The position numbers were made by a program, and so were the translations under genes. Below the pieces are notes generated by a model, which made no database searches, was not told the origin of the DNA, and was given only the letters and a program-made list of their open reading frames with translations. From Sclerodactyla briareus (taxonomy: Eukaryota; Echinodermata; Holothuroidea; Dendrochirotida; Sclerodactylidae), in NCBI GenBank assembly GCA_026419785.1, contig JAODTK010003388.1:372001-436000 (forward strand): a DNA stretch of 64,000 nucleotides, in the 5' to 3' direction. Positions 1 through 64,000 of the stretch are shown one piece after another (within the stretch, counting starts at the first letter, position 1; the number at the start of each line of letters is the position of its first letter).

Positions 1-29
1 CCCCCGGGATACCGTGTGTAACAATATAT

Positions 30-208
30 TCACCCTTCGATTAAGTGGATCAATCCGATCTTGGCAAAGCGGAGCTTGCGACGCATTGCCTTACCAATCA
101 TACTAGGTTGATGTGTATCGACTGTTAACACAATTCCTGCTAGATGTTTCAACAGTAAAGGGCGAACATAATCAATTTCAAAGTGACCGATGGTGAAAAA
201 ATAAACTG
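30..208 (-). CDS. Possible terminal coding exon, unknown protein
   Basis: On the minus strand an open frame of about 59 codons runs from a possible AG acceptor (complement of bases 209-210) to a TGA stop at 30-32. The peptide has balanced composition, with the segment HLAGIVLTVDTHQPSMIGKA followed by a basic stretch and the ending LIHLIEG. It does not look like low-complexity or transposon sequence. I do not recognise the family. An open frame of this length could occur by chance in roughly one case in twenty, so the support is only suggestive. No upstream exon was identified between 208 and 2200. Confidence 0.25.
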
Positions 209-1590
209 CTGAATAGTTTAGGCATCTTTGGTGTTGGAATCATACTCCAGTGATTATCCTAACTTTCCAGGTACATATATATATACGATATCAGTTATGT
301 GGAAGGGCCAACACGAACGATTGGCATTCGCATCATTGTTAGAATTTTGGGCGGCGGTCAAAACTTTGGAAAATTGCGGTTTCGTAAGACTGCCGAAAAG
401 GGAAAGCCCTGAACCCATTCTTTGTGACATTACCGGAATTCGGATATCTCGCTGTAATTGTTCAATGACGTTCTCAGGCTTTGTTCATATGTGTAGAAGC
501 ATTATTGCAGATTTCGCAGGGTAACTGAAGCAACTTCAGGAAATTTTGACTCCATTTCGGGACTGAGAGTGGAAAATAGAAGTTGGAGGAACGATGGCTT
601 CCGGTGTACCATTTCTGCCAGTCTGATATGGGAACAGGCTATCTTGTGGATGAGTGCTTCGATATCGCGCATGTATTAATAGAGACAATGCAACCGATTA
701 TCCCGCAAACAAAATTCGCAATAATGAATGGCACTGGTTTTAGTTATGGGAATGGTTGCTGATCAAAGCACCACATTCGTAAAATCTTAGCAACGTTCAT
801 CAGATACGCCCCCCCCCCCCCCCCCCAATAACACTTACCTCCTCCGAATTACCTCCTGGTCTTCCCACACTATTGTCAGGAACAAATGTTAGCCACGTCC
901 TCGAAGTTTGAATAGACAAAAATGAATCGAAGGAAACCACTAAATTATACAAATTTTGACCTAATAACCTCCCGCTCCGAGTTTTCCTGGAACATGGACG
1001 CGCTCTTCCGTTAATCATAATTGATAGCAAATCAACCCCTCTCCCTACTCATGAACAAAAAGCTAAACCGCTTCTCTCTCGTCCTCTTGAGTAGGGTACT
1101 TGCAGACGGAAGAGATGGACATGACTCTTACGTGATTCAGTTTAACTCATCTCAATGATCACCGACCGAAGGAACGACAACACACTCACATGTTTCCTTG
1201 CCTATAAGCACAACACGCGGTGGCCGCGACTCGCCCGAGCTATCATAAACCGTACTGACGTCCACCCAAAAAACGCAACTGACCGGCGGTTTCCAGATGG
1301 CCACAAGCCTTCTCGATGATCAGGCATTCCTCTCTCAAATTAATAGAAATGGGGGAACAACGAAGGTACAGTACGGCCATAACATCAAATACTGACACAT
1401 CGTATATCTAATAAATTGCTTAAATTTTAAGTTGAGAAGGCCGTACATGCAAAATTTCAGCCAAGGAGATCTGGATATGATCATAATCAATTGAGGGGGA
1501 TATTGTTTCTGAGGCAAGGCAGACCAGTCCGCCATGTTTTACTACCCATTCAGTAGCGTATACAGAGGGGGTGGGGGTTCAAGGGGGTCC
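209..1590. other. Unassigned, no supported gene
   Basis: The longest open frame here (228-524, plus strand, 98 codons) has no recognisable motif and no clear splice context. A C homopolymer lies at about 809-826. I see no RNA gene or transposon end. Confidence 0.5.
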
Positions 1591-1594
1591 GGGA

Positions 1595-1788
1595 GAATGC
1601 ATTGGTTTGTCGGAAAGCGGCTGAAAGAGCAAAACCAAAGAGAAAGGGAAAGGGAAGGGGGGGGGGGGGGAAGGAGGAACCAAAAGGAAATAGCACCAAA
1701 AGGAGGAAGCAAAACAAAAGAGGGAGAAGAGGGTGCCTTTTTGGGTTCCAGCATATCTTTCCTTTTCCGAACAAGCACCAATGCATTC
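1595..1788. mobile_element. Short inverted-repeat element (MITE-like)
   Basis: The arms GAATGCATTGGTTTGTCGGA (from 1595) and the complement of 1765-1788 (GAATGCATTGGTGCTTGTTC) face each other across about 150 bp of purine-rich sequence with a G run. The arms match at 12 consecutive bases and then with a short gap. No target duplication was recognised, so the outer limits are uncertain and the superfamily is not assigned. Confidence 0.45.
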
Positions 1789-2232
1789 TACCAATATGTT
1801 GATCCAGATGGCTCTGGGAAGTCCGCCTCCCCCCTCCCCACTTTCCCCGCTTTGTGATGTACTCTGTGCTGAATGTATCTCTCTCCATAAGACATACCCT
1901 TTACAAGATGCCATGTTACGTTTAAGAAACGTTTATTTTGTAGGGGTGGGGTGTTCCTATCTGGGCTAAGGTATTGGTGATACTATATCTGTCGCATAGA
2001 GGACATTTCCGTGTGGGCCTCCGAAAATTTAGCGCGCTCCACGCGCGTAAGCCCTCTCGTTTACGTATTACTACCTTGTCTACGGCACATGTCCCAAAGC
2101 AAATATGCGAATAAGACATCGCGTGCGAATGCGCAGTTTTCAAATATTCACACTGGACAAGAAGTCCAATTTTCCATCACGCTGGCGCATGTCTTCCAGC
2201 ATTGCACCTGCGAAATATGTCGATTACAGTAA

Positions 2233-3188
2233 AGCTGCGTGTTTCCATGCCACGCGGGCTGGCCGGGGGGTGCGGGCGTACGGGCGGGCGGGGCTTTTTG
2301 GAAACTCGTTTCCATGCACGCGGGCGGCGGGCAGGGCGTTTTTTCGTCTCGAGTCCGCACCTTCTTCCTCCTTTTGTGTTTATATGCGTTATATAAAAAC
2401 CGATGTAGCCTACTGTTATTAATATGTTATCATTTATGGTTTATTTTATTATTATTATTGTTATTATTGTTATTATTGTAGTTTGTTGTTGTGTTGTCGT
2501 TGTTCCTTGTCCGTTTGTCGTTTTCGGTTGCCGTTGTTGTTGTTGTTGTTGTTGTTGCCGTTGTTGTCGTTGTCTTCGTTGTTGTCCGTCGTTGTCGAAT
2601 TTTGTTGTTTGTCGTTGTTGTCATTGTCGTGTTGTCGTTGACGTTTGTTGTCAAACACCGTACGCATACTAGTGTTTACACCTAATACCGTGTTCATTTT
2701 CTGAAACCATTTGTTCTGAATGTTCACGTCACGTCCAAAGCCCACCATTAAAACTTCACATTGACAGGTTTTTAGAGATTTAATTAGTCAATACTTGACA
2801 TAACATCGGTTTGTAAACATGTGAATATGGTGTTCCAAAAGGTGTCTAGCCTTGACTATAAGACACAATCTGTATAAAATTCTCATCCCCTTGTTGAAAG
2901 CAGTTATGAAGTTGTTGGAACATTATTTGAACCTAAAATGTCCTCTACTCTCCATATCCGCTTCAAGCCGGTAAGATTGCAGGGAAATCCCGCGGGAAAA
3001 TTGATTGCGAATACCACGCGGACACGCGGGGCGGGCGGAAAAATCGCTACGTGACCGATTCGAAAACGCCGCCCGCCCGCCGCCCGCCCGCCCGTCCGCG
3101 TGCATGGAAACGGCTCCATTGGAATGACGATGACGATTTTAGACCCCCCGCCCGCCCGCCCGCCGCCCGCGTGCATGGAAACGCGGCT
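2233..3188. mobile_element. PIF/Harbinger-like non-autonomous element
   Basis: The left end AGCTGCGTGTTTCCATGC and the complement of the right end, AGCCGCGTTTCCATGC, are imperfect terminal inverted repeats. Both are flanked by TAA (2230-2232 and 3189-3191), a 3 bp duplication of the kind PIF/Harbinger elements make. Each end carries the block GTTTCCATGCACGCGGGCGG twice in direct order, with long GC-rich runs of CCCG. The interior holds a GTT/GTC/ATT microsatellite and no transposase. The family call rests on TSD length and TIR style only. Confidence 0.7.
2446..2655. repeat. Imperfect GTT/ATT trinucleotide array
   Basis: About 210 bp of interspersed ATT, GTT and GTC units lie inside the 2233-3188 element. 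The open frames crossing it in every phase are low-complexity translations of the repeat, not genes. Confidence 0.85.
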
Positions 3189-3586
3189 TAAGCGACATAG
3201 GCAGCTGGTCAAAATTCGGGGACGAATGCACTAGTGTCCCTCTCAACCAAATTATTGAGGGTGACGCAGCCCCCCCCCCCTCCCAACCCCATGATAGCCC
3301 CTCATTCATGCACCCATCGGAGAGGCCTCCCCCTTTTCTCTCAGTGTAGCCTGAGTTGGTGAGGTCATACATAACACACAATTTAGGGGAAATTTGAATC
3401 CGATGAATTTTTGACAGAGGGTGGTGAGGTTTCGTATATGTCGATCGGTCACTCAGCTAAGGGGTTTTGGGAAAAAAAAAAAAAATGAAAATTGGTTTAG
3501 ACCGTCGTTGGGGGTAGGTGAATGAGAAAGTTTGGACTGCCCTTTTTTTTTCGCTGGAGCCCATTTGGACCCCTACCTCTGGAATA

Positions 3587-3629
3587 CTGGACCGCCCCCT
3601 GGCCATTTCCAGGCAGGGGCGGATCCAAG
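3587..3629. mobile_element. Two hAT-like termini, back to back
   Basis: CTGGACCGCCCCCTG ends at 3601 and CAGGGGCGGATCCAAG starts at 3614, with 12 bp between them. Read outward they are diverging copies of one terminus (CAGGGGGCGGTCCAG and CAGGGGCGGATCCAAG), a form common at hAT-type ends. Their partner ends were not found, so this could be two abutting elements or one rearranged element. Confidence 0.35.
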
Positions 3630-3984
3630 ATTTTAAAAGAGTCCCTGTGTTATTGCCCCTTTCTTTACAGACGGCTGTATGCTGTTCTTTAAAACTGGCA
3701 GCGGTCCCTGGCCGTGAGATCTGCCTAGATAACACCTATACATAAAACAAAACTTGGGGACGACCTGATTTTCAAATTTACGACCAATTGGCTTCTGACC
3801 TCTATTGTTTGTAAGTCTTTGAAAAATTGTTTTCAACTCTATTCTTCATCATGTTCTTTCTTAACCTCTGACACGCATTTTTGGCCAGCAGTTTTGTCCC
3901 CCAACCACTCTTGTAATACAACAGCTTGTAATATTTTTTCTTCAATTGGCCAGTTCTCTTGATGAGGTCACAAACTCCCAATCA

Positions 3985-5095
3985 TTGATGCTATTTTTTA
4001 GACTTTTCTAAAGCCTTCGATAGGATGCCCCATAATATACCATTGCAGAAACTTTCTCGCAATTTAATATCAAACTGGCTTGTGTGAGATGGAGTCGTGG
4101 TTTCCTGTGTAATAGGCTCAAAGGGTCCATATCAGGTAAGTTTTTCTGATTGGTTAGAGGGGTCCCTCATGGTTGTTTGGGTCCAGCCCTATTTGACTTT
4201 TTAGGATGATTTTTATTCTTATCTCCATTCGCATTGTTTCGCTGTTTGTGATGATGCTTGTTATATAATTTTGTTCAATGTTTCCAACAATGAGGTGCCA
4301 GGGAGTTTGGCAGGATGATCTTGTCAATGTTAGTGAGTGGTGCCATAGTAACCAAATGGCACTTAATTGGTCAAAGCAATCCAGCAATGCGCTTTCTAGG
4401 AAGAGGCTGTTCCTACTCAGTAGTCCTTTATTGACGGTGTTAATTAGCATTTGGTTGTTAACTATAAGTACCCTGGGAATCATTCGCCCCCTGGGACCCT
4501 CACTGTAACATTGTTGCTACTAAGCTAATAAATTACTAGGTTTTTTTGCGTTCTATTTCTGCTGGCCCTAATAATGAGTCCGCTTAATAATGCTTTTTAA
4601 ATCCCTTGTTGTGTGTCCTGTGCTTGAGTAGGGCTGCCTCCCGCGAGATGAAATTATAATACCCCCCCTAACCGCCGTCTTAATAGTCTGGGTATTCTTT
4701 TTCGAAAGGTACCATCTCCCTTCTTAGTCTCTTTGTTTCCACGTGTCTCTTTGGTAACTAGGTTTGTCCAGTTTGTTTTCCCAATAATATTAAGTGAATA
4801 GTCGTCGTGGTTGATCCGCTTCTTTTTAATTACCTATTCGGTATAACGATCTTTTAGAACTAAGTTTATTAAGACCCTTTCCTAGAGTTGTTCGCGTTGC
4901 CACCTGATGTCAGAGAGTTGCTCTCGTCGGCTCCCTCCATCATTCTTCTGGCAGAGGTGTAGAAGACCGTTTCTGTCTTTATCCCTATAGAGCCTCCCTG
5001 GCTATAGGAATTTAGAGTTTCCTTTTGTTTTTATGCATTGTTGGTTGTGATGTTCCGGTCAAATATAGAATGAAATGAATGAAAAGATATATCCT
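3985..5095 (+). pseudogene. Non-LTR retrotransposon remnant, RT domain to 3' end
   Basis: The codons from 4001 read DFSKAFDRMPHN, the motif following the first catalytic strand of non-LTR reverse transcriptases. Shortly after come a GVPQG-like block (about 4160-4190, frame broken) and, from about 4325, VNVSEWCHSNQMALNWSK, which matches the region after the RT active site. Stops and frameshifts interrupt every frame, and the YxDD-type box is not intact. The end near 5040-5095 carries GAATGAAATGAATGAAA, a short-repeat tail typical of CR1/L2/Jockey-type elements. The clade cannot be fixed further. The 5' half, including the endonuclease, is missing. Confidence 0.7.
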
Positions 5096-5264
5096 TCCTA
5101 ATGGAAGTTTTAGAGCGATCCTTCGTTTGAAATCGCGTGAGGTTCTATGTAGCCACTGTCGGAGTATCCCCTACCCAGAATCCCCGCTCTTCCTCTTAGT
5201 AGTTTTTTAGGATCAACTTGTGGGGAATTGGGGGAAGAAGGCTGAACGATTATACAATCTCTCT

Positions 5265-5720
5265 TGGCTCACACCCACGAGACCGGAGGTTCCCCGAGAC
5301 GCGAGGTCCACGATACCGGAAGGTTTCACGAGCCGAATTGGAATGACTAAGAATAAATTAGTCGAGACTACACAAAAAAGTCATTGCCGAGAAACAATAT
5401 AAGTCATAAAACTATCCTGGACTAATTACCACTGGTCCGTAGAGGCACCAGTTTGACTATTTTTTTTTTGGTCAAATTGACTCAGTTTTGTGTTTACAGT
5501 GAAGGTGGAAAGGGTCCACGAGACAGAAGGTTCGCACGACCGAAAGAAAAGGTCCACAAGACCGAAGTTCGCGAACTGAAAGTGAGAAGGTCCACAGACC
5601 TCAGGTTCGCGAGACCGAAAATGAGGAGGTCCACTATACCCGAAGGTTCTCGATACCGAAATAGGAAAGGGTTCATCGCAGCTGAAAGTTTGTGAACCGA
5701 ATATAAGAGGAGGCGTCTTT
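5265..5720 (+). repeat. Minisatellite with ~38-42 bp units (GGTCCACGAGACCGAAGGTT)
   Basis: Between 5508 and 5720 about five units begin GGTCCAC or GGTTCAT and continue with a GAGACCGAAGGTTCGCGAGA-like core. Two diverged units lie at 5265-5350, separated by about 150 bp of unrelated sequence. Each unit contains two half-repeats related to GAGACCGAAGGTTC, so the array itself arose from a roughly 20 bp ancestor. The open frames on both strands here are products of the periodicity. Confidence 0.75.
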
Positions 5721-5869
5721 CTATTAATAAATTCAATAACGGAGAGCATTCTTGAGGGAATAGCCGTCAGACCTCCCTTCCATTCTAGATACCCAGGTAT
5801 ACTGTTTTCCTTTTGCCACGTTCTCCTTTCTTTTTGAAGTAATCTTAAAAAAATTAGATCGCCCATCCT

Positions 5870-8066
5870 AATATCTCTCGAATTTCATTGACTCACAGAT
5901 GCGGTCGTAAATACCCCAATATATGATAGCGTGTGCGCACTCGCCAACCTTTGCAAATTTTGTGATAATTGATTAAAAATGACTTTCGCTGCGTCAATCT
6001 TTTCGCAGATTTCGCATTTCTGGTGGAGATTTTGATCGATTTCTGCCTAGATATTCTCTCTCTAGTTTTCCTATCCTTTCTGCTGTCTAATTCGAGGGCC
6101 ATAGAAACTTCCTGTTCTGAGTCAGGGCTAAGAAGCTTAGGACAGTTGCTTCCTCCCTGGCTATGTCCACCCTTCAGCTTACTATTCCGGACGCTGTTGT
6201 ATAATATGTTACCCCATGCAGAACAGCGCGTAAATGTCTCACCCTCCCTATTGGGAAATAGGTACCATGTTTGGGCCCCTGGAACACATGCTGCTAGAAT
6301 ATTTGCTAAATAACAGCTTACAAACTCGCTGAAACTGCAAAAAAAATCAGTTTCGTGTTAAAATTTAATTGTCACTGGGTCATGGGGGAGGTGTACTGCC
6401 CTTCCCCGTGAGTTCGCCATGATTGCAGAAGTACGAATTGGCACTAGCCTATGGTAAAGACAAATGCTTGCATTCAATAACTCAGTGTGTGTGTGGGGGG
6501 GGGTGGGGGAGGGGGGCAAACGCGGTATTGGGGGACCCCATAATACAGCTTACAGAACACTAGAGCTGGTAACTTACTCTTGCCAGTACCGGGAAACTCA
6601 AGCCTAATATTCCCTCCAAACGATTTTTGTTTAAAACAGACCTTTATTTTATGCAGGTGTAGAAGAAAGTCTAATTGTATACTGGTGGTTTGTTACATGT
6701 CTCCCATATTGTTTGCTTGACATCATTATATTGAACAAGAACACACTTTTCCCTGAGGCAGTACGTATTCAATGTCAGACAGGCGCTAATAATTGAGAAA
6801 CCCCATTACTGTGAGTAACGATAAATAATCAGTTGACTCTTAGCACCAAACAACCGATGAGAGATGACAAAAAAAAAAAAAACAATAAAACCAGGTATTT
6901 CATGAAACTTTTTTAGGTTAAATTCTCTCATCCATCGACAGTGGTTGCACGAAATCATGGATTGCGACACATGGCGACGGCCCCACTCGTTATAAACAAC
7001 AAACCAACAAGAACAACTGGGAAATGAAGTAAACTTTAGTTCGTTTAATAATCAAATGAGATGAAATCCATGACCACCACAACCTCCATCCAGCATGAGA
7101 AGAATGAGGAACAATGCATGCGACGGCAACATGCCTGTGTGCGCATCCAAGCGTTATTACAACCTTATGGCTTGGGCCTTGGGGGGCAACATTCAGGACC
7201 TGCCCGAATTTCAGCGCCATACGAAAACACGACATCCAGGAAAGAGATCACGCGCGCGAAGATCGCACATGTTGATGTCTGTTTCGATGAAGTTAAACAG
7301 GCATCCGGTGCCATAATGTAAACCAATTCGGGCGCAAATCAATACAAAAATCGGAAACTAGCCAGTTTTGTCTCAATTCGCTGCCTGAAATTTTTGTTGT
7401 TGAAACTTTGGGAGGTTGGGGCTGCCGCTTGTGTAGGATACCAGTATGATTTTCAGTCTGAGTGGTCACACTCGATTATAGCACTCGGTCCAGCCAAGTT
7501 GACGAAGGAAATTCTGCGCCTACTGCCCATGCTTGGGAAATAAATTAGTCACATTGTGACCCAATCGCTGGCCATCAATCTACAGACTTACGTAATTTTG
7601 GAAATCGGCCAGCTACGTTAGGTTACTTAATTCATCGCTTGGTGTTAGGAAAATGCCTTTGTCTTTGTTTCCAGAGGATTTTATCGTCAATTCAGCGATC
7701 CTTAAAAGGTCACCTTTCAAATGAGAATACTGAGGTGACAGCCTCTAGCGCATTAGTTGCTTCTCGCGTGATTCTTAATCAATAAACTTTTGCAAAATTA
7801 CCATTCATTTTGATACCATCAATGAGAGGTAAATTCTGAAAGCAATTTTTGGGATGGGGAAACGTTGTCCTCTGACCCAGAACAGTTAGTTAACGAACTT
7901 ACATGAGGTTACAGTGCAACAGACATGAGACACTTTGCGACACCAAATGGTAAACGGTTCTTGCTTTCCAGATGTGTACACAATAAATTTTGTTGAATGT
8001 ACTACCAAGTTTTAGGGATATCAGCGTTAGATTTGTTCTCATGTCATGAGAAAGCTGTTAGCCATG
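5870..8066. other. Unassigned, no supported gene
   Basis: The longest frame (5969-6313, plus strand) has no recognised domain. A minus-strand frame at 5893-6102 is lysine- and arginine-rich but also unrecognised. A TG/G-rich tract lies at 6484-6517 and a short A run at 6869-6881. I see no transposon ends or RNA genes. Confidence 0.5.
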
Positions 8067-8074
8067 CTGCAGAC

Positions 8075-9463
8075 CAGGGCGTAGATTTTTGTTTGAAGGG
8101 GGGGGGGGGGATGATTTGCTAGAGGACCATCTAAGCGAGACCGCCACCTAGGTTGGCGAGGAGGCGGTCAGAGAAAAATTTTGCTTTTCACAACCTCCTA
8201 GACGCCCGGAGGAAACGGCACTCGAGGGGTTTTTCAGCTGTGTTTACTCGCCCTTCAAGAGTGAATAATTATCTACAATTGTGGATTGCTTAAAGATAAG
8301 TGTTGACATTCTTTGAAAGCTATAGAAACATTTGATCAGTAAAAATGAACCGCAAGAACTAATACGTAAGACAACTATATAACCTGTATGTTAATGAGGG
8401 CAGACCTCACCCACAGTTAGTGCAGGCAAATACATCCAAGAAGTGATGGGAAGATCACGTTACATGCGCATGGGCGTTTGAGGAGGAGCTCCAGTTTTAA
8501 AATCGTTTAAATAACACATTTCGTTAGTCTCCGAGCCCGATATAATGTTTCGGCCAGTTCTGCACATTGGTACCATCTCAAGTAGTTTGTGGTGCACGTT
8601 TACACACAGCAACTGCGTAAGCGCCTCGGGACATGGTACTCCTCTAAACCATGTATTCAGGCCTTCTCAGCGTTGAGAACCTGCGCCCCACCATTCACTG
8701 GACGACACCGTGCACACGAGCAGAAGCTGTAGTAGAGCCTTTACTGCGGGGAGGAAACAGACCCCGCACGCTCTCTGACATTCCACGGTAGGCTTATTTG
8801 GCTGCGTGGAGTGATTCAGCCACGGTGGAATGCTGGACATTGCCAGCTGAATTCCGAACGGTAGGTTCATTTCTGGGTACTTCTGGGCTACCCTGGTTGT
8901 CCTTGATGTACCCACAAGAGATCCTCCATCTTCGTCATACTCAGACAATGCAGAAGTCGGCTGAGAAATGTTATATCTATCTCCAACTGCTGACACAATT
9001 CCATCCAGGACTGGAAAAACTGTTTGCGCCGGTAATGTGTCTCTGTGTCTCTGCGTGGTAACTGCGCGCTGATCCACCTCTGCTTCCGGGGGACTTGTCT
9101 CCTCCGCGGGAAGGCGAAGGGGGTCTAGCTCAAGCTCAATCGAATCAGATAGGGTAGTTTTTAGACTGTTAGGTAAATGCCAGTTTATTGGCTGTTGGGT
9201 ACTGAGTTACTGAGCTCAGCTCTTCAGTTGGTCGCCTCAACTCATACCACTATTTCGGTGTAATAGAAGTGAAGATTGGTCTAATATGAATAATACATTG
9301 TCCAATAATAATAGTATTTTTAAATAATAATTATTAATAATGGGGACTGGACAAAACTGGGAGGATGTTTGTAGCAGGCAACCCCCTACCTCAAAAGTGG
9401 GGGGGGGGATACACCCCCACCCCCCCCCCCCCCCCCCCCCCCCCCCCGCGATTCACGCCCGTG
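8075..9463. mobile_element. Possible hAT-like element with poly-G/poly-C ends
   Basis: The left end CAGGGCGTAGATTTTTG is followed by a run of Gs. The complement of the right end is CACGGGCGTGAATCGCG followed by a run of Gs. The flanks CTGCAGAC (8067-8074) and CTGCGACT (9464-9471) could be a decayed 8 bp target duplication, the length hAT elements make. The ends match imperfectly, so this pairing is tentative. A similar terminus, CATGGGCGTCCATCC followed by Gs, occurs at 47184. Confidence 0.35.
8667..9165 (-). pseudogene. Open frame of unknown origin inside the hAT-like candidate
   Basis: A minus-strand frame stays open for about 165 codons up to a position near 9165, with an internal ATG at 9077. 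It contains an acidic, proline-rich segment (SIELELDPLRLPAEETSPPE) and RYNISQPTSALSEYDEDGG, which read like genuine coding sequence. I recognise no domain. It may be a gag- or transposase-derived fragment, or a chance frame. Confidence 0.25.
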
Positions 9464-9699
9464 CTGCGACTACAGCGACAGCTTTGTTCTGTAGTTCTTG
9501 ATTGTTTATGTTACGTGATCAGAAACTGCAGTTTAGGTTAGAAGTGAAACTTCTTAGCGAAATGAACATTGAGATAGTTTGGGTGTTGGGCTTGAATCAT
9601 TTTTCTGTGGATCTATCGTCGGGAATTCGGGATCATAGTGACCGGGAATAAGATAGCGAAGGCTGTCCACTCAACGTGCACCATCAGTATAATCAATTC

Positions 9700-10620
9700 G
9701 AAGCAATTGTTGTGGCTCACAATTTATAACATGTTTGTAACTCTAAAGTGTTCGGCTTACTGTTCTTTCCTTTATCTGAGTGGTACTTCTCTTTCACTTG
9801 CTTGAGTACACTCCTCCACATATTTTGCACTGTTTCCCCTCCCCACAATTGTTCCATGTTATTCGTCTCGTATTTTTCCCATTTTTGCTGTTCCTCCATG
9901 TAACACAACTGGAAGAACCTGCTTCATCGTCTTATGAATGTGTACCATTTGATGTTTTTGGTGATCACTATCTCCCGGTTATCAACCAATCTCTACATTT
10001 TCTCCCATCTCCTCCTCCACGTTCGAAATCGAATCCAGTATATGGTGGTTTCTGTGCTAGTTTCCCGTACATGCCTGGCTCCAGACTTATCGTGTACCAT
10101 TTTTAAAAATACTTCCGATTGAGATGTTTCAGTCCGTAAGCGCTTGATCCCAGTCTATATCGCGGATAATTGAATTGCCAACTATAACCACTCGTTTGTG
10201 TTGCTGTTGGTTCATCTTCTCAACACTTCCATCACATATTTTTATGTTCTTGGTTCAAGTTTGGTGGCCGATATTTACTCCCAGCTGTATATGCTCTCCT
10301 CCAACGCTATCTGGCACCATATCTGTGCGTCATAAGCCAGCCAATGTATCCTTCTGCACTGATGTTAATCTTTGTTCGTACATATTTGCCACGCCTCCCG
10401 CCAACTCTCCCTTCTATCACGCCTTTAGCACTGAAAGCCTTTAGTTCTGGATTTCGCCGTCCAATATTGTTTTTGTCGAACCACGTTTTCCGTCACACAA
10501 TTACGTCAAGCTTCTCCTCATGGCCCTAACAAAAGCAGTCCACTTTTCTTACCAAGCTCCTGCATAAACATTAAGACAGTTCCATTGTAGATATTGCCTT
10601 GTGTTGTGTTCCATATATTT
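9700..10620 (-). pseudogene. Non-LTR retrotransposon remnant, endonuclease domain
   Basis: On the minus strand, frames in succession give QYLQWNCLNVYAGA (about 10600), TWFDKNN (about 10480), a GGRRGKYVRTKINISAEGY block (about 10390), YRPPNLNQEH (about 10270) and VVIVGNSIIRDIDWDQALT (10141-10200). The last corresponds to the GDFNxxxIDW signature of the apurinic-like endonuclease of CR1/L2/Jockey-type elements. Downstream, 9717-9908 encodes a linker-like segment (WRSVLKQVKEKYHSDKGKN) of the kind found between endonuclease and RT. The catalytic Asp-Phe-Asn is changed and frameshifts are present, so the element is dead. It stops before the RT, 240 bp from the poly-C end at 9463. Confidence 0.65.
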
Positions 10621-10624
10621 CTCT

Positions 10625-10860
10625 ATGTTTTTTTTTTTAGATTTGAAGCTGTGGATTTTCTACTGATCCATGGTCCGCCTTCTCTCTGAAAGTTGCCTCT
10701 CGGTGTGGCTCACCTCTATTATTTGCAATAGTTTTTCCTTTTTTACTGCCAGTTATGTCGGCCTCGCTGATACTGGCTTTCAGTTTGGCTCTCAGTTTCT
10801 GCTCCTCTTTCTTTGTTGTATGTCGATCAGGACGTATTAACATTGTATACGGTTCTGGGT
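10625..10860 (-). pseudogene. Basic open frame upstream of the endonuclease remnant
   Basis: A 68-codon minus-strand frame (10637-10843), rich in lysine and arginine, lies immediately 5' of the endonuclease remnant. Its position would suit the end of ORF1 or the ORF1-ORF2 junction of the same element, but no ORF1 domain is visible. Confidence 0.25.
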
Positions 10861-10869
10861 GGTGTCCTC

Positions 10870-11815
10870 AGCCTGGCGTTGTGGCTTCCCTTAGCACCGG
10901 GGCACCGTCACTCCATGGTGGTTAGGTAGCTCCACACTGATGAAACCGTTTTATCCTCTCAGCTGACAACTTGTACAACATTCTCCTCTGTACACCTGGA
11001 AATATTTGTAATAACTGCCCCACTTCGCTATCATCCTCCCTCCCACGGCGCTTTTTTGTCACTTTGCCCATTTTCCTCGTTACTATTTTCCACTCCAGCT
11101 TTCACCTTTTTTGGGGTTATTTCCTTGCCTGTTCTGCTTATTTTATTCCTTCAATTCTTTGATTTTCTTTTCCTTCATCCCCTCTTCTGTCTCCATTTCC
11201 TTCTTTTTTTTCTCCATCTTTTCCTGCTTCTCCTTCATTTGTGTCCAATTCTGCATAAATCCTGTGTATCATATAACTGACGTAGTCTTACTATAACGGA
11301 AGCTTATTCATTCAGACCTCATTTCTTATCTAAAGGCGGTAATCGTTATTTTTTTTGTTTTGCCGCATGGAGGAGGTATACAACAGAAGAGACATTACAA
11401 TTAATTTGACCGTTAGGAAAGCTAGGCGGTTTTTCCAGTCCCAGGAACCTAAAATCGGGTAGATGAGCTTCTGTACTATATCGCTAGACCACACAGAGAA
11501 GCATTAATCAATCCGTTTTGTTTGAACCCCCTTAATCAGTCAGGTTAAATAGCATGGAACAGGCAGACCGATTGTTACTAAATGCCGAACCGAGAGTATA
11601 AACGGTCTTTCTTGTCCAGGTCATCCAATCTGCATGAGTTTTGTAGGAAATAGTATGTGCATGTGCAGACCGTTGGAGTGGGTTTAGTCTTTCTTTGTAT
11701 GTCTGTATTTCATTTTCTCTTTTTTTTTAAAAAAAAAAAAAACAAAAAATAACTATTATTATTGTATATCGTATAATTTGTATTCTTAACTGTTTTCTGT
11801 ATGAGATGAATAAGT
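10870..11815. other. Unassigned, pyrimidine-rich in part
   Basis: The segment 11030-11260 is C/T-rich and yields long hydrophobic frames that are composition artefacts. The rest has no recognised gene. A T-to-A homopolymer transition lies at about 11721-11743. Confidence 0.45.
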
Positions 11816-11819
11816 CAAC

Positions 11820-11876
11820 CCCTCTTATGTGAATAAAGATTCTTATATCTTATATCCTATATCTTGTAATAAGAAG
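11820..11876 (+). repeat. Retroposon-like 3' tail
   Basis: GAATAAAGATTCTTATATC (from 11831) contains a polyadenylation hexamer followed by three imperfect copies of a TTATATC/CTATATC unit. Short 3' tandem tails of this type are usual for CR1/L2-type elements and their SINEs. The body upstream (11300-11820) was not recognised. Confidence 0.35.
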
Positions 11877-12899
11877 ATCCGAAATTTGTGGTTCCGATTG
11901 GTTAAACGCCCGGTTGCATAGATATTGTCCATCACACTTGGCCAATTCACCAATTTCCATTGACTTCACTGTGTTCACTAATCCCCAAATTTCGGCTTTG
12001 TATTTTAACAAAAACCGGTGACTGTTTGTTGACAGCTCTAATCGCAACTACATAGAAATTTGCATAGCAATCAGGTGCTAATTGAGACTTCCCATGTGCA
12101 TTCTTGGCTATACTCTTGCAATTTGCATTAATATGGGAGGGGCTAGGGGATTTCGCCAATTTATCCAATGCAATTGCCATATGCTGCTTTTGCATTTTTT
12201 TTTTTAGTCTTTTAGATGTCTATCTTATGAACATAATCGAATCTAACACTCACGAGAACCCTTTTCTTCAATTATGGGACACCCTTATTTTGAAAAAAAG
12301 CTAAAGTTTTGATAGGTGCATTGCGATTTTTAAAACAAAGTTCTGATCCTAAATTTCAATTTCGAGGTTTGATGGAGAGTTTTATTTTATTTTCAGGATG
12401 TAAAGAATATTTACAGGAAACCGCGTTAGAAAGAATACGGTTTAAATTATTATATAAAAAAATGGTTGTGCGGAGCCTCCACGCCCCCACTTTTTTTACA
12501 TGGAGGAGGGCTGTGGAAGGAAATTTGAGGTATGTCTGTTTTTTTTTTTTAATAACAACAAAATATTGAAACACACAGCATAGAGAATACATTAATTGTA
12601 TTTTCTCTTAACACTGTAAGTGAAAAGCAGAAATAACTATAATCAGTTGAATAGGAATCGGATCTTATAACGTTGTAAAGCTTTCTCCGTGTCCACTCTT
12701 TGTTCCGATTTTCTAAAGAGATTCACTCCACTGACTCTGAATAAATTACACTGAAACGGTTCAATAAAAACCACAACAAGACAGACAGATGGCAATCCCC
12801 AGAGTTGCAGGATCTCATCGGCAATGTGGAACTAATCAGTTGTTTCTACCTGCTGCATTTTCGCGAGTTACAAATGGACAAAGTTTATCAAAATAAGTC

Positions 12900-13800
<901 letters not shown>

Positions 13801-13989
13801 AAAACTTTGTAAATAGAATGAGAAATTGCCCAAAATTTGTCTTTTGCCTCCTACTGAATTCCCCAATTTTTATATTTCCTTCAATTTTGAGAGCATCTAT
13901 ATGTTTAGTGACTATTCAAACGGTGCAAAATTTCACTTTGTTCAGCCACTCCAAAATGTGAAATTGTGAAAACCATCAAAATTCTGACG

Positions 13990-15020
13990 GACACTCAAAC
14001 AGCACACCACACACACGCACACACCAACACACGCACGGACCCGTTTGCTATGCACTCATTGTGGATCACCCGGCACCCATGGGTAACCCCACCAATGGGT
14101 AACCCTCAGTGGATAGTTCCAACCACCACTATGGTTACATAGAAACCGTTTGCTATGGCAACGCAACATAATATATGTGGCAAGTGCAAAGTGCTACAAT
14201 ATCTCATCTGGCTCTTCGGGCCCGATGAGATAACAATGGCACAATAGGCGCTGCCGCTGTTCACAGCGGCGCCTGGAAATTTTGTCCTTTTGTGTGTGTT
14301 CCATTTACGCGAACTGGGAGCTGTAAATGGGCTATTGTGAGTGTAGGCCCTACATGCTCCCGTGCAAAGCCGCGAGTTAGCGCTAGCTTGGTGTGTAATA
14401 TAACGTGTAAATCTCCTGTTACGTTATTTCCAGGCCACGATAACAGTATCGCTCTCAAGAATGTTAGAAACACTGATTCAATACAAGCCAGAAACAGAGC
14501 TAGGGTAACATTTCTCGGAGTCTATATTATATCAGCGTGTCCACACTGTGACGATCAGCCGCATAAGGTTTCATATACTCATCAGGTTGCCAGTTTTTTT
14601 CCAACTCATACGTACTAATTTGCAAATTTAGGGAGAAAAAAAGGCTAATGTCAAATGGGTGTTCCAACTATTTGTGTCCCTACCCCATAGGAAGATTATG
14701 AAGACTACATTTGACGCGTTAATACTTTTAGGGAAGTCTCTCTCACTCCCATTCCACTTTGTACGTCCTCCTTCCTCATTTTGTTGTCCCCTTATTAGGC
14801 CTTTTGGTCACGTTCAGTTTGACAACTAGCCGACCATAAGTTCACTCAGCCCACTAGCAGTGCACACCGTTATAAATGGCCTGTAAAATTCTTAAGTTGA
14901 ACTATGACCGTATGGTTATTAACAGGACTGTCCACTCCGGCACGCACACACTGTCAGGCGTGAAACCTACTTGTCATTGTTATCGACCACGGATCAGCTG
15001 TTATTAGTCACAGACATATA
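13990..15020. other. Unassigned, no supported gene
   Basis: There is a CA-rich patch at 14008-14040 and a compact hairpin at about 14248-14274 (GGCGCTGCCGCT and AGCGGCGCC around a 6-base loop). The 108-codon frame at 14292-14618 has no recognised motif. Confidence 0.45.
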
Positions 15021-15022
15021 TA

Positions 15023-16012
15023 TCTGGACATACAAGCCCGATGTTCATAGACGGGTTTTTATTCATATGGTCCGTTGTTTATAAGGCCTGTTGATGCATA
15101 CGGCCTTTTGTTCATAAGGCCCGTTATTCATAATGGCCGAAAAGGTTCTTTATTCATAAGGTCCGATATTATAATCACAACCAAAGAAGGTCCGATTTCA
15201 TCTAGTAAAAACGGTCCGTTATTCATAATCGTGAAAGTCCGTTTTCACATAAGAGGAAAAAGGCCCGTTAGTCATAATAGTGAAACAAGGGTCCGTTATT
15301 CATAATAGAGAAAAGGTCCGATATTCATAATGGAAAAAAGGTCCGATATTCATAATAGGAAAAAAGTCCGTTATTAATAATGAAAATGGTCCGATATTCA
15401 TAATCGGAAAAGGGTCCGTTTTGCATATAGGAAAACGCACACCGGTCGTGGATCTGCCAGGAATCGCAGTACAAACAGGTGCAGTTTTATGGTTTGCATT
15501 CTTGCCGGACCACGCATAGGTAGAACATCTGCTTGTCAAGTATATGATTGAAAAGAAACACAGTAGTGAATAACTGACCTTTTTCGCGATTATGAATAAA
15601 CGGACCTCTGTTTGCTATATGAATAACGGACCCTTTTCACTATTATGAATAACGGGCCTTTTTGCGATTATGAATACGGACACTCTTTTGCTATTATGAA
15701 TCACGGCCCCTTTTCGCCTTTATGAATTACGGACCCTTAATTTTTTGCCATTATGAATAACGGCCCATTTTTACTATTATGAATATCGACCTTTGTGCCC
15801 TCTGTTATGAATAACAGACCCTTTTGATAATTATGAAAAACGGGGCCTTTTGGTCATTATGAATATCGGACCTTCTGAACAAAGACCCCTTTTTTCTTAT
15901 GAATATCGACCTTTTTGGTCATTAATGATAACGGACCCTTTTTCCGAAAATTGGCACGTATACAAACGGGCCTTATTCATAAACGCCTTATGAACATCGG
16001 GCGGTCCCCAGA
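15023..16012. mobile_element. Foldback-type element with subrepeat arms
   Basis: The left arm (15023-15430) is a direct array of units such as AAAAGGTCCGATATTCATAA, about 20-30 bp each. The right arm (15576-16012) is the same array inverted, with units such as TTATGAATAACGGACCCTTT. The termini match: GCCCGATGTTCAT at 15036 and its complement at 15991-16002, with TCTGG outside both. A 145 bp unique spacer separates the arms and has no coding content. Long inverted repeats built from short tandem units are the hallmark of foldback elements (FB, Galileo), some of which belong to the P superfamily. No target duplication is evident, so the superfamily is left open. Confidence 0.75.
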
Positions 16013-17320
16013 CAGAGACCTTGTAGATAATGCATATTAGTGCCCCGGGATTTGGAGACTTTCTTATGCTTTATAAGCACTTTTTACAGAAATTATCATA
16101 TTATCCAGATTTCAGTAAGGATGCTGGGAATTCCCCTGAATAGGCCAAAAAATCCAAAATCGCATTTTTGGCCTACTGTTCCAAATTCAATGTCCGAAAC
16201 GACTCCAAATAGCCCAAATTGTTTTTTTTCACTTTTTGGCCTGTAAAAGGCCAAGCTGGCACACTGATACTCATAGGACAACACACCGAGTGCGAGTGTG
16301 ACCGCGCCGGTCATTTGGCGTCTTGAGTCATGGATTGTACTTTTTTGTATAGGCCTACTTTTGTGGATTTGGTTTAGAGTATAATAGCATAGCGACTTCT
16401 CTGCTGCTGTTCGTCCTGTTTTGTTATTCTCTCCGTACACCTACCCACGTGTCAGATAACATTATTATTGTATCGAGTAACCTTTCGACTACCAGTTTCT
16501 TTTCACCTACCCTTACTTATTAGGCCTAATTTTTGCGGCCAACTGCTCATGGCGTAGCCTATTTTCCGAGCGAGGGGGGGGGGGGGGGAAACTACCTGGG
16601 GTCACAACCTTTCCCAGGGGGTAGCAAACTTCCCTAGCACAAAGTTCGTGAAAGTTAGTCACTCCTTCTTCGGCGGTTAGAAAAGTGCTTCTCTCAGAAT
16701 ATTCCTCATAGTTCATATTTCGGGAACAGGAATCACACTTTGCCTATATTAACAGTTTCAGTGTGTATACATCAACTGCTCATTTCCTGCAATCGTGGGT
16801 CTGTGGGAGGGCATTGGAATTTTTTGTATCCAGTGCCGTGACTGCATGACCTCATGCCTCCCTTAAGAATCGAACCTGCATGCTGACGTCCATGCGTCGA
16901 TAGCCCTTCAATTTCCTCTGGAGAGGCGATGCCTTTTAAAAATACAAATGCCTATAATGTTTTTTCACTTTCACATCATAGTAATATTTTCCTACCACAG
17001 AATGAATACAATTGATACATATCTCCGAAAATTTGATCATTATTTTTATTTCTCTCGTTTGGATCCTCCTGTTTCACAAGTTGACGGACTACCCAGATAG
17101 CAGTGAGATATGGCGGCCCACCGGTGGTCCACCCGTGGTAACATCGGCGGTCCACGGATGAACACCCTCTGCCACCACAATCCCCAGCGGTCCGCCCAAA
17201 CTCCGACTCAAAAGGGCGCATGGCACATGGTTATACACGTGAAGCCAAGTGTTTAAGTTGTCCCCCATCAACACCACTGCTTTATATGTTGCATTCACCA
17301 GGGGCGTTTGCATGATTTGT
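16013..17320. other. Unassigned, with a weak tRNA-like trace
   Basis: On the minus strand near 16865-16885 the sequence GCAGGTTCGATTCTTAAG resembles a Pol III B box, but no A box or clover-leaf could be built around it. A G run lies at about 16564-16588. No gene is supported. Confidence 0.4.
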
Positions 17321-17329
17321 CAACCCGGG

Positions 17330-20300
17330 GAGCGCCGGTCATTATCTACGCGGAGCGCCACTATGTGTTGGCGCGGATCGTAGACGGGAATATTTTGGTT
17401 CCTACCCCTCTCATATCGCCCGGGATGACCCCGCCTGGGCCCCGAGAGGGATTGCTTTATCTCACACTATCAGTCGGAAGCAAAGTGCCTGCTCGTGGTG
17501 GAATGACACTGAGAACAAAAATGATCTGTGCACGTACTCCAACTAGAATATGTTTAATCTAACATACATACTATACCCCCACATACCTACACATACATAT
17601 ACATGAACCCAACGCCATACTAGTGTCATCATTTTTCTTCCTCTCGTCCGGCCACAGAATATTTGCCCGACACTGAAAACCGCTCATTCATGGTCACTGA
17701 TAATGATTAGCAGAGGCATTTTTTCCGCAAACGACTATCTCCCCTTGCTGCGCGGGTTCATTGTATAAAGTTAGGAGTACTCTGTAAGTTACCAGCCGCC
17801 CCCCCCCCCCCTCCCTCTCTCCCTCTTCCTCTCTCTCTCTCTCTGACTTTTCTCACAGTACAGGAACCTGAATGTACAATCAAGGGGCCCTATTTGTAAT
17901 TTGGAGGGGCGGAAAGTGGACAGCGATTGACTACTTAAGCGGGGCGCCACCCACAATTGGTTGGAAGCGCAGCGTCCGGCGAGAATTTTGGCCTTCGCGA
18001 TACCTTCTAGATCGCCGAAAATGGCAAATTGCCGGGCGTATTCAACCTCTTGATGGACAATTTTTGTGAAAAAAGAACGTAAAAGTCATCTGCAGAGTAT
18101 ACGCAGTACAATATTTGTGTTGTGTTGGGGGCGGGGTGGGGGGGGCGTAACGGACTTGTTGAATACTATCTACGCGGCGCGTCACCACAGGTTGGCGCAT
18201 AGCGTGCAGAAAATTTTCCGGTTTTTTTTTTTGACATGACCCCAGTTTGACGGAAACGGCCTTCCCGTGCCTTATGAGACAGTGAGCAACATTCCTGAAT
18301 TAAAAAACATCCAGGAAAGGGTCTCCAAAAACGTATCGCCATCAATTTCAAGGTGTTGTGTTGAGTGCTGTGGACATCTGAAATACGATGCAAGTGAAGT
18401 TACGGTCCTGAAAGGAGCAATGAAAGGTGCAATGGCAACAACTCTACGAACGATCGCACCGTGTGCCTTCATAGTGATCGTGTGTGCACCGCACCCGACG
18501 TTCAACAAGTGGTCGCACCCTAACTAAACAAAATCACAGATCCCGCCAGGTGGTAAGCCTACCCCCGTCGCCTCATCCCCTTCACCCAATAATGCGATTT
18601 GTAGTAGTTATTTAGGGTAGTAAAAAAAAACACAACTAACTAACATACAAATTGCTAACTTGAGGTGAAGGGGGTTGTTGAAGGCGACGGCGTAAGGTCT
18701 ACCACCTGCGGGATCTGTGATTTTTTTTAATGGTCCCCAAGCAGGGCCATCGCAACGTCCAATGGGAGGGCAACGCACCAAGTGGTAGGCCATCTTATGC
18801 AAACTATAGGATTGAAGGAGAACCCTGCCTTTCGTTGGTAATAGTCAGTTCGGAGTTATGTGTAATGATATGATAATAATATTGTGTCAAAGGTCATGAG
18901 GGAAACGCCAGCAGTTCGACGTTGACGTAACTGGGTGTCAAGAACGATCTTTCGAAACTCCCCTGCCGAAATTTACGAATCCTGCCAACACGAACTACAC
19001 GATTTCCCCCCCTACTTACCAACATGACATCCGAAAACATGGGATAATTAGGTTGTGTTTTTAAATAGCGGTGACAGTTTCAAAAATAGGCGTGACGATA
19101 TTGCTATGATGGAATCTGACCGAACTCGTCTATTCCCCCGAACTGTTCTGTGTGTTGTATGTGCACTTAGAACTCCGAACTGGCTCTTAAGGAACAACCC
19201 AGCTACATCCATGTATTTTGTGTTTAGGCACCCCATGTCTCACCGGCACATCCAATGTCTGAACACTACCGGCAATGAAATACCGCGCGCGTAGCGCTCA
19301 AAAGGTTTCGAAATGGCGGCAGTGGAAATCACTCAACTTGATCATTTAGGTTATTTTGTGCATTAATTGTGTTTAAACACGTTACTGTTGGATATGTCGA
19401 TACAGTGTCAGCGAAATAGCATTCGGGCCCAAATATTGGGGGGGGGGGGGGGTGAGTTTTTGGACTTTGGGCCCTACCTGGCACTTCGAGGGCGTCTGGC
19501 GGCCCTTTGCAGCCTATGATGCTTGCATTGGTCATTCGGTTTTGGGGGATATACCGCTTCATATGCACTTGGTTTTATGTGGTACTCTTCGTTTGATCAG
19601 CGCAATTTTTGGGACCTTTTGTGGGCGTCTGGCGGCCCAACTCCAGAATGACAATTTTCATATATCATACATAGGCATAGGTCGCCCTATGCTATGTATG
19701 ATATATATGCTCTTTCCGCAATCGTTTGAAGTGGTACCCTCGAATGTTTAATCTAGCGCAGTTTTAATCTCGGGCCCCTGGGCCACATTCGGGGGCGTCC
19801 TTGCGGGCCCGTTGCAGCGGATATTTTGTCTGGCATTGGTCATTAGGTCTGGGGGCATATACCGCCTTCATATGCACTTGGTTTCATGTGGTACCTCATT
19901 CGTTTGATCCAGCGCACTTTTTGTTCCTTTTTTGGGCGTCTGGCGGGCTCAACGCAGCTGACATTTTGTCTGGCATGGTCCACTGATACTCTACACACTT
20001 GCCTTTGTTCTTCCTAGATGATTTCAACTGGTACCTAGATCTTTTAACCGAGAGCATTTTTTGGCCCCTTTGATATGGCCGAGCCCACACGCCGGCTGAT
20101 GACACTGCCGATGTCATATCGCTCATTCTTGGTACGCCCCTACCTCCAGTGTCTCAGATATTGGTACCTCGTTCGTTTAACCAAAGTTCTCTGGGCTGCC
20201 GGTCTATATGGGTGGGCACAACTGTTGGCCTCCGTTCAGGTAAACCCGGCAAAATCCATCTTCCACATTGTCAACACCGGGTGGTACGTGTGTACCATTA

Positions 20301-21600
20301 ATCATATATTGTCCTTTGTCGGTCACATATAATGGTTGAAATGACGGGGGTTGTTCATAGCTCCACCTGTTTTACGTAAATTGTAAACCTGCAGTGGGCT
20401 CTTGCAGGCATTCGTTTGCAATCACTCCGCTGTCATATTCTCTCACAAAATATCCGCAATTTCTGGGCACTTTTGTGGACGTCTCGGGGGCGTCTGGTTG
20501 GCCCGTGGCAGCAGAATTTGTTTTACCCAGCCCCATCTGATGTGTCCATTTCAACTCATTCATTCACTGGAATGAGTGGGTACTTGGAATAGTTAGTCTT
20601 GGTCCATTTTCGAGACTTCGGGCCCACCTGGGTTACTCCGAGGGCTCTGGCGGGCCCTTCACAGCCGATGATTTGTCGTGCGTTGATCATTCTGTGTTGG
20701 GGATGTAACGCTTCATAAGCACTTGGTTTCATGTGGATACCTCGTTCGTTTGATCCGCGCAAGTTTTGGGACCTTTTGTGGGCGTCTGGCGGGCCCAACG
20801 CAGCGACATTTTGTCTTGGCATGGTCCACTTGATACTATACACATGCCTCTTTTCTTTTTAGATGTTTCAACTGTCCTAGAATCTTTAACCGATAGCATT
20901 TTTGGCCCCTTTTGATAGGGCCAGGCCCCCGCCAGCTGATAGACACTGCAAGACGTCCATATCTGCATATGTCCTGGTCCCTTCCCATACTCTCCAGTGC
21001 GCAGATATTGTTACCCAGTCGTTCGTTTAACCAAAGTGCTCTGGGCTGCTGCTCTATTTGTACTACAGCAGCTTTCACTTACAATCACTGGATCGGGTTC
21101 CCAACCTGTGGTACGCATACCACCAGTGGTACATTGGACTTCACCGTGGTACGCGGTGGTACCCAGTGTGCTCAATTTTTCTTTCGCATTCATTTTAATT
21201 CTCGCCTCATGCCTCTTGCACGAGAATTTGACTTCTAATGAGCGCAATTGCTCCAATTGCATATGAGGGTCTTCACATTCAAAAAAATGACAAGGAGAGG
21301 AAGAATACCCCCTCACAGTGGGACCCGTCCCTCCTCGTACACAATATGGGCGCTGCTTGGCGGCGATGGGTGGTCATCAAGAACATCCCTCTCATCGACT
21401 GGAGTTGGAAAAATATTTTTTCTGATAAAATGTCCTGATCATACAAACTTTCAGGACAAGAAATGCCAATTAAGAGGTAGTTTTCAAAGCAACAACACAA
21501 ACTTTCTAATGAACTCCCTGTCATCTGGGAGCCTTTTGGCGGCCAACCTATGATGGCGCTCCGCGCCAACCTAGTGGCGCTCCGCTTAGATAGTAAAGTA
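17330..21600. mobile_element. Composite repeat with GCGGAGCGCCAC ends
   Basis: ATTATCTACGCGGAGCGCCA (17340), CTACTTAAGCGGGGCGCCAC (17931) and ACTATCTACGCGGCGCGTCA (18164) are related. The complement of 21574-21594, ACTATCTAAGCGGAGCGCCA, faces them. This suggests inverted ends of a large element, or several nested copies. The interior includes the 140-170 bp repeats at 19440-21050 and GGTAC-rich sequence at 21100-21170. Related blocks recur at 51.2-53.3 kb. No transposase was found, and boundaries and class are uncertain. Confidence 0.5.
19440..21050 (+). repeat. Diverged ~140-170 bp repeats (GGGCGTCTGGCGGGCCCAAC)
   Basis: The motif GGGCGTCTGGCGG or a close variant occurs near 19491, 19625, 19795, 19934, 20490, 20640 and 20782. 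It alternates with TTCATATGCACTTGGTTTCA (19557, 19868, 20711) and CTCGTTCGTTTGATCC-like segments. Spacing alternates between about 140 and 170 bp, with a higher-order period near 310 bp. One 550 bp interval holds other sequence. The block AACCGAGAGCATTTTTTGGC (20047) is repeated at about 20888. Confidence 0.7.
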
Positions 21601-22072
21601 CAGTGGTACTCCGTGGCACCACGACAATGTAGAATGGTACCCCAGTTGGAAAGGTTGGGAAACCCTTAGCTAGATCAAGCACTTAGCTCGTTCTGCTGAT
21701 TGGCTCTGTATGATTCAGTGTTACTGATACTGCGTTGTATATTTTCCGCTCTCGTCTCGTTATAGGCACAGTGTACAGCCCGCCTAGCTACAGGGACTAT
21801 TCATTGCAGTTCTCAACGGGTATTAGTCATATTTAGTCCGCTGCTGGATGCTGCCTGCACTGTGCATAAAGACGACAGATGAACGTATCCACTGGAAAGA
21901 ATTGGTAACTTCGTTTCTTTTTCGCTTGTTCCGAGTGCTGAAAGGGCCGTCCCTGGCGTGTCAACGCAGAGACACACCCAAGGCCTACTAGCAGTTCGAG
22001 AAGTTGGCAAGTTGATTTCACTAGCTGTGTTACACACTGTAAGTGTTAACACCAGTTCTGCGATTTGCGATT

Positions 22073-23040
22073 ATGGCTACTCAGGAAGAAGAGCTGGACT
22101 ACACGGAAGAGGTGGACGCCGGTAGTTATGTGGCAGCTCCCGGCCCTTCCTCAATCTCAGAAATCAACCTGCAGGACACTGTTCAGCCATGCAGGCACAA
22201 ATTAAAGTGCTCACTGATCTATGGGTGCACGGGATGCGGATGTAGGCGTACCTCCGCCCAAAAAGCAAAAAACAATGATGATGACACTTAGGGCATGTGT
22301 TCTGACCAGATGCCCAATTTGTGGCCTCTGGTTCAGAAGAAATTTTCACAAAATCAGATAGTTTGAATGTGGATCTGTTTTTCTTTTTGGGGTTTGGGGG
22401 GAAAGCTGAAACACCAAGAGCAGCCCTGTCACAGGCCTGCTATCTAACCATTTGAGTGAGGCTAAACTAAAAGACTGTAGCCAAAATTGCACAACACCCC
22501 AACCCTTGATCGATAAGAAACTCAGTCAATAAATTGATCTGGGCAAATTTGCCAACTTCTGCACGCACCTAGATGTTAGACTGCAAAAGATTCAGTTGCC
22601 GTTTGCTACGGCAATGATCGCCCTGACAACCTTGGTAGAGGACGTTGTTGCCTCCAAGGTAATCCCGACAAAGAGAGTATTATGCGCAAGGTACGGACGC
22701 ACAGCTCTCCTGGGAACAGCCAAGCTTGATCTGAATTTATCAGCGCGATTCAGATAAAGCCGCTGGAACTAGAATTCAAAAGCCTTTGCTCAAAGGATGT
22801 CCCTGTTACCACTTTCTATTTGGGGACAATGTGGCTCAAAAACTTAAGGAGATCATTGAAGCAACAAAGGTCAGTCACCGCTGTCTAACGAGTCACTCGG
22901 ACACACGCCAGTAGTTACCGAGGCAGAGGATCCGGCAAAGGACGTGGCCGAGATCGCGGCCGTGATCGGGGCCCCAGCACCAAGCCTTTTAAGGCTTGAA
23001 TTGGGGACGTCCAGTGAAAGGACAGAAGTACTAACAGGTA
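22073..23040 (+). pseudogene. Gag-like ORF of the DIRS-like element
   Basis: The frame starts at the ATG at 22073 with MATQEEELDYTEEVDAGSY, an acidic N-terminus. After frameshifts, a stretch at about 22530-22760 (KIQLPFATAMIALTTLVED and onward) reads like the helical region of DIRS gag. Near 22900-22985 a further frame encodes an Arg-Gly repeat (RGRGSGKGRGRDRGRDRG), a nucleic-acid-binding tail common in these proteins. At least three frames are needed to follow it, so it is a pseudogene. Confidence 0.55.
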
Positions 23041-23689
23041 AGGTTAGTTCACCTCCCATTACAGAACTCGCCCCTTGAACTAGTGACATAGCTAATGACC
23101 CTCTTTAACGACAGTTGCCACATTCTTGTGGTTTCTACTGCGGACTGGGAAGTTATTTTATCGAAATTAAATGATTGAATTATTCGCATTCTCTCATTTT
23201 CATTGTCGAATTCAGATCGCTGGCAAATAGTAGACTGAAATAAACGTTTCAATGATCAAAATCCGTTCATTTCATCTGAAAACGACAGACCCAAAGTTTA
23301 TATAAATCCGTCAAGTTTTAAAAGGGATCGTTGAAATATTTTGGTTGTCGGCCGATGCTCGTATTTTACGTTTCCTGTGGGTTTTTTTGAGATAAAAATA
23401 TATGTATCGCCATTACTATGTCTTAGATCATGGTCATTTGTGGTCAAGAGCATTATGTAGTGTTCCACCGCCGCTTGTCGTGTTCCGAGCTGGCCACGCT
23501 TTGTCCACAAGTTCCCATAAACCCGTTACCCAGTATGCACATTAAACACACCTATAAAGTCAAATACAAACTTCGGGTTCAAGGAGATGTTTCCTTGGGG
23601 AGAGCGGGTCTGCAGTTTGGTTCTGTTCCGTGAACCGCCGCACTCAGCGGCCAGGTTGCATTCCCTTGTCCACCGGCAAGGGGCGGAAA

Positions 23690-25280
23690 TGCAATGGGCC
23701 CGTGTCGTTCGTTGCTGTTAGTTACTTAGGATTTTGGCGATTTAGTTGGCGTCAGCTAACCTTTGATAAAATTATTCTTGGTTGGGTAGCTGGTTACAGC
23801 ATTGAATTTGAAACAGGGACAATTCAGTTGGTGAGCCATATCAGCGAAACACGATGCCCAGTGTGGAACATGCACTGGTAGATGGACACAAATATCACAG
23901 CTTTGAACGAAGGAGTTTGGAAAAGCCAGTCATGTCCTGACAATTCTGTCGATCAGATTTTCTCAGGCCCAAAAAAAGAGTGGGTCACACAGAATGATCT
24001 CATCTTAAAGGTGTGAACGAGGTTTGTCAAATACCATCACTTAAAAATGGATTGATCTGCCAATAGCATATGTTTTATGACGCCAAATTGAATACATGGC
24101 GTCAGTAGATTTAAAGGACTGCTGATCATTCAGTCCCCGTTTGAAACGGGGCAGCCGGAATTTTTTACGGTTTAAGATGGGGTAATTGATATTTTTTCAA
24201 TACACCTGTCTCCCTAACGGGTATTCTTCCGCCCCGAGATTTTCACCAAAATACTGAAACCAGCTCTCGCCGTAGCTTCGACAAGAGGGTCACCACGGTG
24301 TCAGATATGTGATATCTTGTGTCAGGGGCTAGTTTCAGGCATGTTCCAACACGGTTTCAACGGTGTATTCAGTTTCAGGAATAAAGGGTTTGTTGTCTGT
24401 CCACCTCAGAAATTAGTTTATGGACCATCAAAGCAACTGAAGTTCCTGGAGTTTATTATAGGACTCCAGCAAATGACAGTCACACCAAACCCCTGAAAGA
24501 GTGGCATTACTCTGTATCTATCAGGATTTTGAACGAAAACAGTCCCATTCTATTTAGAATTGGCCCTTCTATTTGGGGTTTAATAGCACCTTTTTACTGG
24601 GGTAGAGGGACCTCTTCTACAGGAAACCTAGAGTTGTGATAAATTGCTGCCTGCAAAATGAACATGGGTTAATATGAGGGAAAAGTGTACAGTTTCAGTG
24701 GAATCTTGCAAAGAGCTAAGTTGGTGGAAAACCAACTTACCAACAGCAACGAGACGGATCGTTCGACCAGATCCTAATTGAGCTAATCACAGATGATTCT
24801 TTGTCCGGCGGACAGTAGTTTGTATACCTTCACACAACACAAGAGGATCATGGGAGGCTGGTTGTTATTACCACATAAATGTGTTGGAATTGTTAGCAAT
24901 TCTTAAAGGGTTGATATAGCTTTGTGTCGTTCAAAGGAAAAAAAAAATCGGGTTCTTTGTAATACTCTACTGCAGTGGCATATGTCAATGCTATGAGTGG
25001 AACACGGTCACCGTGCAATAAAATTGCTAGTCTAGTCTATTTGGTCATGGTGCTTGCAGATTGAGAATTGCTTCTCCCAGGGAACCTGAATGGTGAAGCA
25101 GATTTGCTTTCACGATCACCTGTTGCAAACATGAATGGAGTTTGTCGAAGGAGAACTTTAGAACATTAAGTTGCTCTATGGAGATATCCAAACATAGACT
25201 TATTCGCAACTCACCTTAATAATAAAGTACCATGTTTTGCATCATGGAAGCATGACCCTGGATGCATCTTTTGTTGATTG
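23690..25280 (+). pseudogene. Reverse transcriptase / RNase H region of the DIRS-like element
   Basis: At about 23730-23830 the frame gives WRQLTFDKIILGWVAGYSIE, the entry segment of DIRS-type RT. Near 24229, PPRFSPKY and then a GHHGVRY-like segment match the palm region, although the following Asp-Asp box is broken by a frameshift. NIDLFATHLNNKVPCFASW (25191-25247) followed by HDPG is the highly characteristic segment between RNase H and the recombinase in DIRS elements. Stops interrupt throughout. Confidence 0.7.
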
Positions 25281-25539
25281 CATTCTCCTTAAATTGGTCG
25301 CAATTTCGGTGTTTTAATTGCTTTTCCACTATTCCAGCTTATGCGTCGCCTGTCCGGAACTTTCGACGCACCGTGGTCTCCAGAAGCTTGGCCATGACCA
25401 TGCTACGCCAAGTTGTTCCGGCCGAGTGCGGCAACCCTTCATATACCAGGCCAAAACAGGTACACCCTTTACAGGGAACCTCAACACTATTACTTTGCTC
25501 TTATCCGGGAAGCCCTCGGACAGAGAGGAATACATGGCA

Positions 25540-26463
25540 AGACGCAAGAGATTATCATGTCATCTTGGAGACAAGCCACAAAAAGACAATACCAGTATAT
25601 CGAAACACGTGGGACACATTTTGCTCTAAAAAAACAAAGACATTACAGTCAGTTTTGTCCCTCTCTAAATCAGGAGCTCGTTTTCCTTACAGACTTATTT
25701 GACTCGGGTTTAGGCTACAGTGGGATAACACGGCCAGATCAGCTTTGTCACCAGCAATTAAGCTGGACAACTTTACTTTTCGGAACCCATCCTTTGGTTA
25801 CCCGGTTTCTATAAGGGATTGTTCAAACTACAGCCTTCCACACCCGCGTTAGACGAAACTTGGGATGTCAAGCATGTTTTTGACTACTTCCGTACCCAGG
25901 GGTCATTAAAGACACTCTCACTTGAAGAATTAAACACACAAGCTTGCCATGTTGATAGCCTTGGTCTCAGCACGCGAGTTCAAACATTTGCTATGTGGAT
26001 TTGGAAGACTCCAAATCCTCACGGATCGAGCCGTCTTTACCATTCATGGTCACCTTACCCATCAAGCCAAACATGACGCCATTACGAGTGGTACTCATAG
26101 ATTATCCACAGGATCATACTGAGTGTCCTTTCAGGGTGCGAAACGCTACTAGAGCTCACACAGCCGCTTCGAGGGAATCAAACTAAGCTCCTAATCAGTT
26201 ATGCCAAAACACACCATATGGTCACTACGAGTAATATCGCAAGATTGATGCGGACAGTGATGGCAGCTTCGGGGATAAACTCCGGTGCAAAGCTCACAGC
26301 ACAAGATCGGCATCAGTCGCATCAGAAAACTGAATTCAGTACCAATTCACCAGATACTGGCTACTGCTGGTTGGGCCTCCGAAAAAAAACATTTGCGGAA
26401 TATTACGACAAACTAATCCAAGAAGAGAACAATTTGCCAGTAGTCAGTTCTGAGTGTCAGTAG
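25540..26463 (+). pseudogene. Tyrosine recombinase of the DIRS-like element
   Basis: The N-terminal core reads IIMSSWRQATKRQYQYIETR, then FLTDLFDSGLGYS and FGTHPLVTRFL. The catalytic domain starts with ETWDVKHVFDYFRTQ (about 25856) and keeps the first catalytic Arg in LSTRVQTF. The C-terminal end has IRTVMAASGIN-like sequence, a broken HxxR region, and KTFAEYYDKLIQEENNLPVV with the nucleophile Tyr, ending at TAG 26461-26463. At least three frameshifts lie between these blocks. The enzyme would have joined circular cDNA into the genome. This copy cannot. Confidence 0.75.
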
Positions 26464-26537
26464 TGACATTGGACATTATGCATAAGATGCAATGTTCTGT
26501 TCGCTTATTTCATCATGAACAAGTGTGGTCATACAAT

Positions 26538-26539
26538 AT

Positions 26540-26580
<41 letters not shown>

Positions 26581-26650
26581 ATATATATATAATATATATA
26601 TATATAGATATACTTATATATCGATATATATATATATAATATATTCTTAG
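26538..26650. repeat. (AT)n / (ATAT-GAT) microsatellite
   Basis: About 110 bp of nearly pure AT dinucleotides, with occasional GAT and ATAATAT interruptions, lie just 3' of the recombinase. Confidence 0.9.
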
Positions 26651-26899
26651 TATTATTATATAGTACCTATTAGGGTTTGGGCAACCCTATCCGGTCTTAG
26701 CATATCATTTTATGCCAAATATACAGATTAAGTTCACATTGCGGTGTTACTTATTAATTCGATGATACTGTTTGAAATCTCATGCAACCGGAGTTCGTTT
26801 TGAATAGTATGTATAATCTGAAAAGTAACAAACGGTAGTTGCAGTTTGATTGAGATTATACTCATGATTACACGAACGGAGGGATTACATGCTCACCTT

Positions 26900-27780
26900 C
26901 AAGGTGAAACCACCTTATTCCGTTCGAGGGAGTAGGTAGGAAACCGGGGGGGGGACTGGGTGGTAGGGGCTGGCGAGGGGGGGGGAGAAAAGAGGTTAAT
27001 TACCGCAATCGGTTTGTTTAGATGTTGCTGCGTTAATCAAGGGAACCGGGGGGGGGGGCGCTTCCCCCCCCAAGTGAAAAATGGGAGGGCGGAAGGGCCT
27101 GACGCCCACCACGCGACAGGTCCAAAAACCACTTTTGAATTTCAAAATAGCGTTTGTCATTCAGGCTTTTCCCACTTCTAGTCATTTTCGGTCAGATTGC
27201 GTGAATTTTCTGCTGATAGTCCAATTTTCGAATTAATATCCTCTAATGGGCAAAAATTCGCGCGCTTCGCGCGCAATGGTAACCAGTAATCGTGCCTGTA
27301 TGTTAAAGTATGTATTCGAGCTATTTTTCTCTAGTCTAGTATACCGGTGACTGCATACTTGACAATGTGTCCTGGATAATCTGCTGAAGGCGCTGGAATA
27401 GCAAGAGGAAGCGCCCGCCCCCCTTCCCAGCTCTACATTTCGGAGCAAAGCAGTGTACCACGCATGGTCCAAATGAGACAGCCGAAAAGATATGAAAAAA
27501 CGAGAGAGAGAGAGTTTCGGAGAAATCGATCAAAAGCTTCTAAAATTCCGGCAGGGACTGAGGCCATCGTAGTTTTTTAAATAAAATATCACTGAATTGA
27601 GCGAGGTTTTGGCGCAGCGAAGCGTATTTTATGTACCAGTCACCCGTAAACTGAAATGAAATTCGAGCGCCTTATATATTCGGGCAATCTTTTTTAGAGA
27701 TTTGCGGTCGAAAGAAAAGGGAACGTGGTACAGAAAATCTAATATATCCCTGGGTCAATCCAGACTGCACTAACTGGAGT
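26900..27780. other. G-rich repeat debris, no gene
   Basis: Four G runs (26947-27057) and a CCCCCCCC run (27064) are followed by a perfect palindrome GCGCGCTTCGCGCGC at 27260-27274. This looks like terminal parts of DNA transposons, but no matching pair of ends was found. Confidence 0.35.
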
Positions 27781-28079
27781 GCCTTAGTTTAGTTAGTTAG
27801 TTTGAGTGAAAAGGGTCAGGAAGACTAATCCCTCAAAACTAACCACCCGGAGGCCACAACAATCCACATCCAGGAACGAAAAATTAACCAAACCGAACTA
27901 AATGATACTGCCCTTGATATCCCTGAACATAAATAGACTGTTCTTGAACGCATTCACACTCTTAAGCAAACAACATTTCATTCAAGACAGATTCCACTCC
28001 TTGATCACTCTCTTCGAGAAGAAAATTTTACGAATGTCCATTCTGGCAGCGCTTGCCCACGAAGCTTGAGACAGTGGAT

Positions 28080-29350
28080 TCTATTTGCAGTAACATTGGA
28101 AATTCAAAGACGTCGTGGAAGGACATGCCCATCGAGTCGCATGGACATTTGAAAACCTGATCAAGTCACCCACCCGAATTCGCCTCAGCTCCATGGTAGT
28201 ATTATGACCGAGACGCCCTTAAGCTTTCCTCTTTCCTCGTAAAATAAAATTTTTCCGACAGTGAATCATTCTAGTTGCCCTACGCTGAACGTCTAAATTA
28301 CCTGTTTGTCTTTTGCAAAGTAGGATTCCACCCTTGTAAACGCTACTCTGTCGGTCTCACCAGTTGCTTAAACGCCTGACAACAATATCATTATCAAGGA
28401 AACTGAAGTGTCGTCTAATCACCAAGAATCCAATTACACCACTCTTCTAGCAGCTTCGGCACAATGCTTGGAAGGTTTTCAAAGAAGAATCCAAACAAAC
28501 CCCACGATCTTTTTCTGAAATCACCTCCTGAAATCTTTCGGCCATTTAACCTGAAAGATTAAGCGTTGCGATTGTGAAAAACCAATCATGCATAACTTTG
28601 CACTGTCGACATTGAAAAACATTTGCAGTCGGAAGACCATTTGGAAATTATCTCCCGGATCCCGTTGAACAATTGCGCATCATCATTCGAAACCGCCTCC
28701 CATAACCCTATATCGTCCTGCGAACGTTCTTAACCCTGAACAAACAGAACCTTCAAGATCTTCAATATACGCCAGAAACTGGAGCGGCCCAAGAACCGAT
28801 CCCTGGGGATCCACCGCACTATCTTGCCTTTTGCCAAGGAAACGACCGCCCATTAATGACAACTCTTTGTTCCCTCTTATGAAGCCCACTCACGAATCCA
28901 CTTGAGGACATCCCCTTCAATACCAAAGCTTCTCCACTTGAGCAAGAACGCTCATGAGGACCTTGTCAAAAAGCTTTCTGAAAGTCCAGGAAAATTATAT
29001 GAACAGCATTGCACGTTGTCAACATAACCTAGTAACCTCTTCCATGAATTCCCAAGAGATTAGTCAAACACGAACGATTCTTCCTAAACCCATGCTGCGA
29101 ATCTCTACTCAGACTATGCTCCTGAAGAATCCACATATGATCCCGGATGATTGATTCCATTACCTTGCAGACAACATAGTAGACTGACTGGCCTTGTAAT
29201 TACAAGGGGAATAGACGCGTTTTACTTTTTGAAAATCGGAGAAACATTTGCTCTCCTCCAATACTCCGGAACAATACCTTCTTGGAGAGTCTTATTGAAA
29301 ATAAAGCTAGTGGACAACAACTCGTCGGCAAGGATTTTAGTAAGAAAAGT
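28080..29350 (-). pseudogene. Reverse transcriptase domain of the CR1-like element
   Basis: PQGSVLGPLQFLAYIEDLEG (28745-28808) is the conserved RT block before the active site. It is followed by SGLRTFAGRY, where the FADD box is lost, and by a segment resembling ISKWSSDC (about 28640). Near 28040-28080 HCLKLRGQALPEWTFVKF matches the C-terminal end of these proteins. The RT remnant at 62.9-63.8 kb has the same blocks. Confidence 0.75.
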
Positions 29351-30189
29351 ATAAACTCTCCGTCAAGGCCAGGAGCTTTAAGCACTTTTGACTCTCAGTT
29401 TCTTCTCCTTTAACTAAACCAGACAGACCACACACCATAAAAAAAAAAAATTTTACCATACATCTGACTCTGGGGAGAAACCCCGACAACTGGGTCACCA
29501 AAATTATCCAAGTTCTCATGAGTAAAAACAGACAAGAATAATTATTGAGAACCTTACCATCTCCTGGCTATCGCTGATTGTACTAACCCGCGTTGGATCT
29601 ATCAAAGGACCCCATCTGTCCTTTACTTTCTGCTTCCCCCTCACATAAACAGAAAAATGCACGAGATTCCTCCTTGCTGTATAGGCAATCTGCTCTCGAA
29701 ATCAAGTTTAGCACCAGAAACAAACGCTGGACAAGCTTTTTGAACTTTGAAATGCTCATGATCAGACACGGACCCAGAAGACCGTTAAAGTCGCCATAAG
29801 TGTCGCTTCACGTTTGTGATGTGCCAGAAAAACTTTCCCTTTGGCATCCAGAGGCCTCTTGTTCTTTACTGCGACGTTTCCCCCTCCAAGGAACGTAAAC
29901 TTTCAATAACCCATTAAAACCTTTTTCAATGAAAACCCATTCCAAGAGTCCAACAAGCATTCGTATTTCGAACAATTTATGGCCAATCTCTTTGCTAAAA
30001 AACCTGGAAATGCCAACCATATCGGCTTCGCGAAACAAGGAACAAGCTCTAGACTCTGTGGGATATTGGACAGAACAAGACACTGAAAGCTAAAATTTCG
30101 TGATCACTTGCACCGATATTACCCAGCTCTCTACATTATCTACGAGACTCTGTATCACTGCTCAAACTAAAATCCAAAATATTAGCTTT

Positions 30190-30690
30190 CTTTAGGAATG
30201 TACTGCTGATAAAGGGAACAATCCTGCTTGACATTGAAAAAGCAGATCCATGACTACCACTATTACCATTAAACCAAGAAATATCTGGATAATTGAAATC
30301 ACCCATAATAATTGTAACTCTTCTTTCCCAGAACTGTCGAAAAGCATGTCGGAAAGAAAATGTTGTTTGTCTTCAGAGTCTATTTGGAGACGGTACACAA
30401 CGCCAACTATAAAGAACTGGGAATACTAGATGATTTACGGAATTTTCACACACACCGAACAGAGTTGACAAAACTTACACCAATATCGGATCGGCCTTCT
30501 CAAAACTATTCACGTCAGACCTCACATACAACAAAACTCCCCCACCAATGCCACGGAGAGTCTCTATCCTATCTTGCCTATAACAACAAAACCAGAGGTG
30601 AATTCGGCTGTGAAATTTCATGTTCAACCCCGAACTCGTATCCAATGACGTCATGCTTGCGTTCCTGGAACTAAAATCTGCACTCAATCA
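30190..30690 (-). pseudogene. Endonuclease domain of the CR1-like element
   Basis: GIGGGVLLYVRSDV (about 30508-30555) and IIMGDFNYPDISW (30271-30310) are two signature blocks of the APE-type endonuclease that nicks the target in CR1/L2/Jockey elements. The GDFN block is intact here, unlike the copy at 9.7-10.6 kb. Frameshifts separate the blocks. Confidence 0.7.
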
Positions 30691-30869
30691 AACTTGTTTC
30701 CTGATACTTTGAACATTGCACAGGAAAAAGACCGCTGGCTAACATATCTTCGCTACTGTTGACCGCGCCAGACCTCCCACTGCGATTCTTACTATTTACA
30801 ACCACTGCCATTAAGCCTACGCATCACTGAACCCTCGCCCAAAATTTCTTACAACCTTCCCGCATAAAT

Positions 30870-31330
30870 TGACCAACTTGTCTCACTTGGAGTGAAGCCC
30901 CCGCACCATTAAGGTGACGACCATCCTTAGCGAAAAGATCCCCTCCTTCCCCAGAAACACGAAACATCCACAAACTGAACGCCCTCCCCAGCCACTCTCA
31001 TTGAACCACTATTGAGACCCGCTATCTCCTACAGCAACGCCGACCGTCAAACCCTAGGTAGAATGCCACAAATCGCGACTTTCGACTATGGACTTCAGCC
31101 TGCACCACGTTCACGGAATCGTATCTTAGGTTGTCCTGACTGTTCACCCGGCGATTATTAGTGCTATCTCGACAAAAATAAAACACCCCCCTCACCCCCC
31201 GACCACCTCCCCATCCCCCACGATCCTGTTTTCCCTCGCACTCATAAAAATGGGGCCTCACACCCGAGCTCCCGGAACAACCGCTCGTACGCTTCAGCTT
31301 GTCCACGCGACTAAATTCCCTGTCCACTAC
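30870..31330 (-). pseudogene. ORF1 of the CR1-like element, SGNH-like segment
   Basis: VDREFSRVDKLKRT (about 31285-31327) and, 350 bp downstream in another frame, DLFAKDGRHLNGAG (30898-30940) are consistent with the start and end of the SGNH hydrolase-like domain that ORF1 of several CR1/L2 elements carries (the DGxHLN block bears the catalytic Asp and His). The GDS block and the region between are too decayed to read. Upstream, 31378-31641 encodes a cysteine- and glutamate-rich frame that may be the N-terminal part. Confidence 0.45.
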
Positions 31331-31879
31331 CGGACAATCGAATCCCCACCATCAAAACTTTCCCTTTTACTTATCCCTCACCAAAGTCCACTTCCCTTCC
31401 ATCCACCTGCGACTGGAACCCCCGGCTCTACTGTCGCCCCTCCTCTGTACTCCTCTTCTCCCTCTCTTTGCTCCCCCGCCCCCCCTCCATCAACTGACCC
31501 CCTGCACCGCCTCCTCAATTGCCAGCACACTAAACTATTCCTTTGTCCAAGTCCAGGATCACCACTGCGTCCGTTGTTATCGCAGCAGCACCCCTCCTCA
31601 CCCTCTTCCCACTGACACTCACGGTGGCCCGCCCACCCCACACCTCGCTTCGCTCTGCTAGTCTGACACTTCTTACATCTATAATATACCCATCCGCCTT
31701 AGTGTCCCAAAGCTCACCCCTTAAAACTCAGCCCCGACTTCAGATACTCAATCCACATATCACACACCCTGACAGGCTAGCACCTATCCTTCCTCCCATA
31801 ACCGCAAATAATAGAAGACAAAAGTACAGAAAATGAGAATAAGTTAGGGGGCCCTACCAGTGAAAAATAACTTGATGCA

Positions 31880-32920
31880 TGGTTCCTGGAAGTGTGAATT
31901 TCGACCATCTTCCAAAAGAAAGGCACTTACTGCACTTAGTGCTGGCTCAGCACCATTTGGCAAGAAAAAACCAAGAATCAGAGCACAAATCCCGCAATCT
32001 AAGGCCACCGTAAAGCAGACATTTTCAAGTGGTGAAAGGTGGGATTTGGCAGTCCCCCACATATCAGATTTAGAAAGCAACGACGTTTGTGTTTGGAGTG
32101 ACATATGCAAACCAAATTGCATCTAAGGCCACTTGATATGTACAAAATTTCTTAAAGTGAGAAAAGGGATTCGGCGGTCCCCTTAAAGGTGAGATTCATA
32201 CCAACTTCCAAAGCGGTCCCTTACCCCCCCCTCGCTTTTGGTCAAAAAATCGCAAGATTCAGAGCATTAAATCGCTTCTAAAACCTTCAAAAATGCAAAA
32301 TGAATTTGGGGAATGACAGCGAGTGTGTCGGGTCCTTATTGCACCAAACTGCATCTACGGCCACCTGAAATGCAAAATTTTCTCAAATTGGGATAAGGGG
32401 ACTTGGTGGGCCCCTGAAGGTGAGAATTGATCAACTCCCAAAGAATGAAACCCCCCCTGTCTGCCCTTGATTTGGCCACAAACATCAAGAAATGAGCACA
32501 TCGCAATCTACAGGCATGGCTAAAATGCCCAATTATTTTATGGAAAGAATTGGTGTTTCGGAGCCAATGTTGCACCAAATTGCATCCAGGGCCACCTGAA
32601 AATGAAAAAATTTTCCCAAGTGGGATAGGGGAACTTCGCCGTCCCCGGACGGTGAGATTAGACGCAACTCCAAAGAAAGGAACAACTCACTGCCCTCAAT
32701 TTGGCAGAAAAACGCACAATATTCATAGCATGCAAATCGCATCTAAGAACTGTGAAATTGCAAAAATATCTGAAGGACGCAATTGGTTTTGACGTGCTAA
32801 ATGGCACCCAATTGCCACTCTACGGTCTCTGTAAATGCACAAATTCTCCAAAGGGGAGGGGGAACCCATCGCTCCCCTTAAGACATCTCTCTCCCCCAGA
32901 TTCGTCATCCACCGCCGCCC
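31880..32920 (+). repeat. Four ~230 bp tandem repeats
   Basis: The block CACCAAATTGCATCTAAGGC or a close variant recurs at about 32106, 32341, 32571 and, more diverged, 32802, giving a period of 229-232 bp. Each unit also carries GGGGACTTCGGCGGTCCCC-like and CAAATCGCATCTAA-like blocks. Copies differ by roughly 20-30 percent by eye. The array starts directly after the 5' end of the CR1-like element. Confidence 0.75.
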
Positions 32921-32924
32921 CCCA

Positions 32925-35900
32925 CCACATATATTTCGTTCCTACGCTTACTGTTCCGTTCGGTATCTTCTCATGCTTTGAACAACTGCAGCTGAACTGG
33001 GGTGACGTAATCATCTCACTCGAACGCAACTACGTTTGTTTATTTTTCGATTATAAATTGAACCTTGTTCTGCAATTTACTTTTCCCGAGCGGGATGCGG
33101 TGTTATCAGATCTCAGGATCCTCATACTACTATAATATGGGTTACGAACTTTGAGAATATGTCAGCCGGCCTGATAGGGAGTTATGACATTTCCTCAAAT
33201 GATGTCCATATTTGGCTTTTCTACAGAAAGCTTAACTAACGGATTGAACAATCAACATAATCCTTACATGGAGGAAAAATGGACAGTGTCGCTACTGGAG
33301 GAACGTCGGCACCATAGACATATTATAGAGGACTGAGATCCGGCTCTGTATTTTGCAACCAATTGAATGCGCGGTGCATGGTGGGAAGTGCACCCAAAAG
33401 ATCGAAGCCTATGTAGTATTACTATTGACTGTGTACGTTAGGCAACGACGGGTCATTTCTATCATCGTTATTTCGAAACCGTAGTAAATAGAAAATACAT
33501 TCTGCATTGAAAATAATGCAAAATAAGCTAAGAATACAATAGTAAGCTTTGGACGGCAAAAACATTCTTTAAAAGACAAAAATCGTTGCGCGAGATTGGC
33601 ACTACATACCATTATCGGCAATGAGTCTGTAGTAGGTCTCACTAGCACAGCTATGTGCAACTACTGCCTGACTGTGCTACGCGTACGCCGAACTCAGGTG
33701 GTAAACAGATATCCGCCACCGGTGCTAGGAAAACCTTTGCATTATTCGAAACAGTAAGAAGCCTGGCTGCTCAGCCAAACTTGCACACCTTGTACAGAAA
33801 ATGCGGGGGTTGAGTTTTCGCCGGTGATTTAGTGACAAGCTAAGGCCTAATCTGTTCACAATGATAGCGGGCTGTTACAAAATAATCAGTTAGGTATCGG
33901 CCTCATCAGAATAATTTAAGATAATTAGGGTGGACTGAATCAAAACCTTCAAATGATATTGTGTCAGTAGTATATTTCAACGAGAACTATGTTTTTCGAA
34001 TAATGATTTGGCCTCAAAACACAATCCTCATGCTCCAGGCACTTGCATCAGCCAATTTCACATGTTAATTTACTTGAGGAGACCTGCACAAAAGGTGTTT
34101 CTTTATGACCTCTATGAAAACACATTCATGTTGACTGTGGCTGCTGACTTTTATACCCTATTTTCGTTTGGGGGGGGGGGGGGGGGGGCATCAGACGACT
34201 GGCTTTCATTATTTTACGCTAACATCACAGAATGCATCACCTGGCTAATTCATCAACAGAACAAATCACAGCATCAAAGGTGAAGAAAACTCTAATCAAG
34301 TTGTGCTGTTCAAACACCAGTGCATCACAAGGTCATAGCCTATTTGGTTGTCCAATTATGTCTAACATTCAGGACATGACCAGATTCTCACTTGAATGTA
34401 GATGTATTTCGAGCAGAACAACATTTTTTTACCTCATGCATACAGATTTTATTTTTAAGAATATATTAATACTTTCATTAATCAGTAATTTAAATATGCA
34501 TGAAACTAGGAATCTTGGTATGTAGATGGATATGGTTGCGATTAATTCATTTTTTCTAAAAGAACATTGATTACCTGAGCCTTATGGGTAGCCTATGTGT
34601 CTATGTGTATGTGTATTCTATGTTTATGATAGGCTATAAAGCCTATAGGCCCTTTCAGCCTTTGTTTTTGTTTGTTAATGGAAATGACTATTCCCCATTT
34701 TGGCATATTCAGTAACTATTAAGAACAATGACTTTTTGCTATAAGTAAAATACGATTTCAGAAAGGGACCTGCAAATAATCAAAGGATTGCTGATAAAAA
34801 TCCAAAGATATTATTTTTCCCCTCTACTTAGTCCCATCTTTAACATCTATTAATGCCAATTAATATTACTAGACTTAACCTCTACTTTCTCCCATAGTAA
34901 TTTCCCACTGTATATTCATCAGTGAATTTCCCCCTATTGGGTCTGGTGGTGCTTATATTCACTGTACCACTCACCATGCTAATCTCATTTCTTTAATCTG
35001 TATAAATGCAGGTATCGTATATTTATATCTTATCTCTGAGAAAGATGTTAAAATACACTGTACCATAAATCCCACAAAAAAGTTGTAAGAATTTTATTTG
35101 CATTTCCTGTATTTTATAATCCCAGAAAGTTGTGATATCTAATAGCTACAATCAACCTATAAAAGGATCACTTACCTGCTGAAAAAGCAGTCATCCCTGT
35201 GTTTTAGTGTTTTCTAGAGGCCTTCGACTCCCGAGCACTGCTCGCCCAAGGTTCCTTAAAATTGCAGGTGAATTCTTCCATAGTTCAGACAATTGGTAAG
35301 AGGTACATTAACATTTTGATGATGATCAACGGAGTGAGAGGAGGCAGAATGAAGAGTCTAACTAAGAAGTGCTTGACAGTTACAGCCTTTACCGCAATGC
35401 TTAACCCCTCTGCTCCAATTTGTATGATCACTGTTGGGATTTTGGGCCTGTTGGGTGTAGGGACCCTAGGGGGGGTAGGGGCTCCCCTTGCAGCCTTGGT
35501 TCAGACATTTCAGTCAGCCGGATTATTCTCCTATATAGGCATACACCTTGAACGAGCGCGTCATGAATAACAATGATTTGTTTGATCTCGAAATCTAGCC
35601 TAGGGCAGCCTATATGATGTTTTGTACAGTGGCTGGTGTCGCCCACCCAGCTAATTTATCCTTAAAATGACCTAACCAAAAATTGACTTTAATATCTATT
35701 AGTATGGCATCATCATTTACATTACCCTTGCTGTACAGCTATAGAAAGTATGGTTTTTACCAGATGTTTAACTCACAATTTTTTTGTTGCAGCCACTAAA
35801 CTTACCGAATACATCAATTGCTAAATCTTCCCCATTCACTTTTGAATGATTCACTTTTGAGTTATATTCGCCGCTGACAATTAGGTGCAGCATTCAGGGC

Positions 35901-36205
35901 TGCACCCTTGCTGGGCCTTGGAAGGGGATGATCCTCTGCTCGGCAAGTATATACCTTTGAAGAAACAATGGTAAAAAATCAGGCCGCTGCTTGCACGGTG
36001 TGCATGATGGGGTGTGCCTAAAAGAACGTAGACCTCCAGAAGGAAGCCTAAAAACTGAATGATCCTGAAAACCTCCAAATAGACCCCCAAAAGTTAGTAT
36101 AAAGACAGAAGATCCTCAAGCAGCGGCGGCACCATGGTTTTGCCCGATGGAGGGTCAGAGTCTGCAGCACCTGACAGTCCGGGTGAGTCGTCAGAAAAGC
36201 GATTA
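32925..36205. other. Unassigned, no supported gene
   Basis: A G run sits at 34171-34188 inside an otherwise open frame (34008-34283). The 102-codon frame at 35262-35570 has a hydrophobic, glycine-rich segment but no family signature. CAGCGGCGGCACCATGG (36121) resembles a hAT terminus without a partner. Confidence 0.45.
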
Positions 36206-36213
36206 CTCTAATT

Positions 36214-37540
36214 CAGGGGTTTTCAACCTTTTTTGGTTGTCTTCCCAAAAGTGGCATTCGGCATGTATGAAGTCCCCCATTAGTAAATGACCCGTATGGG
36301 TAGAAAAAATTATAAATACATTAGATGGTGGCGTTTGGTGACATTTAAATAACCCTAATTTCAGGCATGCATACCATCGTAATCCGTCTTATATATCGTA
36401 CTGTGATCTTTAATTATGGTAGTCTTCTGGTATACAAAAATAATCATCACGGCAATTGATCGCGGCAAATCCCCTGAGTATCTCAAATGAGTTCAACCTA
36501 TGTGAGTTACTTGATGTCAGCGTCTGGTTGGAAGACCACCCGAATGTGCATATTTTGAATATCCGAGTCACTTCAGGCCTTTTTTTTTCATACACGTCAT
36601 GTGAGATTGCCTCTCACACAGGGGTTGCGATGGAAACTAGCATAGTATTCGATGGCGAGATTGATAGTACCGGAGATTCTTCCTTTTATAACCCACCAAA
36701 ACTCCGACACAGTTGGATTTACCACAAGTTTTGAAGCAGTGTCCCCTCGGTAACGACTACATTCTCCTGGTCGTCGTCGTTTTCTCATCCCAATAGCCCT
36801 GACATTTGCTTCGGAAGTGGTTTTTCTGATGCCTTCAAACTTGCGTACCAGGTCTTGATATCCTGAAACTTCTTCGAAGACCTCATGATGTTCCTGATAC
36901 CGGGATATTTGGAGTAGTCGTCGATGTCCCCAGCATTTTCCAGATATTCAGCCAAGCGATGGAACAGGCTATCGTTATCAGTTGAACCTTTTCTATCATC
37001 AGGTCCAGATATTATCGAGAAATCCTTGCAACTTGTCATGGAATATCATTTTATTTTGGTTCTCGACTCTGGAGATCCCTATTGAGGTATTGATTCGCTC
37101 AAATGTGTCATTTTGTAACACAGATTTGCTTGCCGAACTTTGTCGGATAGGTGATTGGCAAGTTTCCGATTAATCATGAGAAGTGAGTAATTCTTTAACC
37201 TCATTTCTCAGTTCAAAGAGTCTTAGCAACACATTTCCTCCCGCGATGACACGAACGTTGTGTGGTAGAGCAATTGATTGTTCTGAATCCATTTCTTCAC
37301 ATAATTTTTGAAGGAAGTCTGGTATTCAATGCGCCTGCCTTGATGAAATTCCTATTTACACAGCCTGATGCGAGCACTGCTTCGGGTCAAACATGTGTGT
37401 GGGGAAAACCCAATAAAAGTATCCCCATTTGCCATTCATTTTTTTTTTTTTTTTTTGTGGGACTCGGGACAATCTCACGTCCCACCAGAAATTGCAAGAT
37501 GTCCCCCGGTGGGACGCGTCCCCCAGGTTAAAACCCCTTG
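36214..37540. mobile_element. hAT DNA transposon
   Basis: The left end CAGGGGTTTTCAACCTTTTT and the complement of the right end, CAAGGGGTTTTAACCTGGGG, are matching inverted repeats. The flanks CTCTAATT (36206-36213) and CTCTAGTG (37541-37548) are an 8 bp duplication matching at 6 of 8 positions, with the TCTA core that Charlie/Buster-type hAT elements prefer. The 1327 bp element carries a decayed transposase on the minus strand. A T run (37440-37456) lies near the right end. Confidence 0.8.
36430..37330 (-). pseudogene. hAT transposase fragment, ZBED5-like
   Basis: The minus-strand frame at about 37180-37300 reads SEQSIALPHNVRVIAGGNVL and then LRLFELRNEVKELLTSH. This corresponds to the block before the alpha-helical insertion in ZBED5/SCAND3-type hAT transposases, where the W-L-S-R-G-K-V-L segment precedes FELR. 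Downstream, 36785-37039 stays open for 84 codons and reads as the next helical part. The BED zinc finger, most catalytic residues and the C-terminal dimerisation domain are not recognisable. Confidence 0.65.
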
Positions 37541-37549
37541 CTCTAGTGC

Positions 37550-40500
37550 GACTCATTATCAGTCTTTGGAAGGGGGTGACACAAGATGTCTACTCCTGCA
37601 AAATCTAGACAGCCCATTGCGAAGAACTAATTCAAAAGTCTCAGAATATAAATTATTTACAGATTGATTTGTTATTGCCCCATACCTGCTTCAATATTGC
37701 ATGATTTAGCCGCAAAATCGGCGTATCATTGCTCGCCATTGAAAACACGTTGGTTTACTGCAATGTACCTTTGCGCGAACGGTTTTTTTTGTTTTTTTTT
37801 GGTGACATTTCCCAGCATTCCCGCACGTTATTGGCTGCAAATTGATGCACAGTAACATATGGCGATGTTTACGTCTACGTTATTGTCTTTGGTCTGCACT
37901 ATCTGTTGTGGTGGCACTAGGTTAATAAGCTTGAAGATTACTCCACCGAAATAAAACATTCTTCCCTTTATTTGGGGGTTACATCTGCTGCTTGGTGGCC
38001 AGTAATGCGGATATTCCCTTTCGACTTTATCAGAAAAGGGGTTAGTCAAAGTACAAACTCCGAACCTTTCATGGGAATTGGTACACTTTTGGGGCATGTT
38101 TTGAAAATTCATGTACTAAATATGCCCTCGTTGAGTGTCCGTCGGAAAATCGAGTCGAAAGACCATGCTAAATTTCGACCCCTACTATCTCAAAATTACA
38201 TGGATCATGGGTACATCGAAGTGGACATCGTTGGAATGGGTAGACTCTTCCGCTTCACAGCGCATATGCGATTTCAGAACTTCTGGAGGGGCCTGGATGG
38301 CTGAGAACCGACCCGATTTCGTGTGTAAGTCAATTGGGAAATTAATGGGCGTGTGCCACCTTGTGGTTGCGTTGGGGGTTTAACGTACGAAAGCGGCTTA
38401 CTGCCCTGCGTATTGCTGACCGAAAAGGCCGACGAAACAGTCGAAGGTAGTTTGAGTCCCGACATTTTTTCTAAATTTTGAATTTCACCACCAATTCCCT
38501 ATTAATCTAACAATCACTTGCGCGGAACTGCGTGTTTATAAGGTGTGAAAACCGGGATTAAAAGACATGACGCTCGAGGAAAGCAGGCACCTATACGCTG
38601 TACCGTACGTTTTCAATAGTGAACTGACATGTGTAGGCGGGTAAACCGCCCACGTTATATCCCCGATTGGAGCATCAGTGGGAAGAAGTATCTAACACCA
38701 GGCCATAAAAACCACTAGTTTTGGTCAGAAACTGCGATAGCCCATCATCCACCCAATTTTTTGTAATCCGTAAATCTATAGAAGGTAACAAAAACTTCAC
38801 GATAACTTATGCAAACTTGACCCACGATGACCTTGAAATGACCTTCACTCTATCGAGACAAATGTAGCCCCCATCCCCAAGTTCGTTCAATCTTACAAGT
38901 TTGGAAATCGCCTAAATTAATGCAAATTTTGTGACTCCTTGATGGAAAGACTTCCACATTTTTCGAGATCAACTATAGTCCCTACCCACTCAAGTTTTCG
39001 TTCGAATCCGACTACTTGAAAATTTCGCAGTGACGTCTACTTTCGAACTCATCCGAGATTCCACTAAGGAGTAAGTGGTACAGTTTCAGTCAAAATGGAT
39101 GAAGGCTGAAGAGGTATGCGCTAAACGACCTAAAAGTTTCCGGCAGCGGCGGAGCCTTGGACAGCGGCGGCGAAATACACACCCTAAAACCATACCATCC
39201 CGGGCACTTCCAGTGTCGTGGGGATATTAATATGGCCTAACGTTGCGTCAATGACCTAGCCCCAGGGCGGCCCACCAAACAGTCAACGTCTCTTCCTGTA
39301 CACATGAACAGAGGACAACGCCGAGGGTAATTGGTTCTCTGTAGGCCTTTGGGCAGGACTTGAATTTGGGCTAAACTATTCAGCTAGGCCAATTTGATTC
39401 TATAGAGCTTTAGAATCACTTCTTATCAAATTGCTGCACTGCACTGATTGACAGAACTTGGAACAGCACGTTTTCTTGGGGAAAAAATCTAAAGGACAAT
39501 GGGATATTTTCTGTAAGTATGTAAATATAGGCTACACACTGGAAATTGATAAGGCTATACTCTGGTTACCGGTACCTTTATAGAGACATAGCTCACTCTA
39601 AATGTCATTGAATTGTCTCTCGGTCATAATGCCACATTGGCTGATTAACTGGCTAATGACACAAATTTGGTTGATTACAGCAGAGCATCAGCCAGAGGCC
39701 CTCTTTACCTGGACGTCAATAGGGATAGTTCAAGACAAGTGATGAAAAAAAATACATTGTCCAAGCAAGGCTCACCCTCCTGCTGAATCACCTGGCTGCT
39801 GGAAGAGAGAGAGGACCATTGTAAAGAGAGAAATAACCCCAACTGGAAGGACGTATTATAGTTATAGAATTGAGAATGACTGATCTCAGCTTTGTGAATT
39901 GCTACCACTACAACTGACCTTATATGCTGAATAGTATTTCTTATACTTTTGCTTGATTTTTTTTCTTCTTAATATTTCGAACACTCCTCCAGTTTCAGTC
40001 CCTCACATAATTGATTTGTGCCCGGTGACCTCCTGTGAACTAATGACAGTGTGTGTGTGTCGTGAAGTGCAAAGGGGAAGAAGCAACCGCTTCATTCAGT
40101 GGGAAGAAGAACAATTTTTTTTCATAAAATCTGTGAACGTTTTAGAATAAAAACTATTTGCAGCAATCATAACACCAACAGTCGTTGGCACTCACAACAG
40201 GTTATAGAATGAACCAATAGGTGACAAGTCCAATTCTGCTGAAATTAAGGCCCATAGAATGAACTGTTCGGAGTGAATTTGAAACATGTAACCAATATAT
40301 GAGTCAGCCTTGTAAAGAAAGTGGATTACCAGTACAACTGTGAAAAATGTTCAAAGTAGCCTATTCCCGAGTCCCGACTATATTTTTGCGGGGAAGGGGA
40401 AACAATCCATAAGGTAATTATGCTATGTCATAAGTCTTAGTGTGTACATGTACATGTATGCAAACAGCGATTTTCCTTAATGCTGGTAGCTCAGGTGGAT

Positions 40501-41720
40501 GTCAGTTTGACCCTCAGTTATAGTATAGGCCTACATGAATACCGGGATAAAGACTCCAGTCCACCCCATCTGCCATAGAGGCCAACTACTAACATTCTTG
40601 ACTTATTCCCAATTTCAATTTAGGCCATCGGATTTCTCCAACGTTCGTGGTGCTTGCTGTGAAAACTAAAGCCTGCCGCCCTGTGCTGACTAATCTGGGA
40701 AGTTTCGCGCTTTTCAATCTGAAAAATTCAACCTTCCTGTATTTATGGAGAAATCTTAGGTGCCATTAAGAAAAAATTATCCGAAATTATTCCACCCAGT
40801 AGTTGGGGTCATATTGCGAAAATCTTCTAATGATGCAGTTGCTCAAGTTCTATGTCAGCTATCTGAAATGAGGTACCCGATTGTGCAGAAATGGAGCCAA
40901 GACAGCCGTCAGAATCAAATTTCACTTCTTGATTTCCCTAGGTTATGTAGGCCTGAGCCTTCGTCTTATGTTCAAGCCGCCGTGACTATAACTCAATTTT
41001 GCGCTCCTCACATTAATCTCGATTTCCTATACAGCCCGTGAAACAGTTACCGGTCCTAACTTGTTTTCGCCCCGAAGTCTGTTAGTGGATGTTCGTGAAG
41101 GTGTCTAATGGCATAGGCATTAGCTGTATGAACGATCAATCATCCATGCGTCAAGTAGTACCGCTACGTTAGAAAAGGACCTAAGTAAGTTAGATGGATA
41201 TTATCAATCTTTTAGGCCAAATTGCTCCGAAAACTTAATCGACAACGAGAAACGTCGTTCATTAATAATTAGCGGCGAAAAACGATTCTCTAACCGGTCA
41301 ACCACTCGGCTGGAACATTCGCTGCCAAAGCATAAACAGCGCGGAAACTTCACATTTCGATCCGTCTTCACAACTCACTGGTCATTTCCTAGATCATTTA
41401 CTATTCATGTTTGCCTATTCTTGTCGAATAAGATATTCAAAATAGCAATAATAAATTGCAGACTTCTCGACAGAAATGAATGTTTGTTCACATCTCTCAA
41501 TATTATTCATTTTCATTCAGATATTACACAAATATTTGGAGGGAAATATAAAACTTTAGTATGTTAGTTAATCAGGTTCCTCGTAAGAAGCCGAATTAGC
41601 AAACCACGGGACGTGAACAAACTACCTGAAACGTGGTGTGATTGGCGGTTCTTTAGATGGAGAAATGACGTCAAATTGAACGTTTCTCCAGGACGGACGA
41701 AGCTATATAGCTTGCCGGTC
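37550..41720. other. Unassigned, no supported gene
   Basis: Frames at 37972-38304 and 40760-41041 are about 100 codons long without recognisable motifs. CAGCGGCGGAGCCTTGG (39142) and CAGCGGCGGCGAAATAC (39162) resemble hAT termini lying 20 bp apart in the same direction. No partner was found. Confidence 0.45.
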
Positions 41721-41724
41721 ACAC

Positions 41725-41890
41725 ACCGCCTTTAGCCGGCCAATTGACTTAACACTAATGACTCCTTCAGGAGGCGCTGAGTCGTCGAGCAGAAGTTTTC
41801 GTCTGGAAAGTGCCACCATCATTTTCGAGCTGACATTCATATCGTCATGGCAATTCCAATTCACTGTACTTGACCGCTTTGTTTCTTCGC
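41725..41890 (+). repeat. Dispersed repeat G, copy 1
   Basis: TTTAGCCGGCCAATTGACTT begins a segment of about 160 bp that matches 47688-47850 in the same orientation, including CACTAATGACTC, AGCTGACATTCATA and CCAATTCACTGTA. The ends are not inverted repeats and no coding motif is seen. Confidence 0.65.
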
Positions 41891-42079
41891 TAGGCTTGCA
41901 AGGGATCTTTCGGGGATTTCCCCAACGCGCTGCGGCCGGAAAATTCGTTTTTTCCAGGTCCATCAAACAATCTACAAAGTGGTCAAAAATTAGCTCGAAC
42001 CCCCCAAACGTGCATCATTGTACTTTCAACATTGGCCTGTCAATGCAGACCAACGTTGCGACCGGCAAGGATCAATAAA

Positions 42080-43015
42080 TTGGTCTTAAGAATGACATTT
42101 TCATGTCATTTTTAGGGACTATATTTTTGAACACCGACTAATGGTGGCGTATAAACCGCCATTCACCACTGATTATATATTACGAGAGCTGGAAGAGGCA
42201 CACTGGTCGGTTCGTTTGCAACGAAGTCAAAGAGTGCTGAGATTTTCTTACCAAGGACTAGCCTAGCCTTGGACTACCTCAACACCATGTAAACAACATC
42301 AGATCGTCATTGCCTTTGATGCGGTGACACATCTGCAGAATGGGCAATATTTCACCAACAACATACGACAACACGACAGGAAATTCATGCCCTGATAGAT
42401 TCACTTCACTGACAACGCAGCCTAGTCCTACCAGATGAAACAACAGATTATGTTTATTTGTTCTATGTCTGAAATGAAAAGATTATACTGTAGCCGTAGG
42501 CTGTCCCCAGATCTAACAAGGCTACAGTGACATTAACAATATATATAAGCTAGACATCGCACTAGCCCGCGCCGCAGGCCGCAGCGCAAGCGCAGCGGCC
42601 TGACCGTCAGCCAGAAGTCGCAATCCACTCATCCACAGCACCCTGCGCAGCCAATCCGTAGCAAGCCCATAGACGCGAGAAACTAGTTCTTTTCCCAATA
42701 TTCTTTTCATCCGGTCATTCCTCTTTGTCAAGTAATATAGCAAACACGACACGTTCGGAACTTTCAACCAGAACCTGGGGAATTATCATTTGTTTCCCCA
42801 ATTACCAGTTCTCGCATACGCCATGGGCCGGGGCGGCTCAATATGTTTGATCTCGCTCGGCCCTCGGCCATTTCCGGGAAGCTTGATAGTGTTTGCCAAT
42901 TTCCTTCCTGTGTTACTACTCAGTTCACTACATTTAGAAGGACAATAAGTCATAGCAACAGCGGAAAAGAACCATGACGCAGTGCATTTTAGACGTTAGC
43001 TTCAGTATTTATGGA
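42080..43015. other. Unassigned, no supported gene
   Basis: A GC-rich patch at 42565-42605 (GCCCGCGCCGCAGGCCGCAG) gives an alanine-rich frame that is compositional. No RNA gene or transposon end is recognised. Confidence 0.45.
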
Positions 43016-43017
43016 TG

Positions 43018-43349
43018 TTTTTATGGTATACTTGCCAGGCACCGAGTATCGAGCCTATGCGAGGCAACAAGGTACCACCTGGATACTGATGCACCTTATT
43101 ACCACTGCGAATCCTTCACCCCAGGCACACGGCAAAGGCAACTGCGGGGGTTGGGAAATCTCCCACGCAGCCGGCATCTTGTAAATTGCCTACCACTCGC
43201 TTGTCCCTGCTCCCATCCTTTGGCTGCGACTACGAGAAGGCAGCAGGTATTATTTTCAAAGTCATTGTAATGACCACGACCGGGATTCGAACTCCCGGTC
43301 GTCCTCCCGTGTGGAGGGCCGACGCTCTACCAATCAATGCCACACTCGG
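43018..43349 (-). mobile_element. tRNA-derived SINE, copy 1
   Basis: On the minus strand the element begins with a tRNA-like head. This has an A-box-like TGGCATTGATTGGTAGAGC (complement of about 43324-43342) and a B box GGGAGTTCGAATCCC (complement of 43282-43296). About 230 bp of body follow, ending in GGCAAGTATACCATAAAAA. The whole length is similar to 57851-58176, which fixes it as a family. The acceptor stem does not pair, so it is not a functional tRNA gene. No partner LINE could be matched through the 3' end. Confidence 0.8.
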
Positions 43350-43839
43350 ATATAGGTAGAGTTGGACATTTTTCCATACTCAGGCGTATAATGCAGTTTC
43401 CAATTCCCTCCGAATATCCTGCCATCCTAATTCCCACCTTCTGCAATCAGGGTCCATTGAACATCTAATTAGGAAACACAGACCCTCGTCGAAAAATTAA
43501 AGATCGTCCTGGGTGAAAAGCACGAGAAAGAATGAAGAAAGAAAACGAAGGGGAAAAAATTGAAGAAACAAAAAAAGAGAATGTGGAAATGTAGATGGTG
43601 ATGTAGAGGGTATGGCGAGAGCGATTCGTAGCCAACTTTTCCAGTCAGACGAGGGCAGTTTTCCCGCACTGACTACGGCCATGGGGCGAGTTGCACTTGT
43701 GCCGATGTCCACTCCTATACGTCTGTTCTACGTTGCACCAGAATTTGCATGAATCGTCTTGATAATTTAGAATCCTTGTCAACCGAATCACGATGATAAT
43801 TTTCCCAAATGAGCCTCATGTTGCACTAAGAGCATCTAA

Positions 43840-44112
43840 ATGCTACAGCGCCCCGGGGCCCTGGGGAGAGCCCTGCTGGACCGATGCCGAAGGGTGATTC
43901 ACAGCTGTGTGGATCTCTCCGTACTTGATGGACCATGTGAGAAAGTGTCCAGGCGGCGGCTTATAGGAGCTTCGGGGCTCCAGCCTCTGAAAATACTCAA
44001 TGCCTTTGCCACTGGGAGAGTGCCTCTTCTGGTGACCTGGAGAAGCCCTAATTTTTTCATCATTTCCCTGGACGATCATACCGGCCACCGATGGGCGCGC
44101 TCCACTTCATAG
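43840..44112. other. GC-rich open segment, unidentified
   Basis: Both strands are open for 80-90 codons across a GC-rich block. The minus strand just upstream reads DYEVERAHR, which resembles a motif of L1-type ORF1 proteins, but the following residues do not continue the match. The origin is undetermined. Confidence 0.2.
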
Positions 44113-44114
44113 TC

Positions 44115-46330
44115 ACCAGAGACTCTGATAGTCACAAAGTAAGCTGATAGTCACAACGTAAGATCGCCCCGAACGCATTGCCTCAAAAACCGCGCCCTTG
44201 AAAAGGTGTCGTTATATTGACTATATGCTGTCCCTGTACATTCAGCTAATTTCCATCCCTGCGCCCTTCACTTTTATCACTCCAGTTACGCTACTGCCCC
44301 TGCCTGTATCTTGATGAGCTTCATACTTTTTCATAATTTAGAATTCGAAAAAAGGGGAAAAGTGCACCACTGCAATATACCCCGTTACCTTTCCATTGTG
44401 CGACACCATTAGTGGATCACAATGATCAAGAGCAATACATGTCACCCGGCTTCACCACGCTTGATTTACTTTGCAATGCAATTTCCAAATACTACATCAT
44501 AGATCTGATCTGATCACCATCTAATTCCCCGTACAATATCAACACGACGTCTCAAATTGCCCCCAATGCGCCCCGTGTAACGGGTTTTCGATGTAATGGA
44601 CCATAGCCTATATGCTAAATGTCGAAATAATTCATGCAGTCTGCTCGTCAATCTATAGGCATAGTTTTGATTCGCCCAAGTACATTTTTTTTTTTTTATC
44701 TGTAATTACAAATTTATTGTATATATCTGCACAATTCGTGTAATTTTTAACACAACCTTTACACAGGTTATGGTAACTTCTTACACTACACCGGGATGGG
44801 TGTGCTAATTCATACAGTGTTTTTGTGTGAATTATACACAACATCTATTTAAGAGTGTGAAAATCCACCCGCTAGTGATTTGCTAATTACTGCAGTGCCT
44901 GGATGGATTTCATGAAAAGCTATTTACATCACAAGATCAAACAGGTAGGCTGACTGAACTGAACTAATCACGTAAACATGTGTGAACTGTGAAGGTTTTC
45001 CAGTGTTTACAATGTACTTGGCACTCCGATTCGACAGAGCTCAAGCAATTGCCTTCTCTACGCCCTTTACATAGGACTCATGAGAGAGGACCGTGGTTAG
45101 TGGAAATTAAATGTGCCCTTAGTGAAGGATAATATGTTATGTTTAGGCCGTATATTAAGAATCGTAACTTATCTTGTTCTTAGATTCCCCACTTTGAGCC
45201 ATCTTTGTTGCGGGGAGCGGTTAAAGTAAACATCTGTTCTTTAGTCTTTCGTATAACACAAGGTCGCTAAAACAACGTAATCATTGGAAGATCATGAAGA
45301 TAGGCTTATTCATGATCGGAAAATAGGCTTCTTCATGATATTGCGAATTAGAAAATCGTATATCTATCTCTCTCAACCGACTTTAAAGGTCGTATGAACC
45401 CTTTTTGTTGGTTTGTCGGATTTGATGAGTGGAGACAAGAATCATTCAAATTCAATTGCATGCATGCGTTACTAAACAATGGTAACATTGCTAGTAACCC
45501 TCCAAAAGTTTGGACAGCAACGGAAGTGTGGCCTACAATACATTCACAACGCTTTAATTACCTAGTTTGCATCACCACTTTAGCTGGTATGTTATAATGC
45601 AATGCAACGCCTCTGGAAGACCCAATGTGACGCCGTCTAGCCTCAACCGAAACTCCTTTTTGTGGCGCAATAATAAAATTTAGAGACTAATTATCATATG
45701 AATGACTGAGAAAATCGTAGTCCAGAGATCCAAGAGAACACAAGTGGTCATTATTGGAACAATGCGCTTTTAATCTAGAATGTTTGAGACAAAAAATTGC
45801 TTACCTGTTATTGCGGTTCGATGAGGTGACAGGCCTCGACTTCCTTGATGTAATTCTGGGTTACATACTACCAACTATGGGTTGCATCCCTCCAAGAGGC
45901 TTTATACTTCGACCTCTGTGACCTAGGCGACATTGACCCTGATAGAGAAGCAATAGAGGGCGTGCACTATTTACGGCCAACCCCCTGTGAGTATGAACCT
46001 CTACATATTTCAGAGGGGGAAGTGTGATCACAACGTATTTTTACAGTTTGACGTTTCGTCACCTTGGTGCGGGCAGAAAGAAAGATAGAGATCATTCATT
46101 AAATACGGCGAACTCACAGCAAGTATGAACTGGCACGTAATTGTGCATAATTATCGTTCTCACAATGTGACTCTGTGACCTTGAGTGATCTTGGACCTTT
46201 TCGAAAACGGTAGGGACAATACGTTGAGACAGGGTTAGTGGTTTTTTTATTCTGACGAAGGTCCGAGGAATATATGCCAGTCATGACAGTGTGTGGGTGT
46301 GTGTTGTTGTGTGTCTGTATGTAGTGGGTA
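44115..46330. other. Unassigned, no supported gene
   Basis: A T run (44687-44698) begins an AT-rich segment to about 44870 containing GTGTAATTTTTAACACAAC and GTGTGAATTATACACAAC, short partial palindromes that may be MITE remains. No gene is supported. Confidence 0.4.
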
Positions 46331-46940
46331 TGTAACGCTGGCTTGTAAACACAAAAGCTCGACCCCACCTGAATGGGTGAAGCTCATACTTGGATGTGTG
46401 TTCCCCATGATGAGAACATTAAACCTATTGTTTTGGTTAGGTCAGAGGTCATCTGAGGTCACCAGAGGTCAAAGTTGAAAAACATTGTAAAACGATAAGT
46501 CCAGGAATGTGGGTCTGATCAGGTTGAAAATGGTGTGTAGCTTTCCTATGGGAAGACAAGAAACCATATAGTTTTTTGTATAGGTCAAGGGTTGAATTTT
46601 AGTTGAAAAAGGGAAAATTGGTGAAACAGTCAAATTTTGCCAATAAGGCTTGTGAACAATTACTCGACCCCACCTGAATGGAGTGACGTCTATGGTATGT
46701 GGTTCCCCATGATGAGTACATGAACCCTATCATTTTGGCGTCAGGTCAGAGAGTCATGCTGAGTAAATGAAACCCTATTGTTTGAATTCAACAGAGGCCA
46801 AGTCTGATCCTTGAAATGGGAACCTTGATGGCTGGTTGGGAAAAAATGTGAAGTTTTGTCAACGATATGTTTCCCATGATGAGCTCCTACCCCATTGTCC
46901 ATGTGTCTTGGCTATGGGTTGTCAGAAGAAAGAGTCAAGG
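46331..46940 (+). repeat. ~305 bp repeat, two copies plus a partial third
   Basis: CTCGACCCCACCTGAATGG (46359 and 46664) and TTCCCCATGATGAG (46401 and 46703) recur with a spacing of 302-305 bp. A third TTCCCATGATGAG lies at 46870. GTCAGAGGTCATCTGAGGTC-type sequence follows the first copy. The units are about 70-75 percent alike by eye. Confidence 0.6.
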
Positions 46941-47183
46941 AATCACTAAGCCTTTGGCTTTCGTTTTTTTTTTTACTTCAACCTCTGTTGGACTACGTGA
47001 CATGGACATGACCACGGAACACACAAAATCTATCTAGCCAACCTAACAATTCAAGTGTGCGTCGTCGCCCTAATGGTTTTTAGACTTGGACCTCTGAGTG
47101 ATATCAAAACCTTCGCGTTTCAAACATGTGCAATCAGCTATTAACAGTCAGATTGAATGAATGGTTGGGACTGTGCGAAGCAT

Positions 47184-47310
47184 GGGCGTCCATCCTGGGG
47201 GGGGGGGGCAGGGGGACACGCCCCCACTTTTTGAAGTAGGGGAGAAATACAATTACCCTCCCCCCCCACCCCGACACTTTTCGACGTGCGGGGGAAAGAG
47301 TAGCATTCTC
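47184..47310 (+). mobile_element. Transposon-like terminus with poly-G/poly-C arms
   Basis: CATGGGCGTCCATCCTGG followed by a G run, GGACACGCCCCCACTTTTTG and a C run has the same layout as the complement of 9380-9463. This marks a shared family of elements with homopolymer subterminal tracts. A possible opposite end (GGACGCCCATG, about 49610) lacks the C run and is not accepted. Confidence 0.4.
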
Positions 47311-47687
47311 CATGTTTTGCCGATATGCTGCCATTGTTGGCGCGGACATGCACCATTAGAACAGCAAAATGGGGGCCCAAGATCTTTACTACAAGTGCCT
47401 ATATTTCATCGAATGCGATAGAAAAACCGCGGAAAAATTTTGCACGAAGCGCATCGACCTAGGGTGTGGGATTAACTTCACTGTGGGATGCGATCAGTAG
47501 ACAATTTGGGGAATTTGCGGAAAAAGTTCGACCCCATGGTTTTAGGCTACATTGTTACCAATGTATTCAAACTTTGAAATTTAGTAGTCACAATCTCGAC
47601 AAGAAAAGACTAGGCCTATATCGCAAAATAATCTGTTTAACAGGGATCTTGAATCACGGTCAAGGCTGAAATTGCAGGTGAATCCCC

Positions 47688-47850
47688 AAACTTAGCCGGC
47701 CCATTGACTACACGCTAATGACTCTTCAAAGCGCGCTGAGCAAAGAAAAGTTTTTCCAGGAGAGTCCACCCACCACTTGCAAGCTGACTTCATACATGTC
47801 ATGGCACGTCCAATTCACTGTAGGACCTCTACTTTGGTCGTTTTGTGTGT
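47688..47850 (+). repeat. Dispersed repeat G, copy 2
   Basis: This segment matches 41725-41890 in the same orientation, with TTAGCCGGCCCATTGACTAC, GCTAATGACTCTTC, GCTGACTTCATACATGTCAT and CCAATTCACTGTAGGACC. No coding role is seen. Confidence 0.65.
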
Positions 47851-48535
47851 TTTTCGTGTTATTTTTCGTTATGGTCGCCTGTGATGTAATGAACAAAAAA
47901 GGTCTGCGCGCTTCCGCGCTGTTTACTCCTTTTTCCCGCCTTTTTTTTTTTTTCCCGCGGACTGAGTCGCCAAGTATGAAGCAGAATTTCACACCCGTTT
48001 CCCTGTTAACACATGCTGTGTCATTTCAAAGGTTTCAAGAGCTCACATTCATAGCCGACTCAGTCTAGCAAACATAATGATTTTAGATTGCTGGTAATAT
48101 TATTAAATGATTTAGTTACAGCTGACTCCATCTATAACATCATTTCACTTACCTTCACAAACTGAATTAATAAACTATTTACATTTACAAATTGAAGAAT
48201 AAGTTAGAGTATCGCCCCCGAAATAACAATTTGCAATACACCGTATCAGTTAGTGCGCCATTCCGCCGCCCGGACAAATGCCAGAGCCAACATATATTTC
48301 AGTTATGTTTACATTAATCATTTCTTGCTTGCCAATACAGACTGCTTGGATTGAAGTTTGGCCAATCGAATTCCAATTTTGAGAGAAAATTATTTCCTTC
48401 AAATTCACAAAATCACGGTAGCGCCCAGGCCCCTTTCCCCTTAAATCCATTCATTGGGCCGCGTTTCCTGAGCCCTCTCCCTCTCCCCAAAAAAAATCAA
48501 TTTCTTAGTTGCTCACGTCATAATCCATGCAATAT

Positions 48536-48537
48536 AC

Positions 48538-48598
<61 letters not shown>
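48536..48598. repeat. (TAA)n microsatellite
   Basis: About 20 uninterrupted TAA units. A second, imperfect TAA-rich tract lies at about 49315-49425. Confidence 0.95.
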
Positions 48599-48829
48599 TA
48601 ATATATATAATAATACTAAATAATTAATAATGAATATTTTTTTTTTCGAAAATTATTGGTCGACATCATCGTAAAAACATATAGAATACGTGACTAGAAT
48701 ACCACAACGTTATTACCAAAAACAATATGCTTAAAGAAAGCTTTTAAAAGAGGGTCACCAAGGCATGCAGCTTCTCCAAATCTGCGAATTTGGTTTTCTT
48801 CAAAAATGCATTTGCACCTTTAAAGCGAA

Positions 48830-49170
48830 AAAAGAACTTTATACTTTATCGATAAGTAATTCGAACATTTCTGTATTATTTTTGCAAAAGAAATATGATA
48901 CTTGGAATGAAACAATCTAACTATTGTCCCACTTGCACGCATTTCACAATCGTTAAAACCGAAACACACGGTTTTATAAATCAAGACGAGTTGATCCAAA
49001 CAGATACTCTCCAAACAGACGCCAAACCAGGTAAACCACTTTATACATTGCCAGAACAAGTGATAAGGTGTCCCCCTCATGACAAAAGAACACTTGCCTC
49101 ATTTAATACCTTCGATTCTAAAAAGATATGATTTTGTTGCTTCAACTCTATGTAAAACTTGAACTGAAAC
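48830..49170 (-). pseudogene. L1-type ORF2 C-terminal remnant
   Basis: On the minus strand frames give FKVLHRVEATKSYLFRIEG (about 49130-49170), then GKCSF and PYHLFWQC (about 49040-49090), the cysteine-containing segment near the C-terminus of L1/Tx1-clade ORF2. LFHSKYHISFAKIIQKCSNY (about 48870-48930) matches the terminal helical region. Frameshifts separate the parts and nothing of the RT proper remains. The (TAA)n at 48536-48598 lies about 230 bp 3' of it and could be an expanded tail. Confidence 0.6.
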
Positions 49171-49179
49171 TCATATTAT

Positions 49180-49980
49180 CTTTAACATTATTGAATTTCT
49201 ATACAAGTTGTGAAAATGTTTGGCCAGTTCAGATTCAAGAGATAATCTAGGAATCATCAACCACTACAACAACTACGAAAGGCGCCACATATCTCTCCCT
49301 AAAATAGATGAATAATAAGAATATAATAATGAATTGAATAATAACTAATAATAATAATAATACTAATACTAATAATATAATAATAATAATCATCATATAA
49401 TAAAAAATAATAATAATAAATAATAGTCGCGAGTCACACTCTGAGCTGCACTGATGAGCTCTAACAGAGCGAAAACAGGCTGGCTGCAGCTGTTAGTCAA
49501 TAATAATAATGATAAACTGTTCTACAAAACGGCGCATGATGTTCGGAAGAAACAATACTGGTTTGCTCTAATTTAATTCAATTTTTTTGTTGAGGCGTGG
49601 ACGCCCATGGCTTGTATTAAAGACTAGGATATTTCATAAAGTGTGTGACATGGCTTAGCTCCAAAAAGTTTCTTCTCTAGTTGTGGTACGCAGGTTTCAG
49701 TTTTTAGCACTAGCTGGTACTAGGTAAACTAATCGCTATTCTGTAAACTCTTGGAGGAAACCAACTTGGAGAATCCTTCATGTTAAAAAGATATTAATAT
49801 TGTCCGGGAAGGGTCGAACGGTCTGCCCACTATAGCAGAAAGGACAATCGGTGGAATAAGAAACCGGAGGTAGGCAAACCCATATCAAGGGAGTCGCAGG
49901 CAGTGACATAATCAAGCTGAGATGAGAACTAGAGGAGTGCACAGTGGACATAAATTCAGCGAAGTCGCGAAGAATGGAGA
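49180..49980. other. Unassigned, AT-rich
   Basis: Contains the imperfect TAA tract (49315-49425) and no recognised gene or transposon end beyond a lone GGACGCCCATGG at about 49610. Confidence 0.4.
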
Positions 49981-49989
49981 AATGAGAGC

Positions 49990-50830
49990 AGGGTGAAGCA
50001 AAGTGAAATGCTTACCGGGATAACAATCATAAATAATCTAATGAAACACCATGATAAAGCGCATCGCACTGTCCACAACAGCGACGTCTCTAGCGCTGAC
50101 TACCGACAAACAAATATGGAAAAAACAATAACAACGGCCATCAATAGACCATATTTGGAGAAGATAGGTCTTCAAATGAGACTGAAAGTGCTATAAGTGC
50201 CATACTGGTTAAGGTGATTAGGGAGATCGTTCCTAAAGTTCAGGCAGCAGTTCCGCCAAAGTACGGCTCCGTAAAATCTATTCACCGCAACAGGAGAAAC
50301 GCAAAGACCGGGAAGATGACGCGAAGACTCCTGGTGTGGTCCGATACCTTCTCAACAACGTCTGAAGATACGATGGAGCGATCCGCCGCTAAACATAGGA
50401 AGTAAGTTTCAAATTTTATAATCGATGCGTTTCTTACCTGGAAGTCCAGTGTAAATCACGTAATACTGTTGTAAGGTGCTCACGTTTCTTAGTACAGTAA
50501 CCAACCTGCAGCAGAATTTTTAATTCTCTGTAACCTGGCTATTTGAAAGTCTGGAATATACCATATAAAATACAATTTTAAACAGAAATCAATACGAGCC
50601 TTACATGAGCATGAACAGCCTTCTTTAAAACCTTTCCTAGACAATACGAGGCGAACAGACCCCATTCTACTTGAGATGGCAAAGTTTGCTGAATTTGCAT
50701 ATTGATTAATATGTCCGTTCATGGAAGATGCACATCGAGTTTTACTCCAAGGTTACGTACAGAGTTAGGGAACAATATCAATGACGCTATCATACGAGTC
50801 ACGTGCTCAATCTTCTGAGACTGTCTAAAC
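49990..50830 (-). pseudogene. L2-like non-LTR retrotransposon, RT C-terminal half
   Basis: Minus-strand blocks in order are VRNLGVKLDVHLPMNGHINQ (about 50710-50770), KARIDFC (about 50600), PDFQIARLQRIKNSAAG (50515-50560), a decayed LRDLHW segment (about 50450), and RNDLPNHLNQYGTYSTFS with IFSKYGLL (about 50140-50250). This is the C-terminal third of an L2/CR1-type RT, running into a short 3' region. The motifs around the active site and everything upstream are missing, a typical 5'-truncated copy. Frameshifts are numerous. Confidence 0.75.
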
Positions 50831-51239
50831 TTACTAGTAAAGTGAATGAATCTCAGTCTGGTAATTATCGCATCCTTCGCGGCATTGTATTTCAAACTCA
50901 GTTATAAGTAGACCAGTGTTTTATATCCTGACAACACAAGACTGCGACTGGAATATTCACTGAGTTGTTGCCCACGCTATTTTTTTATTGAATGCCCCAA
51001 AAATGTGAGAAGGTGATTTCTTAATAGGTTTTGTGCATAACTTCATTTAGGAGGAAGTCACTAGATTGGGTAGTTATTTTTATTCGGATACTATTTATGA
51101 CGAGGCCTACCATTTCATTAATCAATGTCCAGCGACGCCACGAATATGGCCCGCCACTCGCCTCAGCTCCAAAAACAAAGGTCAGTAAAGAATGGAAGCA
51201 TGCTATTTTCTGGCATCTTGGAGGCCTTATTCCCCCAAA

Positions 51240-53300
51240 TTTTAACGTGTGCTCTCTCGGCCAATGATGCTGGCTCGCTCCGCTTTAGGATAGTGGCTTG
51301 ACGACCCTATGAAATATAAATATTCGCAATTCCACCCCCCCCCCCCCCCTCCACCCTTCCTCACGCCGCCTACTGAAACAAATGCATAGCTACACATATT
51401 ATCCACTTTGTATCACTTTGTCCGGTCAGGTGTTTAATTAGGCTAAAGTAAGGACGGTTGGTCCTACTTCCTAGCTACACCTGTTCACGTAAATGTTAAC
51501 TTGCAGTGGGTTCTTGGTATTATTGCTTTTAATCACTTGCTCACATTATTCTTACCTAATACGTAAATAGGCATTAGAGGCTGTTCTGCTAATTATATGC
51601 GTATCCCTGCAGAGTGACAACTTTGTCAACATTTTTTCTTAATTTCATTCACTAAAAGCACATCCAGGTGTTCGCGATTAGCGATGCCCGGCAAGGGCCA
51701 TTTCGCGGCGATCTAGGAGTATAACAATGCAAATTTTGGTCTGTCCGATACGCTCCAACCAATGGTGCGCACCGCTTAGATGTCTATTGCATCCCACTTC
51801 TAATTTTTTCTGCTTCTCTTCCCCCCTCCTCACTTTCCGGAACAGACCAAACCCACGTGAGCGGGCATTTGAATTTGCTTGATCGTCATTTTCCGAATAA
51901 CGTGCGCACAAACTATTGTGTTGTTGTTGTATTTTTAGTCCATTTTTTCCTCTCTTGACCTTGAGAGCATGATACGAAGGAATGACGGATTGATAAAGAA
52001 AAAAATAAACTAGAATGTTCTCCTGGCATCTTGCCCGAATACCCTAGGGGCCTCATGATTATGTGAACAAAGAAAGAGACTATATCAGTAGCCGCGTAAC
52101 CTTGACCTCTTGAAAGTACCGCTAGGCGTATTTGTCGCGGGACAAAAAACGCACCTAATGAATATAACCGCATATTTTGTTCCCCTAAACCAGAGTGCTC
52201 CCGATTTCCAATTCATTCGCCTGGAAATTCGCCCCAAAACCATAATGGGTTTCGTTCGCACGTATCGTACCTATAATTTTAAAAGTACCTATTTACGTGG
52301 ATTCTTGGTCACGCGTGGTACTCTCTTGTACATGGTGAGTGCCCCCCCCCCTTCAAAAATGGCCCCCCCCCCCCTTCCCCCCGAGCCCGAAATGTCAGTC
52401 GAGATCGTACGCATTCAAGCAACTACCATTATTGGGGCATATCTCACAGTCATGCAACTACGATACCTGCGTGCATTCAGGCATACACGGCGCGCGACCA
52501 CTGGCTGTGCGCAAAATTCGGAGATGCATGCATGGGCTGATTAGCTTTAGCCAGTAATACAGATAGCGGACAAACAGTGCAACCGTCTGTCTGGTACATA
52601 ACAAACCCTTAGTTATGGGTAAAATTTACAAATTAAAAGCTAAATAGGCCTATTAGGGTGATAGCCATATCATTGGAATATACGGTATAGTATGTCACAA
52701 AACTAAATGGCGATCATTTGAGTGTTGTTAGGTGTTTACCCACTCGGTATATAATAGGCCAACACGGGCGATTCGTACTTCAGCTGCCGTAAACGTGATG
52801 TCATTTATAGCTTCAAACTTCGGTTCTATGGCCCAGTAAGTTGACACAGTTGCCTAATAAAGTTGATTCGCGGTTGAGAACATACAATAGCATTGCCTAA
52901 CAACTAGGCTGATCAAACAAAACTGAATTGTCAACTGCCACCACGCCAAATGACATGGTGAAGTAAATAGGTCGTGGGGTATATTTTATTGGCACCTGGT
53001 GTTATGCTATAGCAGCAACCAATATTGGTGATCTTCATATGGACAAATATACGGTACGTATCGATAATGCCAAGATCACAGCGTAGGCTATTCTATTGCT
53101 ACTTTATTTGGTGGGGGTGTATCTTGTTCGACACTCCCAACCGGTGGTACCATTGTGTGGTACACTAGTGTACATTTTGATGTTCAATCACGGTGGTACG
53201 CGGGGAGGTACAACTGTTATTCAAATGATGCTAAATTGCACCAGATCGCATATGAGGGTATTCAATGATTTCCAAAAATGACCAGAGGGGAGGGAAGACA
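51240..53300. repeat. Partial second copy of the 17.3-21.6 kb composite repeat
   Basis: GGCTCGCTCCGCTTTAGGATAGT (51272-51294, at most 20 bases considered at a time) parallels the right-end motif at 21574. The segment ACCTGTTCACGTAAATGTTA (51479) parallels 20367. CATATGAGGGTATTCA (53249) and the GGTGGTACGCGGGG stretch (53193) parallel 21261 and 21148. The segments appear in a different order and spacing from the first copy, so this copy is rearranged or several related elements are mixed. Confidence 0.5.
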
Positions 53301-53539
53301 ACAAATTTGTTAGCCCAACGGTCGCACTGGCTCACCAGCCCTGGACAGAACACAATAATAAATGCATTGGGTGGCGGAGTCATTCATTTCGTTCTTTCCT
53401 TCCCGGAATGACTCCGCGGTAGTGAGGTCTTCTCATGCCGAGGCACTTCAACGCGTCTATGCATGACTGTATTCTAATTACCAAGACCAAGCCTCGGTCA
53501 AGTGGACCTACTATCAAGTAAACGAAAGGCTTCTGTTAC

Positions 53540-53710
53540 CAACAATTTTGTGTGAATACAACATATTCTGTAATAGGTCACCAATTTTGTAATCAAAGCT
53601 CACACTTTTGTAACAAAGGTCACCACTTTTGTCAATTTCGTCAATTTGAGGTCATTGCTTTCGTTACAAACGATCAATCACTCTTGTAATAAGGGTTCGT
53701 AGGTCTGTAG
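53540..53710 (+). repeat. Minisatellite with ~25 bp units (GGTCACCACTTTTGTAACAA)
   Basis: Units with a TCACxxxTTTTGTAA core recur about six times, for example CACCAATTTTGTAATCAAAG, CTCACACTTTTGTAACAAAG and GTCACCACTTTTGTCAATTT. The units are imperfect and the array grades into unique sequence. Confidence 0.6.
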
Positions 53711-54473
53711 CAGGGGAGCATGGCATAGATACGGAGTAGGCAGTCACCACATTCATGCAGGAACTGGTCACAGGCCTTTTAGCACTAGCCCAAACCCGCT
53801 AGAGCGAGTGGTTGAAGATTAACAGGGGTTAGTAGATTTACCCCATTATGTTCAACTTAAGATTGCGCTAAAAAAGTCTCCGAAAAAAAACTACAAAAAT
53901 TGCTCCCCCCCCCCCCCCCCCCCCCAAATTCCTGACACTTTTCCGTTACCTTAGCGGCGAAGCTTGGAGGGGGGGGGGATTCCCACTAAAAACGTAAGGG
54001 TACGCCCCTCCTCCTTTTGCAGCCTTCTTTTAAAGGGGTTAGAACTGGCTCTATACGGGTATATGGTTCTTATAGTTTCAACATCTACGGGGACGACACT
54101 GCAACATTCGCCCATAGAAATATATAGGCCTATACGAGGAAAGTCGTGTGACAAAGTAATGCATGCCCGACAATGTTCTGTACGTTCAGCACATCGCGAG
54201 AAGATCTGCAGGAGTTCTTCCAGAAACCGCTAGCGATCTTTGCCGAGACCAAATTCCTCGACTGTATACGTTTAAAACTGTTAAACACGTTATGACAGGG
54301 CCAAACATGGCCCACGAACGGCCCACGCACTATACACGTTCAAAAACCATAAGCCTGACTCGGAAGTCAGGCCTGAACCTATTGTATATATGGCTACAAC
54401 TTGAAATCTACGCAATAAAGTTGAATCAACTATGGTACGTCGGCGGCTCCCACACAAGCTACCGATTATAACG

Positions 54474-54726
54474 GAATGCAAAATGGTCGTGCGTTCATCA
54501 GTTAATCAGATTCCAAGTTGCCGCGGTGCCATGCCATACATGCCAGAAATTAATAAACGACAGTACCCAGTTCGGCACTATGTCGAGGCCTCGCACAATT
54601 CAGTCTCTTGTTCTGGGCGGGTACCACGAAACGGACTGCGGTGTTTCAATCGAAAGAGGAAGAAGTGAAATATCTTCACGTAGCATGTCAAACGACTCAC
54701 TCCCATCAATCCAACTTACATAACGG
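54474..54726 (+). other. Open frame ending before a GTAAGT, unidentified
   Basis: A plus-strand frame of about 80 codons ends at TAA 54721-54723, with a serine-rich C-terminus (SRSMSNDSLPSIQLT). It looks protein-like, but no homologous family is recognised. The GTAAGT after the stop would suit an intron in a 3' UTR only by coincidence. It is recorded as a candidate, not a gene. Confidence 0.2.
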
Positions 54727-54904
54727 GTAAGTAGAATATAGGTCCTTAGATTAAAATTTTGACGATGTTCAAACTCTATCGGTTATAGCCTTATCATCAA
54801 GTAGCCCTACTGTATTTGGCTGCCTGAAGGTAATGCGCTTCGGCCTATCTCACGGTATACAGGGCTCATCCTTGTGTGACCAAACGTTATAAACTTGTCA
54901 TCAT

Positions 54905-55180
54905 ACTCAGATGCATACGCCCGGGGGGGGGGGGGGGAGGGCAAAACCCCATGACCAAGTGATCGATGAACTTTTAACACAAAAAACGAAGTTTATTGAA
55001 GTGCAGGTCAGTAGAAATTTGCAGGCTGTTATTTGCAAATTGCCGCAGCATGTGTTTAGGGGCTCATAAATTGTACTTATTTTTCCAATATGGAGGGTGA
55101 GGCCATTTATGAGGCGCCACTTCCCCTTGAATCGCGACCTAATCCCCCCCCCCCCTCTCATGACAAATCTTGCGTGCGCT
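54905..55180. mobile_element. Dispersed repeat F, copy 1 (poly-G to poly-C)
   Basis: This ~270 bp segment begins GCATACGCCC plus a G run and ends with a C run plus TCATGACAAATCTTGCG. It matches 62595-62862 throughout: CCATGACCAAGTGATCGATG, GGCTGTTATTTGCAAAT, GGAGGGTGAGGCCATTTATG. No clear terminal inverted repeat was found. The subterminal homopolymers resemble the other G/C-ended elements in this window. Confidence 0.7.
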
Positions 55181-56339
55181 ACATATTATAACTGACAAGG
55201 AGTAAGGGGCTCTTAGCAGTTATTAATTTATGATTAGTTTACTCGGTTTAGCATGTTTAGTATTTCTTCGGTGTTCGGCGTCTACCACTTTGTTTTAAAC
55301 ACACCATCGCCCTGTCATACGCAGCTGTTACGCTTTTCCAATCGTATGGCATCGGCTTAAACTTGGTTGCTACCTTACTTGTTATGCGGTGCACTTTGCA
55401 CAAATCAGTAGATGAATTTCTATTGTCGAATTCTGATCATTCCGGCGGTTAATTGAAACGTCTTCAATCAGTTTTTCGAGCTTTTTATTCTCCTAAAATA
55501 TGAATGAGAACTGTAACGCCTACGTTGTGGCTGATACCGATTACCTTTCAGATATGTTCTTACGGTGTGGTATGAGTGTACAATTGTGACACTTTTTTTT
55601 CGTTCCTTGTCGAAGGCAGAATTAGGCCTCTATGCAGTCACGCATGCGTGGGTATGTGTGTGTGTGTGTGTGTGTGACCGCACGACTCCTGGTGAGCACG
55701 ATACCGGTTGTAGCTAGGCCTACAGGCTACGGGTGAATCTGAACGCGCTTTGAAAGTGGCAGACAGAATGAAAAAGGAGTCGAATAATTTGTAAGCAGCG
55801 TATTTTGAATAAGCACACTGTGGACATGCTCGGCAGTAAGTATAGCAAAGGAGCGGGCGGCCATAGGTCTCCTGGTTCGCTCTTGGTGACATCGGCTACC
55901 TCCGTCACAACGTCCAGCTGAGTTGCATTCGCAGGGTTCTGTTCGTTCGATTGGTCAACATCTGCCAGGTGAGCTGGGCCGGAATATTGCACCAGAATTA
56001 AAAATCAAAGGTCCCTGGTCTGTCAGAATCGGGTAGCAGAAACATGATGCACCAATGCGCCAATATCAATTTGTTTATTTCTCCATGGCTAAGGTTGTAC
56101 GTCCACATAAGGTTACCATACAGAGAGGATTATAGTTTAGGCGACCTTAAAGTTTGCTGGTTGGTTTGGCAACATCGCCAACGGGCGAGTCTTCCCAGAG
56201 AAATGCAATTGGTCTACGCGATGTCTGTCAGTTCCAGCTGCGCGTTGATTCGCGTTCGCCCACAAATCGATGGTACTCCGCTCTTGGTGTTCATATATAG
56301 CCTACCAGCGAAATATAAAAAAACAAAATCAAAGCTACA

Positions 56340-56403
56340 AACAAGACAGCGGACAGGTGTTATCTGAAGGAGTCACAGTGGAGGCAGCTGAACATGAAGG
56401 AAG
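56340..56403 (+). promoter_or_regulatory. Candidate 5' leader exon end, copy A
   Basis: GCGGACAGGTGTTATCTGAA and GTGGAGGCAGCTGAACATG lead to a GTAAGT donor at 56404. The same blocks and donor recur in copy B at 60749/60750. Conservation of the donor between diverged duplicates suggests a spliced non-coding first exon of the SLC22 gene or of a lost paralogue. No transcript evidence is available. Confidence 0.35.
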
Positions 56404-56689
56404 GTAAGTCGTGACATTTATAAGACACATGATACCTCAAATATCCAAACTTCAAGTTCAACATTCCTCGAACCGTGGTGCTACACCGTGGGAAAACTCT
56501 ATATAAACCAGTCTAAAAAGGCAGTGAAATAGGCTGTAAATAGGCTGTAAAATATTTTGCCAACGTGGTTTTGCTTGCACGCATGCAGCTCGCTGCCGGC
56601 TTAAGTGATTTTGTCTTGGCAGCAAACGCGAGTTGCATGATACAGAAAATAGAACGCCGAACATAGAATATCCTGCTATTCGCTTTTTT

Positions 56690-57840
56690 TTCCGTCAAGC
56701 CAAAAGAGAGTTATTCGCGCACGCAGTCTGGCAGTGGGAGGTGGAAGAGGTATCTAGCTAGGCCCATGCATTGATCATAGAGATCGAGACTCCCCTCCAT
56801 CATTGATGTATCACTGCAGGGGAGAACGGAGATGGGAGGTTCTAGGACTGTTCTAGGACTGGTTGTCAAAAATGTCATAGCGCATTTTTTTTAAATGATG
56901 CAAGTGGAGCGGTGTGGTGGTTCATTTTACCTCTATGAATTATCATTCAACTGACACCAAACTCAGACCACACGTCCACAAGAAAGTATCGTTCAATGAG
57001 TTCACCAAAACACTTTACCCCTTGAAAACACAGATTCGCCCTGCCATGGAAAAAGTATTTATTGTTTTAATAAAGGATATTATAGTTGTGACACATAGTG
57101 CATATTCACGGTAAAAACTGGAACCACACCTTATTAGTTAGGTTAGTTGAGTTTGTAACATAAGAAGAAAAACGTGCTGGGGGGAGATTGGTTCAACTGT
57201 TTGTATGCAATTGTGACAACCTGCCCTGCAAGTGTGAGAACAATTCCGAACATTGTCAGAATGGGGTTTTCTCTTATGTGACAAACCAGCCTCATGCCAT
57301 GTAGCACAGGCACGGGACAAGATGTCACAACAATTCTTCGAAGAAATTGGCTCATATTTCAGAGCTGAAACATCATATTGCCCCGGACAATGTGTTGGGA
57401 AACTAGTCCCTATCATGGTTTATTTACCTGTTTACAGGTGTATTCTGATCTTGCATACCAGCAGTGAATTGTAGTTATAACCGAAAGAATGTTTGTGACT
57501 CTCATCCCTGGTCTACCCTACGGCATAATTGATACATCTAACATTGTGGTAAAACATCAGAGCGGTGACTGACCGATTCATAGCCTCCTAATCTGGCGCC
57601 GTTGGCATCCGCTACCAATTGTCGAGCGTATTTCAGGAGGCGAAAAATGAGCAGGCGCAGATGTTTTGAGGATATTTAGGCTCATACGTTCCATAAAGTC
57701 GCCCGGTCAAATTAGGTAAAAGCTCTCTGCTCAACCGCCCAGCGAGGGACCGCGGTTCCGGGGTGGACAGGGCGCGTTTAGCCGGAGGAGGTATCTTTTT
57801 GAGTGGGGGTGGGATGAACAGGTGATGGCTAACCTGGGGG
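56690..57840. other. Sequence in copy A absent from copy B, unassigned
   Basis: No counterpart is visible in copy B between its matching flanks. A minus-strand frame (57138-57416) is cysteine- and histidine-rich in one phase and hydrophobic in another. Neither is recognised. It is probably one or more insertions. Confidence 0.35.
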
Positions 57841-57850
57841 TAGTCTCAGA

Positions 57851-58176
57851 GTTTTATTTTATGGTATACTTGCCGAGCAGGGGGTCGATCCTATTCTAAG
57901 GCCCAGAAAGGGTGCAGACCTGGATACTGCACCTCATTGTCAGCTGCAATCCTAACCAGGTACACGGATTAAGGCAAGGCTCTTTGGCGGGGTATCTTAA
58001 ATGTGGGGTGGGGGGTATCACACGCAGACGGCAACTTGCAGATTGCCTACCCCTCGTTTGTCCCTGCTCCAATCGTGCTGAGCGCCCAGTTTTTGGTGTG
58101 ACCCGACCAGGAATCGAACCCGGTCTTCCGGTGGAAGGCCGACGCTCTACCAATTGTGCCAACCGCTCGGTCAGGT
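57851..58176 (-). mobile_element. tRNA-derived SINE, copy 2, in copy A only
   Basis: The head is on the minus strand, with an A-box-like TTGGCACAATTGGTAGAGC and a perfect B box GGTTCGATTCC (complement of 58110-58120). The body matches the SINE at 43018-43349 and ends in GGCAAGTATACCATAAAATA. Copy B runs straight from AGCCTCAGATACAATG to TGTGCAATAGCACGCC across this position, so B is an unoccupied site. This supports the boundaries given to within a few bases. Confidence 0.85.
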
Positions 58177-58260
58177 GAAATGTATGCAATAGCATGCCGA
58201 AACACCTCCGTGTGGGAAGTAGTTATATATTTTCGTCTGGTCGTAGCACAACATCCACCA

Positions 58261-58407
58261 ACACTCTAAAAATGTTGGGTACAAATACCAACTGAGCAAT
58301 TTGTTCCAACCAGTTTTGGTAATATTTTACTCATTTTGAGTATATGTTTACACAGGTTGGGTATAACGAATTGCCCAGGTGGTAATTTTACCCAACATTT
58401 TGAGTGT
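58261..58407. mobile_element. 147 bp MITE, in copy A only
   Basis: The left end ACACTCTAAAAATGTTGGGT and the complement of the right end, ACACTCAAAATGTTGGGTAA, are near-perfect inverted repeats. Copy B reads TTCACCAAGGTACTC across the site, where A has CCACCA, the element, then AGGTACTC. No net target duplication can be seen from this comparison. The superfamily is not assigned. Confidence 0.75.
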
Positions 58408-58539
58408 AGGTACTCATGTATCGTTTCACTGATATCGTGTATTAAATTAGGCCCTATCTACAACTTCACCATTGGTGAAACGTTTCTTCGACTCCCAGGT
58501 TTTTTTTTTTTCGGTACAGCTGTCCCACTCTGCTTGTTA

Positions 58540-59812
58540 AGCGCTGTTCACACTTGTGCGATACGATACGATACGATAAGATTATCGGATGGAGTGTTCA
58601 CATTTGTGCGATAAAAATGTCGTACGATAATTTTATCGGACGTCTCGGCGCCTAACATAACCGAGAAATTAGTGGGATTTTATTTGAGAGAAGCACAAGT
58701 TTTTCCCTGGTCGCCAGAGTTTTTGAGTACCAAGAATTGTAATTTCAAAGCAATTCGAAGCTTGGCGTCTTTTCCCAGTTACTTGTGAGGAGGCGTGGAG
58801 AGCGGCAAAGTGACGGATAACCGATCAGATAGCTGACCTCACCATCCCCGCCTACCCTTTCGTTAGACACCCAGTCTTATTAGCATCGGTATCCAATAAT
58901 ACGGCGAAGTGATGTTAGCCAAGAAAGCATTCAGTCAATTGAGTCAATTCAGTTAATTGAGCTGACAATTTGAGCTTCGTTACTCTGCTCAAAACAAGCA
59001 AGTAAAAATAATGCCTACGGCTCCACCTGTATACCTTTACCTTATTACTTTCCTCACTGATCTACAATACATAATACTGGTTAAAATCGCCCCCCCCCCC
59101 CACTGCACTATAGCTTATTTCCGTTGTTTATTCCGTTTCTACTAAGGGTAAGGGAGAAGTTTCCCTCAATACGTCATGCGGTGAGTCGAGACCCCTGGAA
59201 AAACCCCTACTACACTGCTCCTCTCAAACAGCCCAACACCCCCTCCCCCGGCCACTCACTACCAACCGCATATCTCCTGCCTTTGCATGTCACATGATAC
59301 TTCGTGGGCGCCAGCGCAACAGGACCCTCACCATTACCTCACTGGTCACGGTACTATCGTATATGGGGATTGCTTCATGGATTCGAACTAAAATAATGGT
59401 TTCGTAGGTCCCGTGCATGGCGGCAAATAAGGCCGAGAAGTCTCATTCAGAGCCAATGTCTTCCCCGGATATGTCGCTACCCAATACATCCATCAAAACT
59501 CCTCGATTTCATCACTAAACCCACTTTCCACGCTAAACTTCCCCAATATCCTGTTTGACGTTCCATATTCTTTGCAGAATTGCACAGTTTATCACTGCAT
59601 TGCGCAATTTATCGCAACCGATAAATTTATCGTACGATGAAAGTTAAAATATTTTTCAACTCGACGTCCGATAATTTATCGTATCGTAAACCGTATCGTA
59701 TCCGCAGGTGTTAACACTCCTATTGAAAATAACCCTTTTTTAACTCGACGTCCGATAAAAAAAATGTATCGTATGTATCGTTCTATCGTAATGCACAAGT
59801 GTGAACAGCCCT
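58540..59812. mobile_element. PIF/Harbinger-like element, 1273 bp, in copy A only
   Basis: The left end AGCGCTGTTCACACTTGTGC and the complement of the right end, AGGGCTGTTCACACTTGTGC, differ at one of 20 bases. TTA flanks both ends (58537-58539 and 59813-59815), the 3 bp duplication typical of PIF/Harbinger. Both subterminal regions are rich in CGATA/TATCG repeats (TACGATACGATACGATAAG at 58562 and inverted versions at 59600-59790). No transposase frame is present, so it is non-autonomous. Copy B lacks it. Confidence 0.85.
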
Positions 59813-60085
59813 TTAGAGGCGACAGCTTCACGTCGGTGGGAGCGCTTTCCGACGTACAGGTCTCCACAGTCAATTTGGTCCAAACATATGGTAATTAAGA
59901 TTATCTGTACGCAGTCTGGTACTTATGTTCTCACTGTCAAGTTTCCAGACCTGACTTGTACCAGTATTTATTCATATATGGATTTGGTATCGGAATGACT
60001 CTCGTCCCTCGAATTTCGAACAGAGCGACAAGATGATTGCTTGAGTTACTCACACACGGCTGGAAAAAAGGTGGCTGCTGACTCG

Positions 60086-61560
60086 CTTCCGTGTGTATGT
60101 TTGTATGTGTGACCGCTCCTTGTGAGCACGATACGCAGTTGTCGCTGAGGCATATACTGCTTTATCTAACACCTTTGAAAGTGGCAAAATGAAGGAGTTG
60201 AATAATTTGTGAGCAGCCTAGTTTGAATGAGTACGGTACAGTGCACATGCACGGCAGTAAGTAGCAAAGGAGCAGTCGGTCATTTTCTTCTTGGGCTGAC
60301 TTCATTTCTGGCAATGTCTCGACGTCCAGCTGAAGTTGACATTTGCCAGGCTGAGAGTGTCCGGAAATGATATCACCAGAGAGCAAAGGCCCACTGGCAT
60401 GTCATAATTGAATAGAGGAAACAAGATGCATCGATGTAACCGATATCAATTTGTTTATCGCTCTTTGCTATTGGTTTACGTCCACAGAGTTTACGTGACA
60501 CACATAAGAGGATTATAGTTGAAGCGACTTGTTTTTGCTGGTTGGCTTGGTGATATTGCCAACATGAGTCTTTCTAGAGAAATGCAATTGGTCTACCTGC
60601 TGTCAGTTCATAGCTCATATTCATGGGGCTCAGTTCTGCATGGTTAATCATCTATGCAGTGAAAATAAAAACAGAATCACTGCTACAAACACGCACAGGC
60701 GGACAGGTGTAATCTGACGGAGTCTCAGTGGAGGCAGCTAAAAGGGAAGGTAAGTCGAACATTTTAAAGTGACCCCGTGACACCCTTAAATATCCAACTT
60801 CAGGTTCAGCTGTTCTCGGCAAGGGGCTCCTTCACCGTGGGAACAGTTTCATTGCCAGCCAGTCTATCTATAGGCTGTGAAATTGGTATTTTGCCAACTC
60901 GATTTCGCTTGCACGCATGCAGCTCGCTGTCGACTCAACTGCTCAAGTGCTTGCGGTATATAGTCTTGGCAGCGGTCGTGAGTTCATGTTGTGAACAGTG
61001 ACTCGGGGCAGTATTTTTACTAACCTGGGGAGCGGGTAGCCTCAGATACAATGTGTGCAATAGCACGCCCAACCACCTCCGTTTGGGAAAGAATTATATA
61101 TTTTCGTCCGGTCGTAGCATACATTCACCAAGGTACTCATGTAGCGTTTCAGTATTATCGTGTACATAATTACAACTTCACCATTGGTGAAACACGTTCG
61201 ATACGCCGGGTGTTTTTTTCCGGCACAGCTGTCCTACTCAATACGCTAGTTGCGGCCATATTGTAACTGTCCTGTTTTTGCATGCTTACAATAAACAGTT
61301 TTCGCCAAAGCGATCGCTTCCCGACGTTCTGCTAATAGCAACGCTGTATATTCGGTCTCAATTATGGTCAATTAAAATTCACTGCATCTATGCAGTCTAG
61401 TTCATATGTTCTCATTGTCAAGGTTTTAGACCTGAATTTCCAATACCTATATTATTTATATCGTGAAGGCCTTCGTTCCTCGAATTCTGAACTAGGGCAA
61501 AGGAGCAATATGATGAGTGCTTGAGCGGCTCACCCACGGCTGAAACTGACATAGGTACCG
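60086..61560. repeat. Tandem duplication, copy B (compact)
   Basis: This is the uninterrupted counterpart of 55640-60085, starting near TGTGTGTATGTTTGTATGTG and ending near CACCCACGGCTGAAAC, where copy A reads CACACACGGCTGGAAA. It lies directly upstream of the SLC22 coding exon and serves as the empty-site reference for the three insertions in copy A. Confidence 0.85.
60680..60749 (+). promoter_or_regulatory. Candidate 5' leader exon end, copy B
   Basis: CAGGCGGACAGGTGTAATCT and GTGGAGGCAGCTAAAAGGGA lead to GTAAGT at 60750. A splice to the acceptor at 61651-61652 would give an intron of about 0.9 kb and put the SLC22 start codon 52 bases into the next exon. The transcription start cannot be placed. 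No clear TATA box lies at a fitting distance. Confidence 0.4.
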
Positions 61561-61652
61561 ATTTGCCCGTCTGCTAACCCACAGCCTTCACATTCAACCA
61601 TGCAACAACTAACAGTTAGGCTAAACCGTTATATCCGTGTTATATCCCACAG

Positions 61653-62124
61653 GTAAACGGCGTTAGTTTATTATCAAGCCGACGCATACTGACAAAACCG
61701 GAAAATGAAGTTCGACGAAGTGCTAATTTTGATCGGGGAGATGGGCCCATACCAGGTCAAGATTATGGTTCTCGTCGCTCTAGCGATAATACCGGAGGCG
61801 ATGAATTCGATGATCGCGGTATTCATCACAGCTGAGATGGACTCCTGGTGTGCGGTAGAGGAATGGGCAGCGTCGGCCGAGAACTGCACGACACTGCCGC
61901 TGAGATCGCCCGAGTATACCGAGTGTATTCACAAATACCGCGACGCTGTGATACCGGTAGTCGATTCCGGGGCGGTTTACGCTAAATGCGAGATGTACGA
62001 CGTCGCTGCTCCGGAAGAGTTTTCGGAAGATTTTTTCGCGGGGGATTTCACTAATTCCACGATAGTCTGCCAGGACGGATGGATGTACGATCGAAGTCAG
62101 TACAGTAGTACGATAGCTAGTGAG
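61653..62124 (+). CDS. SLC22-family transporter, first coding exon
   Basis: The exon follows a possible acceptor (ATATCCCACAG, AG at 61651-61652). Coding starts at ATG 61705 (GGAAAATGA context, A at -3) and runs 140 codons to a GTAAGT donor at 62125, ending in phase 0. The N-terminus MKFDEVLILIGEMGPYQVK is the SLC22 signature. A membrane helix spans about residues 19-42. The large extracellular loop has five Cys (49, 61, 74, 95, 122), N-glycosylation sites at 60 and 117, and ends CQDGWMYDRSQYSSTIASE, just before the family's usual WDLVC. The product would be an organic cation/anion or carnitine transporter of the plasma membrane. The substrate cannot be told from this part. About 400 residues lie beyond the window. 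Confidence 0.93.
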
Positions 62125-62594
62125 GTAAGTGTTCTTGTCCTCGTGGTTTCAATTCCATCATGAAGTCAGAGGAATTCGTGCAATCATGTCAGTGTGTGCA
62201 ACGCGTGTATATATCGCCGATACCGTATGTGGCGCCCTGTAAATACGAGAACAGGATCCGAACTGGCTTGATCGAGCTCTTGCTTCATGTAAGGGTCCTC
62301 CTCCACAATCAGTTGTTTTGGATTACGTATATTCTGCAGGGTCCTAATAAGTCGGCCATTTTTTATACTGTATCCTGGCCCAAGTCACCATGTTTAGACA
62401 GGGTAGTCCTATTACCATAGTCGTATTTGTTTATTTCATTTTATTTTGTTTTATCTCTGTCGCTTTCTTATATGTGAAGTACACGAACCATAATCTGCGG
62501 TAAAGCTGTTGACATTATTTTACCTGGATTTTCAAACAGCATTTGACTAGATGCCTCAGGAAAACGTCTCCTTTACATTGGTAGTTGGCGCACC

Positions 62595-62862
62595 CACGGG
62601 GGCGAGGGGGGGGGGTCAGCACCCTTCTCCCATGACCCAAGTGATCAATAATTTTTAAACACAAAAACTAATTTTTCGCAGTTCAGTAGAGGTTTTGCAG
62701 CTGTTATTTAGCAAATATTGCAGCAGCAATGTTGTCTAGGGGACCATAAATCGAACTTATTTGCCAATAGGGAGGGTGGGGCCATTTATGAGGGCGCACT
62801 TCCCTTGGGGTCCGGCCTCCACCCCCCCCCCCCAGACAAATCTCTCGGTACGCCGCCGCAAA
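62595..62862. mobile_element. Dispersed repeat F, copy 2, in the SLC22 intron
   Basis: This segment matches 54905-55180 in the same orientation: CCCATGACCCAAGTGATCAA, TTTTGCAGCTGTTATTTAGC, ATAGGGAGGGTGGGGCCATT, then a C run and AGACAAATCTCTCGG. It begins with GGCGCACCC plus a G run. Boundaries are good to about 10 bp from the two-copy comparison. Confidence 0.7.
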
Positions 62863-62889
62863 TCAGAGAGTATGGGTATTACTGGCAAT

Positions 62890-63776
62890 GTCTTGAGACC
62901 GTGGATTCAAGAGTTGTTCCACAGTAGGGCGCAAACAGTTGTCATAAATGGGCGTGTTCTACATGGCAGGAGGTCAACATTGGTGTCCCCCAAGGGTCGG
63001 GTTTTGGTCCCTTTGATATTTTTGGCTCATATCAACGATCTCGAGATTCTGTGCAGTCCGGAGTGATTTACGGACGACACAAAATTGTATCGGAGAGTGA
63101 CTTTGGATGATAATGTTGCAATTGTTCAAAGGGTTTTAGACTGAGTCTCCAAATAGTTATCCGCTTGGCAATTTTCGGAAAATGCGAAGTGATGCACATC
63201 GGCTATCATATAATGCCAACGCGTATTTTATTTTGAATGGTCAAGAAATTAATTTGGTAAATCCCGAAGAGGATATTGGTGTGTATTTTGATTCTATATT
63301 TAACCCTCCTCGCAGTGTGCGGAAGCTGCTATGGGAAAGGTAATTGCAAGGATTCTCAGCTTGATTGAAAACATAATTTCCAAAGACAGACTGTTCAAGT
63401 AGTCGGTAAGACCCTCACCTGGTGTATTCCGGGCAAATTTGGATTTCTTATTTCGGGGAAGTAAAAATGCTCATTGAGAAAGTCCAAAGGAGGGCTTCGA
63501 GGTTAATACACTCTCTGCGAGATTTGCCGTATGATGAAAGATGAAAGCGTCTTAGTTTCACTTCAATGCAGCTAAGACGAGTTCGGGTGATATGGATCAG
63601 GTTCTTTAAATTGTCCACGGCTTCGATGACCTTTGTTTCGATTACGTTCAATTTTGATGTTACCACTAATAGGGGTCATTGTCTCAAGCTTCGTGGTAAC
63701 GTTGCAGATTAGACGTTCAGAAGTATTTCCTTTCACAAGAGTGATTAATGAGTGGAATATCCTCCCTGTAGATGTT
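62890..63776 (+). pseudogene. CR1-like RT remnant in the SLC22 intron
   Basis: Frames give TVVINGRVLHGRR and PKGRVLVPLIFLAHINDLEI (62935-63055), then FTDDTKLYRRVTL (about 63068, near-intact active-site box), a KLSAWQF-like stretch (about 63160), AACxxxGKVIARILSLIENI (about 63320), KVQRRASRLIHSLRDLPYDE (63480-63540, frame as read), and FTRVINEWNILPVDVQ (63735-63778). These are the RT palm to C-terminus of a CR1-type element, with several stops. The same blocks occur at 28.1-29.4 kb on the other strand. The 3' end is cut off by the hAT terminus at 63777. Confidence 0.75.
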
Positions 63777-64000
63777 CAGTGGCGGCTGGCCATAGGGGCA
63801 AGGGGGGGGGGGCAACTGCCCCAACATTTCCCAAATAAACATTTTCAAATGAAGGATTTGTATGGATGACGGCCTCAACCACTCCATTCCGTTAAGTCCC
63901 CAGTGATTCATGTGTTTGGTCCATTCATATTCTGGAACAATCCATCCTACTTCACATCCAATCGAAATCTTGAGGTTTTCGGTCACTGAACACGTCAATT
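63777..64000 (+). mobile_element. hAT-like element, left end only
   Basis: CAGTGGCGGCTGGCCATAGG followed by GGCAAGG, a G run and GGCAACTGCCCC is a well-known form of hAT terminus. It interrupts the C-terminal end of the RT remnant (between GTAGATGTT and CAGTGGCGG). The right end and target duplication lie beyond the window, so the class rests on terminus style alone. Confidence 0.55.

Follow-up and report, generated by a model that had tools for sequence, protein, structure and literature searches.

A diverged tandem duplication upstream of an SLC22-type exon in Sclerodactyla briareus, with transposons in the distal copy only

The SLC22-type exon and the duplicated unit upstream of it

The window, i.e., the whole 64-kb stretch of Sclerodactyla briareus DNA analysed here (C2249:372001-436000), carries the first coding exon of an SLC22-type transporter, preceded by two copies of one unit, A (distal) and B (proximal), which are separated by a 25-bp spacer (Table 1). 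The SLC22 start codon lies ∼160 bp past the end of copy B. The exon-encoded protein matched OCTN2 (E 7.8e-8) and SLC22A3 (E 0.0014), and the exon by itself gave no Pfam family match. At the sensitivity of the genome search, its only other match was 30% identical with 4 internal stops, and a protein search of the rest of the window revealed nothing better than E 1.5. The poor quality of that sole other match indicates that the exon itself, which lies outside the duplicated unit, was not duplicated. A tandem SLC22 gene array, in which copy A would be left over from a lost gene, was also considered but is not supported, as a search with the exon protein recovered itself and this degraded match alone. 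Reading of the open reading frames (ORFs) ∼18 kb past the window end yielded a weak candidate later exon (L034:8266-8420), whose structure matches were weak (best E 0.24), all nine listed being SLC22 proteins. A Sugar_tr family search listed nine matches, none of them on contig C2249, and the downstream gene was thus not confirmed. Among 42 window ORFs scanned against Pfam, a single weak match emerged (Hobbit, E 0.028), and ten of the 42 had no Pfam match at E up to 0.1.

Table 1. Features of the duplicated locus (window positions; A and B denote the distal and proximal copies)
Feature	Position	Strand	Basis
Copy A, distal, broken up by A-only blocks	55656-60065	+	Alignments and genome search
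Putative GTAAGT donor-like site, copy A	56404-56409	+	Sequence
A-only block, 1190 bp, without counterpart in B	56639-57828	+	Alignment gaps 56639-56861 and 56894-57828
TIR element, ∼700 bp, older repeat family in the A-only block	56819-57519		Genome matches, multi-copy alignment
tRNA-derived SINE, 320 bp	57852-58171	-	Genome family matches, tRNA model
Fold-back MITE, 147-bp insertion	58261-58407		Alignment gap, DNA fold, genome copies
Non-autonomous PIF/Harbinger-like element, 1273 bp	58540-59812		TIRs, flanking TTA, genome copies
Copy B, proximal, 1455 bp	60091-61545	+	Alignments and genome search
Putative GTAAGT donor-like site, copy B	60750-60755	+	Sequence
B-only sequence, ∼60 bp, adjoining the PIF-like element site	61255-61314	+	Alignments
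Possible acceptor CAG before the SLC22 exon	61650-61652	+	Sequence
First coding exon, SLC22-type transporter, 140 codons then GTAAGT	61705-62124	+	OCTN2 similarity

The initial annotation had read this region as two diverged copies lying head to tail upstream of the SLC22 exon and had proposed pairwise alignment as a check. The alignment bears out this reading, since collinear similarity spans copies A and B well beyond chance. BLASTN of 55001-60085 against 60086-62000 returned four collinear plus-strand blocks with per-block identities of 67 to 84% when gaps were counted (∼82% ungapped). Local alignment with a cheap penalty for long gaps reached a score of 1587, as compared with control maxima of 108 (20 shuffles) and 147 (20 other window segments). 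In the cleaned alignment, from which the columns at A 56862-56893 and 59544-59622 were dropped as spurious, the two copies share 81.6% identity over 1266 columns (K2P, 0.212 ± 0.015; 0.222 if those columns are kept). The 300 bp outside each copy end behaved like shuffled sequence, with 118 of 200 and 162 of 200 shuffles scoring as high, so the duplication boundaries are sharp.

Such likeness could also arise if A and B were two copies of a widely dispersed repeat, a reading favored by the repeat-rich context and by the four repeat families inside copy A. However, a search of the whole genome (319 Mb) with a 1475-bp copy B query returned 4 rows from 3 candidates, all four at A or B on contig C2249, and nhmmer found no further copy of the unit within the window. 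Rows confined to A and B argue for a local tandem duplication, as originally proposed, and refute a dispersed repeat at the sensitivity of this search, which missed the last, most diverged block of A itself (59843-60065) and may thus miss equally diverged copies of the unit elsewhere. We consider a dispersed repeat extremely improbable. The locus shares the head-to-tail arrangement and sharp ends of other local tandem duplications of a gene's upstream region; here, the coding exon is excluded and the proximal copy was probably shortened later. A literature search of titles and abstract openings retrieved no account of this locus or of a comparable case, and the words "tandem" and "promoter" are absent from PMC4633038.

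Repeat families and empty sites

Copy A contains four blocks that copy B lacks, rather than the three inventoried earlier, from which the block at 56639-57828 was missing; its two constituent gaps were merged by treating the 32 aligned columns between them as spurious. The other three correspond to the SINE, the MITE, and the PIF/Harbinger-like element, names that rest on structure. When joined, A's flanks of the SINE and of the MITE reproduce the B sequence across both sites with scattered differences only, and the A/B alignments showed no trace of SINE, MITE, or PIF-like ends in B. At the PIF-like site, A and B align on the left as far as the target, whereas to its right ∼30 bp of A and ∼60 bp of B have no aligned counterpart, leaving the empty site clean on one side only. 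The claim that B is unoccupied at three sites therefore stands as to the absence of all three elements and as to clean sites for the SINE and MITE, but for the PIF-like element it holds on the left side only. The same applies to the proposal that the locus defines exact repeat ends, which is accurate to 1 to 2 bp for the SINE and MITE but one-sided for the PIF-like element; copies elsewhere in the genome define the ends better. In the PHIS transposon survey (PMC4482050), transposons are likewise delimited by paralogous empty sites, with element-free related sequence revealing ends and target duplication. The difference from that survey is that the empty copy here is a tandem neighbor, ∼20% diverged, which yields two clean sites and a one-sided one.

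The SINE belongs to a family of high copy number with common ends, as judged from the best 40 scored of 2947 first-look candidates, among which many matches run from query position ∼10 to 329. Its head scored 28 bits against the full-length tRNA model, just under the gathering score of 29, and ARAGORN predicted no tRNA gene in the 64-kb window. An A-rich tail and thousands of first-look candidates are features common to tRNA-derived SINEs, as would be the putative tRNA-like head, and nothing notable sets this element apart from them; its target duplication is short and degenerate (CAGAG/CAGGT, by eye).

The MITE is short and non-coding, has inverted repeats, and has many similar copies among the best 40 scored of 190 first-look candidates. 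The 58261-58407 segment folds into an end-to-end hairpin (DNA fold z, -9.69). Family copies place the ends at 58262-58406, flanked by TA-like dinucleotides and one base inside the 147-bp gap on each side. The family form is CACTCT...AGAGTG between TA dinucleotides, and a count by eye gave 12 or more of 25 other copies with the left TA. In copy A, the flanks are AA and TA. The corresponding site in B also reads AA, so the TA target duplication of the family is not demonstrated at this locus. One genomic copy of the MITE (L046), flanked like that of A (CCACCAA...AGGTACT), was considered as the possible mark of a third unit. This candidate was rejected, as its 9.9-kb surroundings (L053) matched the MITE and a dispersed repeat only; extension of the match by ∼7 and 16 bp past the MITE ends was taken as chance.

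PMC4482050 describes a TWA target duplication for PIF/Harbinger transposons. Consistently, the element in copy A has TTA on both sides (58537-58539 and 59813-59815) and terminal inverted repeats (AGsGCTGTTCACACTTGTGC), the 37-nt arms of which are 84% complementary with the target included. It differs from such transposons in that no transposase frame was seen in this copy (the sole open frame of at least 100 amino acids, 58270-58614, overlaps its left end) and in that only some family copies carry a TWA pair. Specifically, a genome search gave 1195 first-look candidates, of which the best 40 were scored; among nine other copies aligned to both ends, three show an identical TWA at either end (L018, L020, and L021), one has TAA/TTA (L019), and five have no TWA pair. 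Viral contigs scanned for the PIF-like terminus yielded no match.

The additional 1190-bp block has a different composition. Genome comparison with query 56600-57850 yielded 34 candidates, each of them scored, and 41 match rows, a total that counts the rows of the window itself. Every non-window match falls in 56853-57521, and the remaining ∼490 bp of the block had no other match in this search. Alignment of A with three other copies uncovered inverted, GGGGAGA-like termini, mostly beside TA; the left flank in copy A is CA instead. The K2P distance of this TIR element to its consensus is 0.171 ± 0.019 (z of 3.18 versus the A/B split), and other copies range from 0.074 to 0.232, so that subfamilies, if present, would make this distance overstate the element's age. 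The consensus was built from nine of 14 fetched other loci; L061, L063, L065, L066, and L067 were excluded for being short, incomplete, or overlapping. Because the TIR element would predate the split and the sequence around it, otherwise unmatched, is missing from B as well, deletion of the ∼1.19-kb block from copy B is the most likely explanation; insertion of the TIR element alone does not explain the ∼490 bp of unmatched sequence. The size difference between A and B, initially attributed to three insertions in A, is thus only partly accounted for by them, as B has probably lost ∼1.19 kb too. Adding this block to the 1455 bp of copy B would give an ancestral unit of ∼2.6 kb.

Relative order of duplication, insertions, and probable deletion

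To place the insertions relative to the A/B split, we compared each element's K2P distance to the consensus of other genomic copies with half of the A/B distance, i.e., 0.106 ± 0.0075 per lineage. The distances are 0.102 ± 0.019 for the SINE (14 copies; z, -0.20), 0.115 ± 0.030 for the MITE (25 copies; z, 0.29), and 0.098 ± 0.009 for the PIF-like element (19 copies; z, -0.68), values that overstate age if subfamilies exist. The consensus sequences were derived from 14 of 39 other scored SINE copies and 25 of 40 scored MITE copies, both from the upper part of the list though not strictly in order, and from 19 of 40 scored PIF-like copies, also from the upper part, a choice that biases them toward relatives of A's copies. 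For the SINE, this estimate replaces an earlier one based on in-window copies. The copies in A lie within the ranges of their own families (means of 0.081, 0.121, and 0.079 for SINE, MITE, and PIF-like, respectively), and agreement with 0.106 may thus partly reflect when the families were active. Because their divergence approximates that of each A/B lineage, the three insertions cannot be placed clearly after the duplication. The initial proposal that the duplication predates them is upheld insofar as an A/B split no younger than the insertions is supported, but not in the sense of insertions that clearly followed it. The alternative offered with it, namely, that B somehow escaped insertion, calls for no special cause: with equal targets, three of three insertions would fall in one copy with a two-sided chance of 0.25, which requires no protection of B.

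Empty sites date the split of A from B and not necessarily their joining, which leaves room for exchange between occupied and empty haplotypes. If unequal exchange had joined two haplotypes, one of them bearing the insertions, these would predate the duplication, though not the A/B split. The equality of insertion and per-lineage A/B divergences fits this scenario as well. However, a divergence of 0.21 is far above ordinary allelic divergence, so most of it should postdate the joining, and the scenario requires that one haplotype carried all three insertions in linkage. We judge this course of events unlikely. Still less credible, and in our view very improbable, is that the three elements resided in the unit before duplication and were then lost from B by excision or deletion. 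Insertion ages close to that of the duplication and the probable loss of another ∼1.19-kb block from B would be compatible with it, but the intact or nearly intact SINE and MITE sites would demand precise removals, and SINEs are not known to excise.

Our preferred reading, which we hold with considerable confidence, is that an ancestral ∼2.6-kb unit was duplicated once, followed by insertions in A and a deletion in B. This unit, already bearing the old ∼700-bp TIR transposon, would have lain just upstream of the SLC22 first coding exon and been duplicated in tandem as an upstream piece without the coding exon, the joining probably resulting from end joining or unequal exchange. Later, the tRNA-SINE, the fold-back MITE, and the non-autonomous PIF/Harbinger-like element would have entered the distal copy A. 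The proximal copy B would have lost ∼1.19 kb, including the old transposon. The case combines ordinary processes, namely, duplication in tandem, transposon insertion, and a probable deletion.

Putative leader exons and significance of the locus

The GTAAGT sites of both copies raised the question of whether the unit contains a functional promoter and leader exon, such that duplication would have made alternative SLC22 leaders, of which only that in B would be compact and lack an upstream ATG. Both copies retain GGAAGGTAAGTCG, and identity in the stretch before the donor is 90% (55 of 61 columns). Putative leaders spliced to 61653, for which we chose lengths of 100 nt (A) and 94 nt (B) ending at the donor, would add a 7-codon upstream ORF in A and none in B. 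However, the excess identity before the donors in the A/B alignment is not significant (Fisher P of 0.09, or 0.21 for a longer stretch). Divergence is similar along the unit, where other regions average 79 to 82% identity, and the best-conserved 64 columns lie at 55737-55809, away from the putative exon, as expected by chance (permutation, 0.97). Alternative leaders are thus rather doubtful, and use of either GTAAGT site as the donor of a leader exon is conjecture that we would rate only marginally higher; the sequence is compatible with leader use and with its absence. Most likely, though by no means assuredly, the duplication has no function, apart from any promoter activity retained by B, the copy adjoining the gene. 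It seems improbable that there are two functionally differing SLC22 leaders and that transposon load and the upstream ORF shifted expression to the proximal unit. In this reading, the distal leader would carry a short upstream ORF and have been moved several kb farther by transposons, while the proximal one would lack upstream ATGs.

Collectively, these results confirm the earlier observation as correct and useful, with an incomplete inventory, and partly support its interpretation. A well-preserved paralogous empty site provides, at one locus, the relative order of four transposons and one probable deletion, and helps to delimit repeat families that occur in large numbers in this genome. The locus would acquire greater importance only if transcripts showed both units to act as leaders of the transporter gene.

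Reverse-transcriptase-like frames

An open frame downstream of the tandem copies encodes LVSPKGRVLVPLIFLAHINDLE, which we take to resemble reverse-transcriptase motifs; Pfam scans gave no match for this frame. Together with the sequence on to about 63780, an end set by eye, it looks, from its sequence, like a decayed non-LTR retrotransposon fragment. Past the window's end, open frames carry SVPQGSVL and YADDTQIY, presumably reverse-transcriptase-like motifs, and probably fall within the SLC22 first intron.

Repeats in and around the window

The A/B locus has on each side one direct copy of a repeat with flanking G or C runs (80%, BLASTN), which was also matched in the 9.9-kb surroundings of a MITE copy elsewhere in the genome (L053). 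Further SINE copies, full or 3′ partial, lie in the window. One stretch of about 300 bases gives lysine codons whichever plus-strand frame is read, and so consists almost entirely of A; it may be an artefact of the assembly. Elsewhere in the genome, several PIF-like element matches lie close together on three contigs, perhaps representing joined or nested copies.

Coordinates of the repeats and open frames
Feature	Sequence	Position
Open frame encoding LVSPKGRVLVPLIFLAHINDLE	window	62740-63066
SVPQGSVL/YADDTQIY frames	L033 (C2249)	about 5811-6217 (about 441.6-442.0 kb)
Bracketing repeat	window	55003-55155, 62678-62833
Bracketing repeat, another match	L053	8320-8541
SINE copies	window	43018-43341, 35861-35960, 15446-15552
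A run	window	about 13190-13500
PIF-like cluster	C2123	near 46303-47768
PIF-like cluster	C2123	near 86453-88210
PIF-like cluster	C2822	near 184451-187034
PIF-like cluster	C739	near 8742-11662
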